Positions 1-64,000 of a stretch of 64,000 nt of DNA are shown here, one piece after another (within the stretch, counting starts at the first letter, position 1; each line of letters opens with the position of its first letter). Position numbers and translations under genes: made by a program. The notes below the pieces were generated by a model. The model saw only the letters and a program-made list of their open reading frames with translations. It did not search any database and was not told where the DNA came from. Source of the stretch: a virus. The stretch lies in the IMG/VR virus record IMGVR_UViG_3300007760_001422, positions 62,001 through 126,000 of that record. One strand, given 5' to 3'.

Positions 1-649
1 CTTTAACATAAATTAAAATATTCTCATGTTCAATATCAACGCCAGTCATGCCGCCGGCTGCACCATCTTCGTAGGTCGTGAAGCTATCATCTGCAGGCAT
101 CTTTCCAGAGTCCCCATCGTCGTCGTCACCTTCATCCTCGTCATCCCAGTTCTTATCATAAACAATATTTGTCGTTGATTCTACGTGCAGTTGAGGTATC
201 TTTAAAGTTTGTGTGGAGCCGGTCAAAAATTCTACAGAGCCTTCAACTATTTCACCGGTCAAAAACCTAAGATGCCATGCTGGAATATATTCACTTGATA
301 ATTCGGAAGTACCTAGAGGGTTTGGTAGTGTATAATTCTTTTCGTTATCTGGTTGCGGAATGTAATTCGAATCCATCAAGCTTCGGCGTTTTTCTTCTAA
401 ATAAGATTTAACATTTTCCTCAACACCCGTATATGCGCCTTGTGGCTTGTGGCGAGGGACCTCTTTGATCCTGTTAGTAATGTCGTTTTGATCTTCTTGG
501 AGACCAGCATATTCTGAATCATAGACTACATCGTCATCAAAAAACGCATAATAAACCGGGCTAAGTTTTCCTTCAGCCAACAAAGATCTGCCGAAACGAG
601 TTAACTTAAAATCTATTACCTCTTCTTTTCTATTAAAAAATTCTGACAT
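1..649 (-). CDS. Virion-associated protein, 3' end outside window (partial)
   Basis: The ATG is at 649 and 216 codons are open down to base 1, so the C-terminus lies outside the window. I do not recognise a catalytic domain. The N-terminus (MSEFFNRKEEVIDFKLTRFG) leads into a segment with SPVYYAFFDDD, followed by a Pro/Asn-rich stretch. Residues about 180-200 form a run of Asp/Glu/Gly, a possible calcium-binding or linker region. The gene sits 42 nt downstream of the giant LamG gene on the same strand, so a tail or baseplate-associated role is inferred from position only. The upstream spacer shows a weak GGGA-type ribosome site before ATG. The function is unknown; I am sure of the reading frame but not of the role. 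Confidence 0.75.
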   Translation of the reverse strand, partial: MSEFFNRKEEVIDFKLTRFGRSLLAEGKLSPVYYAFFDDDVVYDSEYAGLQEDQNDITNRIKEVPRHKPQGAYTGVEENVKSYLEEKRRSLMDSNYIPQPDNEKNYTLPNPLGTSELSSEYIPAWHLRFLTGEIVEGSVEFLTGSTQTLKIPQLHVESTTNIVYDKNWDDEDEGDDDDGDSGKMPADDSFTTYEDGAAGGMTGVDIEHENILIYVK

Positions 650-691
650 TTAATTTCCCATCATCTATAAGTATTTGCTAGCCATAAAAAT

Positions 692-3600
692 CTAAAAGCT
701 TCCGGGGGGAAGTTTATCAAACTCACTCTTTTTCATTCCTTCTTGTTCAGCCTCTTTTTTGGTTTTCGACATCTCTTCATCTGATGCTGATATGCCATAC
801 TGTGTCGCTTTTTTCGATTTGGCGGCCTTCATAAGCTTTTTCTCATCCGGGGTCATATGTTTATATTCTTTAGGAATATCGATGCCCTCGCCACTCTTTG
901 TATACATATCAATATCTGCATCCATTTTTATTGACTCCACCAAAGAACAATAATCATATGGCCAGTTAAAGTTATAGTCTGGTTCGGTGGCCTTGGTTCC
1001 GTCGTTGGATCCATGCTTAAATTTAAATTTAAAACCTGTATCATCCGCGGAGTCAAGCGTTTTTTCATAGTAATTCCATTTTGCTTTTTGTTTTACTTTA
1101 AAGACCATCCACTGTATGTTTGATAAATGGCCACCGTTATTATAGCCCTGTTCCACCCATGGACCAAGCAGTTCGCTTTGATCTATTTTGTGTGTTATCG
1201 TTCTTTCTTCAATCTTTATCTGCTTGGCCTTCTCTGGTAATAGATTTTGCCACATGTCTGCCAAGTCTTGTCTGTCAAAAGTACGTGAAAATTCAAATAT
1301 ATACATCATGATTGGTTCTACGCCGCCGGTGCCGGCAGGGATATCATGAAAAGCCCCAGATTCCTTATAAAACAAGGCATTAAGCCACGAAGGTAGCACG
1401 TATCGTTGCATTTTTTCTACCATATTTATTATACTTTGGCCCGGAATCATATCATCTAGACCGGGGAACTGCATTGGGGCCTGATCCTTCTTGCCATTTG
1501 CCATCTCTACCGCAGCATCAAACAATGGACGAGGAATAGTTGCAAAGTATCTTTTTCCCTCATCCTCAAAGAAAGGAACAGCAATAACTGCTTCACTGAT
1601 TGTTTTAGAACTGCGTATTTTGCCCACTGCAGATGGCTTGGATTTTTGGAATCCGCAGCGATCAGCCAGTGAAAAGACTTTTTTGCCCCAGCCTAATGGT
1701 TTCGGAGCGTCGGGATTGGCGCCGGCAGAGGTCAATACATCTTCTTCTTCTGTGGGTATTCTGGAGCCGTTAACATATGGTGTATTTAATGGATCCATTA
1801 TTTGTACAAAGAAGCCATCTTTTTCTGGCATAGCACCATACTGGTGCCACATTCCTTTAGTGAACGAGCCCGTGCCATATGGCAGCGATACAGCATGATC
1901 ATCTGCGTGACCATTGCTGTGATCAATACTAGTGTCGGGCCATGTTACTGATGAAGTGGCTGCGTTCTTGAAATTTAACACCGGGCTTTCCCACTTGGTT
2001 TGAATGACCCATTTATCACCTTGGGTTGTGTCGTCTTTAACAGCGATTGGAAGGTTTGTTATGGGATCGTATTCAATCGATTTATTTTTAACAGCACCCA
2101 GCATGTTTAAACTAGCAGATATCTGCATTGCGTTTTGTCTGTTGTCGGTCAAGGTGTAATCTTTATAGGTTGAGTTAGTTTGGTTGTTTTCGGCAACAGC
2201 GAATAAAAATTGATTTATCCCAGCGTTCCATCCACTGCCGCTAAAGAAAAAGTCTTCTCTATGAGGTATTCCGCCGCCTGATTGGCCATCCCCTGTTTGG
2301 CCAAGTGGCGATCCAAAATTGGCCCAAGCATTTCTTGTATAATATATCCCACTTTGTTCTCCGGCCACAGATGGATTCGGAGGCGTTGAAATTGATGACA
2401 AAACTTCAGATAACGTATATTTTCTAGCCTTGCTATCGGTGGGGTAAAAAATAATTCTGGCGCGGGCCTTGCCATGATAATATGGTGGTGTATAACAGTC
2501 CCAACCGGGGCCGCGAGTGTAATGGAACGGAGTGCTGTCGTTGGCAAGAATACTATGGTTTACTGGTGGCCCAAACGCGGAAGCCCTATCATACATCTCA
2601 AATGTATTATAACCTTTTGCAGTATAGTTGGCATTGGCTATTTCCGAATCGAGAATGACAGTTGTAAAGGGGCTCGTCACGTTGAGATCGCTATTTCTGT
2701 AAAAAACAACGTCCATTACATAGGCCGGACAATCTATAGACGAAGAAGCATTGAAGAAAAAATGACTGGGGCTCTTGTCGTCTGCCGAAACAAAGCTAGT
2801 TAGTTGGCCACCCTTGATATAAAAGTCGACAGATTCTGCCAAAAAGTTGTGCATTGCAAGTCTATATAATTCATTTTCTGCTCCTGACTTGGCTATTTGT
2901 ACTTTGGAAGCCAATGACGCAGACGGGTGTGGTTCATCATCACATATCCACTGTCCGTTTAAATACTGTTCTGGTTCTACCAGCGCTTCGAATGGAAAGC
3001 GCGCATTGAAATTACCAGAAATCATAGGCACACCAGCACCAGCAAAGCCGGTGCTATTGTAACCGCCGTCGCGACGAATGTATTCATTTCCCGTGCCACT
3101 GCCAGTGAGCGACCACCGTTTTGAGACGTGTATCGACGACTGGTTGTCATCCCAACCCCAACTCTCATGGACTGGCCAGTCAACGGCAACACCCGATTTG
3201 ATTGAGTTAAACAATAGGCCCGGGCCAAAGAATGGTTTGGCCAATGTTCTATAGTGTCCCTCATCTCCAGTTTTAAGAAGTTTGCTCCCATACGACTGCG
3301 AGAAATATTCCGCCAGTTGCACCGTTCTTTGCGCAGGAAAGAAGCCATTATATGGCAACAATCTTGTTATCGCCTTACATTTTAATGTTATAGATTTTGC
3401 ATTTGTAATTTCTTTATGATCTTCAAAAACAACGTCAAAAAACTTTAAAAAGTCTGTATGGCTATAGGTCTCATAAAATCCATCTTCGCCGCTCGACGAT
3501 ATTGGTGCACCCTTTAAAGATAGCCAATTTTTGTTTTTTGCACGGAAATTTCCATCATTTTTAATAACAAAATGTTCCATATGTTCACTAATATTGAATT

Positions 3601-6600
3601 CTGGTAATACAGAAAAATCTTTACCCAGCCTTTTTATTGGATCAATGTACTCTTCATACGATGAATAGTTTGGTGTCAATCCGGATTCCACTGGTGCTGT
3701 CCATGGCTGACTTGATATTGGCATCCAAACATGCTTAAGCACCTCTGCTCCGCCGGCAACACCATTGCCATGGCGCTGTGTCTTGTGTACGTCATATGTA
3801 TTATATTCCCATGTTGGCCTAGCATAATTAATAAGGGCAGAGGTTAACGGCAAATATACAGTGCGGTTTCTGAACCCCGTGGTTTTGCCTAGGCGCTCAT
3901 CTTTTTCATTCATAAACCATTGGTCGGTGCTGTGAAAGTGAGTCCAGTGATTTTGCAATATGCCGGCGCCAGCAGACCATGAGTGTTCGGGCGTGCCGGC
4001 ATATTTCCACGATGTATGCGAGCCAGAAGTTCCAGCCCATGGCAAACTGGTGTCATAGTCCAATCTTCCGTCTAGTGCCCAAATGCTGCTAGTAAGTGCG
4101 TAGCCGGGATTTGAGCCCGTAACATCGCCAACATCCCCTACCTCAAACTCACCTAGTGTATGACGGTTGTGTCGACTATCCTTCCAAAAAGTGATTAGAT
4201 AATCCGCTCTAGTATTTGTGTTGACTTTATACGAATTTTGCTCTTTCGGAAAAATTGTCTCTTTGTAGGTTATTGACGAAAATTTCTTAACTGGGCTTTG
4301 TTCTTCTTGCACACCCGGATATCCATACAATTCATACAGTTCGTCATATTTTTGTTTTCTTGTCTTTACGAGATGGAACTTATCATCTAACGTTTCATCA
4401 ATAAAATATACTAGATTATTGCCATAACTATGATCGATGACAATAACACCAAGCGTATTATCCTGCCTCTCGCCAACCAAGCCATGAGTTATTGGTTTAA
4501 ATCTTGAAGTTACCGGACCCTCTTCATAATTGGTTATAACTTCGCTTGTTGTCTGGGTCTTTTTGCCAGTATTATCAAGACCATGTAGCTGTTTTGGCTC
4601 TGAATGCCAATCGTATGTTGGGCCGTGCTTCTTTGGTGTGCCTATAATAGATAATATATTATGTTTTTTATGATATCTCGCAATTGGATGTTCGGCGCCT
4701 CTAATTTGCTTCCAGCTTGGCCAGCCATGAGCGCCGCCGCGGTGATGAATTATACCATTGAGCACCCTAGTGAACCCGGCATAAGTCAAATCATGTGAAG
4801 TCCTATAAACAAGACCCCCTTGATAGACATAGTTTTCTCTAGTGGCGGTGTGATCTGTATTATAATCGTTAAAGGCGTCGGGTGGATATCCTAAAATATT
4901 TTCACTTGTTCCGGTGAGGCTTGAAGAAATGGGCTCATATATAAGCGAATTCATCCCAGCAAAATCTACAGCCATAAAGGGGAAAGCGTTTGCGACTAGT
5001 CTGTCGACCCCATAATATTGTAAGTTGTTGCCGGTGTCGTAAATTCCTATATCACTGGCGCTAACAAAATTAACCACATTGCTGGTGAGTCCAGTTACCG
5101 CTCTTTGGGGGCTGGGTACCAGCGTTGTTGCCGGATATGAACTAGAGATTGTAAAATCAGCCGGCCAGTATCCTAGCGCTTCTATGTGCTGCTGGCTGGC
5201 GTTTCCAGTTATAGATGAGGTGATCCATGCATAATTCATATCGCTTTGAGGAATCGGCCTCTGCACGTACCAGTTGTCGTAACTGGTGCCCGTAGCTAAA
5301 GCAATATGATCACCATCAAATGGATAAGTACCACTTACATGAATTGTTCTTCTCGGGTTTCTATAAATTTTATGATAGGATGCGGTAGTTTGGGCATTAT
5401 TATAAAACCCATATTTACCAGAGTGTAATCGTAGCATGCTTTGAAGGGGGCCGCGGACGGAAAGGTTTCTTTGGTTTAACTCGTTATAAACCGATTTTTC
5501 TTCACTCTCAACATCCAAAAATCCCCTAGACATCACTTCGGGGCCACCGGGGGCAGAAAATCTCTCAACAAAAATATATTTGTTGATGCTGCCACTAGTT
5601 CTTTCCGTGAGATCGTGGTCCATGACTCCAGATATAATCGTTTGATTGGGTACTGCAGAGTTGTTGACCGTAATCCCTTCAGCCTTAACAAAGAAGCGAT
5701 TATTCACTGATCGGCCGGAAGTTTGAACTATTTCATAATCACGCGTATAGTTTCCTAACGAAGCCGGAATATTGCGCTCAAAATCAACAGAGCCGGTGAT
5801 CGTTCGAATGTTTTTTATGTTAACTGGTCTTTTGGCGGTTTCATCTCTATAATACATTGCGCGAGGAGCAGCATCGTTTGCGGCGGTACCGCGTTCATCG
5901 GCATTAACGGCGCCGCCGAAGTGGGTGCTTGTTGAGCGAAGAATGTTTCCGCCCGGGCCGTGGAGATAAAATCCATATGGCGCGTTTCCACCGGTGCCGC
6001 CATGCATTATAAACTGAAAAAACCATGCTTCAGGTCTATTAACCATCTGGGATGTGCCATCATTGAGCGGTATGTGTCTATGTTGGTTCCCGCCAACCCA
6101 TTTTTCCGTAAAAGGGCCCTGCATTGGCACATCGTGTGATTCACCAACCATATCCGAGTGAGCGTTGGTGACTTCATAAAACTTATCAGTCAGACGAGTA
6201 CTATCTATACGCTGGCCATTAAAGGCATATCTTACCCATAAATTGTGGTTTGAAACTGCTCCGCCGTCATTCGAGCCCGTGGCGAAAGAAGAAGATATAA
6301 TATTAAATGGAATAAATGTATTTCCCTCTTCTCTGTTTGGAATTGGTTTTCCGGGCAGGGCAATGTTCATTTTCATGCCCACTTTTTTGTTTTTGTTTGT
6401 TCGGAGCGCATATTCATCGGTGCAAGACTCGGCGTCCTTCAGTCGACTTATGCCGGCTGCGTCAATACCGGAATATCTTTCATTCCACATCCGGAGGGCC
6501 CACTCGCTAGTGCCATCATATCCAGTATATTTGCCCGGTCTAAGTGTCTTCCACCAGTTTGGTTTTTTGTTGGGATCAAAATTGACGCCGCCATGAATTA

Positions 6601-9600
6601 ATCTAGATTTTTCTATTTTTAATTTATATGGTTTTGTAAATCTTCTAACAGCATAGGTCGAGCCTCTATATGTTGTGCCTGTTTCTGTTGCTAACAATGG
6701 CCCAGAACCAGAAACAGCAGTGGTTGTTATTACACTCTGAAGACCTTTTCTGTCGCTATCGACGCCAGTATCACCAGAACCAGTAGCAGACAACGGTATG
6801 GTGGTACCATCCTTTTCGGCCCTCTCTTTCCACCACAAACAATTTTCATATTCCTTCTCGCTAGGTGGAGCGTGGCCGTATTCCCAATCATATGTAAGCT
6901 CATTGATCCCCTTGATGTGACCAATGGGATCAGATTGTTTAGATTCTAGTGTTGGAAACTTGTGATGATATTTACTTCTCTCCAGAATGTGACTTTCGAT
7001 CATCGTTCTCAAGCCGTCAGAGAATTGCGCTGAAGCTGGCACCAGCTGCATCAACATATCACCTACCGCCGAATCAATCCATTTATAATAGCTTACAAAC
7101 TTATCCAAATCTGGTGTGTTTTCAATTCTTTCAAAGAAAAGCTGCCTTAATTTAGCCAAACTCTTATACTCTGGTCGATATTTATTGACCGGCTCGCCTA
7201 TAAGATTATTAAACTCTATTACCGAAGACATAAACTTGAGCATTTCTTCTGATATTGTTTGGTACATGCTTTTTTCAAAAGCGAATAAAAATTTATTTTC
7301 CTTCTGGTTGCGTTTAAATATTTTATCTTCGTCGCCCCGTGAACTCACCATATCGGAAGATAACAAAACTTCAGGCTTTTGTTGGCGGCCAGAATAAATA
7401 TATTCTCTTTGAATGGCATCAGTCGAATTAGCCGGGAAATGATCGGCGCGCGCAAGATGTTGCCTTTTGGCTATGTCCCCCAGCCAACCATAACGATCCA
7501 TTAATTCCGAAGAACCGGAGGAAACATCTGGGACTGAAAACTGTCCGGACGCGTCCGAAGTTGCAATTGTTTCAAAATCCCAATGCAGCGCCAATGTGTC
7601 CATTTGGGGGATTGAACCTGATATGTCTTTTTGAGACAAGAAGGCGCTTCTATATGGATTTAGTGTTCCATAGTTTAAAACGTCGCGCGCGTGCATTCGT
7701 AGTGTTCTATCAGAAAGATAATCAATCCAATATCTAACAGCGCCGACCTTAACATCTGTGTAATTTACGACCGAACTACTGAATTCGGTTCTTAAAGCTC
7801 CGGCATATACTTTTTTAGGTGTTGTTAATAATTCTAGAGCTTGTGAGCGAGCAATGCTTGAAGTGAGAAAAAACTCATTATAAATTGTATCACCGACACT
7901 GTTGATTCCGGAAAAGACTAAATCATAGTCGCTTTGCACATCATCACTACCAGAAACAACGTTGATATTTAAATCTTTTTGCGGCTTTAACCTCAAAGAT
8001 ATGTTCCAATTCGAGTTGTCGTAAACGTTTTTGTATACACTGCTCGTCATCAACGGCACCATCGTACCGGTTACTTTAAAATAAGCATCTTTGTCTGTAT
8101 ATTGAGAAGAACCCTGTATACCGGCAAAAGAAGGTCTTACGGCAAATATGTTAAAGCTGGGTGCCGTAGATAAGGAGGACGTTGATTGTATACCAAAAAG
8201 AGAAGCGTGAGTATGCGTAAACTCTTTATATAGTGGGTTATACCTTGGAGCTTTTTTGGGAAAGAAAAACTCCGCTTCTGCTGTCATCGGGAGTCCTATT
8301 TCTTTTTGTTCGCCCTGTGAGCCAGAAATGGCGCCGCTTAAATGATGATCGGTATCACTCTCATATTGATATATTGTACTACCATATCTATCCGGGTGGT
8401 TAAAATCAACATAATTCTTTCGAGTTGTGACCTGTCTATAAGTATCTTCAAATTCAAATGTATAATTGTCGGCATAAATATTTAATCTTATCAGCTCATC
8501 ATCTATTCCAAAACAACGAATTAAATTTCTAAAGGCTTTTTCTGTACCTTTGGATTTATAAATTGTTGTTAAATTGTTATATATGTTTTGGTATATAAGA
8601 TTTTTTACATTATAGATTTTGTCTTTATATATTTTATCGTCGCCGCGGCTCAAAAAATATTCAACTGCGTCAGCGTCAGCAAAGAGTTCCGATACCGAAA
8701 AACCCATCGAGGAAAGCAGCCTATCGGAAAATGGCATAGGCTTGTATATACTGCCTGTGGCTTCCGGGGCAAAGCTTCCAGTTATAAATTTATTGTCTTT
8801 GAGGTTTGGAAGAGACTCAATTTGCATCCACAGCGTGTCAAAGTAACTTGCCATCATTTGTGTCAAGTTCTTTAAATGAGTGGAGCCAGCACGGTTCTCT
8901 TCCTCTACTATCCATTCTGGAAACGTATTGTATAATGCGGCGTTGTTTTCATAGTCATGTTTCTTGCCTAATAAAATTTTTGTATTATACAAACTTAAAA
9001 CGTCCGGATGGGTAGAGTAAATTATTGGGTCTTTATATTCCATGGGCACTTTGCCCGCCTCTACCATGGCCGATCCGGTATATCTAGAGACGCTAGAATA
9101 ACCAATCCAATCACCATTGCTAATTCGGCCAGAATAGTCCAACACCTTCATATCAATGGAGGAGGTGGCAGTTATACCTTCATTAAATTTATAATAGACC
9201 CCCAAAGATGTATTGGCATCGTCTGTATTCGTTCCTCCACCAACTTGACCAAACCAATTGGTACCCACGTCGCGGGAATTTCTAGAGGTCTTCCAAAATC
9301 TAAACTCATCAATGGAAGCTGATAGTTTTCCCCATCCGAGGTTAGCAGAGAGAGTGCCTGATGGGGGCGCTGCAAGTGCGCCAATGGTTGAAATTAAGGC
9401 ACCACTTACTGGAGAGATGGGGTTTCCACCAGTATATGTATCGTTATAATCTCCATCAAGATATAAAACTGCTTTTGGGTGATTATTGAATTTTGATACT
9501 TCCCACAAAAGACCACTAGAACCAGTGCTGTGGCTAAAGTTTATCATGTGGCCGGAATTCGAGCCAATTTCGTCTAATATCTGATAATTTGGGCCGGCCC

Positions 9601-11047
9601 CGAGAGCGTTACTGCCCATCTTCCACCAATTAGATAAGTTGGCTATTTTAGAGTGGTTTCTTAAATCCAAATAAACGCCGTTATTATACAATTCTAAAAC
9701 GTCGCCGGCTTCAAGTTCTGCGTTCCAGATTGATATTTCATCCAGATAGCCATCGAAGCCTTTTAATGCTGGTGATGTCCAGTTGCTTTCATAATAGAGG
9801 CCTCCGATATAAAAATGATCATTTATGGGCGCTGCGCCGGCCTCATCAGTAAGATCGGTGTCGACAGCTGTTTCGCCCTTTACCACCACGCCATCAACAT
9901 ATACTTTATATTTTGCGCCGCCATTATCATAAACCACGAGCGTTACATGGTGCCAGTCTCCATCAGCATAATTTGTGCTGGATATAACTGTATTGTCACC
10001 GCCAAAAATTGTATATAATCTTCCAGTAGAGGCTTGCATATATATAATGCCGCCAGTACCAAATGCAGAGCCCAGCGCATTTGTTGCACTCAAGAATAAA
10101 GTTTCGTTTTGAGACGGTGTGTTATCTCTGCGGAACCATAAAGATATTGCATATTCTGGCGTTGCAGAGAGCCATGGCCAAAAATCGTGTTCCATATCGA
10201 GATATGTACTTGAGCCAGCTTCGTTGACGGAATTATCGAATTTGATGGCACTTTCTCTTACCGTATCAAAGGATATAGCATAATGGTGCCAACTATCATC
10301 GGCAATCGAACCTGTCCCTAAATTAGAACCAAGCGAGGCAGTGGCAAAACCAGAAGTGCCCGACATATATGTAACGAGAAAGCCAGAATTTAAATCATGC
10401 GATGATGCTGTTAGCTCTACAGATAATCGACCATAATCACTGCTTGTCCAAACACTTGAGGTTGTTACAACATCAAAAATAACCTCTCGTTTTGTCTTGG
10501 CGGTATCAAATGCCGACTTTTTAAGCCAAAATTCCACAGCATTGCCAGAACTTCCACCAAATCTTAAATTTGAATCTCTATGTTTTGATAAATCATAAAT
10601 ATTATCTTTATGGGGGCCGCCTTTTGTAAAAATATATTCAGCCAAAGAACTGCTTCCATAATCATCAACTATTTGGCCAACGGTACCGTATGAGTTTGCA
10701 GCAAATTTAATATATCCGTTCGTTCTGGGGTATTCTTGCTCAAACATATATAAATCTATATAAGATGAACTATTATACCACTCCATCACCTCGTGTCGAG
10801 AACCATCATATGGATATTGATTATAAATTCTTTTTATAGCATCATCGTAATAGCTTTCAGCCGAACCAAATTTAGCAAAATTTGCCGGATCGGAAAAGTC
10901 GACGGGCGGAACAAACCTCTCTTCGTCTTCTGTATATGATTTAACCAGTCTTGTTGATTCTACATCTTGTGCTAATTCTTCCAAGGACGTGCTTGGTAGG
11001 TGTTTGAAGTTTTTCTTTTTTTTACCAAAATATTTTTTAATACTCAT
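692..11047 (-). CDS. Giant LamG-domain tail/baseplate protein (3451 aa)
   Basis: A virion protein probably exposed at the tail tip or fibre base. Near the N-terminus are LamG/concanavalin-like folds: one around residues 160-260 (DDSWHHYAIS near 252), a second around 295-470 (GDWHHVTLVVY near 364, then GYLDEISIWN), and a third, degenerate one around 525-620 (SASIDEFRFWK near 579). Such jelly-roll domains usually bind carbohydrate. Around residues 825-845 lies YKSKGTEKAFRNLIRCFGID, similar in pattern to the KGT...LxxxG core of P2 gpI-type tail proteins; this resemblance is an inference. The remaining 2600 residues are rich in Ser, Thr, Gly, Asn and aromatics, with no domain I can name. The C-terminal 60 residues are Lys/Glu-rich and probably helical. 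The gene starts 2 nt after the stop of the 522-residue protein gene, so they are probably co-expressed. At 10.4 kb it is the largest gene in the window. Confidence 0.85.
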   Translation of the reverse strand: MSIKKYFGKKKKNFKHLPSTSLEELAQDVESTRLVKSYTEDEERFVPPVDFSDPANFAKFGSAESYYDDAIKRIYNQYPYDGSRHEVMEWYNSSSYIDLYMFEQEYPRTNGYIKFAANSYGTVGQIVDDYGSSSLAEYIFTKGGPHKDNIYDLSKHRDSNLRFGGSSGNAVEFWLKKSAFDTAKTKREVIFDVVTTSSVWTSSDYGRLSVELTASSHDLNSGFLVTYMSGTSGFATASLGSNLGTGSIADDSWHHYAISFDTVRESAIKFDNSVNEAGSSTYLDMEHDFWPWLSATPEYAISLWFRRDNTPSQNETLFLSATNALGSAFGTGGIIYMQASTGRLYTIFGGDNTVISSTNYADGDWHHVTLVVYDNGGAKYKVYVDGVVVKGETAVDTDLTDEAGAAPINDHFYIGGLYYESNWTSPALKGFDGYLDEISIWNAELEAGDVLELYNNGVYLDLRNHSKIANLSNWWKMGSNALGAGPNYQILDEIGSNSGHMINFSHSTGSSGLLWEVSKFNNHPKAVLYLDGDYNDTYTGGNPISPVSGALISTIGALAAPPSGTLSANLGWGKLSASIDEFRFWKTSRNSRDVGTNWFGQVGGGTNTDDANTSLGVYYKFNEGITATSSIDMKVLDYSGRISNGDWIGYSSVSRYTGSAMVEAGKVPMEYKDPIIYSTHPDVLSLYNTKILLGKKHDYENNAALYNTFPEWIVEEENRAGSTHLKNLTQMMASYFDTLWMQIESLPNLKDNKFITGSFAPEATGSIYKPMPFSDRLLSSMGFSVSELFADADAVEYFLSRGDDKIYKDKIYNVKNLIYQNIYNNLTTIYKSKGTEKAFRNLIRCFGIDDELIRLNIYADNYTFEFEDTYRQVTTRKNYVDFNHPDRYGSTIYQYESDTDHHLSGAISGSQGEQKEIGLPMTAEAEFFFPKKAPRYNPLYKEFTHTHASLFGIQSTSSLSTAPSFNIFAVRPSFAGIQGSSQYTDKDAYFKVTGTMVPLMTSSVYKNVYDNSNWNISLRLKPQKDLNINVVSGSDDVQSDYDLVFSGINSVGDTIYNEFFLTSSIARSQALELLTTPKKVYAGALRTEFSSSVVNYTDVKVGAVRYWIDYLSDRTLRMHARDVLNYGTLNPYRSAFLSQKDISGSIPQMDTLALHWDFETIATSDASGQFSVPDVSSGSSELMDRYGWLGDIAKRQHLARADHFPANSTDAIQREYIYSGRQQKPEVLLSSDMVSSRGDEDKIFKRNQKENKFLFAFEKSMYQTISEEMLKFMSSVIEFNNLIGEPVNKYRPEYKSLAKLRQLFFERIENTPDLDKFVSYYKWIDSAVGDMLMQLVPASAQFSDGLRTMIESHILERSKYHHKFPTLESKQSDPIGHIKGINELTYDWEYGHAPPSEKEYENCLWWKERAEKDGTTIPLSATGSGDTGVDSDRKGLQSVITTTAVSGSGPLLATETGTTYRGSTYAVRRFTKPYKLKIEKSRLIHGGVNFDPNKKPNWWKTLRPGKYTGYDGTSEWALRMWNERYSGIDAAGISRLKDAESCTDEYALRTNKNKKVGMKMNIALPGKPIPNREEGNTFIPFNIISSSFATGSNDGGAVSNHNLWVRYAFNGQRIDSTRLTDKFYEVTNAHSDMVGESHDVPMQGPFTEKWVGGNQHRHIPLNDGTSQMVNRPEAWFFQFIMHGGTGGNAPYGFYLHGPGGNILRSTSTHFGGAVNADERGTAANDAAPRAMYYRDETAKRPVNIKNIRTITGSVDFERNIPASLGNYTRDYEIVQTSGRSVNNRFFVKAEGITVNNSAVPNQTIISGVMDHDLTERTSGSINKYIFVERFSAPGGPEVMSRGFLDVESEEKSVYNELNQRNLSVRGPLQSMLRLHSGKYGFYNNAQTTASYHKIYRNPRRTIHVSGTYPFDGDHIALATGTSYDNWYVQRPIPQSDMNYAWITSSITGNASQQHIEALGYWPADFTISSSYPATTLVPSPQRAVTGLTSNVVNFVSASDIGIYDTGNNLQYYGVDRLVANAFPFMAVDFAGMNSLIYEPISSSLTGTSENILGYPPDAFNDYNTDHTATRENYVYQGGLVYRTSHDLTYAGFTRVLNGIIHHRGGAHGWPSWKQIRGAEHPIARYHKKHNILSIIGTPKKHGPTYDWHSEPKQLHGLDNTGKKTQTTSEVITNYEEGPVTSRFKPITHGLVGERQDNTLGVIVIDHSYGNNLVYFIDETLDDKFHLVKTRKQKYDELYELYGYPGVQEEQSPVKKFSSITYKETIFPKEQNSYKVNTNTRADYLITFWKDSRHNRHTLGEFEVGDVGDVTGSNPGYALTSSIWALDGRLDYDTSLPWAGTSGSHTSWKYAGTPEHSWSAGAGILQNHWTHFHSTDQWFMNEKDERLGKTTGFRNRTVYLPLTSALINYARPTWEYNTYDVHKTQRHGNGVAGGAEVLKHVWMPISSQPWTAPVESGLTPNYSSYEEYIDPIKRLGKDFSVLPEFNISEHMEHFVIKNDGNFRAKNKNWLSLKGAPISSSGEDGFYETYSHTDFLKFFDVVFEDHKEITNAKSITLKCKAITRLLPYNGFFPAQRTVQLAEYFSQSYGSKLLKTGDEGHYRTLAKPFFGPGLLFNSIKSGVAVDWPVHESWGWDDNQSSIHVSKRWSLTGSGTGNEYIRRDGGYNSTGFAGAGVPMISGNFNARFPFEALVEPEQYLNGQWICDDEPHPSASLASKVQIAKSGAENELYRLAMHNFLAESVDFYIKGGQLTSFVSADDKSPSHFFFNASSSIDCPAYVMDVVFYRNSDLNVTSPFTTVILDSEIANANYTAKGYNTFEMYDRASAFGPPVNHSILANDSTPFHYTRGPGWDCYTPPYYHGKARARIIFYPTDSKARKYTLSEVLSSISTPPNPSVAGEQSGIYYTRNAWANFGSPLGQTGDGQSGGGIPHREDFFFSGSGWNAGINQFLFAVAENNQTNSTYKDYTLTDNRQNAMQISASLNMLGAVKNKSIEYDPITNLPIAVKDDTTQGDKWVIQTKWESPVLNFKNAATSSVTWPDTSIDHSNGHADDHAVSLPYGTGSFTKGMWHQYGAMPEKDGFFVQIMDPLNTPYVNGSRIPTEEEDVLTSAGANPDAPKPLGWGKKVFSLADRCGFQKSKPSAVGKIRSSKTISEAVIAVPFFEDEGKRYFATIPRPLFDAAVEMANGKKDQAPMQFPGLDDMIPGQSIINMVEKMQRYVLPSWLNALFYKESGAFHDIPAGTGGVEPIMMYIFEFSRTFDRQDLADMWQNLLPEKAKQIKIEERTITHKIDQSELLGPWVEQGYNNGGHLSNIQWMVFKVKQKAKWNYYEKTLDSADDTGFKFKFKHGSNDGTKATEPDYNFNWPYDYCSLVESIKMDADIDMYTKSGEGIDIPKEYKHMTPDEKKLMKAAKSKKATQYGISASDEEMSKTKKEAEQEGMKKSEFDKLPPGSF

Positions 11048-11049
11048 GT

Positions 11050-12618
11050 TTATTCGACTCTAAATTTAAAAACTTCTTCTTGTTCATGATATGAATTGTT
11101 TACATAATAAACAAACTTTATTCCATATTGATAATCCGCCTCAAGCATCGACAGATCTAGATCAAAATAATTTCCGGACACGTCGTGTGAAAGTTTTGTA
11201 TGTTGTAAACTTCCCGTACCATATTCAATTATATCTGTTTCATCAGAAACTCTAAACAATTTGTAATAAGCATCATCAATTATTGCATTTTTAATAATGC
11301 TTGTTGCCTTTGTGTAAATAGTTGGATTCCAATCTTTTTCGCGAACATACAGCCTAAATCTAGCTTCTTCATCCGGAGAATAAATTGGCTTTAAATTTGT
11401 TATAGAGGTCACATATTTTGGATTTGGATTAATTTCCAAGGCACCCATTTGTATGGGAACAAACGAACCAGTAAAATATGCTTTCTCCGGTGTTGGATGC
11501 ACTGTACCACTAAACCACCTATCATATACAAGAGCGGCTGTTGTATCGAGAGCAAACGAAGCACTATAGGTTCCTGTGGTAACATGGCCGCCCGTTATAA
11601 CGTTGTCCAAAACTGTCAAACTGCCACTGCCAACTGGAGATAACTGGGCGCCACCTGATGCAGACGTGTATAATTTAACAAATATTTGGCCCTTTCCGGG
11701 GCCTGCAGGTGTTATCTGCGGTATATCTTTTAGTTGCCCCCTCACATAATTGTATAAATATAGTGTATTTAAATTGTCATTGTGATCTGCAAGAGAACTG
11801 CTTGCTATAAATTTCCCTCTATCATCTTTTGTAGACGAATCCCACCGGGCCTCTATTGTTGGCCTTTTAAAGAAATATTCGCTTGAGCGCGCAAAGAATT
11901 TCTTTGTGTAATAAGATTTTGTGGCGCCTTGCAGGTTGTGTATTATTGCGCCTTCGTTTGCATTTGTTGAGCTTGAAAAATATGTTTCTTGACTAGCGGT
12001 TAATAATAACTGGATACCGTAATTTTCCTTTTGCGGAAGTTTGCTCAACGGGGCGGCCTGAACAATGCTCTGACTTAACCACTGCTCCACTAAAGGAGTT
12101 ATATTAACTTCTAGATCCTCTGTCCCTTTATCAAAATAAAAATCAAAAGAAGATGATGCATCCAAATGGTGATCGCCCCCTTGTGTTGTCCACAGGCCAT
12201 TATCTGTGCTAGCCGACAGGGATGCAGACTCCCAGTTGCAGGCGCCCAGATCTTTATATGTTTCCATATCCAAGCCTGTACCTTCAGTCCACACACGAGA
12301 AACCGCAGCAACAGTTATTGTAAATTGTTTTGGCAATGTCTCTGTGTGTTCGGCGTTATACAACTTTAAAACAAAATCAACACTTCCAGATGCGGGAATG
12401 GCCGATGTGTTTCTATCATCAACTATAGTTGAGACCGGAAATTGAATCAGTGCTCGGGAAAGCTCCGATGAAGCTGAATTTGCCTGTGCAAAAATTGAAA
12501 ACACTTCTAATGTGTCTGCCGCACCCATGTTGGAGCCCGTTGCCCTATTAGACAAATTTGCCTTAAATGCATTAGTAATTGTAGCATCTTTTGTTGCTGT
12601 ATAACGCTTTATTCCCAT
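11050..12618 (-). CDS. Putative tail structural protein, beta-rich (522 aa)
   Basis: The N-terminal half (MGIKRYTATKDATITNAF, later FPVSTI, FVLKLYNAEH, VSRVWTEGTG) has the pattern of DNRLRE/CBM96-like beta-sandwich modules: a DATI start, a list of short strands and a W-T-E-G turn. These are common in surface and phage fibre proteins. The C-terminal half (YSPDEEARFRLYVREKDWNP) looks like a second beta domain. There is no signal peptide or membrane segment. The ATG overlaps the gp6-like stop by one base (TAATG), implying translational coupling with the baseplate wedge gene. A role joining the baseplate to the LamG protein is inferred from gene order. I am confident it is a structural protein but not of the exact fold. 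Confidence 0.7.
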   Translation of the reverse strand: MGIKRYTATKDATITNAFKANLSNRATGSNMGAADTLEVFSIFAQANSASSELSRALIQFPVSTIVDDRNTSAIPASGSVDFVLKLYNAEHTETLPKQFTITVAAVSRVWTEGTGLDMETYKDLGACNWESASLSASTDNGLWTTQGGDHHLDASSSFDFYFDKGTEDLEVNITPLVEQWLSQSIVQAAPLSKLPQKENYGIQLLLTASQETYFSSSTNANEGAIIHNLQGATKSYYTKKFFARSSEYFFKRPTIEARWDSSTKDDRGKFIASSSLADHNDNLNTLYLYNYVRGQLKDIPQITPAGPGKGQIFVKLYTSASGGAQLSPVGSGSLTVLDNVITGGHVTTGTYSASFALDTTAALVYDRWFSGTVHPTPEKAYFTGSFVPIQMGALEINPNPKYVTSITNLKPIYSPDEEARFRLYVREKDWNPTIYTKATSIIKNAIIDDAYYKLFRVSDETDIIEYGTGSLQHTKLSHDVSGNYFDLDLSMLEADYQYGIKFVYYVNNSYHEQEEVFKFRVE

Positions 12619-14420
12619 TATCTGATAACACCTTTTATATCTATGTCTGGATATTTCATTTCCAAAATTACACTCTCTGGTATTATGACCCAGCGGCCAT
12701 CGGCCGTTTTGTTTTCTCTGAAGTCATAACTAAAATCGGAATACAAGCCTCCGGAGCGATCTAATATTTTAATATTTGTCACATCTATTACTCCGGGTGT
12801 CGTATTAATTATTTTTGCAATTTCATACAGCGGCAGCGCTTCGCCTATCTCCATTTTTTGAAAGAAGAGTTCATCTTGCAACCTTATATTAATATCGTTC
12901 AATAAGGTGAATTTATTTGTGCCGGTTTCTGATATTGCTTCGAAAAATATACCAAAATTCAAAATAGAGGCATCGATAATATCAACCGTATCGTTGACCA
13001 TTTTATATCTATTTATCCACATTTTTAAGTTTTCTTTAAGAACCATGTTCGGCTGCGCGAGAGAGCCATCAAAGCTTTCTGCCGCAATATACATATTCAA
13101 GTTTCTTCTTAAAGATTCGGCGTCTTGACTCACGCCGGCGCGCTTTATTGAGCCAAATCTTGCCGGCATCCGATACGCCAATGCAACATAATCTTCTCTT
13201 GTTACTGCTCTATTTTGTGTAGCATATATATCTAATATTCTTTGTCTTATTTCGCGCGTTGATGGAAGAGATATGTCACCCACAACAGGCTCTTCGTTAG
13301 AAACTTCTAGCGAGCCTATAACATAAAGGACCCAACTATCGTCTAGTGTTTGATCGGTTGGAAATTCGAATAGTGGCTCAACAACTCCAGTGATCGTATT
13401 CGCTCCCGCATTGACGGTGTTCGCTGTATTTAGTCTATATGTTATAGTGAGGGTTGTATCTGATGGGGAAATTCCCATTTTATCCGTCGACAAAAGGTCC
13501 ATCGGATCAAACGTTTCTTCTGCAGTATAGTTTTTAGCATGTGTTTTTAAAATAACTTCGGCAGGATCTGCCAAGGTCTCTGTTGTGATCTGATCATCAG
13601 AGCCATGACCAAATTGGAGATATGTAAAGTTTGTATCCTGTTCAACTACAAATCTACGCGGTACTGGTACCGGCTTCAATATATTAGGTGCCAATTCTTT
13701 AGTGTCAGAGTCATAATTCATCACCGATGTGTGCACAATATCCTGCGAGAGATAATCGACTTCAAAAAATTCGTGACCTTCAGAGTCCGTTATGGAAACT
13801 ATTTCCGCTATATTTTCAGCTTCCAACCTTAATCTTAAAAACTTTTGAAATGCGCCAACAGGAATAACCTCTATATCTATATCTCCAGAAATTACTTTTC
13901 CAAAAGACTTTATTGCGTACGCAGTGGGGGCACCAGTATCATCATCGACAGTGGCGACAACAATTTCATTGTTTGTGTTGCTAAAATCTATATCTTCATT
14001 GAGGGTATAAATATTTCCACCCGTGGATGCAAACTTGCTTCCTGCCCTTAAAACAGGCAAATAATCAGCATCTGGGCCATGGCCGGATGCATCCGATGGC
14101 ACCAATACGTATGCTGCGACTGTTCCGTGGCCGGTTCGAGCCTGTTCATATTTATACCCTTGTTGTTTACCAAGCTTAATAATGTTGTCAAATTCTACTG
14201 CGGTATCTAAAAAAGATTCATTTGCCTGATAGTCTAAATAAAATGATAATTGATCTCCAACGTATGAAACCATGTCGATCATCATCGAACCAAACGAAGC
14301 TTCGTTAAAATCCTTATATGTATTTGGATAGTAGCGGCGCGCGTATTGTGTTAGATCATTTTTAATTGAATTAAAATCGCGGCCCGTATATTTAATTATC
14401 TTTTTTTTGTCATCAGACAT
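12618..14420 (-). CDS. Baseplate wedge protein, T4 gp6-like (baseplate J family)
   Basis: This is the wedge subunit that, in T4, forms the inner ring holding the baseplate together and drives sheath contraction. The N-terminal 90 residues carry the hallmark of the family in marine T4-like phages: YTGRDFNSIKNDL, then DMVSYVGDQLSFYLDYQANE and KLGKQQGYK. The later REIRQRILDIYATQNRAVTREDYVALA motif region (residues about 390-415) is the typical baseplate-J segment. The length, 600 residues, is close to other gp6 homologues. It lies directly downstream of the gp25-like gene, as in other T4-like genomes. It overlaps the next gene by one base. The start ATG follows a TCCTTTAAAA-like reverse context with a weak ribosome site. 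Confidence 0.93.
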   Translation of the reverse strand: MSDDKKKIIKYTGRDFNSIKNDLTQYARRYYPNTYKDFNEASFGSMMIDMVSYVGDQLSFYLDYQANESFLDTAVEFDNIIKLGKQQGYKYEQARTGHGTVAAYVLVPSDASGHGPDADYLPVLRAGSKFASTGGNIYTLNEDIDFSNTNNEIVVATVDDDTGAPTAYAIKSFGKVISGDIDIEVIPVGAFQKFLRLRLEAENIAEIVSITDSEGHEFFEVDYLSQDIVHTSVMNYDSDTKELAPNILKPVPVPRRFVVEQDTNFTYLQFGHGSDDQITTETLADPAEVILKTHAKNYTAEETFDPMDLLSTDKMGISPSDTTLTITYRLNTANTVNAGANTITGVVEPLFEFPTDQTLDDSWVLYVIGSLEVSNEEPVVGDISLPSTREIRQRILDIYATQNRAVTREDYVALAYRMPARFGSIKRAGVSQDAESLRRNLNMYIAAESFDGSLAQPNMVLKENLKMWINRYKMVNDTVDIIDASILNFGIFFEAISETGTNKFTLLNDINIRLQDELFFQKMEIGEALPLYEIAKIINTTPGVIDVTNIKILDRSGGLYSDFSYDFRENKTADGRWVIIPESVILEMKYPDIDIKGVIR

Positions 14421-14444
14421 AGAATATTTTTCCTTTAAAAATAA

Positions 14445-14870
14445 TTAGTTTATCCCAACAGTTATATCTAAAATCTCTTGCACATCAAGTGGCTGTATTG
14501 TAAATTCCACTCTTATGCTCAAAGAGTGCATGTCTGTGCTTACCTCGTTGGGAGTCATCATACCTAGGCCCATTTCAGATGTTTCGTTTGAAAAATAAAC
14601 TTCATTTATTGCCACAAACGGCATATACATCGCGACTTGCTGGTTTATTCTTTCATATATTTCTCCGTGTATCTCTTCTGTATTCTGTTGAAACAAGAAT
14701 GATGCTAGCCCAACGCCAAAACTTGTATCCATAATCTTTTCGCCGGGAATTGTTAATATTAAATTTTTAAGATTTTGTGCCACATTTTCTTTTACGGTCT
14801 TTGTCATTTCATAATGACCATCATTCATGTCTAGGGATAGGGGTAATTTTGGAGATATTCCTGTTGCCAC
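14445..14870 (-). CDS. Baseplate wedge protein, gp25/GPW family
   Basis: This small wedge protein starts sheath assembly on the baseplate in contractile-tail systems. Residues 25-60 read VKENVAQNLKNLILTIPGEK followed by DTSFGVGLASFLF, the diagnostic gp25/GPW signature. The 141-residue length is normal. The start is GTG at 14870 (GTG GCA ACA), with GAGG about nine bases upstream; no ATG in frame precedes the conserved core. It lies between the 2334-residue gene (109-nt spacer) and the gp6-like gene (24-nt spacer), the usual gp25-gp6 order. I see no unusual residue. T4 gp25 was once called a lysozyme, but this family has no convincing catalytic residues. Confidence 0.93.
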   Translation of the reverse strand: MATGISPKLPLSLDMNDGHYEMTKTVKENVAQNLKNLILTIPGEKIMDTSFGVGLASFLFQQNTEEIHGEIYERINQQVAMYMPFVAINEVYFSNETSEMGLGMMTPNEVSTDMHSLSIRVEFTIQPLDVQEILDITVGIN

Positions 14871-14935
14871 TGTCTAATTCCTCGCGTCTCATTTACTAAT
14901 TAGAAATTAATTATTTTTTCTTTACTTAACAATGG

Positions 14936-14964
14936 GCCAACTTGTATAAAATTTATTAGTTGGC
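14936..14964. repeat. Inverted repeat in the gp25 upstream spacer
   Basis: GCCAACT (14936-14942) and AGTTGGC (14958-14964) form a perfect 7-bp stem with a 15-base AT-rich loop. It lies in the 109-nt gap between the 2334-residue gene and the gp25-like gene, one of the few real gaps on this strand. A T-rich run (TATTTTTTAG) follows on the plus strand, but genes here run on the minus strand, where no T-tract follows. A processing hairpin or weak attenuator is therefore more likely than an intrinsic terminator. Confidence 0.4.
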
Positions 14965-14979
14965 GATATTTTTTAGCAG

Positions 14980-17900
14980 CTAATCCTTATTTGGTGGCGC
15001 TATTAATTTGGGTTCATCCTCACAATCATCATCCTTGGTGTCTTTGGCATCGGAGTCCGGGAATAGATCTTCTATGTAGTTGTCTATTGCATCTTCGATA
15101 TCGTAATTTAATGCCAAATCAAGCGCCCACACCACTTGACCCAATTGGGTCCAAGCGCCATTCGTGCCAAACCATGGTGCAGGGCCGCGTTTCCAATTGG
15201 GTTTCATGCCGTCGATGCATGCACCACGCTTTTCGCCATCAGGACACTCCCAGCCCTCAATCAATGTCGCAATGCCTTTTAATATTTCCCATGGGGTTGC
15301 CATAAATATCGCAGCAAGATTAGGAGGCATGCCGGGAATAATCGGTATCTCAAATCCCAATCCGTGTTTATCTTTTGCCGCATCGGACATATCTTTTGGA
15401 TTTTGGGTTGTAACTTCATCGCGATATGTATACTCGTCACCAAAAGCATAATTCCTCAAGAGAGAAAATATTAAACTTTTTGTATTATCAAATTTTCCCA
15501 CAAACGCGGCATGCGAATCAAAGTGAGATATAGAATGAAGCATCATGGCTGCTGCTATTTTTCTAAGGGGGATGTGATCACTAAGTAATTTTGCTCTCAA
15601 TGTATCTTGATCAACAAACATGGCATGCATCAAGGTATTTATGGGATATTTTGCGTGGCAATAACCAGTCTTGGGATTGGTAAACGCCTCGAAGCCATAA
15701 GTATAGAAGTCGTTGAAATCTAAATCATGTATGGGTTGTTCTTCCGCATCTAACGGTATGGCATAGTGGATATTGCCAACGTTTGATTCATTAATATTAT
15801 GATGTGCTTGTCTTGGAGTGGTCCATGTTGTGTTCTTGTTGAGAAATTGATACATATGCATGGACAGCATTTCTTCATTCATCCAGAAGTCCACGGTACC
15901 GCCGCCACCGGTTACACGGCGCGCTTTAGAAAAGTTTTTCATTTCTTTTTCAAATTTTTCTGTTGAATTCCACATAAATTTCGTATAATATGATTTTTCA
16001 AGAAATGATATATCATTATCAACATATTGACCCCACAAGCTAGATTCCCATTCATCAGTAGCAAGAAACCCTGATTTTGCGGAAGAGCGTAGTTCTGCAG
16101 GCTGATTTTGTTCCGGAAGGACATACACCAATCTCAAACCCCAATCGCACGTGTTAAACAGATCAGTAAATTTAATTTTTGTTAACCAATCTTGTTTTAT
16201 GTCATAAGTCCCCAAGTTTGTACCAGAACATAGGCCCCAGCCGCTATCAACTTTAAGCTCGTTGTCGGGCACTGCAGAAAATATTTCGTGCAATTTCTGA
16301 ACGCTTACCACGCCTCTATAATTTAAGCCCATCTTCTTCAGCACTTTAGTCTCCGCTATTTGGCTCCAAGCGGAGTCTCTGGGGTGGCCGCGGCGAGCCT
16401 GTTTAATAAGCTCCGCATTGGCGGTTAATTTTACTGGACCGGAATTGGGCGCGGTCGGATCGGCGCCGGTAAGGCCGACAGGGTATTCTATGAAAGTATG
16501 CAGCAATGCCATCTGCCAAAAATCCTTTGAATGAGTCCACTCCATGCTCGCGAACGAACCCCAAGCGTGATTTATCGCCTCTGGCGTGAATTGGCCGGGA
16601 GTTGGATTCCCGGGATAATCAATAGTTGTTTGCATCAATTCCTTAATTGGTGCTTTTACCCCTTCAAGTCTCATATATTTTTCTAATATTAATTTTCCAT
16701 TTCTCTTTTCTAATTCGCTGTATAGTTCATGGCCGCCGGGCATATATATATCCATCGCAGAGCCGGGTATTTCACCAATGGACTCATCAGCCGGGGTCCC
16801 GTTTCCTTCCGTAACCCAAAAGTGCATGGTGTCTTGTTCATAGCCGGTAAATATACCGCCATCGCCCACAATAGTCATGTATGGATTAAAATACATATAA
16901 GGTATATCATGCACTTTATATGATCTGTTGTGCATATAGTACGCCTGTTCAATCCCCCTAAAAACCCGGTGAGTTCCAAATGCCGTAGATAATTCGTCTT
17001 CAAGCGATTTAATCATGGCATATGTTTCTTCATTGGCTAGCTGGTGTATTGCTTCCATGGGCTCTGATGTCGTCTCAAAAACACCCCTTTCTCTATTTCG
17101 AAATTCCAATAACGATATGGCAGAATCACCAATCACTTCCATTACCTCGTCAACCTCATGTAGCCCGTGAAAAGTATTACCTGCATTTTCAACAGATCTC
17201 CTAATCCATTCTGCAACAAAATCGGATACAATATCTTCTTTGAAAATATCGTATGAACCAAATTCAGTTAAAAACGGCAAGCACTTAAAAAACGTTTCCG
17301 TGATCGCTGTTCGAATAATCGCCAGAGTGAGCCCTTCTAATACAACCTGAACCACTGGATCGCGATCCCCTTTGGTTATCAGTTCTGATGTCTCTGGATC
17401 GCATGCATATTGGTTAAGTTTTTTGTACCGGTCACGCATCATATCCATAATCTGCTCTTCGTTTAAAAACGATGACTTTGGACCACAGCCATCGATTTCC
17501 TCTTGTCGGGTGGGGCCCGGTAAAAAGTCTAGTTTATTAAAATTTCTTGCAAGAAACAAAGGAGATTTTTGTATCAATTGACCAACCTCTCCAAACATGC
17601 AAAGGTTTAGTTTGGTATAAAAATCATTCTTGTCTTGGGCACCGCCCGGGAAGGAAGAATTGGGCCGGCCAAAAAACGAATCAATTATAGCTGTCGTTCC
17701 CTTGTCAATCCCGCCAACTTCCATCCATAAATTTTGGCCTAGGCGATTGTCTATATACTCTCCAAAATCTTCTTGAAGCTTGTTCTTACCTATGTTATCT
17801 TTCTCGCTTATATTTTCATCATTATATTGATAGATGATCGATTCATTTTCCACATCGGTCCATGGATTTTGCATAACGTAATGTGGGCTTGACACCCGTA

Positions 17901-20900
17901 CGCCCCATGTTGGATTTTCCGTATTCGTATGTCTAAGTTGCACAGTGTCCCCAACATCATAATAAGTTTTTCCATTTGGGCTTTCCGCTGGAGGGAAAGA
18001 GCGTAAATTATATGTGTCTGCTTCTCCCAACATGGCCCTGTAGTCAGCGAGAAGATATTTTGAAGAGCGTACGGCTGCCATGGCAACTTCCTCGATGGTT
18101 TTGCCGCTTTTCATAGATGGCATATCGTCACCCTCTTCTGCTTGGCCTATTTTCCTAGTGGCCTTTCCCATACCTGATGCAACAACGCCGCCTGTTACAG
18201 ACGGGCCAACAATGCTGCCTTGGGCAATTGATTTTTTTTGACCCTGAATACTTGAGTTATAAGACATGGATACTGCGCCCATTACTGATTCTAGAACCAT
18301 GTCCAACATAAAATTCATTGGGGCCGGATTCGGCGGAAACAATTGACAATTGTCTGGTATGTCAAGCGGCTTATTAGCAAGATCCTGTAGCTCTTTAATA
18401 CGATCTCTCACCCTTTGTTTCTCTGGGCCTAAAATATCTTTTATCTCTTGTGGAGTTCCCTCTTTGAAAATTTGAGCTGTTTCTGCAGCTAAACACGCAT
18501 CGTTAACAGCTTCTGGCGGAAAAGCTTGTATCTGTTCACATATTTCAGTTTGCAGATATTTTGCAAATTCGCCAAAGAAATCATTAATTTTTTGCTTACT
18601 ATAAAAATATGGCTCAAACTGCGGATATTGAGCAATGATTATATTTTTAATCATTTTAAGTGTCGCCGGTGAGGCCTCCCCTTGTAACAATTCACACAAT
18701 TCTATAGGGCTTGTTGCAACAGCTATATCTTCCACCATATCTTGTACGGGCTCAATTCCGTGATCTTGAAATATTTGTGCCACTATTGGTTCACATTGGG
18801 GCCCGAGGGCCTCACACAAAGTTATATCTGGAAGTGCTTGATTTGCAAGATCGTTTTGTAGTTCCTTACACGCAAATAACAGGGCCTCCAATAGAGCCCT
18901 TATCGCTTCTGCAATTAGCTTGGTTATAATTTGCTTAAGCAATTGTTCCGCTCTCATAATTATATAGCCCATAATATCGCTCACTGAAAAGCTGGAGAAT
19001 AAATCAAATTTTAAGCTAATGCTTCCGGAAAGCAAGAATTTGAGCATCCCCAAAAGAGCCATTATAGTGTCTTTTGCGACTTTAAATTTTTTAATCAAGT
19101 GTCGACATAGCTCATCTTTTTGTACATCGGTTAATCCATCAATGGCATTCAGCAGCTGCAGCTTTGCCTTTTTGCTAGAACCCATGGAAATACGAGGAAC
19201 GCTCATTGCAGCTGCATTTTGTTTTATGACGGCATCGCCCGCTACGATTTCAAGTTCTGTGAGGGTGCCAACTGCGTCATCTAAAGCTTGTTCAATCGGC
19301 TCACCATCTTCAGTATAATTATAATCTTCACCAACTGGTCCGAAGGCGCCCTCTACATCAACGCCTATCTTATCCGCTTCTACCGCCCAGCTTTCAAGTT
19401 CGGAATTCCATTGTGAGGTCTTTACTGCCGCTAGTACTTCTTTTCTGAAGGAGTAATTGTTGATCAGATCAGTTTGTGAATCTGTTCGCATTTTGGCGCG
19501 TGATGCCTCAGCTTTGGCTCTGGCTGCTTTTGCATATGCAGTTTGCGTTTTTTTATGAATCTGTTCTAGCTCTGACACGCCGCCGGCGAGTGCATTTGCA
19601 TTTGCCAATATACTGCCCATCAGGCCGCCGGCACCGGACGCTGCATCCAAGGAATTCATGAATATGGCGAGGCTTTGACCGCCATCTGTTTTTTCCAACT
19701 CGTCTAGCACCGCCTCACAAGCCAGCCTCAATATCTCATCCCAAGAGAGAGCAAGGCCTAGGCATCTCAATAATTCATTTACAATCCCTGCTAAATCATA
19801 TTTGTGTAAAAATTGCTGAAAAACGTCATCTAGGCCACTCATTGTGTCTAAAATGTTTTCTATGTCTTTAATATACCCAAGCGTATCTTTTCGGCCGCGG
19901 GCCCTTTTTGCGAGGCCTCTTTTAAATTCTTTTTTTCTTATTACTACGTCTTCTTCGGCTTTTTGAGATTCTGTTTTTTCTGATTTAGAATCCATCTGCT
20001 TGATTAATTCATCCAGTTTACTGGTGTCTGTTTCTTTATGTGGTGCCTCTTTTGTTCGAAGGGAAATACGGACGCGGGGGACAGTTTTAATAAATAAAGC
20101 AACAAATGTTTGCCAAGATGTATCTTGAATTGCTGATTGGGTCGCAAAAAATCTTAAAATCATAAAATATGAATCTTTTATAAGCGCATTGGCTGTTCTG
20201 TCTTCGAATATATCACCCAAGCAGGATTCTCCTATCCTAAGTGCCACAACTTCACTTCCTGATATTTCACCCTTGGTTGTCATTCTCTCAAAAGACATAT
20301 ATTCGGTGGTTGCAGCATCTTTAATCATTTGCATGCGCACCTCGGAAGCTATAGGATCCAGATCATCACTTTCTTGGTTAATGGCTATATATTGCACTGT
20401 GTAGTTTTCGCGAAATCCAATTTCAATTAAATCATCTTTGTTTGCCCTCCACTCAAGACCATTTATTTTTAAATGATTCTTTAATTTGGCCTTGAATGCT
20501 TTCATATTTTTTACCTCGACATTCAAGTCAACAGGTGGTTTTAATACAACTTCCTTCTGTTCCTCTATTAATCCTTGGTAATAGCCCATTATCACTTGTA
20601 GCGCACCCACAATAACATCATATGTCTTAGTGTTAACAACACATGTATATTTTGCCCTAGGGAGTTCAGGCATTGGAGGTGCGGGTGGTGCAAATTTTTG
20701 CCAGCCCTCATGGGGTACCCTGATCAAAAGCCCTGCTAGCACAAGATTTTTATCATAATACCAATATTTTCTATTATTAAGATTTTTAATAATCTTCTTA
20801 AATTGTTCTTCGTTTTTTAAATAGGACTGATACATATTCAGATCTCTATCATAATAACTGTATAGAAGATATAAGCCCTTGGCTGCAAAATATGTTAATA

Positions 20901-21984
20901 GCTGATTACCATCAATTTCTTCCAGTTCATGTTCTTTTTCTAGAGCAAACCAGTCCATCAATCCATCTGGATCATTCGTACTAACATGTATACATATGTC
21001 GTTAGTTTTTGGATCTATGTATGGCTCGCACTCCGTTTTATTAACCCATGGCGGCAAAATTGTATTTTTTAAACCCGGTGGTTGAGGGGGCGGCTCTATG
21101 TCCTTTTCCTCTTCTTTTTTACATTTAATTCCAGCAACGTTGCCGGATTTCCCGACCATTTCAACCACGCAGCCCTTGTAATCACCTTGCCACTTTTCCT
21201 GAACTGCCTTCCATTCTTCTCCCGCATACCCCTCGAACCCGGGGCGCTCACTAGCCCAATCTATCACTGCGGCAGATGCCATTAGGTGCAACCATTCTTC
21301 ATACTGGGCGCCGGTCATTTTTTCGCCCTTCATATAGCCGCTTTTGATTTTGCCTTTTATTTTGTCATACGGGGCATCCTTGGCGGCGATGTCATATTCT
21401 GCGTTATAGATCTGACTGGCTTCATCCAGATCGAATCCGATGTCAGGCCATGGAATGGGATCCGGAAGCAGGATGTGATTTAAATATTTTACCTTTAATG
21501 ATTCTACGTAGGCAGCTGCCTCTTTCCACTTATCTTCTGAAAATGGGGGGCCGAAAACTTTTTGTTCCTCAAATTTTGTAGTATAATTTTTTGTTGTGTC
21601 TTTGGCAACAGTGATCAGGGTTTTAATTGGAGGCTTTTTGCCATCACCTGTAGGCTCTTTAAGAAACTCAACTTCGATTACATATTTCTGTAAATCGGAG
21701 ACAAGTCCAGCTTTTAATTTGAGCAAATACTCCGCCGGCGTTGGCCTGTTTTTTACTGGGATTTCTAGCCATTCTTCTACTTTGTCATGGAAAAACAAAG
21801 AGCCCTTATTGTTGTATGTAGTCTTGTTTATACCGGCAAACGGTTCTGGCTTTTGCACGATGTCATCGTGGAGTTTGCGCAAGGCACTATTTCCAGCCAT
21901 GCCGGGTGAAATTAGGTCGTGAAGGCCGGGGTTGTCTTTAACCGGCCATTTTTTACCTTTTCTATCTGTATAGACTAAAGCCAT
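14980..21984 (-). CDS. Giant virion protein of unknown fold (2334 aa)
   Basis: I do not recognise this protein. It starts at ATG 21984 behind TAGGAG (spacing about six). The N-terminal 330 residues are rich in Lys, Pro and aromatics. Residues about 640-720 are highly charged. Residues about 800-840 form an Ala/Lys/Arg helix (AYAKAARAKAEASRAK) likely to coil. Residues about 970-1040 are strongly hydrophobic and helical (FLLSGSISLKFDLFSSFSV and following), which could be a buried coiled core or a membrane-active segment. The C-terminus is Asp-rich. It lies between the beta-rich spike protein and gp25, inside the baseplate operon. A tail-tube, hub or injected-protein role is possible; a classical tape measure would be more uniformly helical. 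Position and size make a virion role likely. Confidence 0.75.
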   Translation of the reverse strand: MALVYTDRKGKKWPVKDNPGLHDLISPGMAGNSALRKLHDDIVQKPEPFAGINKTTYNNKGSLFFHDKVEEWLEIPVKNRPTPAEYLLKLKAGLVSDLQKYVIEVEFLKEPTGDGKKPPIKTLITVAKDTTKNYTTKFEEQKVFGPPFSEDKWKEAAAYVESLKVKYLNHILLPDPIPWPDIGFDLDEASQIYNAEYDIAAKDAPYDKIKGKIKSGYMKGEKMTGAQYEEWLHLMASAAVIDWASERPGFEGYAGEEWKAVQEKWQGDYKGCVVEMVGKSGNVAGIKCKKEEEKDIEPPPQPPGLKNTILPPWVNKTECEPYIDPKTNDICIHVSTNDPDGLMDWFALEKEHELEEIDGNQLLTYFAAKGLYLLYSYYDRDLNMYQSYLKNEEQFKKIIKNLNNRKYWYYDKNLVLAGLLIRVPHEGWQKFAPPAPPMPELPRAKYTCVVNTKTYDVIVGALQVIMGYYQGLIEEQKEVVLKPPVDLNVEVKNMKAFKAKLKNHLKINGLEWRANKDDLIEIGFRENYTVQYIAINQESDDLDPIASEVRMQMIKDAATTEYMSFERMTTKGEISGSEVVALRIGESCLGDIFEDRTANALIKDSYFMILRFFATQSAIQDTSWQTFVALFIKTVPRVRISLRTKEAPHKETDTSKLDELIKQMDSKSEKTESQKAEEDVVIRKKEFKRGLAKRARGRKDTLGYIKDIENILDTMSGLDDVFQQFLHKYDLAGIVNELLRCLGLALSWDEILRLACEAVLDELEKTDGGQSLAIFMNSLDAASGAGGLMGSILANANALAGGVSELEQIHKKTQTAYAKAARAKAEASRAKMRTDSQTDLINNYSFRKEVLAAVKTSQWNSELESWAVEADKIGVDVEGAFGPVGEDYNYTEDGEPIEQALDDAVGTLTELEIVAGDAVIKQNAAAMSVPRISMGSSKKAKLQLLNAIDGLTDVQKDELCRHLIKKFKVAKDTIMALLGMLKFLLSGSISLKFDLFSSFSVSDIMGYIIMRAEQLLKQIITKLIAEAIRALLEALLFACKELQNDLANQALPDITLCEALGPQCEPIVAQIFQDHGIEPVQDMVEDIAVATSPIELCELLQGEASPATLKMIKNIIIAQYPQFEPYFYSKQKINDFFGEFAKYLQTEICEQIQAFPPEAVNDACLAAETAQIFKEGTPQEIKDILGPEKQRVRDRIKELQDLANKPLDIPDNCQLFPPNPAPMNFMLDMVLESVMGAVSMSYNSSIQGQKKSIAQGSIVGPSVTGGVVASGMGKATRKIGQAEEGDDMPSMKSGKTIEEVAMAAVRSSKYLLADYRAMLGEADTYNLRSFPPAESPNGKTYYDVGDTVQLRHTNTENPTWGVRVSSPHYVMQNPWTDVENESIIYQYNDENISEKDNIGKNKLQEDFGEYIDNRLGQNLWMEVGGIDKGTTAIIDSFFGRPNSSFPGGAQDKNDFYTKLNLCMFGEVGQLIQKSPLFLARNFNKLDFLPGPTRQEEIDGCGPKSSFLNEEQIMDMMRDRYKKLNQYACDPETSELITKGDRDPVVQVVLEGLTLAIIRTAITETFFKCLPFLTEFGSYDIFKEDIVSDFVAEWIRRSVENAGNTFHGLHEVDEVMEVIGDSAISLLEFRNRERGVFETTSEPMEAIHQLANEETYAMIKSLEDELSTAFGTHRVFRGIEQAYYMHNRSYKVHDIPYMYFNPYMTIVGDGGIFTGYEQDTMHFWVTEGNGTPADESIGEIPGSAMDIYMPGGHELYSELEKRNGKLILEKYMRLEGVKAPIKELMQTTIDYPGNPTPGQFTPEAINHAWGSFASMEWTHSKDFWQMALLHTFIEYPVGLTGADPTAPNSGPVKLTANAELIKQARRGHPRDSAWSQIAETKVLKKMGLNYRGVVSVQKLHEIFSAVPDNELKVDSGWGLCSGTNLGTYDIKQDWLTKIKFTDLFNTCDWGLRLVYVLPEQNQPAELRSSAKSGFLATDEWESSLWGQYVDNDISFLEKSYYTKFMWNSTEKFEKEMKNFSKARRVTGGGGTVDFWMNEEMLSMHMYQFLNKNTTWTTPRQAHHNINESNVGNIHYAIPLDAEEQPIHDLDFNDFYTYGFEAFTNPKTGYCHAKYPINTLMHAMFVDQDTLRAKLLSDHIPLRKIAAAMMLHSISHFDSHAAFVGKFDNTKSLIFSLLRNYAFGDEYTYRDEVTTQNPKDMSDAAKDKHGLGFEIPIIPGMPPNLAAIFMATPWEILKGIATLIEGWECPDGEKRGACIDGMKPNWKRGPAPWFGTNGAWTQLGQVVWALDLALNYDIEDAIDNYIEDLFPDSDAKDTKDDDCEDEPKLIAPPNKD

Positions 21985-21992
21985 TATTGCTC

Positions 21993-23147
21993 CTAATTTG
22001 TATTATTGTGTTCACTGTTAAAATAACCATCTCCCCACGCCTCACAATAGTTGTTTTTCCAACCCAGCAAACCACCGGGTTTTGGCGATAATGAGGTGGG
22101 TTTGGGCATGCCCCTTAATACGAGAAGGTCTTTTTGTGTTTTTGTAAAATGATCTTTCATTGTCTGAACTCCAGAGATTACACATTCCATGCTTAAAGTT
22201 ACCGGAATGGCAAAAAACGGAGAAAAGTGCCAATGCTTTGCTACGTTCAAATTATACTTCATTTGGTAAAGGAAGCCGTCATGGACGACGCCGGCGAGCT
22301 TATCAATCAAGTTGGCTAGCTCTATTAGTGCTTTAGATAAATCATCACCCTTTGGGATTGGCTGCAGGCCTTCAGTCTTATTACCGGCAATAAGATCAAT
22401 GCCTCCCCCGGACAGAATTTCTGTGTCACCATTTTGTGAATTTTTTGCATCAACGGGGCCATAACCACCGTCTCCGCCGGCCGTAGTGATAATTTTTATT
22501 CCCTCTCTTCCTATGAGTCGAATTTGATCCGCTTTAATTCCAATCGCTGATCTTGGATAAGTGTTACCAACAAAGCCAGACGTTAACTTAAAGTTTTCAT
22601 CTATTTTGGTTTTCTGGCTTATATATATTCGGGCTGCGTCCTTTTCGAAATCAGGATCTGCATAAACGCGCTCGCCCTCTTCATTCACCCTCTGGGCGCT
22701 AGCGCCTTGCATGCCGACCACTATGTCAATGGCCGCGGCTTGGGTGTCTCCATCACCGCCATAACCAGAGGCGCGGCTTCTGGGACGATCACGGCCAAGG
22801 ACTATAAAAGTATTAGTCTGTTGACCGCCTTGACCAGTAATTACTTTCTCGTTTGGTGCGTCTATACGCTTGGGCATTGGTTCGGGCATTACATTGCCCG
22901 CAACACCGGGTTCATACTGCTCTTTGTGTAGCTCTTTCATCAGCCTGTCTCTTCCGAGATCTACGGCCTTTTTGTTGATCTGCACTCTAGTGTCTTTTAA
23001 CAGATCATCGAAAAAGCCCTCGCCGGAGCCTATTGTGTTGGCTAGTTTGGCATCTTCAATATCCGATTTGATCCTAGCTGCAACCTTTTTTATCTCTGCT
23101 AATCCTGTTACTTGCTGCAGATAATTTTCTTCTATTTCGTCGACCAT
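21993..23147 (-). CDS. Baseplate/spike protein with VgrG-like beta segment
   Basis: This 384-residue protein begins behind AGGGG at ATG 23147. The N-terminal 70 residues are helical. Residues about 160-235 contain ARIYISQKTKID and then SAIGIKADQIRLIGREGIKI, a regular alternation of short strands typical of the beta-prism or beta-helix of gp5/VgrG-like spikes. A Gly-rich segment (GGDGGYG) and a loop with an Asn-Gly repeat follow. The C-terminal third is mixed helix and strand. It lies 21 nt after the large hub gene and 8 nt before the 2334-residue gene. The family function is inferred from the repeated beta pattern and position; no enzymatic motif is visible. Confidence 0.7.
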   Translation of the reverse strand: MVDEIEENYLQQVTGLAEIKKVAARIKSDIEDAKLANTIGSGEGFFDDLLKDTRVQINKKAVDLGRDRLMKELHKEQYEPGVAGNVMPEPMPKRIDAPNEKVITGQGGQQTNTFIVLGRDRPRSRASGYGGDGDTQAAAIDIVVGMQGASAQRVNEEGERVYADPDFEKDAARIYISQKTKIDENFKLTSGFVGNTYPRSAIGIKADQIRLIGREGIKIITTAGGDGGYGPVDAKNSQNGDTEILSGGGIDLIAGNKTEGLQPIPKGDDLSKALIELANLIDKLAGVVHDGFLYQMKYNLNVAKHWHFSPFFAIPVTLSMECVISGVQTMKDHFTKTQKDLLVLRGMPKPTSLSPKPGGLLGWKNNYCEAWGDGYFNSEHNNTN

Positions 23148-23168
23148 GTTTCCCCTAATGTATTATTA

Positions 23169-26100
23169 CTATTTAGCATTTGGATGCAGTTTTGCTGCAG
23201 AAGCCCCGACATGACCTCTCACCAATGTCCACTCATTCCAATATGGCTTTGCCATCCTAGGACTAGCTAATCCTTTTTGAACTGCCTGTGCGGGAGGATA
23301 CATCAGTGTATATGGAACTTTGCTATTCTCCACCTTTCTTTGGCCACAACAATTCATTGAGTTTGCCTTTCCTTTTTTATTCCAACATTTTCTGGATCCT
23401 TTCTTCGGGCACTTATAACCAAACATCGCTATAGCTCGATCTCTTTTGATGGAATTATATTTCCAGCCGCCGCGTGGGCTCTTGGGCCTGTTAGCATTCC
23501 CAGCCCTCACCCAGCCTTTCCACCTGCCGAAGTAATTTGCCATAAATGCTCGTGGGTGACAACCGCACCTAATTCTAACACATGGTTGTCGTTTTTTACT
23601 GCCGCAATTACCCATCGCGTAATTAAGATCTGGAAAACCAATCCAACAGCCATCGGGAACTAGGTTACCGGCAGCGTCTTTTACATGGAGTAGAAATGCT
23701 GCGCATTTGCAGTCGCGGGCCTTAATTCTTCTTCTTGTGTATTTCTTGCCATTTTTTCTATAGTGTTTGGGCCATTTGCCGCCATATTTGGCGCAGCGTT
23801 TACACTTCCCGCCCTTGCTGCCCCATTTGCCGCCTCCTACATAGAGCCCTTTTTTCATGTTGGCGGCGTGGCCTAGGTTCTGTGCGTAATTTAGTTTGTG
23901 CCTATATCGACAAAGCACGTTTCTGCAGCCTCCTCCGCCTTGCTGGTGGAACAGATACATGATCAGTGGAGTGAAGGCGTGACCTTTACCAATAAGGCGC
24001 TGAGCCAAGCGAATCTTTTTGCACATTGTATGGGCCGTACGAAAAGCCTGCACATAAGGATTTAAAGCATGTTTTATATCTCTGATAAATAGAACAGAGT
24101 GATGTGGGGAGGATGGTGCCCCTTTATATTTTCTATAGCCCACCCATGATCGATTATTAAATTGCCATAAACCACTATAACCACCAGCATTAATACAATT
24201 AACTGTTCCATGAGATTCTATATAGGCCATGGTTTTAACATGAGCAACAAACTCTTCATATGGATAGGGATAGTGTTTTTCGTAAAATTTGCACGCCTTG
24301 GCAATGGCATCTTCGGCGGCAGGGACATACGTTTTCCGTCTTGTTCCCGCGGGATATTTAAACCCACTACCTAGATTGCCATAATCAACAAATCCGGTGC
24401 TGCCGGGGTGGCACGGATCATCAACTGGTGCAATCGGTGGTGTGGCTGCTTTAATCTTTTCTTCTATCTCTTTAATCCTTTTTGTCCACTTTTTCTTTGC
24501 CGTTGATAAAAGCTTTGCTTTTGCCTTGGCGGCATCCGCTGTCATTGCACCTTCCGAGTCGGGTGGCCATGGTTTATCCGGTGGCGCCGCGGAAGGTATT
24601 CCGGAGGCCTGTGTAGATAAGAAAAGATTAGTTATGGTTTTATCATCTGGAGGGTGTCCTTTTTTAAGCGGCCAACCATACTTTTTTATCTCTTTGTCAA
24701 CCATTCCAAGCTGTTCTTGCGCTTGTGCTAAAGTGTCTTCTAGTTTTTTCATAGCCTTATCGGCTTTTTCTTTTTCTTTTGCGGCTTTCTCGGCAGCGGC
24801 TTTGTCTGCCGCGGTCTTTTCCTCCTGCGATAACTTGGCGCCCTTGTTTTTGATCCACTCCAAATGTTTTGGTTGTTTCTCTACCGTTTCAAAAAATAAA
24901 CGAATTTTTTCTGCTTTTTCGGCTTCCGCTTTCTTCTCTGGTTGTTTTTGGACCAACTCTAGAAGCGCAGCTTTGAGTTTTTCATATTTTGCCTTCTGTG
25001 CAGCTACATCTTTCACAGAGACTCCGGCACCGAAGATATTGGTCATAGCAGCCTTGTGTACCAAGGCTATTTCATGAACTATGTAATTTGGCCACGCGAT
25101 TGAATCGTTGGTGGGTTTTTTCTTATCATTTTTTGTAAAATTCATCATTGACTCGGTTTTTAAAAGTTCCAATGCAGGGGTACCACCCAGCCCAGCGGGT
25201 TGCTGCTGGCCCAAAACACCTTTAGGCGGCGTATCAAATATCGAACCATATGTATCTGTAATTTTCTTATCAAGGAATTCTGTTGACCATATGGCTTCAA
25301 TCAAGCCACTAACTTTGTTAAATTCTTCTATGTATGTTAGTAGGGCTGCATTAACTTGCAAATTTGCAGGGTTTTCCACTTTGGGTGGAGGCAACTTTTG
25401 TGGCTTGAGGGACTTTACTCCACCTGCTTGCTTTGGCAGTGTTGATGTGCCTTGTTTTATTTTTCCGAGCATAAGGCGCGCAATGTTGTCGACCAAAATT
25501 TTGGCTGCCCACAAAGGGGCATGGGTTCCATCATAGGCAGTCTTGCTGGCAGTTGGATATCCCTTCATCAATTCAAACGGCTCAACGTAATAAACATTTT
25601 GACTAGCCATAGACACTAGATTTTTTCTAATAGACTTATTTCTGGCGCGGCGGCTGCCATTTTTATACCACGGTGATTTTGGATTAATTAAGACGCTCAT
25701 TTTGTCCCAGCCGGCGTCCGGGTTCTTCTTTAGATATCTTAAAATTCTTTTGGATCTGCTCGGATAAGATCTTGCATATCCGCCCTTCCATAAGCCAACT
25801 CTAACACACGGCGGACAGCCAGAAAAGATTATTGTGGCTGATGGGCATAATCTTTTTATTTTGGTGCATAAAAGAGCAGCGTGTTTGCCGGCCAAGGACG
25901 CTTTTGGGCCGTTGCCGCCAAGGGTTATCATAACAAGGCCAACATTTCTAGTCAAGTGTTTTTTGATCATTGTCCAGCCATGACCTGTTGCGAAGAATGT
26001 AACGTCCTTGCCTCCCCAACATGTTACACCGCGTTGAATTTGTTCTTGCAGCGATTGCTTCGCTGCTTCCGCTTTCCCAACCTTTTTCTTTAATTTTTTG

Positions 26101-27110
26101 TAAGTCTGCCTATATCTAGAGCCTTTTCTTACTACATTGGTATACCCCAAGTCTTTCGCGAACTTTTTAAAATAGGCACCTATGGCCCCTTTAGCTTGGC
26201 TGTCACCCATTATAATGGCCTTTGCGTGGGTGCCTCTTGGTTGCAGCGAAACGCCGACGTGAGTTGGGTTGGCATTAACGCCGGCCAGTGCGTTGCTGCT
26301 ATTATTGTTTTTCTTAAGTGTTCCGTCGACACAATCACCATTATCAAAATTGTTGCCGGCTCCGCCCGGGCCGCCGGGTCCGCCTTGAGTATGCACGGCA
26401 GGCTCTGTACTGTTAACCATGCTCACGTATATTGGGCCGCTCCAGTTGTGCTTGTCTGTATAGTCAACCCATACCAAGTCCCCGGGCTTTGGTTCCTCTA
26501 GGGTGTCCGTTTGTGCAATAAAAGTATCGTGCATATCAATTATTGGTTGGTGGGGTCCGGGAGTATGGCTCCCGTCGTCCAGTGCCGATGGTTCAGCTAT
26601 GTGCGAATGCAACTCTGGTATTCTTACTTTGATTTCAACAAAGACCGGATTATCTGATACTAGTGCAGCTACGGAACTGATCATCTTACCCAACCACGAA
26701 GTGCCTTGATTTGAGCCGCCGGCTGGTTTTTTGCCCGATTTACCCACGTCAACACGGAGCACAACACCAACATATGGGCCCGAGCCTTTCAGTGAATCTG
26801 ACTTGTATTGGTCTTCTGCTGATGATTTAGTGGCAGAAAAGAATGAATCTAATTTTGGATCAAAAGAGCGATATACTTGTGGCGGTTCAAGATTATTCAA
26901 AGAACCATATGGCCAACTAGGGCCGGCAGTCGTGGCTGTTTGGTTTTGGGGGGCGCCCGTGGTGGCCGGTTTTTTTGATTTTCCCTCTGTTTTTGTTGCA
27001 GCATCCTTTGGGGTTGCCGGTGTTTTGGGTGGCTTCGAAGGTGGTGGTGGCTTTGTCGCTGCAGGTTTTGTTGCGGGGGGCTTCCCGGGCACTATTGGCT
27101 TTGCTCCCAT
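23169..27110 (-). CDS. Baseplate hub/spike with SGNH esterase, lytic transglycosylase and Cys-rich tail
   Basis: A 1313-residue multidomain protein, probably the cell-puncturing hub. Residues 1-65 are a Pro/Lys/Thr-rich linker. Residues about 110-235 look like a gp5-type OB fold (YVGVVLRVDVG, PKPGDLVWVDY). Residues about 295-550 are an SGNH hydrolase: GDSQ with Ser304, GGN with Asn400, and DGTH with Asp527 and His530. A Lys/Ala/Glu coiled segment spans 700-890. Residues about 935-1080 are a soluble-lytic-transglycosylase-like domain with Glu965 in YIESHG and GGYSGLWQFN. Residues 1062-1255 carry 15 cysteines in a Lys/Arg-rich context (CKRC, CKC, RCGC, NCC), possibly zinc-binding or disulphide-linked. 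The fusion suggests cleavage of glycan strands plus removal of an acyl group from the cell wall or polysaccharide. The start follows GAGG at about ten bases. Confidence 0.85.
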   Translation of the reverse strand: MGAKPIVPGKPPATKPAATKPPPPSKPPKTPATPKDAATKTEGKSKKPATTGAPQNQTATTAGPSWPYGSLNNLEPPQVYRSFDPKLDSFFSATKSSAEDQYKSDSLKGSGPYVGVVLRVDVGKSGKKPAGGSNQGTSWLGKMISSVAALVSDNPVFVEIKVRIPELHSHIAEPSALDDGSHTPGPHQPIIDMHDTFIAQTDTLEEPKPGDLVWVDYTDKHNWSGPIYVSMVNSTEPAVHTQGGPGGPGGAGNNFDNGDCVDGTLKKNNNSSNALAGVNANPTHVGVSLQPRGTHAKAIIMGDSQAKGAIGAYFKKFAKDLGYTNVVRKGSRYRQTYKKLKKKVGKAEAAKQSLQEQIQRGVTCWGGKDVTFFATGHGWTMIKKHLTRNVGLVMITLGGNGPKASLAGKHAALLCTKIKRLCPSATIIFSGCPPCVRVGLWKGGYARSYPSRSKRILRYLKKNPDAGWDKMSVLINPKSPWYKNGSRRARNKSIRKNLVSMASQNVYYVEPFELMKGYPTASKTAYDGTHAPLWAAKILVDNIARLMLGKIKQGTSTLPKQAGGVKSLKPQKLPPPKVENPANLQVNAALLTYIEEFNKVSGLIEAIWSTEFLDKKITDTYGSIFDTPPKGVLGQQQPAGLGGTPALELLKTESMMNFTKNDKKKPTNDSIAWPNYIVHEIALVHKAAMTNIFGAGVSVKDVAAQKAKYEKLKAALLELVQKQPEKKAEAEKAEKIRLFFETVEKQPKHLEWIKNKGAKLSQEEKTAADKAAAEKAAKEKEKADKAMKKLEDTLAQAQEQLGMVDKEIKKYGWPLKKGHPPDDKTITNLFLSTQASGIPSAAPPDKPWPPDSEGAMTADAAKAKAKLLSTAKKKWTKRIKEIEEKIKAATPPIAPVDDPCHPGSTGFVDYGNLGSGFKYPAGTRRKTYVPAAEDAIAKACKFYEKHYPYPYEEFVAHVKTMAYIESHGTVNCINAGGYSGLWQFNNRSWVGYRKYKGAPSSPHHSVLFIRDIKHALNPYVQAFRTAHTMCKKIRLAQRLIGKGHAFTPLIMYLFHQQGGGGCRNVLCRYRHKLNYAQNLGHAANMKKGLYVGGGKWGSKGGKCKRCAKYGGKWPKHYRKNGKKYTRRRIKARDCKCAAFLLHVKDAAGNLVPDGCWIGFPDLNYAMGNCGSKKRQPCVRIRCGCHPRAFMANYFGRWKGWVRAGNANRPKSPRGGWKYNSIKRDRAIAMFGYKCPKKGSRKCWNKKGKANSMNCCGQRKVENSKVPYTLMYPPAQAVQKGLASPRMAKPYWNEWTLVRGHVGASAAKLHPNAK

Positions 27111-27114
27111 GGTA

Positions 27115-27426
27115 CTAATTAGCCTCTTGAATTAAATCAAATATTTGGTCCCTGTCTTCTTCTGATAGTGATTTTGAAGCCGGGCCTTCTTTCTTTTGTA
27201 AAATCGATGTCACTTTCACCAACTGCTCATTTGAGCGCTGCAGCGTTTCAACATATTTTGCTGCAATTATTCCGAGGCTTTTGTGTATTTCTTCAGAAGG
27301 TGATTTTTTAAGTTCAACAACCAAATCGGCCAATAGACTATTTGTGACCGCCCTGTCATTGCGAATGTTTGTGATTGCCTCGTTGATATAAGAATTAATA
27401 CCTTCGTTATCTATTCGTTGTCCCAC
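27115..27426 (-). CDS. Small helical protein overlapping the late sigma gene
   Basis: 103 residues, predicted mostly helical, starting at GTG 27426 inside the last codons of the sigma gene (16-base overlap). No known domain is visible. The C-terminus, SEEDRDQIFDLIQEAN, is acidic and hydrophobic, superficially like the short clamp-binding tails of T4 late-transcription proteins. Because it is translationally coupled to the gp55-like gene, a role as a gp33-like co-activator is worth considering, but this is speculation from position and one short motif. It could equally belong to the following baseplate genes. The ribosome site is weak (AGGGA about 13 bases upstream). Confidence 0.6.
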   Translation of the reverse strand: MGQRIDNEGINSYINEAITNIRNDRAVTNSLLADLVVELKKSPSEEIHKSLGIIAAKYVETLQRSNEQLVKVTSILQKKEGPASKSLSEEDRDQIFDLIQEAN

Positions 27427-28085
27427 TTTGTTTTAAAGTCCCTATATTTGATCCGTAATTTATTAAGATTGCTAACAACCTGTTTGGTGTTCAATCCTGT
27501 TATCTCACGTATATATAGATAAATAGCTTTTTTGTTGAAAATTTCAATATCTTCAGAAGAATCAAATAAAATTTTTATAGCCTCTAATACCTTTCTTTCA
27601 TTTGCTTTAAGTTTCTCCGTTTCCCAAGAATTAATTTCTTCCCACAATATTTTCCAAAATTCAAATCTTTCTCTATCATCATAATACGTATTCTTTGTAA
27701 CCATATATTCTTCGTGGGCTTCTTGGTGTAACGATTCGAATTGAATTTCCCTTTTAGTGCGAATTGCATTCTTTTTAACTTTGTGAATAAACCAATTTTT
27801 AGTTATAACACTAAAATAAGAAAATGCCTTTGGGCCCTTATTCGGATCGAATTTGTCCAAAATGGTTGTAAGCCATATTTTGCACTCTTCTTTTAAAATA
27901 TCAATATTTGGTAAATTTGTAAACTTATACGTATATACAATTTTTTCAACCATTTCATGAAAAACAGGTTCGATAAGTCGTTTATATAAATCTGTTTTTA
28001 TCTTAAGATCATCCGTTGATGCATACAAAACTATTGCATCTTGATGTTCTTTGGTAAAATAATAGTTCTTTTTTCTTTTAGCCAT
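27411..28085 (-). CDS. Late-transcription sigma factor, T4 gp55-like
   Basis: A 224-residue sigma-70-related protein that, in T4-like phages, directs RNA polymerase to TATAAATA late promoters. Residues about 60-105 hold the region-2 core: ECKIWLTTILDKFDPNKG followed by AFSYFSVITKNWFIHKVKK, which matches the DPxKG-x-AFSYF-xxxxRN/KN pattern of gp55 homologues. The C-terminal third is helical and charged and may contact the clamp or co-activator. There is no region 4, as expected for gp55. It lies immediately upstream of the baseplate genes. Candidate cognate TATAAATA boxes are present at 56189 (plus) and 60552 (minus). The start ATG follows AGAAGAG. Confidence 0.9.
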   Translation of the reverse strand: MAKRKKNYYFTKEHQDAIVLYASTDDLKIKTDLYKRLIEPVFHEMVEKIVYTYKFTNLPNIDILKEECKIWLTTILDKFDPNKGPKAFSYFSVITKNWFIHKVKKNAIRTKREIQFESLHQEAHEEYMVTKNTYYDDRERFEFWKILWEEINSWETEKLKANERKVLEAIKILFDSSEDIEIFNKKAIYLYIREITGLNTKQVVSNLNKLRIKYRDFKTKWDNE

Positions 28086-28089
28086 TTTG

Positions 28090-28380
28090 TTACTCTTCTA
28101 CTTCGTTATCTTTTTCTTGAATAAAATCATATAATTCTGCATATGCTTCTACTTCTTCAACAATTTCTTTTGAATGCTGCAGCAAAGACTGCAGTCTTTC
28201 ATCTCCATAAAAAGTCTCTTGATTATAAAGTGCTTCTAGGTGAGCTGAAAAATTATTAAGTTTGTCGACAAGATCTCCGATATTTTCATCATCGGTTAAT
28301 ATTTTCTTCAATAACTGAACAATATACCAAATTAGAAGACCATTAGCTATAACTGATAGTATCAACAGGGTTAAGGTCAT
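28090..28380 (-). CDS. Small membrane-anchored protein (96 aa)
   Basis: Residues 1-25 (LTLLILSVIANGLLIWYIV) form one transmembrane helix. The rest is an acidic, probably coiled cytoplasmic domain with HLEALYNQETFYGDERLQSL. I associate this arrangement with small conserved proteins of marine T4-like phages, without a known function. The ATG overlaps the stop of the zinc-ribbon gene (ATGA), with GAGGAG upstream. It precedes the late sigma gene by 4 nt. No catalytic residues are visible. Confidence 0.7.
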   Translation of the reverse strand: MTLTLLILSVIANGLLIWYIVQLLKKILTDDENIGDLVDKLNNFSAHLEALYNQETFYGDERLQSLLQHSKEIVEEVEAYAELYDFIQEKDNEVEE

Positions 28381-28637
28381 TTTTTAATGCTCCTCTTTTT
28401 AATATTCTTCTTTTCTTTTTTCAAATCTTCTTTGGCATCTTTAATAAAATTTTCCACAACACCACCAACAGGCAGATCTCGGGGGGCCTCTTTATTAACA
28501 GTAAAGAATGTCGATGGAATTCTTTCTAGAGTGTCTTGTTCGTTGCAATGATTACAATCTCTTATCTGCTCCGACATGGAGTGGGTTAGTTCAAACTGTT
28601 CTTCACAACTCTTACAATAATATGTATAGCACGGCAC
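28377..28637 (-). CDS. FmdB-like zinc-ribbon protein
   Basis: 86 residues starting at GTG 28637 (GTG CCG TGC TAT). Two CxxC knuckles, CKSC (residues 8-11) and CNHC (28-31), define an FmdB/CxxC-CxxC zinc ribbon. The C-terminus is very basic (KKEKKNIKKRSIKK). Proteins of this family are widespread in bacteria and marine phages and are thought to act as small regulators, but the target is unknown. It is coupled to the membrane-protein gene by a 4-base overlap. Confidence 0.8.
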   Translation of the reverse strand: MPCYTYYCKSCEEQFELTHSMSEQIRDCNHCNEQDTLERIPSTFFTVNKEAPRDLPVGGVVENFIKDAKEDLKKEKKNIKKRSIKK

Positions 28638-28639
28638 CG

Positions 28640-28852
28640 TTATTCAACTTCTGTGCTTGGTTCTTCATACTCATCATTGGTAAATTTCAATACCGGTGGG
28701 TTCATCACCATCAGGCCAGAATCCGATACCTTAAATTTAAACCCCTTCAAAACAGGAACGATATCGCTCTGTTCCATCAGGCTTTTTTGCAACGCCATCA
28801 TAACCGCCCCAACAGACTGATCTGATAGTTTTAAATCTTCTTTTTTAGGCAT
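28640..28852 (-). CDS. Small conserved T4-like phage protein (70 aa)
   Basis: The start is placed at ATG 28852 because GAAGGAG stands seven bases before it; an ATG five codons upstream has no ribosome site. The core LKLSDQSVGAVMMALQKSLM followed by QSDIVPVLKGF is a pattern I recall from small proteins of cyanophage-like myoviruses. No enzyme motif is present. It overlaps the end of the epimerase gene by eight bases and marks the boundary between the glycan cassette and the sigma/baseplate block. Confidence 0.75.
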   Translation of the reverse strand: MPKKEDLKLSDQSVGAVMMALQKSLMEQSDIVPVLKGFKFKVSDSGLMVMNPPVLKFTNDEYEEPSTEVE

Positions 28853-29738
28853 GTGTTTCTCCTTCATTTTCTTTAAGGAAGCATCTGCTTATTCCCTCTT
28901 CTAGTGTTATCTTTGCAGACCAGCCCAATTCATTTAGTGGGGCTGTGTCTGCTTTAGAGTAAAAAATATCGCCGCTTCGTTCGTTTTTATGCATAAATTC
29001 TATATTTGGTTTTTTTCTTTGTATAATATTTTTTATAGAGTTTAATGATACACTTTCTCCCGTTCCAATATCATAACTCTGGCCGCGTAAGGGCCCATAG
29101 TGTTCCATCATAAACATATTTGCAGACACTACATCATCGACATGAATAAAGTCCCTGCTCTGATCGCCGTAGCCATTAATAAAAGGAATTTTATCCTTTT
29201 TTATATAATCCATCCAGTTGGATATAACTGTTGCATATGCATCGTTAGGCTTTTGATCTTCAGAGTATACATTAAAATATCTTAAACATACCGTATCCAA
29301 ATTATACAATTTTGAATAAAGCTTGCATTCCATTTCAGAAATCAATTTCTGTAGACCATATGGGCTTTCTGGTTCGCAGTCAGAGGAATTTCCATATACC
29401 GCTGCAGAGCTTGAATAAACAAATCTCTTGGCGCCAACCTTTCTTGCAAAATTTAAAAGATAACTAGTGCAAAGTACATTGTTCTCCAAGGACTCAACCG
29501 GCTTTTCTACGCTATATTGCACAGAAGGTAAGCATGCCAAATGAAAAACATAATCGGGCTTAAAGTTATAATAGTGAGGATGGAACCTCCCATCGGTATA
29601 TTCTTTAAAGTCGCGAAGAATATTATGATTATGATCGCTCAAATCAATCCCTTGCACTTCGTGGCCGGCCTCTCTCAATTTTCGAGACAGTTTTGCTCCT
29701 ATATAGCCCTTATGTCCGGTTACCAAACAACGACTCAT
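28845..29738 (-). CDS. NAD-dependent sugar epimerase/dehydratase (extended SDR)
   Basis: 297 residues with the Rossmann motif GHKGYIG near residue 8, an SSSAAVYG serine region near 110 and a catalytic YGLQK (YxxxK) near 127. A late RDFIHVDDV motif is typical of UDP-glucose 4-epimerase-like enzymes. The substrate cannot be read from the sequence; a nucleotide sugar is expected. The ATG overlaps the Gmd stop (ATGA). It is the last gene of the cassette in transcription order. UDP-Glc/GlcNAc 4-epimerase is the best guess; a dTDP- or GDP-sugar substrate is possible. Confidence 0.85.
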   Translation of the reverse strand: MSRCLVTGHKGYIGAKLSRKLREAGHEVQGIDLSDHNHNILRDFKEYTDGRFHPHYYNFKPDYVFHLACLPSVQYSVEKPVESLENNVLCTSYLLNFARKVGAKRFVYSSSAAVYGNSSDCEPESPYGLQKLISEMECKLYSKLYNLDTVCLRYFNVYSEDQKPNDAYATVISNWMDYIKKDKIPFINGYGDQSRDFIHVDDVVSANMFMMEHYGPLRGQSYDIGTGESVSLNSIKNIIQRKKPNIEFMHKNERSGDIFYSKADTAPLNELGWSAKITLEEGISRCFLKENEGETHA

Positions 29739-30703
29739 CTTTTTATCGCCTCTAAATCTGTTTCATACATCATTCTGGCCAACATGTTTAAATCGGTTTT
29801 GGGCTCCCACCCTAAATGTTTTTTCGCCTTCGATGAATCTCCAATCAAATATGGCACTTCATGAGGGCGAAAGAATTTAGGATCAATTTCTACATATTTT
29901 TCTGCTGGGCCTAGGTCCGCATAATCAAACACCAAGTCTAAAAATTCTTTCACAGAGTGGGTCTTTCCGGTTGCAATTACATAATCATCTGGCCGGTCTT
30001 GCTGCAGCATGAGCCACATGGCTTCCACATAATCGCCGGCAAAGCCCCAGTCTCTTTTTGCTTCCAAATTACCCAAAAACAATTTGTCTTGGCGCCCTAG
30101 TTTTATATTTGCTGCGGCCATTGTTATTTTTCTTGTGACAAATGTTTCGCCGCGGCGGGGTGATTCATGATTAAATAAAATACCACTCGATGCATGAACT
30201 CCATACCCTTCCCTATAATTTCTTACAAGATTGTGTGCAAATACTTTTGCGCAAGCATACGGCGAAGCAGGCATAAGTTTTGAATGTTCATCAAACGGAG
30301 GCTCGGGATTATCCCCAAACATCTCTGATGAAGACGCTTGATAAAATTTTGCATCAGGAACTATATCTTTAGCTGCATTAATCAATTTTAATGTTCCCAT
30401 CACTATTCCATCTACTGTGTATTCAGGTATATCAAACGATACTCTAACATGCGATTGGCATGCTAAATTATAAATTTCATCTGGTTTATATTTTAATAAC
30501 ATAGACCACATACACCCGGCATCACTTAAATCAAAGTAGTGCATTTTAAAGTTTGAATTTTTATAAATATGATTGACTCTATCCGTTGTTAATAGGGAAG
30601 TTCTTCTTTTTAGTCCAACAACCCTGTAGCCCTTGTTCAAAAGAAATTCTGCAAGGTATGAGCCGTCTTGGCCGGTTATGCCAGTAATTAAAGCTGTTTT
30701 CAA
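29735..30703 (-). CDS. gmd: GDP-mannose 4,6-dehydratase
   Basis: It converts GDP-mannose to GDP-4-keto-6-deoxymannose, the branch point to fucose, colitose and perosamine. The protein shows GITGQDGSYLAEFLL at the N-terminus, YNLACQSHVRVSF, SSSEMFGD, the YACAK catalytic pair, and ESPRRGETFVTRKI followed by KRDWGFAGDYVEAMWLMLQ. These are the full signature of the family. The length, 322 residues, is normal or slightly short. It is preceded by the fucose-synthase-like gene with a 4-base overlap. The ColD-like and Per-like genes at 44525-46781 use the same intermediate, so the cassette supplies its own hub metabolite from host GDP-mannose. Confidence 0.95.
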   Translation of the reverse strand: MKTALITGITGQDGSYLAEFLLNKGYRVVGLKRRTSLLTTDRVNHIYKNSNFKMHYFDLSDAGCMWSMLLKYKPDEIYNLACQSHVRVSFDIPEYTVDGIVMGTLKLINAAKDIVPDAKFYQASSSEMFGDNPEPPFDEHSKLMPASPYACAKVFAHNLVRNYREGYGVHASSGILFNHESPRRGETFVTRKITMAAANIKLGRQDKLFLGNLEAKRDWGFAGDYVEAMWLMLQQDRPDDYVIATGKTHSVKEFLDLVFDYADLGPAEKYVEIDPKFFRPHEVPYLIGDSSKAKKHLGWEPKTDLNMLARMMYETDLEAIKR

Positions 30704-31626
30704 TTTATTCCTCTAACCTCCGGATAATTAATTATAAACCATTCACATGTATTTTTTAACGCTTCAGTGAATTCAGTATAATTTTCTTTTTCCCAGCCTA
30801 GTTCTAAAAGCTTTTTATTATCAGACGGCTTTCTATATTGGCCAGCTGGCATGTCATCTTGCCAAATGATCTCGCCGTGAAATTCAAAGATATCACAAAT
30901 TATATTAGCCACCTCTTTAATCGAATACTCTTTTGTGTTTCCTATGTTTATTGGATGTTTACCATCATACTTGTCTAACAAAAATAACAAAATTCTTGCC
31001 ACATCATGTGAATAAGTAAACTCTCGCAATGGCGAACCATCTCCCCACAATTTAACACTGGTATTATTATTTTTTGCTTCATATACTTTTCTTATTATAG
31101 CTGGTAGTACATGACTGTCGTTTAAATGAAAATTATCATTTATTCCAAAAAGATTATTTGGAATGGCTGTTATAAAATTGCAACCATGCTGTTTTCTATA
31201 GGCACGAGATTGAACATCTAACATTCTTTTTGCATATGCATACCCAAAGTTTGAATAATGGGGTTCGCCGTTATGAAACTGTTCTTCTGTGAGCGGATAA
31301 GTTACCTCGTTTGGGTAAACGCATGTACTTAATAAGGAAATGACCTTTTTGGTGCCATAACGATGAGCAGCATCCAAAACGTTAGTATTGATTAGTATGT
31401 TGTCTATAAAGAAGTCTCCAACATAATCACTATTTGCTTTCACTCCTCCAACCTTTGCAGCTAAATGTATTACTTGTTTTGGTTCGTAATATGAAAACAT
31501 TCTAGAAACCTCTTTCTTATCTTTAAGATCGAAGTTCTTGGTCCCAACAAAAACAGCATCGGGCACTAGTTCCCGAAGGGCTACGCCGACCATTCCAGTA
31601 CCACCTGTCACTAAAATATCAACCAT
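30700..31626 (-). CDS. GDP-L-fucose synthase-like epimerase/reductase
   Basis: 308 residues. The start is set at ATG 31626 because GGAGGGG lies five bases upstream; an ATG four codons earlier overlaps that ribosome site. Motifs are GGTGMVG, HLAAKVGGVKANSDY, STCVYP and YAYAK, all matching the Fcl/WcaG group that epimerises and reduces GDP-4-keto-6-deoxymannose. ColC, the last enzyme of GDP-L-colitose synthesis, belongs to the same family, so with the ColD-like enzyme present this protein could make either fucose or colitose. It sits between the UDP-GlcNAc epimerase and Gmd genes, with overlaps on both sides. Confidence 0.9.
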   Translation of the reverse strand: MVDILVTGGTGMVGVALRELVPDAVFVGTKNFDLKDKKEVSRMFSYYEPKQVIHLAAKVGGVKANSDYVGDFFIDNILINTNVLDAAHRYGTKKVISLLSTCVYPNEVTYPLTEEQFHNGEPHYSNFGYAYAKRMLDVQSRAYRKQHGCNFITAIPNNLFGINDNFHLNDSHVLPAIIRKVYEAKNNNTSVKLWGDGSPLREFTYSHDVARILLFLLDKYDGKHPINIGNTKEYSIKEVANIICDIFEFHGEIIWQDDMPAGQYRKPSDNKKLLELGWEKENYTEFTEALKNTCEWFIINYPEVRGIN

Positions 31627-32695
31627 TTTCCCCTCCATAAATAACGTTAAAAATTCGTTTGGCAGCGTTGCCGTCCCATTTTTCCGGTATGTTGCCCCTT
31701 TTGTATTCCCCGCTATCTATTTGTTTAATCAGTCGTGTTATGTCGTTAACGCCATCAACAAGGGTATTGGTGCCAATTGTTACTGTGCTTGGCCTTTCTG
31801 TGTTTTTTCTATAAGTTAGGCAAGGCTTCCGAAGAAAGGTAGTTTCCTCTTGTAATCCACCAGAATCAGTTATTACAATATAACTTTTCTTCACCATATG
31901 TAAAAATTCCAAATAGCCAACTGGCTCTATAATATCCAAGTTTTTAACCGATTTAAATTCATCCCATAGATTAAATTTTTTAATATTATTAATTGTTCTA
32001 TAGTGCGCAGGAAAAATTATTGGATATTCAATGCTCTTAAAGATTTCCAACACTTTCTTAAGTGCGATTTCAGTATCAACATTCGATGGCCGATGACAAG
32101 TAAAGAGAACATATTTTTTATCTGAATAATTCATTTCTATATGTTTGCTCTTTGTTTTTTCAACATTTCTAACAAGAGAGTCTATCATTGTGTTTCCGAC
32201 AAAGTGTATCTTTTGTGTCGGTATGTTGGAAATAAACAAATTTGCCAACCCATTGCTTTCTGTGACGAAAAGCATGTCACTAATGCTGTCGACGAGGATC
32301 CGATTAATTTCTTCCGGCATTGTCATGTCGCCGCTGCGCAAGCCAGATTCAACGTGGGCAACTTTAATATTAAGCTTTGAGGCGGCTATGGCAGCCGCCA
32401 AAGTAGAATTTACGTCGCCATAAACAAAAACCATATCTGGTTCTTCAGAAATAAAAATTTTTTCAATTGTTTCTAAAACGCGTGCTGTTTGGGCGCCATG
32501 GGTGCCAGAGCCAACGCCCAAATTATAGTCTGGCTCTGGCATGTTCAAAGAATTAAAAAAAGTATCTGACATCTGGGGACTATAATGTTGCCCTGTATGT
32601 ATCACAACTTGTTTGTCTCTTTTTGCAAGACAGTTGATCACGGGAGCGGCCTTTACAAAGTTTGGGCGGGCGCCAACAACATGAATTATTTTCAT
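31619..32695 (-). CDS. UDP-N-acetylglucosamine 2-epimerase
   Basis: 358 residues of the WecB/NeuC fold (GT-B-like). The N-terminus reads VVGARPNFVKAAPV. The core has HTGQHYS, VYGDVNSTLA, HVESGLRSGDMTMPEE-type residues and, near the C-terminus, DSGGLQEE and TERPSTVTIGTN. These match the non-hydrolysing WecB type, which yields UDP-ManNAc; a NeuC-type hydrolysing activity giving ManNAc cannot be excluded by eye. With NeuB and NeuA homologues at 40688-42249 it may open a nonulosonate route. The ATG overlaps the upstream epimerase stop (ATGA). Confidence 0.92.
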   Translation of the reverse strand: MKIIHVVGARPNFVKAAPVINCLAKRDKQVVIHTGQHYSPQMSDTFFNSLNMPEPDYNLGVGSGTHGAQTARVLETIEKIFISEEPDMVFVYGDVNSTLAAAIAASKLNIKVAHVESGLRSGDMTMPEEINRILVDSISDMLFVTESNGLANLFISNIPTQKIHFVGNTMIDSLVRNVEKTKSKHIEMNYSDKKYVLFTCHRPSNVDTEIALKKVLEIFKSIEYPIIFPAHYRTINNIKKFNLWDEFKSVKNLDIIEPVGYLEFLHMVKKSYIVITDSGGLQEETTFLRKPCLTYRKNTERPSTVTIGTNTLVDGVNDITRLIKQIDSGEYKRGNIPEKWDGNAAKRIFNVIYGGENG

Positions 32696-33639
32696 ATGTT
32701 ATAATATTCTCTCATCCAATCAATGGTGTTGTGAACGCCCTCTTTCAAACTTACAGACGGACTGTGTTTAAGATCTCGCTCTGCTCTAGAGGCATCGACA
32801 AATTTGTGTTTGGTGGTTAAAATTTCATGTTTGTCTGCATAATTCACCAAAGAGGGGTCGGCACCAGTTTTATTCAAAATAATCTCTGCCAAAGTTTCAA
32901 TTGAATGATTCTCTTTGCTAGCTATATTATATTTTTCACCAGCTTTAAAATTATCAATAATGTTGCTAATTGTGTTAACTGCATCATAAATATACGTACT
33001 TGTTCTAGTGTGACCTTTAAAAACCGTAATTGGCCTATTGTGTAATAAATTATAACAAAACAAACAATTAACGCTTCTGAAGGGGTGGTACCATTCTCCG
33101 GGGCCATAGGTATTGAATATTCTCACAATAACAGTATCTGTATTGTATTGGATTCTAGAATTGTGTATCTGCATCTCATTGACTCTTTTGGACATCGCAT
33201 AATCATTCATTTGTATAATGGGTTCCCGATCTAGAAGATCCTCATACATGATTCCCTCCCAGTCTCCATATACTTCTGATGAAGAACAGTGCACCAATTT
33301 AAACCCTAGGCGCTCTTGTAATCTAATAATATTTTTTAATCCAATGGCATTAGATTTCCACACCTTTTCATAAAAAAATTCTCCATTCCAGCGGCCGAAC
33401 TCTGCTGCACAATTAAAAACAACATCTGGCTTTACATATTCTATTACATCCTGTATCTGCCTATACTCTGATATGTCGCAGCGAAAATAATTATCATTTT
33501 CAACTTTTCCCATGCCGTGAGCATATATTTTATTCGTATGTAACAGATCGACACCAAAAACGGAATGGCCTTTTTTTATTAATACTTCTTCTAGCTTTTC
33601 CCCAACAACTCCAGCGACACCGGTTACTAAAACTCTCAA
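32692..33639 (-). CDS. NAD-dependent sugar epimerase/dehydratase, TTG start
   Basis: 315 residues. The frame is open further upstream, but the Rossmann motif (MRVLVTGVAGVVG) begins at TTG 33639, two bases after the previous stop and seven bases after GAGGGG, so TTG is the likely start. SSSEVYGD and YAMSK (YxxxK) identify an extended SDR enzyme. RIFNTYGPGEWYHPFRSVN and RTSTYIYD are typical of UDP- or dTDP-hexose epimerases/dehydratases. The product is not readable from sequence. It sits between the UDP-glucose-dehydrogenase-like gene and the UDP-GlcNAc 2-epimerase. Confidence 0.83.
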   Translation of the reverse strand: MRVLVTGVAGVVGEKLEEVLIKKGHSVFGVDLLHTNKIYAHGMGKVENDNYFRCDISEYRQIQDVIEYVKPDVVFNCAAEFGRWNGEFFYEKVWKSNAIGLKNIIRLQERLGFKLVHCSSSEVYGDWEGIMYEDLLDREPIIQMNDYAMSKRVNEMQIHNSRIQYNTDTVIVRIFNTYGPGEWYHPFRSVNCLFCYNLLHNRPITVFKGHTRTSTYIYDAVNTISNIIDNFKAGEKYNIASKENHSIETLAEIILNKTGADPSLVNYADKHEILTTKHKFVDASRAERDLKHSPSVSLKEGVHNTIDWMREYYNI

Positions 33640-33641
33640 TT

Positions 33642-34460
33642 TTATTCCCCTCTGACTTCCTTGTTTTTGTCCCATGCTGCCGAAAGCACTTTGGTGTCAA
33701 CACCAAGGCGCTGCGCAAAATGAATCATTGCATTTAAATCTTTTGGAAAGCACTTGCCTCCATAGCCCATTCGCCCATCTGGTCCCGGGACACTTATGTG
33801 GGAGTCACCAACCCTGCTGTCTGATATTAGGCCCTCTACGGCCGAGTCCCATGTTGCCCCGAAATTATCACTAATTTGCCTCATTTCATTCATAAAGCTC
33901 AATTTTACAGAGAAAAAACAATTCAACAAATATTTAATAAACTCTGCAGTAACCGTATCTGTAACTGTATATTTCATTGATGAGAATCTTTTTTCATAAA
34001 GGCTTTTTAATTTTGCAGCGGATTCTTTCTCGTCACTTCCTATGACGATCTGGGCTGCGTTTATAAAGTCCCACTTTGCTCTACGTTCAGTTAAAAACTC
34101 TGGATTCGACACAATGTTTAGGCCATGTTTTTTTGACAGTCTTCTGCAGGTTCCCGGGACAACTGTTGACTTGATAACAATTGTTTGTTTAAATGGATCA
34201 ACTTTCGAACCAATCTCTTCTAAAACATTCTCTATGATTGAAAGATCGATGGACATATCTGCTCTTGGCGGCGTGGGAACGCAAACAAAAATAAAATCTG
34301 ATTGTGTTACCACCTCCTCCAAAGAGTGTGTCCGTTTGTTGGAGTCTGTGTCATATATTTTTACGTCGAAATCATATGAGTTGCTCGAACTAAATCCAAA
34401 AGATACAGCCGAACCCACAAAACCTCCACCAATTACTCCAACTCTATAATTATTATTCAT
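33642..34460 (-). CDS. Short UDP-sugar 6-dehydrogenase-like protein
   Basis: 272 residues, against 400-450 in typical UDP-glucose/GDP-mannose dehydrogenases. The N-terminal Rossmann domain (GVIGGGFVGSAVSFG), VPTPPRADMSID, KSTVVPGTC and NPEFLTE are all present. The catalytic cysteine occurs in GYGGKCFPKDL near residue 241. The protein ends about 30 residues later, so the C-terminal UDP-binding domain is missing. It may be a reduced phage form that oxidises a small alcohol or a different nucleotide sugar, or a dimer that uses partners. No frameshift explains the loss: the next gene overlaps by a clean stop. The product, if active, would be a UDP-uronate-type sugar. Confidence 0.82.
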   Translation of the reverse strand: MNNNYRVGVIGGGFVGSAVSFGFSSSNSYDFDVKIYDTDSNKRTHSLEEVVTQSDFIFVCVPTPPRADMSIDLSIIENVLEEIGSKVDPFKQTIVIKSTVVPGTCRRLSKKHGLNIVSNPEFLTERRAKWDFINAAQIVIGSDEKESAAKLKSLYEKRFSSMKYTVTDTVTAEFIKYLLNCFFSVKLSFMNEMRQISDNFGATWDSAVEGLISDSRVGDSHISVPGPDGRMGYGGKCFPKDLNAMIHFAQRLGVDTKVLSAAWDKNKEVRGE

Positions 34461-35028
34461 TTTTTCCTATCCCTTTTTGTATGCCCAAAATTTTATTAGC
34501 CCATCTTTTAGCCAATAAATTATATCCCTCGTGTGTATAATGCACATTGTCGATATAATATTTTTCAGTCCCAGACATATCACATGTTTCGAAATGCATC
34601 TTATTAGATAATTTTAGTATAATATCATTATATTTTTCAATAAAATCAACATTTTTAATATATAAAGGCGTAAAACCTAGTTTTGGCAAGGTGGCCACTA
34701 TAACTTCCATGCCGTGAACCCTAAGAATCGATATCATTTGTCGCATGTTATCTTCATAAACTTCTGTGGGTATTGGTATTTTGGTGTCGTTTGTTCCTAT
34801 CATCAGCAAGGCTAAATTCGCATTGCTATGGGAGTTGGCAGCTGACCATGTACGCCTCAATAAGTCCGAACTAGTTTCTCCACTAATTCCATGATTGTGA
34901 CAAAAATAAAACTCACCAGTAGCGTTTGTGAGTATCTTTCCTAGTTCAGCGGGATAAGATCTTCCATATGGATCTCTTGCCCCATATGTAATGGAGTCCC
35001 CTAAACATAAAATTTCATTCCATATCAT
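34453..35028 (-). CDS. SGNH/GDSL hydrolase (putative acyl esterase)
   Basis: 191 residues with all four SGNH blocks: CLGDSITYG (Ser near residue 11), a Gly block in HGISGETSSD, GTND (Asn near residue 79) and DNVHYTHEG (catalytic Asp and His). Size and order match thioesterase I/arylesterase-like enzymes. There is no signal peptide, so a cytoplasmic role is expected. In this setting it may remove O- or N-acyl groups from sugar intermediates. It starts at ATG 35028 and its last codons overlap the dehydrogenase start by eight bases. It is unrelated in sequence detail to the SGNH domain of the hub protein. Confidence 0.88.
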   Translation of the reverse strand: MIWNEILCLGDSITYGARDPYGRSYPAELGKILTNATGEFYFCHNHGISGETSSDLLRRTWSAANSHSNANLALLMIGTNDTKIPIPTEVYEDNMRQMISILRVHGMEVIVATLPKLGFTPLYIKNVDFIEKYNDIILKLSNKMHFETCDMSGTEKYYIDNVHYTHEGYNLLAKRWANKILGIQKGIGKNE

Positions 35029-35031
35029 TTT

Positions 35032-35616
35032 TTATCCTATATTTAAAACTGCGTTATATCGATGACAATCGTTTTCCTCATAAAAACAAGGAATTATACT
35101 AAAATTACGTTGCCGAAGTGCTTCTTTTGAATATACAAAATGCTCTTTTCTCGTTGCTTGTGATTTTAGATCGCCTAAAAATATTGTGTCTTTTGCCAAT
35201 CTCAACATCTCATCGATTACTTCATCTGCATATTTTTTATCTGGTAAATATTGTATCACCCCAAAACAAAAAACTTTATCAAAAGTCTTATCTTTAAAAG
35301 GAAGTCGATTCGCTTCAGATACCACAACACTGTGTTCTGGGTGTAAGTTCTTGTGTTTCTTTATAAGCGGCGCAGAATAATCTACTCCATGGTAATCATA
35401 TTCAGAAAACTCTCTAGATAAAAATCCGGCGCCGCAACCCACTTCTAATATCTTATCTCCTTTGTTGATGCTCATTGTCTTAATAATGTCATCAACGATG
35501 TTTGCACTATTAAATTCTATTTCCAAATGTTCATAGCCATCCAGAAAAAGCAAATCATTATTGGCACTATTTCCTTTTTCATCCCAAATATTTTTCCAAA
35601 ATGATTTATTGCTCAT
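35032..35616 (-). CDS. SAM-dependent methyltransferase
   Basis: 194 residues with motif I ILEVGCGAGFLSREF near residue 55, HGVDYSAPLIKKHK (motif II) and FDKVFCFGVIQYLPD (motif IV). This is a class I Rossmann methyltransferase of the Methyltransf_11/25 type. The substrate is unknown; the surroundings suggest a sugar or lipid carrier. It overlaps the upstream glycosyltransferase-like gene by 11 bases. No C-terminal extra domain is present. Confidence 0.85.
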   Translation of the reverse strand: MSNKSFWKNIWDEKGNSANNDLLFLDGYEHLEIEFNSANIVDDIIKTMSINKGDKILEVGCGAGFLSREFSEYDYHGVDYSAPLIKKHKNLHPEHSVVVSEANRLPFKDKTFDKVFCFGVIQYLPDKKYADEVIDEMLRLAKDTIFLGDLKSQATRKEHFVYSKEALRQRNFSIIPCFYEENDCHRYNAVLNIG

Positions 35617-36571
35617 CTAAATATTCCCAGTCATAACTGTTTCTGTATGAAGACCATGGAATATTGGTATCACTAAAGGTATCTCTTAATTCTTCAACCG
35701 ACATTGACAGGCCCTGTGTATAGCCGCCAACATCAAAGCCCCACTTATTAAAAAATCCTGCATGTGCTTCAGTTTCCCATTTGTTTCCCGTGGGCCTCAT
35801 AGATCTTCTCATCGGGTGTGAATGAAAAACATTTGGTACCCAAACATTCACTAAATTATTTTTCAACGCCATCAAGGACCAGTCCTCATCTATTAGCATT
35901 GTATAGTTTGTCCAGTCTTCGCACTGGCCGACCTTCTTCATCGACTTTGTACTAATCAGCATTATTGCAGACATGGGCCCGTGAATCTTCACTGGGCGCG
36001 AGGGATAATCCAATAAGTGTAAGTTTTGTTTGACCATTTCGGGCGGTGCGTTCTTGAGATGGGCCATGTTGTGCAGCTGGAACATAGCGCCCCAATTATC
36101 AAAATCCAAATGATATCCAGCCCTAAACGTGTCAGTTACTAATCTTCCCTCTTCTTTATAATAATATTCACTAGTCGAAGTAATCCAGCCAATCTCGTCT
36201 TCGTGTCCCTTGATTTCATTAATTATTTTGTTAAAGTAATCATCTGTGATAAATTCCGTGTCATCATGAGTTATTAAGATCCATTCAGTCATATCTTGAT
36301 ATTTATCAAAAAATTCATTGTAATCTGTTGCCCATGATTTTTCTGAAACTTTAAAGTCCAATAGCTTTTCTTTTCTTAAGAATTCTTTATTATTTGGATC
36401 ATTAAATATGTTAAGCGCTGCTTGTTCCATGCCGGAATCGACCGTTAAATATATTCCATAATTACAGTTAATATTCTTTTTGGCAAACGATATTAAGCTA
36501 TCTTTAAGATTATCTTCTCTAACATTGGGCCCAGAACATTTCATAAAAACAATTAAATCTAATTCAGGCAT
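35606..36571 (-). CDS. GT-A glycosyltransferase-like protein
   Basis: 321 residues. The N-terminus (LDLIVFMKCSGPNVREDNLK) and ILITHDDTEF near residue 100, a DD pair where GT2 enzymes carry DxD, suggest a GT-A fold. A later DEDWSLMALK and FHSHPMRR could form the acceptor side, with the glutamate of DEDW as possible base. It is followed by the small HAD phosphatase gene in the cassette. I cannot name the donor. A family-2 (or GT2-like) transferase is the best call. Confidence 0.72.
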   Translation of the reverse strand: MPELDLIVFMKCSGPNVREDNLKDSLISFAKKNINCNYGIYLTVDSGMEQAALNIFNDPNNKEFLRKEKLLDFKVSEKSWATDYNEFFDKYQDMTEWILITHDDTEFITDDYFNKIINEIKGHEDEIGWITSTSEYYYKEEGRLVTDTFRAGYHLDFDNWGAMFQLHNMAHLKNAPPEMVKQNLHLLDYPSRPVKIHGPMSAIMLISTKSMKKVGQCEDWTNYTMLIDEDWSLMALKNNLVNVWVPNVFHSHPMRRSMRPTGNKWETEAHAGFFNKWGFDVGGYTQGLSMSVEELRDTFSDTNIPWSSYRNSYDWEYLDEQ

Positions 36572-36884
36572 TTTTCACCTCGCATGCACTTTTGCCAAAA
36601 TATGTTTCAGCATTAATAGACTTGTCATCGATGTATAAATCATAATGGGGTTTACCCAATTTTAATTCATGATGTTTTGCGCCCCATTTTTTTAACTGTA
36701 TTGAGGTTAAATCATACCAATCGATTTTTGTTTGGCTGCCGCGGGCAGTCCAATAAACAATTACATTTCCTTCATCGTAGAGTTTGTTTATTTTTTCAAT
36801 ATTTTCTCTTATTGGTTGGGCCTTTTCATACTCTCCATTTGTTAAGCCGGCTATGGTGCCATCAATATCAACATAGATAATCAT
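36564..36884 (-). CDS. Small HAD-superfamily phosphatase
   Basis: 106 residues beginning with MIIYVDIDGTIAGL, the HAD motif I DxDGT. Motif II is the Thr in WTARGSQ, and KPHYDLYIDDK gives motif III/IV with Lys and Asp-Asp. The minimal size without cap matches the small capsular-polysaccharide phosphatase-like group found in bacterial surface-sugar loci. It probably dephosphorylates a sugar phosphate or acts on a lipid-linked intermediate. It overlaps the glycosyltransferase start by eight bases and directly follows the cupin gene. Confidence 0.85.
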   Translation of the reverse strand: MIIYVDIDGTIAGLTNGEYEKAQPIRENIEKINKLYDEGNVIVYWTARGSQTKIDWYDLTSIQLKKWGAKHHELKLGKPHYDLYIDDKSINAETYFGKSACEVKNA

Positions 36885-37235
36885 TTAATCTCCCTTAATT
36901 ATTCTATAGCTATCTGAATCAAAATGCTCGGTGGAAAACTCAAATAATTCTGATTTTTCTAAAGCGACCATTTGATGTCTCAATCCTGTATAGACATGAA
37001 AGTTTTCGCCGGGCTTTAATACTTTTTGATTAGCTTTTGTTATATCATCTTCATCCGAATAATAAATCATCATTTTTCCAGACTGTAAATAAAATACTTC
37101 ATCCTTAATTTTGTGATAATGCCATGAGCATCTTTTGCCGCTTTCAAAAAAAAGTAACTTACCACAATATTCTGGTTTGTTAACGATCCAAAGCTCGTGG
37201 CCCCACCCCTTGGAAACAAATTTAATATCATGCAT
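36885..37235 (-). CDS. Cupin-domain protein
   Basis: 116 residues. The segment CSWHYHKIKDEVFYLQSGKM gives the first cupin motif (H-x-H ... E ... G). GENFHVYTGLRHQMVALE gives the second motif with a further His. Cupins of this size in glycan loci are often sugar isomerases (WxcM/FdtA-like or mannose-6-phosphate isomerase C-terminal type). The exact reaction cannot be assigned. It abuts the HAD gene without a gap and overlaps the methyltransferase gene upstream. Confidence 0.82.
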   Translation of the reverse strand: MHDIKFVSKGWGHELWIVNKPEYCGKLLFFESGKRCSWHYHKIKDEVFYLQSGKMMIYYSDEDDITKANQKVLKPGENFHVYTGLRHQMVALEKSELFEFSTEHFDSDSYRIIKGD

Positions 37236-38088
37236 TTTTTATTCTCGCTACAAGTGTATCACACTTTCCAACATCGGCCAACTGATTTTTGTATTCTACA
37301 TTTAACGCGTCAGAGTCTAGATAATTGAAAACATGATGGCCGCCCGGTTTTCCCTCTTTGAGCCACAGTAAATGATTTGATAAAGGATATCTTTGGACTT
37401 GTTTTATGTAATCTGTAGAAAACCCAGCCTTTAAAAATACTTTCTGGAGCGTGTCTGCTGAATAATAAAACAAATGACACTTCCAATAATAAAAAGCTTT
37501 GTAATCCTCACAATCATATAATGTCAAAAGAGCATCATCAACATTGGGAACTTCTACTATTATTTTTCCGCTCTCTGATAAGTGCTCGCCCAAATTCTCT
37601 AGAAGAGACGCTGGGTTTTCTACATGCTCCAACACATGAAAAAGAAAAATTACATCAAACTTTTGTTTCTTATCTATTTCTTTTAAAGAAGAGAACAGCG
37701 ACAATCCCTCTATCGCGCTCAACCGCTGATTTAGTCCTTTGTCTATTTCTATAGCTGATATTGATTTTGCATATTTTTTTGCGTATTTAAGAAAGTCTCC
37801 TGTGCCGCAGCCGAAATCTAAAATATTTTTGTTTATAATATCTTTCTTAAAATCCTTTATTCTTCTTCTGTTATCTGCGATATTTATTTTAGACCATGCG
37901 CTATAATCTCTCTTAAAAGAATTTTCTAACATCTTAGAATCTTCATAAAATCCTTTTTTTATATGTTCAAAGCTATCTAATGTCACTAATCCGCATGCGC
38001 TGCATTTTATAACAGACAAATTGTGATCATCTCTAACTCTACCGTCAACTTTTAAAAAATTAGTAGCTTTACATAAATAACAAATCAT
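37228..38088 (-). CDS. Methyltransferase with N-terminal zinc knuckles
   Basis: 286 residues. Two CxxC pairs (CYLC at 3-6 and CSAC at 30-33) form a zinc-binding head like that of sugar C-methyltransferases and related proteins. NILDFGCGTGDFLKYAKK near residue 88 is SAM motif I, and FDVIFLFHVLEHVENP is motif IV. LMO-type methyltransferases with such a head often act on nucleotide sugars or on capsule/O-antigen termini. The full-length C-methyltransferase family has an additional C-terminal domain that is absent here. The ATG overlaps the previous stop (ATGA). Confidence 0.85.
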   Translation of the reverse strand: MICYLCKATNFLKVDGRVRDDHNLSVIKCSACGLVTLDSFEHIKKGFYEDSKMLENSFKRDYSAWSKINIADNRRRIKDFKKDIINKNILDFGCGTGDFLKYAKKYAKSISAIEIDKGLNQRLSAIEGLSLFSSLKEIDKKQKFDVIFLFHVLEHVENPASLLENLGEHLSESGKIIVEVPNVDDALLTLYDCEDYKAFYYWKCHLFYYSADTLQKVFLKAGFSTDYIKQVQRYPLSNHLLWLKEGKPGGHHVFNYLDSDALNVEYKNQLADVGKCDTLVARIKNA

Positions 38089-38774
38089 TTTTTTGTTCCT
38101 GTCACCAAAAGCATCTTTTCAATAGAAAATCGTATCAACTTTCTATCTTTCGTGTTTCGATGTTCTCGATCTTTCCACTTAAGAAAATTTGGCAAAAAAG
38201 ATATCAACCAAGGGATCACCCTTAACCAACGATGTCTCCAAACAAACGGAAGCTGATAAAAATGTTCACAATCAACTTTATCAAACCCATGAATTATAAA
38301 GGCATCTCTAAGGCTCTTTCTAGAAAATGCTCTTACGTGGGTATAGTCGTCCCAAAAAACATCCATGCAACTAACCCAATCCGGAGTCATAATAACCACA
38401 ACACCGCCGGGCTTAAGAACTCTGTAAACCTCGCTTATGAAATTGTCTGTATTAAAAACATGTTCAATGACTGATTTGCTAAAAATGAAATCGAATGTAT
38501 TATCATCAAAAGGAATTCTTTCTTTTTCTAGATCACACGGCTTAAATACAATGTTATCAACATGTTCATCTCTTAAATCTATTCCATGAAGATCAAACTG
38601 GGCCATTTGACGAAAACAATTAAGCCACGTTCCCGAGCTACACCCTACATCTAAAAGCTTTTGATTTGGTGTGCCATTTGAAACAAAATAATTCGTTACA
38701 ATATGTTTGGCCAGCTTTTTTGGGTATGGGTTTCCCTCGTCGGGGGGATAAATTATTTTAGCGTAATTTGTCAT
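38085..38774 (-). CDS. SAM-dependent methyltransferase
   Basis: 229 residues with the start set at ATG 38774, which overlaps the SDR stop (TAATG) with AAAGGA just upstream; an ATG seven codons earlier has no such support. Motif I is KLLDVGCSSGTWLNCF; motif IV is FDFIFSKSVIEHV, followed by LKPGGVVVIMTPDW. A Methyltransf_11-type enzyme. The C-terminal basic stretch (KWKDREHRNTKDRK) may bind membrane or substrate. Acceptor unknown. Confidence 0.85.
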   Translation of the reverse strand: MTNYAKIIYPPDEGNPYPKKLAKHIVTNYFVSNGTPNQKLLDVGCSSGTWLNCFRQMAQFDLHGIDLRDEHVDNIVFKPCDLEKERIPFDDNTFDFIFSKSVIEHVFNTDNFISEVYRVLKPGGVVVIMTPDWVSCMDVFWDDYTHVRAFSRKSLRDAFIIHGFDKVDCEHFYQLPFVWRHRWLRVIPWLISFLPNFLKWKDREHRNTKDRKLIRFSIEKMLLVTGTKK

Positions 38775-39523
38775 TATAATCCTTTTATTGTCCAACCGCC
38801 ATCAACATATAAATCTTGGCCGGTTATAAAACTAGATGCGTTAGATGCTAGAAATACCGCGGCTCCAACTAGATCATCTGGTGTGCCCCAGCGGCCGAGC
38901 ACTGTTTTGTTTTTTCTTTGTTTGTTTTTGTTCGGATCGTTCCAGCTTTCTTTGGTCATGTCAGTTTTTATATATCCGGGTCCGATATTATTGGCTCTAA
39001 TCCCATACATGCCCAAATCATTTGCTACAGATTTGGTTAATTGTTTAAGGGCACCTTTAAAAGCAACATAGGCCGGATTATCTGGAAAAGCCAACTCGGC
39101 GTTTAAACTAGTAATATTTATTATTGTGCCACTTTTTTGTTCTTTCATGCTTCTAGCAACCAACTTAATTAATTCATACGGACCCTTTAGATTAACCTCG
39201 TAGGTTTTATTCCAATATTCATCTGGATATTCCAAGAGATCGTGTCCAAAGCTCACTCCAGCATTGTTGACTAGTATATCAATCTTCTCGTATTTTTTTA
39301 AAACAAAGTTAACTAACTTTTCTAGCGACTGTTTATCGGCAACATCACATGTAAAATAATCTTCAACTTCTCCTTTTAAGCTTTCCGCTATAACATCCAC
39401 AAAAACAACATTTGCGCCCGCATTATATAAACCCTCTGCAATTGCCCTGCCGTTACCTCGTGCGGCGCCAGTAACAATTGCCGTTTTGCCCTTCAGGGAA
39501 AAAAGGCTCTCTACATAGTTCAC
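38774..39523 (-). CDS. Short-chain dehydrogenase/reductase (SDR)
   Basis: 249 residues of a classical SDR: TGAARGNGRAIAEG cofactor motif, NNAGVS, the catalytic Ser in NITSLN and YVAFK (YxxxK), ending in FITGQDLYVDGGWTIKG. These are all family-typical. In flagellin and capsule glycosylation loci such enzymes sit next to NeuB/NeuA-like genes (PtmA group), but the substrate here is unknown. It overlaps the following methyltransferase by one base and the preceding SDR by four. Confidence 0.87.
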   Translation of the reverse strand: MNYVESLFSLKGKTAIVTGAARGNGRAIAEGLYNAGANVVFVDVIAESLKGEVEDYFTCDVADKQSLEKLVNFVLKKYEKIDILVNNAGVSFGHDLLEYPDEYWNKTYEVNLKGPYELIKLVARSMKEQKSGTIINITSLNAELAFPDNPAYVAFKGALKQLTKSVANDLGMYGIRANNIGPGYIKTDMTKESWNDPNKNKQRKNKTVLGRWGTPDDLVGAAVFLASNASSFITGQDLYVDGGWTIKGL

Positions 39524-40257
39524 CTAATCAAAATCCTATTTAATCTAATCTCTTCCGAAATCATTTCTGAATTGAACTTTATTATAAACTCGACATATTC
39601 TGCCACTTCTTCTGGTCGAATAAAGGTTTTAAAATCCTGTCTTGTGTCTGTAGCTCCCATGGCTGTTTGTGTGCTTCCCGGAGAAACAGAATATACACGA
39701 GTGCCGTGTTCTTTAAGTTCATGAAACAAAGATCTGCCTAGACCCAAAAGAGCATGTTTCGAAATACAATATAAACCTGTGTCACCGGATCCGCCATAAG
39801 CTGAAGAAGAGCCAATATTAATAATACGACCCCAGCCACTTTTTATGAAGTCGGGTGCAAACTCGCGCGATAAAATAAATGGTGCCTTAACGTTAACAGC
39901 CATACATTTTTCATAATCATCAAGATCGGTTTCTAATAATGGCTTAATTGGAAATAAGCCTGCCGAATTAACAAGAATATCTAACTTGTACGTATGTCGA
40001 ATTCGTTTTATTAATTCGCGAAGATCGTCTTCTTTTGTTAAATCAGCGGCCATTGAGGCGGCGGTGTGAAAATGCCATTTCTTTTTTAGCGAAAGTTCTT
40101 TTCTTAAATCATCTATTTTTTTTTCGTTACGGCCGGTTAAAAATACATTGCACCCAGATTCAAAAAGCTGCTTGGCTATTGCAGCGCCGATCCCTCCGGA
40201 GGCGCCTGTAATTAAGGCACTTTTCCCCTTTAAGATATCACTTTTTATTACTAACAC
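39520..40257 (-). CDS. Short-chain dehydrogenase/reductase (SDR)
   Basis: 245 residues with TGASGGIGAAIAKQL, VNSAGLF, GSSSAYG and YCISK (YxxxK), and SVSPGSTQTAMG downstream. It is a second classical SDR, different in detail from its neighbour (38774-39523). The NNAG motif reads NSAG. The pair may carry out consecutive redox steps in one sugar pathway. The start ATG follows the VOC gene with a seven-base overlap. Confidence 0.86.
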   Translation of the reverse strand: MLVIKSDILKGKSALITGASGGIGAAIAKQLFESGCNVFLTGRNEKKIDDLRKELSLKKKWHFHTAASMAADLTKEDDLRELIKRIRHTYKLDILVNSAGLFPIKPLLETDLDDYEKCMAVNVKAPFILSREFAPDFIKSGWGRIINIGSSSAYGGSGDTGLYCISKHALLGLGRSLFHELKEHGTRVYSVSPGSTQTAMGATDTRQDFKTFIRPEEVAEYVEFIIKFNSEMISEEIRLNRILIR

Positions 40258-40691
40258 AACTCCTCCACAAGCTCAAGTATATTCCCCTCCGGATCTCTGC
40301 AAAATGCAATTTTCACATTACCATCTGGGGATTTTTGTACTTTGTGGAAGAATTTAATATTCTCTCTTTTTAACCTTTCATAAAGGTTGTCTAAATTTTT
40401 AACTGTTAGTGCATAATGAGACACGCCTATTTGAATAATTTGTCTATATTGATTCTGAAGCGGGGTATCATTTCCTTTTGGAGAGTGATATTTCAGCAGT
40501 TCCACCATGCCCCCTTCTGGAAGCTTCATTTTGGTGGTTGTCACTTGAACGTTCTTAATACCAGAAAAATTATCAATCACTTCGCCACTTTCTTCCATGG
40601 TCTTTGTAATTTCGCAGCCCAGCACATTGCAATAAAAGTTTTGCATTTTTTCCATGTCGCAAACTGTTATACCAAGATGACGAAGCCTCAC
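40251..40691 (-). CDS. Glyoxalase/VOC-superfamily protein
   Basis: 146 residues with two babbab units. The N-terminal LRHLGITVCDMEKMQNFYCN and C-terminal SHYALTVKNLDNLYERLK carry His positions at the usual metal sites, with Glu in MVELLKYH and GNILELVEE. The pattern is of a metal-dependent VOC enzyme such as methylmalonyl-CoA epimerase or an extradiol-type protein. Its place immediately before the NeuB-like gene suggests a step on a sugar substrate, perhaps an epimerisation. That is inference from position only. Confidence 0.82.
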   Translation of the reverse strand: MRLRHLGITVCDMEKMQNFYCNVLGCEITKTMEESGEVIDNFSGIKNVQVTTTKMKLPEGGMVELLKYHSPKGNDTPLQNQYRQIIQIGVSHYALTVKNLDNLYERLKRENIKFFHKVQKSPDGNVKIAFCRDPEGNILELVEELC

Positions 40692-41527
40692 AGCGTATCA
40701 ACCTTGCGAAGCTTGCCAGCGATTTGTTTTTCCTTATCCGTCACGACCTTTTCGCCATTACCAAGCGCAACCTCCACAGAGCGGACATATTTCACCAAAC
40801 GACGCAAGCCGCCCAATTCTAGAGAGGCCGACTGATCTGATCCATACATAGAACGATCTAGTGTGATATGTCTTTCTAGCGAAGTTGCTCCGAGAGCAAC
40901 CGCGGCGCAACTAACTACTATTCCTGTTTCATGGCCACTATAGCCTACATCACAATTAAAAACGCTCTTAAGAGTATTAATTGTTAAAAGGTTTGCATCT
41001 TCTGGACTCATAGGATACGAACTATTGCAGTGCATGATTTCGTAGGGGCAACTTGCATCTTTAAAAATATTAATTGCTTTCTCTATTTGCTGCAACGTGC
41101 TCATGCCAGTCGAAATAAATGTATGTCGTCCTTCTTGAGCAATTGCTTCCAATAATTTACGATCCGTGAGCATCGCAGATGCAACTTTGTTATATTTTAA
41201 ATCGAACTGTCGTAAAAAAAATTGACTTTCAATATCCCAAGCCGATGCGGTCCACTCAATCTTTTTTTCTCGACAATAGTTATCTATTTCTGTATAGTCG
41301 CTAGCTGAAAATTCTAGCCCTTCTTTTTGTTGTCTATTGGTCGTCCCCCATGGGCTTTCTCTGGGTCTATCTAAATCTTCTTTCGCATATACTAGGTCTA
41401 AAGTTCTTTTTTGAAACTTTACCATATCGCAGCCCGCTTCGACTGCGCCATCAATAAGTTTTTTGGCGATATCTAGATCGCCGTTATGGTTAATGCCAAT
41501 TTCGGCAATTATAAATGTTTTTTTCAT
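40688..41527 (-). CDS. neuB: N-acetylneuraminate/nonulosonate synthase-like
   Basis: 279 residues. The N-terminus FIIAEIGINHNGDLDIAKKL, KFQKRT, the STGMSTLQQIEKA segment and GYSGHETG followed by LERHITLD are the NeuB TIM-barrel signature. It condenses phosphoenolpyruvate with an N-acetyl-hexosamine (ManNAc or a modified form) to a nine-carbon keto acid. Most NeuB proteins have a C-terminal antifreeze-like (SAF) domain of about 60 residues; here the protein stops after the barrel, so either the domain is dispensed with or the function differs. The following gene is NeuA-like. The reaction product could be sialic, legionaminic or pseudaminic acid. Confidence 0.9.
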   Translation of the reverse strand: MKKTFIIAEIGINHNGDLDIAKKLIDGAVEAGCDMVKFQKRTLDLVYAKEDLDRPRESPWGTTNRQQKEGLEFSASDYTEIDNYCREKKIEWTASAWDIESQFFLRQFDLKYNKVASAMLTDRKLLEAIAQEGRHTFISTGMSTLQQIEKAINIFKDASCPYEIMHCNSSYPMSPEDANLLTINTLKSVFNCDVGYSGHETGIVVSCAAVALGATSLERHITLDRSMYGSDQSASLELGGLRRLVKYVRSVEVALGNGEKVVTDKEKQIAGKLRKVDTL

Positions 41528-41538
41528 TTTATTTTTTT

Positions 41539-42249
41539 TCAGTGGTTTTGTAAGTATTGCAGCAAACGATGCCCTTCGGTATTTAATTGATATTTTAAAT
41601 ATCCAACATCATCTGGAGAGTCAATGTCCACCACGGAATCTCCTTTCATTGCATATATTTTATCACCAAAAGTGCTTCCTTTTAATACAATTTCTTTTTT
41701 TACGATATCTATATGCCCATTTGCCCTATAGGTCTCTGGAAAGTTTTGGCGAGGAAGATTACTATAATCTTTTTTACCCTTATAATCTTCAAAAAAACCT
41801 GAACAAAGTCCGTTTTTTTCTATTTTAAAGACCTTGTATGGGGTTTCATTAATTTTATTCAAGCTTCTTAGTGCCGTTATATTTTTTCTATTTTTATAAT
41901 ATGTTTCTATTGCGTCGTCAATATATTCTGGTTCTCTGAGGGGGGTTGTTGGTCGCATTAAGGCCACCTCGTCAGTCTCTATGTTGTCAAAAAAATGTTT
42001 TAAAAAGCCCAAATCTCTAGAATTGTCTTTCGAATATTTGGCCGGCCTAACAAACGGCACTTCGGCTCCAAACTTAAGTGATATCGATGCTATTTCTACA
42101 TCTTCGGTCGACACAATGATTCTATTAATTTTCTCACTCATCTGGCAGGCTGCTATTGTATAAGCGATAAGCGGGTATCCTTTGATGTCCATTATATTTT
42201 TTCTAGGTATGCTTTTACTGCCTCCGCGCGCCGGAATAATAGCTATCAT
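41539..42249 (-). CDS. neuA: CMP-nonulosonate (CMP-sialate) synthetase-like
   Basis: 236 residues with IIPARGGSKSIPRKN at the N-terminus, STEDVEIA, RPTTPLREPEYID and a C-terminal GDSVVDIDSPDD, all diagnostic of CMP-sugar transferases of the NeuA/KdsB group. It would activate the NeuB product with CTP. It overlaps the GT29-like gene by four bases, giving the run NeuB-NeuA-sialyltransferase-like. The fused C-terminal esterase of some bacterial NeuA proteins is absent. The closest family is the flagellin-type PtmB/LegF-like group rather than KdsB, judged by the motif spacing. Confidence 0.9.
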   Translation of the reverse strand: MIAIIPARGGSKSIPRKNIMDIKGYPLIAYTIAACQMSEKINRIIVSTEDVEIASISLKFGAEVPFVRPAKYSKDNSRDLGFLKHFFDNIETDEVALMRPTTPLREPEYIDDAIETYYKNRKNITALRSLNKINETPYKVFKIEKNGLCSGFFEDYKGKKDYSNLPRQNFPETYRANGHIDIVKKEIVLKGSTFGDKIYAMKGDSVVDIDSPDDVGYLKYQLNTEGHRLLQYLQNH

Positions 42250-42989
42250 AATTCTAATGTATTTCTATGTTCACAACCCAACAACTCACTTATATATGAG
42301 TCCAGACGTAGTTGGTGTCCGTGGTTTTTTAAAATATAATCTTTAAAATATATTTTTTGAGGCGCCTGTTTGTGCCCGGGCTCACCGATATCTTCATTCT
42401 CTAAACCTTTGTTTGTGTGGCCCGGGCGGTGGGACGTGCTTGAGTGATTTCCTTGAGCATAAAAAGAAAAGCCAGTCACCAACAACTCCTCCACATCATG
42501 CTTTAATAGCATGGTTATGGCAGTCTGGCCTGCGTTTGGTTCCGTACCTACTTGGCCAAATATTTCTCTATAATTATGAAGTCCGATCCAGTGGAAAGGT
42601 ATATTAAATATATTAATTTTATTAAAATTCGCAACAACCGGACTAACAATGTGGGCTGGCCAGCCTTGCCAATTATCTGGCCCTGTAGCTTTCACACATG
42701 GACAAATAACATACTTTAAATATTTAGAGATAATTGACTTTTCTAATAATCTTTGCGCAAAAACATCAATAAACCTTGTTCCGCAATTATGAAATACTAT
42801 ATCTGTTTTGTTGCCATAGTCTTCTTCATAGCCTGTTGGGTGCACTTCATTGACCCTACAAACTAAATCATATGAATCAATCTCTTTACCAGCGCCCGTG
42901 CCAATCAAGTGCGGAGAGGGGCCCACTATTGCAACCCTTTTTCCTTTTAACAGGTTTAATAATTTTTCATCTTTTTGATATTGCATCAT
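42246..42989 (-). CDS. GT29-like putative sialyltransferase
   Basis: About 247 residues; the start is uncertain. ATG 42989 is used, although a GTG at 43004 is also open; the ribosome site is weak for both. RVAIVGPSPHLIGTGAGKEI followed by DSYDLVCRVNEVHP has the pattern of sialyl motif L (GNSGxL ... GxxID ... VxRxN). GTEPNAGQTAITMLLKHDVE followed by LLVTGFSF has that of motif S (P-x-x-G ... YGF), and a His-rich segment (HSSTSHRPGHTNK) follows. GT29 enzymes transfer sialic acid from CMP-sialate. Finding such a protein next to NeuA and NeuB homologues strengthens the call. There is no transmembrane anchor, as expected for a cytoplasmic phage enzyme. Confidence 0.75.
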   Translation of the reverse strand: MMQYQKDEKLLNLLKGKRVAIVGPSPHLIGTGAGKEIDSYDLVCRVNEVHPTGYEEDYGNKTDIVFHNCGTRFIDVFAQRLLEKSIISKYLKYVICPCVKATGPDNWQGWPAHIVSPVVANFNKINIFNIPFHWIGLHNYREIFGQVGTEPNAGQTAITMLLKHDVEELLVTGFSFYAQGNHSSTSHRPGHTNKGLENEDIGEPGHKQAPQKIYFKDYILKNHGHQLRLDSYISELLGCEHRNTLEL

Positions 42990-43815
42990 TAATTTTTTTA
43001 ACACCTTCAGTTAAAGGTGTTTTCGGCTCCCAGTGTTTTAAAATATAGGTGCTAGGTTCATATTTGAGATTCAACTGAACCGTGTCTTTTAAGTTTCCTT
43101 TTGTATATTGGCAATTGTATAATTCTGATATTACTTTAGCAACATTTTCGATTGTTTCCCACTTAAAGCTTGAAATATGTATTTCTTCCTTCCTAGAGAT
43201 ACTATCATAATTTTTACTCAATTTATATAACGCTTCACAGCAATCTTCTACATATAAAAACTGTCGTGATTCTTGCCCAGAAGTAAGCATATTTATTGTA
43301 CCATCGTATTTTGCCATATTAATGAAATCTGTTATTACATGTGCCCTGTCTTCTTCTACATTCATTTCGGGACCATAAACATTCCATAATTTAACATATA
43401 GTCCATTTAATGCTGCAGTATATTTTTCTCCAATTAATTTTGCATTTCCATAGCTAGAGTGGGTCATGTCCGACATCTGTGTTGAAGTAAAAATAAATGG
43501 TTTATTATACTCTTTAATAAATTTAAATGTATTTGCTAATAATTTAACATTGTTGTTGACAAAATCAAACGTATTTTCTTTTTCCTTAAGATATTTACTT
43601 CCTCCAACATCAAAAGCTAAAAAAAACACAAAGTCTGATTGTTTTAACTTTTCTAGGAAATGCTTTTGTATTGTTTTGCAACTTTCAAGTTTTCTTAAGT
43701 CTTCTGCTGGTGTTCTTTTTAAATCATATTCTTCTACTTCGTGGCCCTCTTTTGTTAGAAATTCAACCAGAGGTGCGCCAATTTGGCCCTCGGAGCCTAA
43801 AACTAAATATTTCAT
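42967..43815 (-). CDS. NAD-dependent sugar epimerase/dehydratase
   Basis: 282 residues. The start is ATG 43815, overlapping the previous stop (TAATG) with GAAGGAGAAGG upstream; the frame is open for a few codons more. MKYLVLGSEGQIGAPLVEFL is the Rossmann start, STQMSDMTHSSYGNAK gives the catalytic Ser/Tyr/Lys, and QFLYVEDCCEAL is typical of nucleotide-sugar epimerases. The substrate is unknown. The gene ends inside the GT29-like coding region by about 20 bases. Confidence 0.83.
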   Translation of the reverse strand: MKYLVLGSEGQIGAPLVEFLTKEGHEVEEYDLKRTPAEDLRKLESCKTIQKHFLEKLKQSDFVFFLAFDVGGSKYLKEKENTFDFVNNNVKLLANTFKFIKEYNKPFIFTSTQMSDMTHSSYGNAKLIGEKYTAALNGLYVKLWNVYGPEMNVEEDRAHVITDFINMAKYDGTINMLTSGQESRQFLYVEDCCEALYKLSKNYDSISRKEEIHISSFKWETIENVAKVISELYNCQYTKGNLKDTVQLNLKYEPSTYILKHWEPKTPLTEGVKKINDAISKR

Positions 43816-44528
43816 TAACAGCCTTCTCCTTCTGGCCATGTCGACGGATCTTCATTAATGTGCATGTCTTCTCTAATGCCGCCATGGCGAATTCTAGTAA
43901 ATCTTATGGGGACTTTTTTAACTTTAACGCCTTGTGACTTGAGGTGTACATAAAGAGTTGATTCTGCATGTATTGTGAAGCCCTGAAGAGAATATCTCCT
44001 AATATAGTCCAATTCGCTCAAATATATATTCATATTGTTTCTATTACCTACAGCGAATCTATCATTATAGCCGTTTCCCTGCACAATACTCCAGCAATGA
44101 AAGTCTGGTATATATAAATAATTTAAATCATAACTGTCAAAATCTTCCGGTAAAGATCGAAAGTATTCTACATCTAGGCGAGATCTTATTATTCTGTCAT
44201 ATTGAAAGTTGTTTTCTTTTTCATGTTGTGTCCTCATTTCGTTGCATTTTTTCATGCCGCGCAGCATTTGCATATAACCTTGTAAACCTCCGCGTTCAAT
44301 GGCTTGCTGGTGAGTTATGTCGCTTTCATCAACGTGAACATCGGGCTCTACCCTTAAATCCGTGGCGACTTTTGACATGTATTTTTCTGCTTTAAAGGAA
44401 TCGTCGTTTTCTGAAATGTACATAAATATATCGCACTCCCCTAGGGGTTCTAATAAATATTTTTTGATATTTTCATGAGTGTGTTCTAATGACCTACACT
44501 GCCCCGTAAAACAAACGGCCGTCCTCAT
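43815..44528 (-). CDS. Putative glycosyltransferase-like protein (FTGQxR type)
   Basis: 237 residues. The N-terminus VCFTGQCRSLEHTHENIKK and the central NDRFAVGNRNNMNIYL resemble a family of uncharacterised proteins in polysaccharide loci, with RIIRSRLDVEY giving a possible nucleotide-sugar site (D in RLDVEY). It is probably a glycosyltransferase of GT-A-like fold, but this is weak. A TATAAATA sequence at 44539-44546 overlaps its ribosome-site region; coincidence is likely. It overlaps the aminotransferase gene by four bases. Confidence 0.6.
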   Translation of the reverse strand: MRTAVCFTGQCRSLEHTHENIKKYLLEPLGECDIFMYISENDDSFKAEKYMSKVATDLRVEPDVHVDESDITHQQAIERGGLQGYMQMLRGMKKCNEMRTQHEKENNFQYDRIIRSRLDVEYFRSLPEDFDSYDLNYLYIPDFHCWSIVQGNGYNDRFAVGNRNNMNIYLSELDYIRRYSLQGFTIHAESTLYVHLKSQGVKVKKVPIRFTRIRHGGIREDMHINEDPSTWPEGEGC

Positions 44529-45679
44529 TCGGCGCTCCTATTTATAGCATCACAAACTAGTTCAATTTCTTCTTTTGTTATATGATGGTTGTTGGGTATA
44601 TACATACCATATTCATGCACAAGCTTGGCATTTTTAAGATTTCGGCGGCCATATTTTTTAATCCACATCGGTTGCTCACTTAAAGAGCCGCAGATTAATG
44701 GCCTGTTTTCTACGTTAATACGATTTAAATTTTCTATAATTTTCTGCCTATTTGGGTGGATTATTGGATAAGCGAAATTTGAAACATAAGAACCTGCCCT
44801 TTCTGCTGGCTTCCAGTATGTGTTCTTAATAAGCTTATTATATAACTCGTAATTTTCATTTCTTTTTGTTACGATGTCTTCTAGCTTCTTTAATTGGCCC
44901 ATTCCTAAAAAGGCTTGCAGATCTGTTGCCCTAAAATTAAACCCGTAATAATAAAAAGTGTAAAGCGCATTAAAATCACTTACGTCATATTCATCTCTTA
45001 ATTGTTTTATTTTATATTCTTCCAGATCCCTGTCCCAACCATGTGATCTTAACGCCTTAAGAACATTAAACATCTCCCTATCGTTGGTACAAACCATGCC
45101 GCCCTCTATCGTAGAGATGTGATGACCAAAGTAAGTTGAAAAAGAAGACATCAAGCCAAAAGAACCTATCTTGCTCTTTTGGTGTTCCGAGCCCAATGAT
45201 TCACAAGAATCCTCCAATAAAACAACCCCATTCTCGTTGCACAGCGTTTTGATTTCTTTCATGTTGGGTACAAGCCCGAGAACAGAAACTAACATCAATA
45301 CTTTGGGTGATTCTTTTTCTATTAATTCTTCAAGATGCTTCAAATCAACAGACAGATCTTCCATATTACAATCACATAATACTGGTTCCAATCCCAGCTG
45401 CACCACAGGAGCGAGATCTGTCGACCACGATAATGCAGGTACCACAACTTTGTCACCCTTGTTGATAATTCCGCTTTCTATCATACTATAAAGCATTAAT
45501 AAGTTAGCAGAAGAACCAGAATTGACAAAAACTGCATATTTAGTGCCCAAATATTTAGCCCACTCTTCTTCGTATTCTAAAGTTAGTTCACCTTTTGTCA
45601 ATCTGGGATAAGTCGACAACCAGCCTATCAGTTCATCGATGTCGCCATTATCTATTGTGTCATTAACTAACTTAATCAT
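44525..45679 (-). CDS. ColD-like DegT aminotransferase homologue with His at the PLP-Lys position
   Basis: 384 residues of the DegT/DnrJ/EryC1 fold. The segment SFSTYFGHHISTIEGGM has His186-His187 where aminotransferases have the PLP-binding Lys; aligning on EGG puts His186 at the Lys position. In ColD (GDP-4-keto-6-deoxymannose 3-dehydratase) and RfbH this replacement turns the enzyme into a PMP-dependent C3 dehydratase. Since Gmd in this cassette makes GDP-4-keto-6-deoxymannose, a 3,6-dideoxy sugar of the colitose type is a reasonable product. VNSGSSANLLML and LLEDSCESLGS are family landmarks. It follows the Per-like gene with an 8-base overlap. Confidence 0.85.
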   Translation of the reverse strand: MIKLVNDTIDNGDIDELIGWLSTYPRLTKGELTLEYEEEWAKYLGTKYAVFVNSGSSANLLMLYSMIESGIINKGDKVVVPALSWSTDLAPVVQLGLEPVLCDCNMEDLSVDLKHLEELIEKESPKVLMLVSVLGLVPNMKEIKTLCNENGVVLLEDSCESLGSEHQKSKIGSFGLMSSFSTYFGHHISTIEGGMVCTNDREMFNVLKALRSHGWDRDLEEYKIKQLRDEYDVSDFNALYTFYYYGFNFRATDLQAFLGMGQLKKLEDIVTKRNENYELYNKLIKNTYWKPAERAGSYVSNFAYPIIHPNRQKIIENLNRINVENRPLICGSLSEQPMWIKKYGRRNLKNAKLVHEYGMYIPNNHHITKEEIELVCDAINRSAE

Positions 45680-46781
45680 TTTTCTTTCCTTTAAAGTACT
45701 CGAATATAGATTTTATCACATAATCTTGTTGTTCTTTAGTTAACATATAAGAAGATGGCAATGATATCCCCCTATTATAGATATTTTTGCTAACAGGGCA
45801 AACATTAACTTTAAACACACCCTTGTAGCAAGGTTGCATGTGCAGTGGGTGGAAAAATATTCTTGTGCCTATGTTTTTAGATTTTAAATATTCAATCAAC
45901 TCATCTCGATAATCTGTCATAAAAGAGGTAAACCAAAAAACTGGTCTTGTCTTTGGATCAATATATACTGGTTTAAAATATTCTTTAATTGGTTCAAGCT
46001 CTTTAACATATTTGTCATGTATTTTTCGTTTCTTTTTTATTATCTTATCCAACTTATGTAATTGAGATATGCCAATCGCTGCTTGCATTTCTGTAAAACA
46101 AAAATTATACCCTATATGATCATGAATAAAAACACCTTTTCCATCTCTTCCATGGTTTTTTAATCTATAGCATGCCTTTGCCAGTTCGTCATCATCTGTT
46201 ATGATAACACCACCCTCTCCACAAGTAATAGTCTTGTTTCCATAAAATGATAAAATTCCCATATCTCCATATGTGCCAACATGCTTTTTATTATAAAAAA
46301 CACCAACACCTTGAGCGGCATCTTCTATAACCTTTAAAGAATATTTCGATGCCAGCTGCATTAAAATCCCCATTTCAGCACTTTGGCCATAAAGATGCAC
46401 CGGCATTATTGCCTTTGTTTTATTTGTAATAAGTTTCTCTACCTTGGAGATATTAATGCAGAAAGTATCTTTTCTGACATCGCAAAAAACAGGAGTGGCG
46501 CCAGCCATTATAACTGCATTTGCAGTTGCGATAAAGGTCATATCTGGTACTATTACTTCGTCGCCCGGGCCGACGCCTATAGCCTTAAGACAGCTATACA
46601 GTGCGACTGTGCCATTTGTCATGGCAATTGCGTGTTTGGAGCCTGTAAGTTTCCTTATAAGTGCTTCAAACTCTTTTGTAAGCTCATTTTCAGTGACATA
46701 GGTAGAATCGATAACTCTTTTAAGCTGAATCAACTCTTTCTCGTCAATCCATGGCTCAATCTGCGGTATATAATCCTTCAT
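45672..46781 (-). CDS. DegT-family aminotransferase, perosamine-synthetase-like
   Basis: 369 residues from ATG 46781; a GTG at 46811 is open but lacks a ribosome site. LSFYGNKTITCGEGGVIIT contains the PLP lysine (residue 183 from this start). NGTVALYSCLKAIGVGPGDE, PDMTFIATANA, PVHLYGQSAEM and VIEDAAQGVG are typical. The FYGNKTIT-x-GEGG wording is characteristic of GDP-perosamine synthase (Per/RfbE), which aminates the Gmd product at C4. Another 4-amino-sugar (for example a QdtB- or LegC-type acceptor) cannot be excluded. Overlap with the upstream small gene is 26 bases. Confidence 0.87.
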   Translation of the reverse strand: MKDYIPQIEPWIDEKELIQLKRVIDSTYVTENELTKEFEALIRKLTGSKHAIAMTNGTVALYSCLKAIGVGPGDEVIVPDMTFIATANAVIMAGATPVFCDVRKDTFCINISKVEKLITNKTKAIMPVHLYGQSAEMGILMQLASKYSLKVIEDAAQGVGVFYNKKHVGTYGDMGILSFYGNKTITCGEGGVIITDDDELAKACYRLKNHGRDGKGVFIHDHIGYNFCFTEMQAAIGISQLHKLDKIIKKKRKIHDKYVKELEPIKEYFKPVYIDPKTRPVFWFTSFMTDYRDELIEYLKSKNIGTRIFFHPLHMQPCYKGVFKVNVCPVSKNIYNRGISLPSSYMLTKEQQDYVIKSIFEYFKGKKND

Positions 46782-47142
46782 AAGATTTTTGTTCTTTGAC
46801 CAAGGAGTCACAATGATTGTTTATTTTATTTTTAATTAAAAACCTTTGATCATTCAACTTTGCATCAAGCCTTGCGTGCTGAACAAAGGTTTCATCAAAA
46901 TCTTTGTTTTTTTCTTTTAGTCGGATGACATCTTCAGTGTCCCATAATTTTTCATTGACTTCTTTTAGCTGTTCAATATATTCTTTAGGTACTTCTACTG
47001 CACCTTCTTTTAGGGCGTCACTCAAAAGTAAAAGTTCTGTCTCTATATGTTGTAGCTTTGCTTTATTTTTTATTTTTTCTTGTTTAATTTTTAGGATGGT
47101 GATCTTATCTACCACTTCTCCAACTGATACATCAATTTTCAT
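46756..47142 (-). CDS. DUF6165-like coiled-coil protein
   Basis: 128 residues beginning MKIDVSVGEVVDKITILKIK, the pattern I know from a small uncharacterised family (DUF6165) found in polysaccharide gene clusters. It is predicted to be almost entirely helical, with heptads at residues 20-60 and 75-110. No enzyme motif is seen. It may be a structural partner of a glycosyltransferase; position is the only support. Confidence 0.7.
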   Translation of the reverse strand: MKIDVSVGEVVDKITILKIKQEKIKNKAKLQHIETELLLLSDALKEGAVEVPKEYIEQLKEVNEKLWDTEDVIRLKEKNKDFDETFVQHARLDAKLNDQRFLIKNKINNHCDSLVKEQKSYEGLYTAD

Positions 47143-48013
47143 AAACGCTCTTTATACTCTCTATGTGTGTCTTTGCTCGTAAAAAGTTTTCTACATTGCT
47201 AAAATCAAAATCCATGTTTTTGATGCGATTAAAGAACGTATCATTTATTTGCTCCCACGAATCAACAAAGATTCCCGGAAGTTTATAATATTCAAAAACC
47301 TTTTTAATCGTTGAATCCTTCATTATTGGTACGCTTCCAACTAATAAAGACTCATAGTTTCTATGCGTGTCTGGACCCGAGCCCTCCAAACAAATTATAA
47401 ATTTATAACAATCCATGGTCTTTAAATATTTTTCAATAACCATTTTTTCACTTTGCGATGTTACAAAGCTCAAATTGTTTAAATACTTCAAAGACTCTGC
47501 TCTATTTGGATTTGTATTGACAGTGTGATATGGCAGGAAAACAAGCTCTTCCTTATCTTCAATTTGTTTTCTTTCTAGTCTACACCTATTGAGCACTGCT
47601 TGATTGCCGCCGACGCGGGCTGGTTCTTCAAAACCAATTGGCAAAGGAACAATTTTTTCATTTTCAATATCGGGGGGGTTTGTGCAATACCATTTTTTAA
47701 GTTTTGGGTTGTTAAGGATTTCCTTATAAGCATCTCCCCCATCTCTTCCAATATGAAAAGAGGAATTACCAGTAACAAGACTAAAATTACAATCAATCAT
47801 CGGCATGTAGCCCTGTCTAAACGTATCATTAACTATAAAGTCTGTTTTCACAAAGATAACATCGTTCTGTTCCACATCTAAAGGATCAAACGGTTCGTGT
47901 TCGTGTAGCCTTTTTACTCCCCACCCTTCGTAAAATTTCTCTGACGCGTCTAGAGCGTGGTTTGTTGCTAGCGGCAAAAAATTATAACATATTAAAAAGT
48001 CATTATTTACCAT
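47132..48013 (-). CDS. Exostosin-like glycosyltransferase
   Basis: 293 residues from ATG 48013, which overlaps the previous gene by seven bases; a GTG five codons upstream is also in frame. The C-terminal ICLEGSGPDTHRNYESLLVG followed by SVPIMKDSTIKKVF has the pattern of GT-B exostosin (GT47) or GT10-like donors: E/R pair, NYE, then xVP(I/V). The N-terminal half lacks a clear motif. A cytoplasmic glycosyltransferase is likely; the donor is unknown. Confidence 0.65.
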   Translation of the reverse strand: MVNNDFLICYNFLPLATNHALDASEKFYEGWGVKRLHEHEPFDPLDVEQNDVIFVKTDFIVNDTFRQGYMPMIDCNFSLVTGNSSFHIGRDGGDAYKEILNNPKLKKWYCTNPPDIENEKIVPLPIGFEEPARVGGNQAVLNRCRLERKQIEDKEELVFLPYHTVNTNPNRAESLKYLNNLSFVTSQSEKMVIEKYLKTMDCYKFIICLEGSGPDTHRNYESLLVGSVPIMKDSTIKKVFEYYKLPGIFVDSWEQINDTFFNRIKNMDFDFSNVENFLRAKTHIESIKSVYEN

Positions 48014-49401
48014 GTCACTTCTTTCCACTCTTTCTGTGTACTGTTTCCTAAATAGGATGATGCGCCATCTCTAAAATTATGAAAATAAAGCTTTCCTTTG
48101 GTGTCCAAGGTTTCTACCAGCGATCTAAAACAACTTTCCATACAATGTATTTGTTTTGCATTTTCTAACAACTCGCAAAAATGAAATAAATTTTCACTCA
48201 TATCATTTCTTATTATCTTTACGTCTTCAGAACAAAATTCTTTGATTTTCTCTTCGGTTATCTCAAAACCACGGGCGGAATCATCATGTACAAAAACATA
48301 TTCTTGCCCTTCTGGATTTAGTTTTTTCAACAATCTGTTTTCTTCTGCAGGTTCTCTTTCGAAATGAAATCTATTAAACCGTTCCTTATAATTTAAACCA
48401 ACTTGTTTATAAAATATTTCTGCACAACCCATTTTAAGTTCTTTTTCTTTTCCCCATGGATAATTCTCATGGCCGATGCGGAGAAATTTTACATATTTGT
48501 CTTGTGAAGCTTTTTCCATATATTCTTTAATTTCTTCGTATTCATTGGCTCCGGGGATTTCTATTACTTCTATTTTAGGCTCATCGCGATACATAAATTC
48601 AATTAAGGAGAAATATTTCTTCTTGGCAAATACGTGCACCTTATCGAACCTATAATCGTTTAAATATAACCTAGTCATTCCATTACAATCAATATGATCC
48701 CCCAAGCCTAGGTGGGTGTGCAAATAAAGCTCATTAGAAGAGGCATTAATTACCCGTTCGAGAGCCTGATCGTGCTCTTCCACTGGATTGTCGTTTTCAT
48801 CAAAAACGCGGCCAACAAAATCTAACCCTTCTCGCTTGGAGGGAAACCCTCTACCAAAAAAGAACTCGTCATGGATCATAACGTCTTCTGGAGAGATAAT
48901 TGGTTGTATCACATTCATAAAAAATTCATAATCTGTGCCATATTTATCTACAGCCCCATGTCCTTCTATTAATTTTTTTATGTTCGGAATAGTGCCTTTT
49001 TTGGCACCCCACATGCCGCCTAAAATCGGAAACTGATGATAAGGGTGGTCCCTCATGATGTGGAATGTTAGGTCACTAGCCTCCCATTCATCTACTGCAT
49101 GGCGCTCTCTTAAACTAATTCTAGAATCTGTGTCTCTAGAAATAAAGATATCGACATCTTCTTCAGATGCCGGCTCGAACCTCCAAAACATTGATTTCCA
49201 GTCACCTATTTCATTCTTTTTAACAACCTCCACATTCTCAAATTCTTCCAATTGTGTAATTATATTAACAGGGACGGTAGCATCAACATAAAATCTGCAC
49301 TTCCATTCCGGATATATCTCTTGTGCTAATTTTGCATTTTTAATGGCACCTACAGTATATTTTGGATCGACACCCCATAGTGAAAAAGTTATTAATTTCA
49401 T
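48007..49401 (-). CDS. Two-domain glycosyltransferase (GT-A plus heptosyltransferase-like domain)
   Basis: 464 residues. Residues 1-215 start MKLITFSLWGVDPKYTVGAI and contain FISRDTDSRISLRER near residue 90, with a DxD-type DTD. Residues from about 225 begin LHTHLGLGDHIDCNGMTRLY, the GLGDxI start of heptosyltransferase-like GT-B proteins, and end near SCFRSLVETL. This looks like a natural fusion of two transfer activities that would add two sugars in sequence, although the second domain may be non-catalytic. The ATG follows the stop of the next gene's reading frame by overlap with the 657-residue GT gene. Confidence 0.68.
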   Translation of the reverse strand: MKLITFSLWGVDPKYTVGAIKNAKLAQEIYPEWKCRFYVDATVPVNIITQLEEFENVEVVKKNEIGDWKSMFWRFEPASEEDVDIFISRDTDSRISLRERHAVDEWEASDLTFHIMRDHPYHQFPILGGMWGAKKGTIPNIKKLIEGHGAVDKYGTDYEFFMNVIQPIISPEDVMIHDEFFFGRGFPSKREGLDFVGRVFDENDNPVEEHDQALERVINASSNELYLHTHLGLGDHIDCNGMTRLYLNDYRFDKVHVFAKKKYFSLIEFMYRDEPKIEVIEIPGANEYEEIKEYMEKASQDKYVKFLRIGHENYPWGKEKELKMGCAEIFYKQVGLNYKERFNRFHFEREPAEENRLLKKLNPEGQEYVFVHDDSARGFEITEEKIKEFCSEDVKIIRNDMSENLFHFCELLENAKQIHCMESCFRSLVETLDTKGKLYFHNFRDGASSYLGNSTQKEWKEVTW

Positions 49402-51371
49402 GCTGCTACATGCTCCACTGATTTAGATGAGTATTCATTAAACACTTTCTTCTCCTCTTCCTGTTTCCAATCAAAATTTTCTGGATTTGTTGAAATCCCT
49501 GTCGGATTAAAATAATATAATCCTAAAATCTTATCGATCTTTTTAAACACTGAACCTTTCGAGGCGGCGCGCAGCCACATCTCCCAGTCCCCTGCTGAAC
49601 GATATGAGGTATCGAAAAAGCCAAATTTTTCATGAACCGTTTTTCTCCACATTGGATTGCTATGTGGCATGTTTACCATTTTTAGTTTATCATATGAAAA
49701 CTGTGGGAAATTATATCTTTTCCCATTCGAACTATTTTTATCAAACGTTTCATTTGGCTGATCTGTGATGAAGAGATCTGCGTAAACCAATTCAACTTCT
49801 GGGTTCATATAAAGTTCTTTTGCGTGTAGTTCTAAACTATTGATGGCCTTTCGATCATCTAAATTCGCATTTGTAAAATATTCGCCGCTAGCTAATTTTA
49901 GCCCAACATTCCACGCCCCATAAATACCCGGGTCTTCATCCAACTTTTCATAAATTATGTTGTCATATTTTTCCATGTACCTTTTGATAACCGTCTCTTC
50001 GTTGCCGGGCGAATTTGCATTAACTAAAATTAATTCACACTTATCAAAAATGGTTTGTTGCGTGATATCTTCTAAAAATGATTCTATGTACTCATCTCCG
50101 TCATAAACGGAAGTAACTATAGAAATTTTAGGTAAATCTTTTTTGTCAACTTTGGTAAGGGTAGAACCATGAACAATTTCTGCAAACTTTTTGTATTGTA
50201 TCTCGTTCGTAAATGTTTTAACTAAATATTTCTGCAAATCTTTAGCTTGTTTTTTAAAACGACCATGGTCTTTGTAAATTTCTCTTAATTTCATTTTATA
50301 GCTACCCTGTTTTGGATAACACCACATGGAATCTGCTTGTATTACGCCATCCCAGACTGCCTCTGGTTGGACCGGAGAAAGATCATATTCTACTTTTGCG
50401 AAACAAGGTCTATTTTTAATTTTTCCAGAGTTCGTCTTTTTCGGCATATATAAGAAATCAACATGACCGCTCCAAGCGGGAGCAACCACTGGTAACCCAT
50501 AATAAGCTGCTTCAAACAATGGAAGTCCAAAACCTTCTCCATGGGCTAATGATACTAATGCTTTGATTTTTGGATGACAATATAGTCCCGCCATTTCTTC
50601 CTCGGTCATATCACCGTGCATCAGATATAATTTGCACTTTCTATCCTTATACTCGGGTGCTTTTAGAAGATTTTTTAATCTTCCTTCTGTGTGAACCAAG
50701 TCCATATTGGAATTGTTGCGCGTATTTAGTTTAACAACCAGACCAACTTCACGGTCAATAAATTCTTCCAAGAACCATCTAATTGTATTATCAATATTTT
50801 TTCTAGGGCCCCATTGAGCCACCACCAAAAAATTAAAGTCTGTTTTTAAATCTATAGAAATATCTGACGGCTCGTATTTTCTGACCGGGTAACCAACTAC
50901 TTCAATTGGAGTTCCGCAGCTAAGTCTTACATGTTGGCCATCCGGGCCAGTGGCGTCATAATATGTATTTTTATATGATTTTTTAGAATGTTCAGAAATT
51001 GTGACAATTTTATCCACCAACATTCCCTTTTCAATCCAAACGGGGGCAATTTTAGTTGTTTCTATTCCCGCAGTGACGCCTATATTTTCAGGTGCTAATT
51101 TTTCCCATTCGTTTGGTATTGTAACCTGCACCGACGTGTCATATCCTAGGCCGTTTTGATTACGAGCAATATGCTTTCTTAAAAGCTCATCGATATAACG
51201 CCTCTCTTCATCATCTTTAAAGATCCAGCCAGTTTGACCCCAATTTGTATTGATCAGATAAACATCAAATTGTTCTTCATATTCTTTTAATGCTCTTAAG
51301 ACGAATCTAGTGTGTTCGCCGTAGCCGCTTCTAGACAAAGCAGGCCCTCGAACTAAAACAGTTTTTTTCAT
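49398..51371 (-). CDS. GT4-GT2 fusion glycosyltransferase
   Basis: 657 residues. The N-terminal 400 residues are a GT-B fold of family 4: GPALSRSGYGEHTRFVLRAL, then LVVAQWGPRKNIDNTIRWFL and SLAHGEGFGLPLFEAAYYG, the E(x7)E donor-site pattern. From about residue 415 a GT2 domain begins: PKISIVTSVYDGDEYIESFL, VNANSPGNEET, NANLDDRK (DD pair) and WEMWLRAASKG. The two domains may add successive residues of a repeating unit. The gene is coupled to both neighbours by 4-base overlaps. No membrane helix is visible. Confidence 0.88.
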   Translation of the reverse strand: MKKTVLVRGPALSRSGYGEHTRFVLRALKEYEEQFDVYLINTNWGQTGWIFKDDEERRYIDELLRKHIARNQNGLGYDTSVQVTIPNEWEKLAPENIGVTAGIETTKIAPVWIEKGMLVDKIVTISEHSKKSYKNTYYDATGPDGQHVRLSCGTPIEVVGYPVRKYEPSDISIDLKTDFNFLVVAQWGPRKNIDNTIRWFLEEFIDREVGLVVKLNTRNNSNMDLVHTEGRLKNLLKAPEYKDRKCKLYLMHGDMTEEEMAGLYCHPKIKALVSLAHGEGFGLPLFEAAYYGLPVVAPAWSGHVDFLYMPKKTNSGKIKNRPCFAKVEYDLSPVQPEAVWDGVIQADSMWCYPKQGSYKMKLREIYKDHGRFKKQAKDLQKYLVKTFTNEIQYKKFAEIVHGSTLTKVDKKDLPKISIVTSVYDGDEYIESFLEDITQQTIFDKCELILVNANSPGNEETVIKRYMEKYDNIIYEKLDEDPGIYGAWNVGLKLASGEYFTNANLDDRKAINSLELHAKELYMNPEVELVYADLFITDQPNETFDKNSSNGKRYNFPQFSYDKLKMVNMPHSNPMWRKTVHEKFGFFDTSYRSAGDWEMWLRAASKGSVFKKIDKILGLYYFNPTGISTNPENFDWKQEEEKKVFNEYSSKSVEHVAA

Positions 51372-52630
51372 GCTACTTCCTTAAAATGCCAAGCTTGGTA
51401 ATTCTTTCTTTCAGACCAAGAGCCGTGTTCTTCATATACTTTGAGAAGGATTTCTTCCCAACTTTTACAAAAGTTTTCATAATTATAATTTTTCATGACA
51501 TGCTCCCTTCCAAGCTGGCCCAGCTTTTCGCGCTCTTCGCTTGTCATATTATAGATTTCTAATAATCCATTGACCACTGATTCTTCTGATAGCCTGTCTT
51601 CATATATCCACGGTATTTCTTGGGAGCCAATTATCGCTTTAGAATCGGGCTCTAAACCAATACCAAAATACTTTTCTCCATCAGTGACTTGTTCCTGCAG
51701 ACCGCCAGTCATATTGACCATTATTGGTGTTCCACAAGCCAAAGATTCAAAGGTCGCCAGCCCAAAACCTTCAGCGTCAGATATATTAATCGTGCAATCT
51801 GCCATATTATAAATCATCGCCAAATGTTCCATGGGTAATTTTTCTCTAGATAAAAGCACCTGACCGTCTGAAAGCTTTAAAAAATCCAATATTGCTACCA
51901 GATCTTGGCCGTTATGATCTTTGGGTTCAGTGTGCATGATCAAACATGCCTTGTCGTGCCCAACAATGTCTAAAAACTTTTTAAACCAAAATATTAAACT
52001 GCCCGATTGTTTTCGGCGTGCATTTCTATTGTTCCAAACAAAAACCACCTTATCAGAATTTTCTGGGCCCAAGTGTTCGTTTCTAAAGTTTTCAACATCT
52101 TCTTTTGGGTACGGCTTATAAACATCTGTATTGACAGAATGTGGCAAATAAACAGATTTAACGTCTGGTGATACTTTTTGAACTATATCATGTGTTACTT
52201 TCGATATACAAGCAATCAAGTCGTTGCTGTCATAAAAGGGTTTATTGAAATGTGGAGGGGGATAATTGTCCCAAACATGATAATATACCATTGGCATAAG
52301 TGGTCTAATTTCATTTTCCATACCCCATAACCAGCCCCAAAATCTTGGATCGGTCATAAACCACAGCATATCCGGCTTTTGAGTTCGAATCGCAGAACGA
52401 ATCATGTCAGGGTTTCCATATCCATCAACAGGATATATTAGCCAATCTTCTCCCCACTCATCAGTTTGAACAGGTGTATAATCATTATGTTTTACTGCGC
52501 CAGCAAAGCTTATAAAGCTAAATTTCCCTGTTTTAAGTAGAGCATCAATCATGTATCTACTTTGTGTTCCAACGCCAGACGGTGATAGTGGGTGATCACT
52601 CAACGTTAATATTTTAATCTTTTTATCCAC
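51368..52630 (-). CDS. Glycosyltransferase family 4 protein
   Basis: 420 residues, GT-B fold: the N-terminal LTLSDHPLSPSGVGTQSRYM, and in the C-terminal half VVFVWNNRNARRKQ and ISDAEGFGLATFESLACGTP (EGFG...E donor site). The protein is the first gene transcribed in the glycan cassette, 10 nt downstream of the PD-(D/E)XK gene. The donor sugar is unknown. The start ATG 52630 follows AGAGG with a normal spacing. Confidence 0.88.
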   Translation of the reverse strand: MDKKIKILTLSDHPLSPSGVGTQSRYMIDALLKTGKFSFISFAGAVKHNDYTPVQTDEWGEDWLIYPVDGYGNPDMIRSAIRTQKPDMLWFMTDPRFWGWLWGMENEIRPLMPMVYYHVWDNYPPPHFNKPFYDSNDLIACISKVTHDIVQKVSPDVKSVYLPHSVNTDVYKPYPKEDVENFRNEHLGPENSDKVVFVWNNRNARRKQSGSLIFWFKKFLDIVGHDKACLIMHTEPKDHNGQDLVAILDFLKLSDGQVLLSREKLPMEHLAMIYNMADCTINISDAEGFGLATFESLACGTPIMVNMTGGLQEQVTDGEKYFGIGLEPDSKAIIGSQEIPWIYEDRLSEESVVNGLLEIYNMTSEEREKLGQLGREHVMKNYNYENFCKSWEEILLKVYEEHGSWSERKNYQAWHFKEVA

Positions 52631-52639
52631 GGATACCTC

Positions 52640-53425
52640 TTATGTGCAATGTTGGGTGTTGAAAAAATCACACCCAGTACAGGATAACCTGTTTTTTATA
52701 TATCTTTTTTCATTAATATTATAAAGCGCTTTTTCCAATAATTTAATAGCATTTTGTGTTTTTATTTTTCCGCTCGAAACTCTGAATAATTCTGCGTTGT
52801 TTTTCTTTGCCGTTCTCTTAAGAAGTGCAAAATGAGTTTCTATCTTGTCTGGATCTATGCCATGTTTTATCGCAAAGAACTTTTTATAAAGAGTTAGCTG
52901 ATATGTTGTTATTTTCTCTGTTTTTCTTTTTGCGTCCCAGCCCCAAGAACAACTTTTCCAATCAATAATGTGATATTTTCCATCTTTGGTTTTTAGGACC
53001 AAATCTATATACCCTTTAAAATCGTGATGATTGGTGTTGCTGTCAATTAAATCCCCAATTGGTTCATAAATTTTTTCTTCAACGGCGACGACCTCGTATT
53101 CATCAAAATAATCTTCTAGTGCTGGTAAAATATATTTAGTTAAGGGTGTGCCCTGTTCTCGCATACTATTGACTAGCCCTTCTCGTATGGGCACGTCAGA
53201 GGGTAGTGTTTTAATTTCTTGTGCAAACCTCTCTAAAAAGTATTCTGGGGCTTCTTCTTCTTTTATGACTGCTTGCACTAGTGCCTCACACACACTGTGA
53301 ATGGCAGTTCCAAAGGCTGTAAATTCATTGCCTTTAAAGCCCTTAATTTTTTCGATATTATTTAATTTGTGGTACCAAGAACACTTGTTCCAATTTTTTA
53401 GTTCTGAAAAGGATATATGGGGCAT
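52640..53425 (-). CDS. PD-(D/E)XK nuclease, RecB/Cas4-like
   Basis: 261 residues starting behind AGAGG at ATG 53425. Motifs: ISFSELKNWNKCSWYHKL at the N-terminus, GTAIHSVCE (catalytic Glu), FKGYIDLVLKTKDGKYHIID followed by WKS (the D ... D-x-K core, here IDxK with WKS) and TYQLTLY. Cys14 (NKC), and CTGC plus a final C at the C-terminus, could hold an iron-sulphur cluster as in Cas4/AddB. In cyanophage-like myoviruses such nucleases are thought to process DNA ends in replication or packaging. The fold is clear; partner and role are inferred. Confidence 0.85.
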   Translation of the reverse strand: MPHISFSELKNWNKCSWYHKLNNIEKIKGFKGNEFTAFGTAIHSVCEALVQAVIKEEEAPEYFLERFAQEIKTLPSDVPIREGLVNSMREQGTPLTKYILPALEDYFDEYEVVAVEEKIYEPIGDLIDSNTNHHDFKGYIDLVLKTKDGKYHIIDWKSCSWGWDAKRKTEKITTYQLTLYKKFFAIKHGIDPDKIETHFALLKRTAKKNNAELFRVSSGKIKTQNAIKLLEKALYNINEKRYIKNRLSCTGCDFFNTQHCT

Positions 53426-53436
53426 ACTTACCTCTA

Positions 53437-53796
53437 CTATTTTTTATTAGTCTTCTTTGCAGTATACCTTACTTTTTTCTCGTTGTCAACGTTTTTTTTA
53501 TCTTCTACTTCCTTTTTTGGCTCCGGAGCTTTTTTTGTGGCTTTTGGGGGCCCCACGCGGAAGACCCACGTGCCAACGTTGGCGTTGTATTTTCTTCTAT
53601 TGTTAACCGTTGTATCTTTTACTGTTTGCTTTACTTGAATATTTTTCTCTTTTAAAAGGTCGATTATATTATCTGTACCAAACACTTGGCGGCCTAGGCT
53701 TTTATTCTCATCATAAAAGGGGAGGCTCAACTCGACTGTAACCGTGCCTTCTTCTTTGTTGTGTGTTATAACACTATATTTCTCCAACAAACTCAT
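53437..53796 (-). CDS. Hypothetical protein with basic C-terminal tail (119 aa)
   Basis: I do not recognise this protein. Residues 1-85 are mixed strand and helix (VELSLPFYDENKSLGRQVFG). Residues 85-119 are Lys-rich (KKAPEPKKEVEDKKN...), suggesting an unstructured nucleic-acid-binding tail. It is coupled to the metallopeptidase-like gene by a 4-base overlap and lies 11 nt before the nuclease gene, so a DNA-linked role is possible. Confidence 0.65.
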   Translation of the reverse strand: MSLLEKYSVITHNKEEGTVTVELSLPFYDENKSLGRQVFGTDNIIDLLKEKNIQVKQTVKDTTVNNRRKYNANVGTWVFRVGPPKATKKAPEPKKEVEDKKNVDNEKKVRYTAKKTNKK

Positions 53797-54494
53797 ATTT
53801 CGTATTCTCCTATATCTTCTTTATTGTAATTAGCTATTTGTTCAATTTTATTAAATATTTGTGGACTTATTTTCTTAAGATAGAAGGGATCTCTAATAAA
53901 ATACTCTTCAAAACCATTTGCAAAATATTCTCTCAAAGAAGTTATTCCATAAGGAGACACAAACAACCCTGTAGAGATATTGGCTAATTTTTCATACCCA
54001 ATGCTTTTATATAAAAACTCATCAAATTCTTCTGAATATTCGATGTTCAACATGTCATCTAAATATATCCCGTATGTTTCTGTTTTCAAAAGGCTGTATA
54101 GCCTTTTTCTTTTTCCCAGAAACTCCCCCTCTATCATCCCATCAGAATACAACTCATTCCAAAACGGCTCTTCTATAGAATGTGCCAATTCATGTACGAC
54201 ATCATCAATCAAATCCAGTTCGTCTGATTGGTGATTTGTTACATATATTGCGCCGTCTTTATATAATGCATTAATGTTCCTTTCGTGAAATTCTTCAAAA
54301 TCCCCAATATAAACCGTTTCTACATTATCAAACATATGTGATGGAATCTTTTGTTCTATATAATTGATTACTTTTTTTAAATTAATTTTTTCAATAAAAG
54401 AATCCTTGATAAACATGTATACCTTATTGTGAATCATGAATTCTTTTGCATTTTTTTGAGTTTTTTGTGAGGATTCTTTAATATAGGTCTTCAT
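53793..54494 (-). CDS. Putative zinc metallopeptidase (HExxH, ATLF-like)
   Basis: 233 residues with HELAHSIE (His101, Glu102, His105), the zincin motif. A downstream REYFANGFEEYF (Glu189) stands where the third zinc ligand lies in anthrax-lethal-factor-like peptidases (E-x-F-A-E/N-x-F). The N-terminal 90 residues are helical and charged. There is no signal peptide, so the enzyme would act in the host cytoplasm, perhaps on a host or virion protein. The residues suggest an active peptidase but the substrate is unknown. It overlaps the 106-residue gene upstream by 17 bases. Confidence 0.75.
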   Translation of the reverse strand: MKTYIKESSQKTQKNAKEFMIHNKVYMFIKDSFIEKINLKKVINYIEQKIPSHMFDNVETVYIGDFEEFHERNINALYKDGAIYVTNHQSDELDLIDDVVHELAHSIEEPFWNELYSDGMIEGEFLGKRKRLYSLLKTETYGIYLDDMLNIEYSEEFDEFLYKSIGYEKLANISTGLFVSPYGITSLREYFANGFEEYFIRDPFYLKKISPQIFNKIEQIANYNKEDIGEYEI

Positions 54495-54798
54495 GTGATT
54501 TGGGCATTGTTTTTGCTACTACAATATTCGAATTTTCTTCAGGATCCACATTATCATAAACATCGTTCATGGCCTGTTGGTAGCCTCGGATAAAGTTTTC
54601 TTCGGCAACCGGCAATAAAAATTCAGGAAATTCCCTTGCAACAACTTCAATTATCATCTCCAATGTTACTTCATTATTTTCTGGATTTAGTGTCTCTCCA
54701 ACATATTCCACGAGCCAATTTTTTAAATCTGTGTCTGGCTCTACTGTCTGTTGAAGTTCTGGGTTTTCATTATGAAAATCGCACATCTCTTCTGTCAT
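54478..54798 (-). CDS. Small conserved T4-like phage protein (106 aa)
   Basis: The core LKNWLVEYVGETLNPENNEVT followed by EFPEFLLPVAEENFIRGYQQ is typical of an uncharacterised family I remember from cyanophage- and pelagiphage-like myoviruses. It is acidic. AAGGAG stands seven bases before ATG 54798. It lies between PhoH and the peptidase gene. No enzyme motif is visible. Confidence 0.75.
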   Translation of the reverse strand: MTEEMCDFHNENPELQQTVEPDTDLKNWLVEYVGETLNPENNEVTLEMIIEVVAREFPEFLLPVAEENFIRGYQQAMNDVYDNVDPEENSNIVVAKTMPKSHEDLY

Positions 54799-54841
54799 TT
54801 TATTTCTCCTTGTAAGAGGTTAACATAATTATTGCATATTT

Positions 54842-56173
54842 TTAAAGAATTTTTGAAGCCAAAGTTGCAACCTTTGAGCGTTCGCCCTTGATAAGCGTAA
54901 TATGCCCAGCAAGATCATATTCTTTAAACTTTTCTATAGCATAAGTTAAACCATTCGTTGTTTCGTCAATATATACATTATCGATCTGCTCTATATCTCC
55001 GGTTAATATTATTTTAGTGTCCTCTCCAACTCTTGTTATAATTGTTTTTAATTCATGAGTTGTTAAATTTTGTGCCTCATCAACAATAATAAATGCATTT
55101 GATATAGAACGACCTCTTATATAGGTTAATGCTTCAATTTCAATTGTTCCATTGTCGACATACATTTGGACTGTTTCGCGATCATTGCCCATTAAAAATT
55201 GGAGATTGTCTTGTATCGGTGCGATCCATGGCGCCATTTTTTCTTCCATGGAGCCCGGTAAAAACCCTATGTCGCGGCCCATGGGTTGAATTGGGCGTGA
55301 TACTATTAATCTTTTGTATCTTCTTGTTTTGCTATCTCCAGAATCCATAATTTGTGCTAGGGCCGCGGCCAATGCTAATAGGGTTTTACCCGAGCCGGCC
55401 TTGCCTATTAAAGACAGAACTTGAACATCTGGATCCATTAGAAGATCTGCAGCAAAGGCTTGTTCTTTGTTTCTCGGGGACACACCCCAAATTCCTTTTT
55501 TATTAAAAGCGCCATTTACTTTTACTAGGGCCTTTTTATAATCAACAAATTTGGCTAACGCAGTTTTTTTCTCATTCGAGTTTGAAACCAGCATTATAAA
55601 TTGATTTGGATATGCAATAAGATCTTCTTTTTCTAATACAATTTCCTTTCCTTCATAAAATTGATCAATTGTCTGTTCATCCACTAGGTGGGTTGTAAAT
55701 CCAGTATATATAGACTCTGTGTCTTTAACCAATTGATTGATCTGGTAATCTTCTGATGGCAGACCAATTGCATCGCACTTAACTCGCATGTTGATATCAT
55801 TTGAAACAACAATAACCTTTTTTGAAGGCTCTTTTTCTTTTGTGGTTAAGGCCGTAGCTATAATTTGATTATCCGGGATGGTAATGTCATAATCTTTTGG
55901 TACAAGCTCTGATTTAAAAGATCTGGCATATGCGTAGCCTTTCCCTTTGCCGAGCTTGACTCCTTTGTTTAAATTCCCTTGAGATCTCAAGGAATCTAAA
56001 ATTCTTATTATTTGTCGAGCGTTAGTACCAACGCCATCTTGGCGCCCCTTGTGCCTATCGATTTCTTCTAATACTTTAAGAGGGATAATTATATCATTGT
56101 TTTTAAAGGAATAAATCGACATTGCGTCAGATAAGTACACACTAGTGTCTAAAATATAATTTTTTTTCGTCAT
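54842..56173 (-). CDS. phoH: PhoH-like ATPase with N-terminal PIN domain
   Basis: 443 residues. The PIN-like domain (LDTSVYLSDAM, PLKVLEEIDRHKG and DNQIIATAL) covers residues 1-165. The PhoH P-loop domain has Walker A GKAGSGKTLLALAAA near residue 248, and Walker B IIVDEAQN near residue 350, followed by LTGDIEQID. This two-domain architecture equals the bacterial PhoH2/YlaK group, an RNase-helicase-like protein; phage copies are common in marine genomes. It starts at ATG 56173, opposite to the plus-strand lipoprotein gene, so the 120-nt gap holds divergent promoters. Confidence 0.92.
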   Translation of the reverse strand: MTKKNYILDTSVYLSDAMSIYSFKNNDIIIPLKVLEEIDRHKGRQDGVGTNARQIIRILDSLRSQGNLNKGVKLGKGKGYAYARSFKSELVPKDYDITIPDNQIIATALTTKEKEPSKKVIVVSNDINMRVKCDAIGLPSEDYQINQLVKDTESIYTGFTTHLVDEQTIDQFYEGKEIVLEKEDLIAYPNQFIMLVSNSNEKKTALAKFVDYKKALVKVNGAFNKKGIWGVSPRNKEQAFAADLLMDPDVQVLSLIGKAGSGKTLLALAAALAQIMDSGDSKTRRYKRLIVSRPIQPMGRDIGFLPGSMEEKMAPWIAPIQDNLQFLMGNDRETVQMYVDNGTIEIEALTYIRGRSISNAFIIVDEAQNLTTHELKTIITRVGEDTKIILTGDIEQIDNVYIDETTNGLTYAIEKFKEYDLAGHITLIKGERSKVATLASKIL

Positions 56174-56188
56174 AGAATACCGTTATAT

Positions 56189-56196
56189 TATAAATA
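56189..56196 (+). promoter_or_regulatory. T4-late-type promoter box TATAAATA (candidate)
   Basis: An exact TATAAATA, the T4 late -10 consensus recognised by gp55-type sigma, stands on the plus strand 98 bases before the lone plus-strand gene (ATG 56294). No minus-strand gene would use it in this direction. A gp55-like sigma is encoded at 27411-28085. The distance is longer than typical for late promoters, so the leader would be about 85 bases. Confidence 0.5.
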
Positions 56197-56243
56197 GTTA
56201 ACCGCTTTTTAAATTAAACAAAATATTTTTTTTCTCTATTATA

Positions 56244-56263
56244 AAAAGAACATAAGTTCTTTT
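56244..56263. repeat. Palindrome in the divergent PhoH/lipoprotein promoter region
   Basis: AAAAGAAC (56244-56251) and GTTCTTTT (56256-56263) form a perfect 8-bp stem around ATAA. It stands between the divergent genes, downstream of the TATAAATA box and 30 bases before ATG 56294. Position suits an operator or an mRNA leader hairpin more than a terminator, because no gene ends here. Confidence 0.45.
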
Positions 56264-56293
56264 CTCATAATTACTATTAGAGGTAACGCATAA

Positions 56294-57139
56294 ATGATTA
56301 AAATAACTCATGCTTCCATAATTCTACTACTACTCTTACTTAGTTCCTGCGCACATAATAATGTAAAAGGAAATACTTTTTTACCTATAGAAAGTTTTAT
56401 TTCTATTGATAAGGTTTTAAAAATCAAAACATGTCATGAAGTAACCGTTAAAGATTCTTCTGAAAAAGGCACAGAAACCAAAATTAAGAAAAAAGTATCA
56501 ATCGATTGCAAAAATAAATCTTATAGTTCATATGCCTCTGCTTTTATTGTTGGTAAAAACGACGTTGGGAGCTTTGCAATTACAGCTGCACATGTTTGCG
56601 ATGATTCCGAGGCCAGAAAGGCTTTTCCGCAATCCAAAGTGTCTTCTAAATATACCATAACTACATTGGATGGAAATCCGCATAATGCAGTGGTGTTAAA
56701 ATATAATAGAAAAGTCGATATATGTATGATATTTGTTGAAGGTCTTGTTTCTATAGAGCCGGTTAAATTAGCTTCTGATGGGCCAGAAATTGGTGATAAA
56801 ATATATAATATTGCCGGGCCAAACGGCATTAGTGGTCGCAGAATGGTACCAATCTTTGAAGGTAGATATAGTGGTATACACCCCAGTTATCCTGCGGCAC
56901 TCTATTCTCTTCCAGCTGCACCCGGGAGTTCAGGCTCTATGATTTTGAATAGCGACGGAAAATTAATAGGTATCGTACATAGTGTGTACGTTAGATTTCA
57001 TCATCTTAGTTTATCTGTTACGTTTACAGATTTAAAAAACTTTATCTTAAGTAATCTTAGTAAATATAAGAACTACGCAATGGCAGCAGAAAATGTATAT
57101 ATATCCAATTTAGGCACCGGGGCATGGCCAAAATATTAG
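56294..57139 (+). CDS. Secreted trypsin-like serine protease lipoprotein
   Basis: 281 residues and the only plus-strand gene in the window. AGAGGT precedes ATG by about nine bases. Residues 1-19 are a lipoprotein signal (IILLLLLLSSC with lipobox Cys19). The catalytic triad of a chymotrypsin/HtrA-like protease can be read: His100 in AITAAHVC, Asp142 in KVDICMI, and Ser213 in PGSSGS; GKLIGIVHS follows as the substrate-pocket strand. The mature protein would be membrane-tethered and face the periplasm or outside. It could degrade a host envelope protein or competitor factor, or exclude other phages. Its 3' end overlaps the next minus-strand gene by four bases. Confidence 0.87.
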   Translation: MIKITHASIILLLLLLSSCAHNNVKGNTFLPIESFISIDKVLKIKTCHEVTVKDSSEKGTETKIKKKVSIDCKNKSYSSYASAFIVGKNDVGSFAITAAHVCDDSEARKAFPQSKVSSKYTITTLDGNPHNAVVLKYNRKVDICMIFVEGLVSIEPVKLASDGPEIGDKIYNIAGPNGISGRRMVPIFEGRYSGIHPSYPAALYSLPAAPGSSGSMILNSDGKLIGIVHSVYVRFHHLSLSVTFTDLKNFILSNLSKYKNYAMAAENVYISNLGTGAWPKY

Positions 57140-57471
57140 CGAGTCCATATTAAATTTCCATTTATTGTCCGGACACTTTTTAAAAAACGATATGCATTTA
57201 GCGCTAGCATAACTCTATCTGCTTCAACCCAATCTTGAATTTCGTCTTCTGTAAAGGTCGTCAATGCGTTACAAAAAACCTTAACAAGTCTGCTAGCCTC
57301 TTCTAAACTATATTTTTTTATTTCATAGGAACCCTGCAAAGCAACTTTATCACCAACGTACAAATCAATATTAAGTCTCCTATTTAAAAGCGAATCTTTA
57401 GCTAGAATAGTAATATTATTAGGTCTACATATATATTTATATACCCCTTTTCCAGTTGTACGTATGCCCAT
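57136..57471 (-). CDS. Hypothetical protein (111 aa)
   Basis: I do not recognise a domain. The protein is basic and mixed strand/helix, with KYICRPNNITILAKDSLLNR at the N-terminus and DWVEADRVMLALNAYRFLK later. It converges with the lipoprotein gene by a 4-base overlap of stop codons (TTAG). It lies 11 nt downstream of the GAPDH-like gene and may be in its transcript. A TATAAATA-like sequence inside it (57434-57441) has no downstream gene to serve. Confidence 0.55.
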   Translation of the reverse strand: MGIRTTGKGVYKYICRPNNITILAKDSLLNRRLNIDLYVGDKVALQGSYEIKKYSLEEASRLVKVFCNALTTFTEDEIQDWVEADRVMLALNAYRFLKSVRTINGNLIWTR

Positions 57472-57482
57472 GTGTGTCCCCT

Positions 57483-58544
57483 TTAGATGTTATTATACAA
57501 ATAATTATCAAACAAGCCCATATATTCTATATATTTTTTTCCATGAATCGAATATAAGGCGGCTGCAACACTACTCAATAAAGAATTTCCATCCTGCGGG
57601 GTGAAACAAAAGCCAGTCACGGTAGTTTTGCCATTATTTCTTCCCGTATGGAGGGTGGGCAGAGAAACTACCGTATGGTTAAATATTCTACCATAATATC
57701 CATGATCTCGCCCAAACGAAAATACTTTATTTGAAAGATTTTTATGTGTCGTTGCAATAAATTTATTGCTCTCAAGCTTTTCTATTATATCATTATCGGT
57801 CGCATATTTTTTAATATGCATATTAAACCTGATAGTGTGCATATATTGAGTATTCACTTTGAGAGCACTCGAAAAAAGATTCGGATGTTCATACAGGGTA
57901 GCAAATAAATCATACGCATCTTTTGCATGATGCGTGCCAAAAGAATAATTCTTATGAATCCCAACTTCTGGTGATGCTATAAAGCTTCCATTTTGGCTAA
58001 TATCATTGGCGCGCCGAATACAAGTGAAGTCTCCATAGTGAAGGTCCGTTATCGTAGGGCATATAGTCTTGACGAGGGAGGAAATATTATGAGTATTACA
58101 ACTAACTACCTGAATAAATCGTGAATCGGATTCAATTAGCGCATTGTCATTGATTCCATGGGCATATGGTATACCAAAACCCTTTTCGCTTCCTTGCGCT
58201 ATAAAGCATTTATTTTTGTGTTTTTCTGAAAGAGGCAAATAGTGTTCTTCTTTAGCTGCATTTCCTGCGGGAGTACAATCAATAATGACATCACACAGTT
58301 CTAGAGCCGCCTCATAATTTAAAACCGGCTCGTGTCCTAGTGTTTGAAATTCTTCAACTTTCTCTGGATCAACAACTAAACTTGCGCCGCGGCTAATCAT
58401 ACTATTAACTTTCGCAATTTCGTCGACTAGTGGCGTACGCTTGTGAAAGAAAACACCGATATTTAATTTCTTTTTAAAATCTGCCAGTAAGCCGATCAAT
58501 GGTTCCCCAATTGTACCGGTACCTATAATTAATACATTCTTCAT
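57483..58544 (-). CDS. Archaeal-type (class II) glyceraldehyde-3-phosphate dehydrogenase-like protein
   Basis: 353 residues. GTGTIGEPLIGLL at the N-terminus is the cofactor-binding motif. VVSCNTHNISSL carries the putative catalytic Cys149, in the VVSCNT context of archaeal GAPDH. FTCIRRANDISQNGSFIASP, then a GTHHAKD segment (His205-His206) and VNTQYMHTIRFNMHI reproduce the archaeal order VxxRRAAD ... P-S-H-H-G-x-D ... MHTL. A bacterial-type GAPDH would show SCTTN. The enzyme would oxidise glyceraldehyde-3-phosphate without matching the usual host enzyme. It may be a metabolic auxiliary gene, or have a changed substrate. It lies between the deformylase gene and a small gene of unknown function. 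Confidence 0.78.
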   Translation of the reverse strand: MKNVLIIGTGTIGEPLIGLLADFKKKLNIGVFFHKRTPLVDEIAKVNSMISRGASLVVDPEKVEEFQTLGHEPVLNYEAALELCDVIIDCTPAGNAAKEEHYLPLSEKHKNKCFIAQGSEKGFGIPYAHGINDNALIESDSRFIQVVSCNTHNISSLVKTICPTITDLHYGDFTCIRRANDISQNGSFIASPEVGIHKNYSFGTHHAKDAYDLFATLYEHPNLFSSALKVNTQYMHTIRFNMHIKKYATDNDIIEKLESNKFIATTHKNLSNKVFSFGRDHGYYGRIFNHTVVSLPTLHTGRNNGKTTVTGFCFTPQDGNSLLSSVAAALYSIHGKKYIEYMGLFDNYLYNNI

Positions 58545-58550
58545 TTTGCC

Positions 58551-58982
58551 TCATATTGTGTAATCAAACATTGTCTCACCATTCAAATGACAAATTTCAT
58601 GTTGTACACATACACATTCTAACATACTTTTAGGACCAAATATCATATTTTCTTCAATATTTTCTGCATATACTAATATTTCTTTATATCTCTTGGTTAT
58701 AACCACTTGATTGGGGAAAGAAAGGCATGCTTCGTTGAAATTAATGGTTTCCGGGGACGTATTAGTAAAAGTGGGGTTCATAAACCAAATCGGCCTTGTA
58801 ACGTTGATGACGCATACGCGCTTGTTAATTCCTATTTGATTTGCCGCCAAGCCCACACCATCGGTTGATTTTTTTAAGACATCAAAAAGTAAATTTGCTA
58901 TAGATTCTGCCTCTTCGTACGAGGCAACAGGCTCGCATTTTATTTTAAGATAAGAGACATCAGTTATAATATTAACTGGCAT
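58551..58982 (-). CDS. def: Peptide deformylase
   Basis: 143 residues with the three metal-site motifs: GVGLAANQIG (Gln49), EACLSFP (metal Cys86) and QHEICHLNG (His128, Glu129, His132). The second motif reads EACLS instead of EGCLS, and the third QHEICH instead of QHELDH. The enzyme removes the formyl group from new proteins. It is slightly shorter than bacterial deformylases (about 165-170), with a reduced C-terminus, as in known marine-phage versions. It stands near the tmRNA and DoxX-like genes, so the phage may support protein maturation and ribosome rescue together. Confidence 0.92.
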   Translation of the reverse strand: MPVNIITDVSYLKIKCEPVASYEEAESIANLLFDVLKKSTDGVGLAANQIGINKRVCVINVTRPIWFMNPTFTNTSPETINFNEACLSFPNQVVITKRYKEILVYAENIEENMIFGPKSMLECVCVQHEICHLNGETMFDYTI

Positions 58983-58991
58983 ACGGACTAA

Positions 58992-59207
58992 TTAGTAATT
59001 ATTTTCTCTTTTGGCCACTTCTTCTGGTGTGATGAAATCTAAAATTTTGTTTTTATTCTTCTTACTTCGAAGAGTAATAAATTGCTTTTTAGTCCACATG
59101 AGATAGTTCATCTTTTCAACATAAAAAAGACTGTTTTTGTACTCTACTAGTGTTCCAATATATATTCTCTTACCCTTCTTGTCTAGAGCGAACCTTTTTG
59201 TTAACAT
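58992..59207 (-). CDS. Small basic hypothetical protein (71 aa)
   Basis: Lys- and aromatic-rich, with KRIYIGTLVEYKNSLFYVEK and RSKKNKNKILDF. Size and charge suggest a small beta-barrel nucleic-acid-binding protein, but no family is recognised. The start ATG 59207 lies within the end of the previous gene (38-base overlap). The upstream sequence is A-rich without a strong ribosome site. Confidence 0.5.
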   Translation of the reverse strand: MLTKRFALDKKGKRIYIGTLVEYKNSLFYVEKMNYLMWTKKQFITLRSKKNKNKILDFITPEEVAKRENNY

Positions 59208-59445
59208 TTTTTTCTTTTTTTCGCTTTTGTCCTTTAACGGATGCAGGCATCCAAGTTTTTATTTTGAACAAAGCGCCTCCTTTTCCACATCTCCTAATTT
59301 TAACGAGCATACCTTCATATTTTTCATTACTTGGGCCGCTAGTTGCTAGCGCTAATAATTTTTCCTTTTCTTTGGCAGCTTCTTCATATGTAGAAAACGT
59401 TTTGCCATCTTTCCATATTTTTGTTGTTTCTTTTAATTCATCCAT
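59170..59445 (-). CDS. Small hypothetical protein with SPxGR-like basic tail (91 aa)
   Basis: The start is placed at ATG 59445, which overlaps the DoxX-like stop (TAATG); the open frame further upstream is only the DoxX shadow. Residues 1-40 are helical and charged (IWKDGKTFSTYEEAAKEKEK). The rest has LVKIRRCGKGGALFKIKTW and a strongly basic tail (KGQKRKKEKNVNKKVRS). No known function. Confidence 0.55.
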   Translation of the reverse strand: MDELKETTKIWKDGKTFSTYEEAAKEKEKLLALATSGPSNEKYEGMLVKIRRCGKGGALFKIKTWMPASVKGQKRKKEKNVNKKVRSRQEG

Positions 59446-59843
59446 TAGCACTCTACCAATACACGCAAGGTTTGTCGACACTTGTAGCACGTTACAACAT
59501 ACAGGCCGGCCAGTAAGGCAGCTAACAAAAGACCACTGGGTGCTAGAAAAACATGAAAAGCAACTATATTAAGGACTATGGGTGCCAACACGACCAATAC
59601 TAGGGGTGTATAACGCTTTGTAAGCAACAAAACGCCGCATACCACCTCAACAAGCTTAAGGAACGGAAAGAAATAGCCTGCAGCTGCCAATCCGGCTAAA
59701 AAATCTGCGCCGGCATCAGAGACGGGCGGGGTTTCGAAAAAATTGAAAAACCCATTTAGACCAAACACAAGAAAAATAATCCCCAACACTAGTGGGGCGG
59801 CTTTGCTCAAATTTGTAATTGCTGATTCGAATAATTTATTCAT
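59445..59843 (-). CDS. DoxX-like membrane protein
   Basis: 132 residues from ATG 59843, chosen because AAGGAG stands six bases upstream; an earlier in-frame ATG has no ribosome site. Four hydrophobic helices can be drawn: residues 15-35 (LVLGIIFLVFGLNGFF), 50-68, 70-88 and 100-120. FPFLKLVEVVCGVLLL and TPLVLVVLAPIVLNIVAFHV give the DoxX family wording. DoxX proteins are small inner-membrane proteins linked to thiol or quinone metabolism in bacteria. In a phage the role is unknown. A candidate -10 TATAAT lies at 59866-59871, so it may have its own promoter. Confidence 0.75.
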   Translation of the reverse strand: MNKLFESAITNLSKAAPLVLGIIFLVFGLNGFFNFFETPPVSDAGADFLAGLAAAGYFFPFLKLVEVVCGVLLLTKRYTPLVLVVLAPIVLNIVAFHVFLAPSGLLLAALLAGLYVVTCYKCRQTLRVLVEC

Positions 59844-59865
59844 TATTATCTCCTTTTTAAAGATC

Positions 59866-59871
59866 ATTATA
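59866..59871 (-). promoter_or_regulatory. Candidate -10 element before the DoxX-like gene
   Basis: TATAAT on the minus strand 22 bases before ATG 59843, with an AT-rich but weak -35 region (TTAAAT). It would let the DoxX-like, small and deformylase genes be transcribed independently of the tmRNA. No intrinsic terminator separates it from the tmRNA. Confidence 0.35.
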
Positions 59872-59917
59872 TATTTAAATTGATTATTTTTTAAGATTTA
59901 AAGATGGTGTGTAACGA

Positions 59918-60380
59918 TGGAGGCGTCGGGGTTCGAACCCGAGTCCAAAATAATTACGTCATACTGCTTTTTAACAAGAATAGACAGCCCGCCTCCTTGA
60001 CTGTCGGCCACCCGGTGCGCACGCGACTTAGTCGGGGAATCCATTTACCAAATAATTTCGCTATGGGTATGACTCATAGGGTCATTAAGTATAGCCTAGA
60101 CCTTGGCTGGCCATGAATGTTGCCCAGCCGATTTTAATGCCTTCTTTACGGCCACAGCTGAACTAGGTTATTCGAACCCTTAAAAACTAATATATGATAT
60201 CGTATATACTACCGAATTAACTTTTTTAATAAAGTGTTAATGACTTCAGATTATGCCGCAATGGCGTAATCAATTTCAACGTTATCGTTGGCATTTATAA
60301 AATTTAAGTTTTTTTATTGTGCTACTTTCACAATCTTGTACAAAATGATTTCATTACTCTGTCGAAGCCATTTCGCCCCC
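59918..60380 (-). ncRNA. ssrA: tmRNA (SsrA), one-piece, phage-encoded
   Basis: A complete 463-nt tmRNA, 5' end at 60380 and discriminator A at 59918. The 5' end GGGGGCG pairs with CGCCTCC at the 3' end over seven base pairs, with G3-U70 as in tRNA-Ala, which alanyl-tRNA synthetase needs. The discriminator is A73; CCA is not encoded (TCG follows). The T-arm is canonical: TCGGG, loop TTCGAAC, CCCGA. GGCTTCGACAG matches the usual D-loop analogue near the 5' end. The tag frame reads ANDNVEIDYAIAA-stop (60251-60292). Three hairpins suit pseudoknots: CTATG/CATAG (60061-60079), GGCTGG/CCAGCC (60105-60129) and GACAG/CTGTC (59983-60005). The one-piece form argues against a permuted alphaproteobacterial or cyanobacterial type. 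It would rescue stalled ribosomes and tag the peptides. Confidence 0.95.
60251..60292 (-). other. tmRNA tag-peptide reading frame
   Basis: Resume codon GCC at 60292 and TAA at 60253-60251 enclose 13 codons: A-N-D-N-V-E-I-D-Y-A-I-A-A. The last residues, YAIAA, are of the Ala-Ala ClpXP/ClpAP degron type. Compared with the E. coli tag (ANDENYALAA) it is longer and has IAA for LAA. Its position, roughly 90 bases from the 5' end, is normal. Confidence 0.93.
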
Positions 60381-60574
60381 ATATCAAAGAACATATACCG
60401 CAAAGGTGTTGATTCTTCACATCAACAATGCTAGGCTCCTTTTAATTGAGTTACCTCTTCACGAGAGCCATTGAAGATCTAATTGTTAATCCATATTATA
60501 TTTAAATCCATTCTAATTTTAGCCTTTGCAATTTTAGAATGTACTATCTTTTATTTATATTATATGATTATATA
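60381..60574 (-). other. Gap before tmRNA: leader and small hairpins
   Basis: 194 bases without a gene. Minus-strand reading gives two hairpins, CTCT/AGAG around CGTGA and GTTGAT/ATCAAC around GTGAAGA (ending about 30 bases before the tmRNA), and an AAAAGGAG that precedes no usable open frame. I see no tRNA. If the promoter at 60559-60585 is used, this is a 5' leader of about 170 bases that RNase P or another nuclease must remove. Confidence 0.5.
60552..60559 (-). promoter_or_regulatory. T4-late-type box TATAAATA upstream of tmRNA (candidate)
   Basis: TATAAATA on the minus strand, overlapping the -10 region of the sigma-70-like promoter by one base. It is 172 bases before the tmRNA 5' end. 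A gp55-like sigma is encoded in the window, so the tmRNA could be expressed late as well as early. Confidence 0.4.
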
Positions 60575-60585
60575 TCATGTGTCAA
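60559..60585 (-). promoter_or_regulatory. Sigma-70-like promoter for the tmRNA (candidate)
   Basis: TTGACA (60580-60585) and TATAAT (60559-60564) on the minus strand, both perfect matches, with a spacer of 15 bases, shorter than the best 17. Reading the -10 as TAATAT (60557-60562) gives the 17-base spacer instead. The -35 overlaps the last codons of the Fis-like gene. The start would be near 60550. Confidence 0.55.
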
Positions 60586-60904
60586 GCTTTTTTACATATT
60601 TTTTTACGTATTTTCGAAAATCCTTTGGTGAAAGGCCTAACATGGCAGCTGCCTCTTTTTTGGTTCGGGCCGCAGACAAAGCATATGTAAGTAATGCTTC
60701 ATTAACAAATTGTTTAACTGAATAAAATATTGGCATGCCATATAATTTAGCGCCAAATAGTCGACTGGATATTTCTAATTTTAAAGCTATTATTTCTTCG
60801 AAGCTTAAAGAAGCTAGCATAATTTCGAATTCATCATTAATTTTGTGATCTTTTTTTAAAGTATTAGCAATATTATAATTTTCTATAGAGTCTTTTTGTT
60901 TCAT
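60575..60904 (-). CDS. Fis-like helix-turn-helix regulator
   Basis: 109 residues. The C-terminal RTKKEAAAMLGLSPKDFRKY has the Fis/HTH_8 recognition helix pattern (xxxAAxxLGLSxxxxRxxxK). The N-terminal half is charged and helical, probably for dimerisation. It lies directly upstream of the tmRNA and may regulate it or the early genes. No ribosome site precedes ATG 60904, but a TATAAT at 60911-60916 stands exactly where a leaderless transcript would start. Confidence 0.75.
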   Translation of the reverse strand: MKQKDSIENYNIANTLKKDHKINDEFEIMLASLSFEEIIALKLEISSRLFGAKLYGMPIFYSVKQFVNEALLTYALSAARTKKEAAAMLGLSPKDFRKYVKKYVKKLDT

Positions 60905-60910
60905 ATAGTT

Positions 60911-60916
60911 ATTATA
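60911..60916 (-). promoter_or_regulatory. -10 element suggesting a leaderless mRNA
   Basis: TATAAT on the minus strand ends six bases before the A of ATG 60904. Transcription would start at or next to that A, giving no ribosome site, which agrees with the absence of any Shine-Dalgarno motif. The -35 region is poor (AT-rich). Confidence 0.4.
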
Positions 60917-60990
60917 GTATGATTACTTAAAATAATTTAAGTCTTAAAATTTTGAAAATTTGATCATATAATGGGTAGGGATGGCGGAGG

Positions 60991-61803
60991 TTATAAACCT
61001 AATTCCGTAGCTGCTTCATTTTCACCCTCTTCAGTATCATATTCCTGCGTTGCTTCTTCGGCTGCTTCTGCTTCTTTTTCCGCTTCATATGCATCTGTTG
61101 TTGGTTCTTTTAACGATGTCTTAAGCTCGTCCTCAAATTTATCAAAATACAGTTTAACATTTGTTAACAAATAATCATAAAATAATTCGCGATCTTCGTC
61201 ATCAGCTAGGCTTTCATAAGCATCTAAAACACTTTTTTCTACTTTATTGTAGGTTTGCAGAGCAAAATTGCGGCCGGTTGTATCTTCCCCTTGGATGGTG
61301 AATTCGTCCTCTTCTTCGGGCTCTTCAGGTTCAACATCTTGTTGTCTTACGGGGATAAATTTATCTTCATCTCGTACGTCAATCTCAATATCTTCTTTTA
61401 TAGCAGCCACTGCAGGCGCTTCAGAATCTGTGCGCCTTAGAGCGTTATCTGGCGCTAATGAATTCATAATTGCCCTTAAAACATGAGAACGAAATGATCT
61501 TCTTTGTTCATCGTTAGAGGTTAGAGCTTTATAGTCATCTTCTATAACAGGGATAATTTTTTTGAGCAAATCTCCCAATATATTAATTCCAGTATTTTGA
61601 TGAGGTACTTCTGCAGCAACGTCTGTGCTGGCCTCTTTTATTAGGAGCCGAATATAGTGTCGTAATTTTTGTTCTTCGAGCTTTGTTTTGATATTGGCCT
61701 TCTCTTTTCTTTCCTTAATCATACGAATAGATTTTCTTACCAAAGTGCGTAATTTTTTCTCTTCTTCTAATTCTTGCAAGAATTTCTCTCTTTCTAGTTG
61801 CAT
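60991..61803 (-). CDS. Acidic protein of unknown function (270 aa)
   Basis: Residues 1-60 are a basic coiled coil (LQELEEEKKLRTLVRKSIRM). Residues 70-120 are helical. Residues 150-185 are strongly acidic (EPEEPEEEDEF), and residues 225-270 again carry a Glu/Ala-rich tail. I cannot assign a family. Such charged helical proteins in T4-like phages can be prohead, scaffold or DNA-linked proteins; nothing here proves that. It overlaps the nucleotidyltransferase gene by ten bases. Confidence 0.6.
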   Translation of the reverse strand: MQLEREKFLQELEEEKKLRTLVRKSIRMIKERKEKANIKTKLEEQKLRHYIRLLIKEASTDVAAEVPHQNTGINILGDLLKKIIPVIEDDYKALTSNDEQRRSFRSHVLRAIMNSLAPDNALRRTDSEAPAVAAIKEDIEIDVRDEDKFIPVRQQDVEPEEPEEEDEFTIQGEDTTGRNFALQTYNKVEKSVLDAYESLADDEDRELFYDYLLTNVKLYFDKFEDELKTSLKEPTTDAYEAEKEAEAAEEATQEYDTEEGENEAATELGL

Positions 61804-64000
61804 GAAGCCTCTCCTTGAGAATTAACGTTATGTAGTAAATAGTTTAATACTTCATCAATTAACTCTTCATTTTCGCCATCTTCTCTAATTAGTGTATCTT
61901 TTTTATTATTTTTTTTGCCATGTGCGCCCTCTACACTCCCTGCGGCCATGGCAGAAATTTCTTCGATCTCTTCAGCATCTTCATTAACAACCTCTTGATC
62001 GATTTTGTTTTTAATTTTTTTGGTAATCGTTACTTCCTGATCGACCTTGTTTTTAAACTTTTTAGCATTAGAAACATCGACGCCAGTACTGCTTGTCTTC
62101 TTTTTCTTTTTCTTGTTGTTCCATTCTCCGGTGGGGGCCTCATCGCGCATGCCAACGCGCGGTTCAACAGTGGCCTCTTCTTGTAATGCTTCTTCAATTA
62201 TCCGCAGAAATATGCTCGCATAATGCGTATTCTCCTTGAGAGAACCATTGAGTTCTTTTAAAACGGCTTCTGGATCCACACCAGCTGGTATAAAATCCTT
62301 AAACATAAGTTCAGCAATATCATTAGACGCTGCAACCGCTGCCAAGTATCTCATGTCCCCTGCATGTAAATCTCGCGGATCTTTTTTCGAATCCAAGACG
62401 CTGGGCAAGTTGCTTTTTATCTCTTCGTTCGAATTCAACAATTGCATGTATTCTATGCTGTGTTTAGCTTCTACAGGCGCTACATATAACATTGGATCTA
62501 AAATGTTAACATCCTCGCGAGCATACTTTTCCACATTGCCGGCAAATCTTTTAATGTCACCACCTTTCGCACTAGCTCCCAAGATAATATTGGCATTTTT
62601 TGGCGCCAATTCGCTAGCATATACATATGCAGCCTCTACCGGTGAAGCGGTCGGGGATTTTTTTGCTATACCGGGCTTGTATAGATCCCAAATGTTTTGT
62701 GATTGTTTATAGGTAACTTCTGCTTGCTGTTGTTTTCTAGAGATTGGAGATATATATACAACAACTTCATCAACTTCTGGTATATTTGAATAGTGCTCAA
62801 TCATATCTAGATGACCCCGATGTGGCGGCTTGAACGCTCCGGGCAATATTACAATTGTGGGACCGCGCAATTCATCAACATCTACGTCGCTCTCAATCTC
62901 TTTTATTGTGTCGGCCTCTGCTTTATCCTCTGAATTTGTTGCAATTGGGGCGCCTTTTCTTCCATATCTGAACAATCCTAGGATTTGATTAATTGGCGCG
63001 AAATTCCCAGTAAATTTGTACATAGTATCGCCATATTGAAAAACAAAACCCTCAACAACTGTCGTTACGTTATCGTGATTTTTAAGCTTTTCTAATTGTC
63101 GTACTAAAATTTTATGTGCTTCTTCTTTGTCCGGACCATCATATTTTTGAATTTCTAGAATTGCTCTTTCCACCTCTTTCTTCAATCGCTCTAGTTCTTT
63201 ATCATTGTTTAGTACATAGGCACTCTTAAGGCCCTTTAGAAGTTCAACCGCGAATTCATGAATTGCTATTTCAATAGGCCACATAATGTCCTGTATATAA
63301 TTTTTTCCAGAGTTAACAAAGCGTTTGATTTCATTTTTAACTTCTGCGGGATACCCTTTATAAATTTGAGTAAGAGATTTATATTGACTTTTACCTTCTG
63401 AATCTTTTTTTTGTAGGATTCTATCGACAACTTCTTGTTTTATGGCTCCATCTAAAAATGCCAACTTTTCTTCAGCGATTTTCAATAAATGATTATTTAA
63501 AAATTCTTCTATGGTCATATTTCCGGCAAAACCGGTTTTTTGTATTTTCTGAAGGGCGATGTTTAAATCATAGTCATCACCTAAACGATTTAATTCTAAA
63601 AAAGCAGTTCTTCGAAGGGAAAAATCATGTTCTTGCGTTGCCTCTTCGAAGCGGCTAATTGCGCTGTCAAGAAATTTAGCAGCTTTGTGTGATTCTTCTG
63701 TAGATATCACCTCCAACTTATTGGTCTCTGGTATATATCTTTTGTGGCCGCTGTGATGTATTGATATCACGTTGGCATCATAATTGATCACATTTCCGGC
63801 GCCGGGCCCTTGAATTTCTGCGTTGTAAAAGATTGTTCCTTGTGGATCAAATATGATATTTTTCTCTTCTTCGCTTAGACTGCCGATGGCGGCCTCATAG
63901 GCCTGAAAGGCTTTTAAATATATTTCTTTTACTCTAGTACCACCTTGAAACTCTCTATTGACCAAATCTTTAAAGGTCATTCCTCCGCGAGACATGTCAC
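61794..64000 (-). CDS. Nucleotidyltransferase fusion protein, 5' end probably outside window
   Basis: At least 733 residues. An ATG at 63995 exists, but the frame is open to the window edge, and the first visible residues (SRGGMTFKDLVNREF, then QGTIFYNAEIQGPGAGNVI) resemble the middle of DUF6267-type phage proteins, whose N-terminal kinase-like part would lie beyond 64000. VVEGFVFQYGDTMYKFTGNF followed by NQILGLFRYG is typical of that family. Residues about 380-520 form a cytidylyltransferase/NMNAT-like domain: VILPGAFKPPHRGHLDMIEH with HRGH, and YISPISRKQ. The C-terminus is acidic with a repeated KNK(V/I)DQEV unit. It may make or charge a nucleotide cofactor or modify DNA. Confidence 0.75.
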   Translation of the reverse strand, partial: DMSRGGMTFKDLVNREFQGGTRVKEIYLKAFQAYEAAIGSLSEEEKNIIFDPQGTIFYNAEIQGPGAGNVINYDANVISIHHSGHKRYIPETNKLEVISTEESHKAAKFLDSAISRFEEATQEHDFSLRRTAFLELNRLGDDYDLNIALQKIQKTGFAGNMTIEEFLNNHLLKIAEEKLAFLDGAIKQEVVDRILQKKDSEGKSQYKSLTQIYKGYPAEVKNEIKRFVNSGKNYIQDIMWPIEIAIHEFAVELLKGLKSAYVLNNDKELERLKKEVERAILEIQKYDGPDKEEAHKILVRQLEKLKNHDNVTTVVEGFVFQYGDTMYKFTGNFAPINQILGLFRYGRKGAPIATNSEDKAEADTIKEIESDVDVDELRGPTIVILPGAFKPPHRGHLDMIEHYSNIPEVDEVVVYISPISRKQQQAEVTYKQSQNIWDLYKPGIAKKSPTASPVEAAYVYASELAPKNANIILGASAKGGDIKRFAGNVEKYAREDVNILDPMLYVAPVEAKHSIEYMQLLNSNEEIKSNLPSVLDSKKDPRDLHAGDMRYLAAVAASNDIAELMFKDFIPAGVDPEAVLKELNGSLKENTHYASIFLRIIEEALQEEATVEPRVGMRDEAPTGEWNNKKKKKKTSSTGVDVSNAKKFKNKVDQEVTITKKIKNKIDQEVVNEDAEEIEEISAMAAGSVEGAHGKKNNKKDTLIREDGENEELIDEVLNYLLHNVNSQGEASCN

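Follow-up and report, generated by a model that had tools for sequence, protein, structure and literature searches.

A one-piece tmRNA gene and an upstream structured RNA without an Rfam entry in a large T4-type myovirus

Structured stable RNAs are encoded by phages beside tRNA-type genes, with T4 RNA C and D and GOLLD as examples. Ten phage tmRNAs were listed in 2014 (PMC4131195), and a 2022 count put phages with a tmRNA gene at 402 among 18,146 genomes, or 2.3% (PMC9004378). Two-piece phage tmRNAs come mostly from marine and aquatic phages, and tmRNA genes were called common in marine Melnitz-like phages (PMC9004378). Complete tmRNA genes are carried by mycobacteriophages Bxz1, Catera and Wildcat and by Bacillus phage G (PMC4131195). 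Methylophage Melnitz, a large T4-like myophage, is reported to have a permuted two-piece tmRNA with a glnA-type riboswitch in its 3' domain (PMC9004378).

The locus described here lies in a window of 64,000 nt (bases 62001–126000 of a 131,445-base virus record, IMGVR_UViG_3300007760_001422). It resembles Bxz1, Catera, Wildcat and phage G in having a complete tmRNA gene in a phage genome, but belongs to another phage lineage and has an undescribed structured RNA between the promoter and the tmRNA. With Melnitz it shares a large T4-like myophage background and the association of tmRNA with a second structured RNA; in contrast to Melnitz, the tmRNA is one-piece, the second RNA lies upstream, and no glutamine riboswitch model matches it. 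Bacterial one-piece tmRNA (RF00023) has the same acceptor with G3-U70, T-arm, D-loop, H2, PK1 and tag frame with stop, whereas the tmRNA of the window is phage-borne, has a long divergent middle, does not encode CCA and carries a tag pattern not found in the searched genomes. The upstream element, like T4 RNA C and D and GOLLD, is a structured phage RNA beside tRNA-type genes, and it matches no Rfam family.

The record is a large T4-type myovirus. Genes for the large terminase, portal, T4-type capsid protein, tail sheath, baseplate wedge proteins and UvsX bear out the assignment to a phage genome made in the initial annotation. The capsid protein is far from that of every isolate (at best, about 50% identity across 63% of the protein), and its closest isolates include Flavobacterium phage immuto, Microcystis phage Mel-JY01 and Rhodothermus phage RM378. 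On the minus strand, two phage genes stand out by their great length, with products of 3451 aa (692–11047) and 2334 aa (14980–21984). A cluster at 44525–53425 comprises two aminotransferase-like genes, two glycosyltransferase-like genes and one exonuclease-like gene, suggesting sugar or surface modification. Next to the tmRNA gene lie genes for a DoxX-like membrane protein, peptide deformylase, a trypsin-like protease and PhoH. No tRNA genes were reported by ARAGORN in the record, and no SmpB gene was found in its 131,445 bases, so SmpB of the host would be needed.

The one-piece tmRNA gene (463 nt) occupies 59918–60380 on the minus strand; the span proposed initially is right, while its strand had to be changed to minus. 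Rfam cmscan matched RF00023 over its full length (model positions 1–374, 60380..59915) with 82.8 bits against a gathering threshold of 47 and E 1.3e-30. This is the sole Rfam gathering match in the 64-kb window, and the gene is the single tmRNA of the whole record. Thus, of the two programs named for verification in the initial annotation, Infernal with the Rfam models gave a match above threshold. ARAGORN reported no tmRNA at this interval, elsewhere in the window or in the rest of the record, probably due to the long, divergent middle of the molecule. A permuted two-piece tmRNA (RF04321, overlapping the 5' half) was also considered and rejected: it scored 38.4 against 47 bits, the 3' half of the acceptor is on the downstream side, and the upstream sequence shows no T-loop.

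The features claimed for the ends of the molecule could be read directly. The acceptor stem is formed by GGGGGCG (60374–60380) and CGCCUCC, followed by A73 (59918–59925), with seven pairs including G3-U70, and the perfect T-arm UCGGG-UUCGAAC-CCCGA (59926–59942) has five pairs, all five of which covary. The bases after the 3' end are TCG, so that CCA, absent from the gene, must be added after transcription. Pseudoknot PK1 (60306–60334), 5' of the tag, consists of helices P3 (6 bp) and P4 (4 bp), both paired and covarying in relatives. The tag reading frame (60251–60292), also recognized at the outset, is translated from GCC AAC GAU AAC GUU GAA AUU GAU UAC GCC AUU GCG GCA UAA as ANDNVEIDYAIAA followed by the stop UAA; the alanine resume codon, a short tag with an AA end and the stop are all present. 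Part of helix H2 in this copy differs from relatives, with about 9 nt inserted in its 3' strand. The long variable middle (PK2–PK4 region, 59981–60250) is aligned at low confidence by the RF00023 model, and most of the length variation among relatives (243–471 nt) falls here. At 59981–60130 the middle holds an extra RNA domain that has a few small hairpins and carries the motif GGTAAATGGATTCCC...GGGTGG; it is common to about 15 relatives and absent from the shorter ones.

Related viral contigs (80) were collected via PhoH, and 50 of these were searched as whole records. A tmRNA over the cut-off was present in 20 of the 50 (76 to 118 bits), located near phoH, and all but two of these outscored the copy of the window. 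Together with the 402 genomes cited above, this count indicates that the initial description of phage tmRNAs as limited to a small number of phages overstated their rarity. All 20 tmRNAs reached through phoH, where no tag pattern was used, have a tag with an AA end. A search by the tag pattern found 54 viral contigs, and in total 51 distinct tmRNAs of 243 to 471 nt were collected. A DNA similarity search of the tmRNA against 50,697 phage records gave no match. G3-U70, A73 and a 7-bp acceptor are present in 51 of 51, with adjacent acceptor pairs changing by compensation. In an alignment of 33 phage tmRNAs, 35 pairs in the acceptor, H2, PK1 and T-stem were tested, and 24 of them changed on both sides yet remained paired (shuffled controls 12.6 ± 1.3, slid controls at most 12). 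Acceptor pairs 1–7 are kept in all 33 sequences, positions 4–6 through compensating changes, and G3-U70 is invariant. P3 and P4 of PK1 are 93–96% paired, with eight of their ten pairs changed on both sides; outer H2 is 86% paired. Covariation above the shuffled and slid controls and retention of G3-U70 in 33/33 exclude chance.

Tags of 13 residues (n = 43) form a family of near-identical sequences in which changes are mostly synonymous or to similar residues, and one relative (L117) has a tag identical to ANDNVEIDYAIAA. Many relatives were fetched by the tag pattern, so the search itself accounts in part for the conservation of the first 9–10 residues, but not for that of the last three residues and the stop, which the pattern does not cover. 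The full phage tag codon pattern had no match in 84,980 bacterial and archaeal genomes, although it fixes some codons and would miss recoded tags. Host assignment from the tag was tried and abandoned: the tmRNAs reached by a looser ANDNV[DE] pattern, from alphaproteobacteria, myxobacteria and other sources, carry different tags, and the full pattern led to none of the genomes. In L117 (4024–4456), L106, L233, L235 and L238 the T-arm is otherwise intact but has an unusual loop, GGCAGUA or of AGUCGGU type, in place of UUCGANN.

From its sequence, structure and covariation, the gene of the window is taken to be a working tmRNA. The low model score of this copy could also suit a decoy or decaying copy titrating SmpB, by analogy with the TLD-only RNA of mycobacteriophage DS6A, since a TLD-only RNA strongly inhibits tmRNA (PMC4131195). 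Such a role is very unlikely here, as this copy retains PK1, a tag frame closed by its stop and every pair of the acceptor and T-arm. Recent capture of a host gene, or a remnant of the attachment site of an integrating phage, would be extremely improbable: the gene is full length, many related phages share its synteny with phoH and with the HTH gene, copies throughout the lineage have diversified with covariation, and the tag pattern is absent from the 84,980 genomes. The preferred reading, in which this large T4-type myovirus has a functional one-piece tmRNA, transcribed behind an HTH-like gene with a 148-nt structured leader, is given a probability of about 0.87; counting against it are the low rank of this copy among the relatives over the cut-off, the altered part of H2 and the missing ARAGORN call.

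The region upstream of the tmRNA supplies the remaining parts of this reading. A gene for a small HTH-like protein (109 aa, 60575–60904, minus strand; weak PHROG HTH match, E 0.006) ends 194 nt before the tmRNA start, and the HTH gene motif is found upstream of the tmRNA in 35 of 45 tmRNA loci. A promoter-like site, TTGACA-17-TAATAT (60557–60585, minus strand), overlaps the end of this gene; taken alone the promoter scan is at chance level, and most element-bearing relatives have a TTGAC-type site at the corresponding position after the HTH gene. The leader between the site and the tmRNA is about 170 nt long and contains, co-oriented with the tmRNA behind the shared promoter-like site, a structured RNA element of 148 nt (60394–60541, minus strand). 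This element, absent from the initial annotation, is the less ordinary part of the locus.

Covariation assigns two pseudoknots to the element. In the first, the loop of hairpin P_A takes part in the long closing helix P_B, formed by AUUGCAAAGG (60523–60532) and CCUUUGCGGU (60397–60406). In the second, the loop of hairpin P_C (CUUCA/UGAAG) pairs with a downstream GARYC sequence to give P_D, where GGCUC (60465–60469) is paired with GAGCC (60434–60438); relatives change the pairs, with the variants GGCUC/GAGCC, GACUC/GAGUC and GGUUC/GAACC. A further hairpin, P_E (GUUGAU-GUGAAGA-AUCAAC, 60408–60426), has a GUGAAGA-type loop, and its tested pairs are 100% paired in nine copies. In these nine aligned copies 15 of 31 pairs changed on both sides (shuffles 6.4, slid at most 5) and 93.7% of cells are paired (shuffles 83.7%, slid at most 50%), counts lowered by the misplacement of L117 in P_A/P_B and of L169 in P_C in this first alignment. 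When P_B was checked in 31 copies, the own partner mostly beat nearly all foreign partners and shuffled tails, and five copies failed. The copy of the window folds with z = −2.86 and matches model R1 with 118.7 bits, being itself part of that model.

The element alone matches no Rfam family up to E 10, glutamine riboswitches included, and with no riboswitch family matching, its identity as a known riboswitch was rejected. In relatives, only tmRNA-type Rfam models overlap the element, through the adjacent tmRNA. Its status as a candidate family without an Rfam entry is well supported, and it is read as an undescribed phage RNA, probably co-transcribed with the tmRNA.

The element, first picked by eye, precedes the tmRNA in ten further phages, and more copies were found with a covariance model built from nine copies and with two DNA patterns. 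They occur in three contexts: before tmRNA, directly before tRNA-Gly(UCC), again behind an HTH gene, and alone. Standalone copies have their own promoter and a terminator-like end closed by P_B, often with a U-run; in L217 and L218 the next gene has a separate promoter. A broader model applied to 50 records found one copy in 17 and two in one record, G051, where one element precedes the tmRNA and the second (L278, G051:161780-161928) stands alone. A single copy per genome was considered as proof of action in trans, an argument weakened by the two copies of G051 and by many records being fragments. In G022, G058, G059 and G060 there is no element in front of the tmRNA, which mostly has its own promoter there, and the element is located elsewhere. 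A search of 21 bacterial genomes for the element was empty, which is weak evidence.

Two modes of action could be proposed for the element, and the choice between them concerns the small RNA only, not the tmRNA itself. It could be a cis-acting attenuator or riboswitch in which P_B serves as the terminator stem, with transcription of the tmRNA or tRNA-Gly depending on a ligand or on an event at the ribosome. The position between the promoter and tmRNA or tRNA agrees with this, as do the U-runs after P_B in L157, L169, L221 and the tRNA-linked copies, and the tmRNA of phage Melnitz is reported to be associated with a glutamine riboswitch (PMC9004378). However, no long U-run follows P_B in this window, no riboswitch family matches, the standalone copies have a promoter and a terminator-like end, with a separate promoter for the next gene in L217 and L218, and four records keep the element away from the tmRNA. 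Control in cis is rather doubtful. These four records and the standalone copies favour a trans-acting RNA that is merely co-transcribed with the tmRNA here. There is an even chance that the element is a trans-acting phage noncoding RNA of a new class, which has two interlocking pseudoknots and is either expressed from its own gene or cut by RNase P from tmRNA or tRNA-Gly precursors.

For the locus of the window, the promoter behind the HTH-like gene would drive a transcript with the 148-nt structured RNA first and the tmRNA after it. Following established knowledge of tmRNA, host RNase P would trim the tmRNA 5' end, a step that might also free the upstream element as a separate small RNA, and a host enzyme would add CCA. 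Host AlaRS could then charge the acceptor via G3-U70, and host SmpB would bring the charged tmRNA to ribosomes that had stalled on a broken mRNA; there, the nascent protein would receive the tag ANDNVEIDYAIAA, marking it for host proteases. The freeing of ribosomes and the redirection of tagged peptides, the functions proposed in the initial annotation, are drawn from the tmRNA anatomy and general knowledge of trans-translation. Most likely, the tmRNA would keep ribosomes available during mRNA degradation in infection.

Other arrangements are observed in relatives. In twelve loci (L119, L127, L131, L132, L133, L138, L144, L148, L154, L014, L091, L105) the HTH reading frame enters the tmRNA, with its stop codon 28–37 nt inside. 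Maturation of the tmRNA 5' end would thus turn the HTH message into a non-stop mRNA, a substrate of trans-translation. The arfA mRNA is described in PMC10107115 as being without a stop codon and repressed by trans-translation; as an idea only, the HTH message of these relatives, not of this window, might be comparable. In eleven loci (L231–L241; also L099, L102) a protein gene of 63–65 codons with its own Shine-Dalgarno sequence is nested in the tmRNA gene, separating the half with the tag from that with the T-arm. Of the 27 variable sites in the protein gene, 19/4/4 fall at codon positions 3/1/2, and this excess of third positions makes the protein appear to be under selection. L090, L097 and L103 have minimal tmRNAs of 243–250 nt without the nested insert.

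The phage tmRNA gene itself is another case on a known list, since such genes, although uncommon, are established in phages. The novelty is the structured RNA ahead of it, which matches no catalogued family and recurs before tmRNA or tRNA in related phages. In this uncultivated T4-type lineage the element is repeatedly wired to translation RNAs, tmRNA and tRNA-Gly, and the relatives offer two testable arrangements, a protein gene within the tmRNA gene and a regulator whose stop codon lies within the tmRNA. The element is a concrete target for asking how such a phage benefits from it and why it accompanies ribosome rescue.
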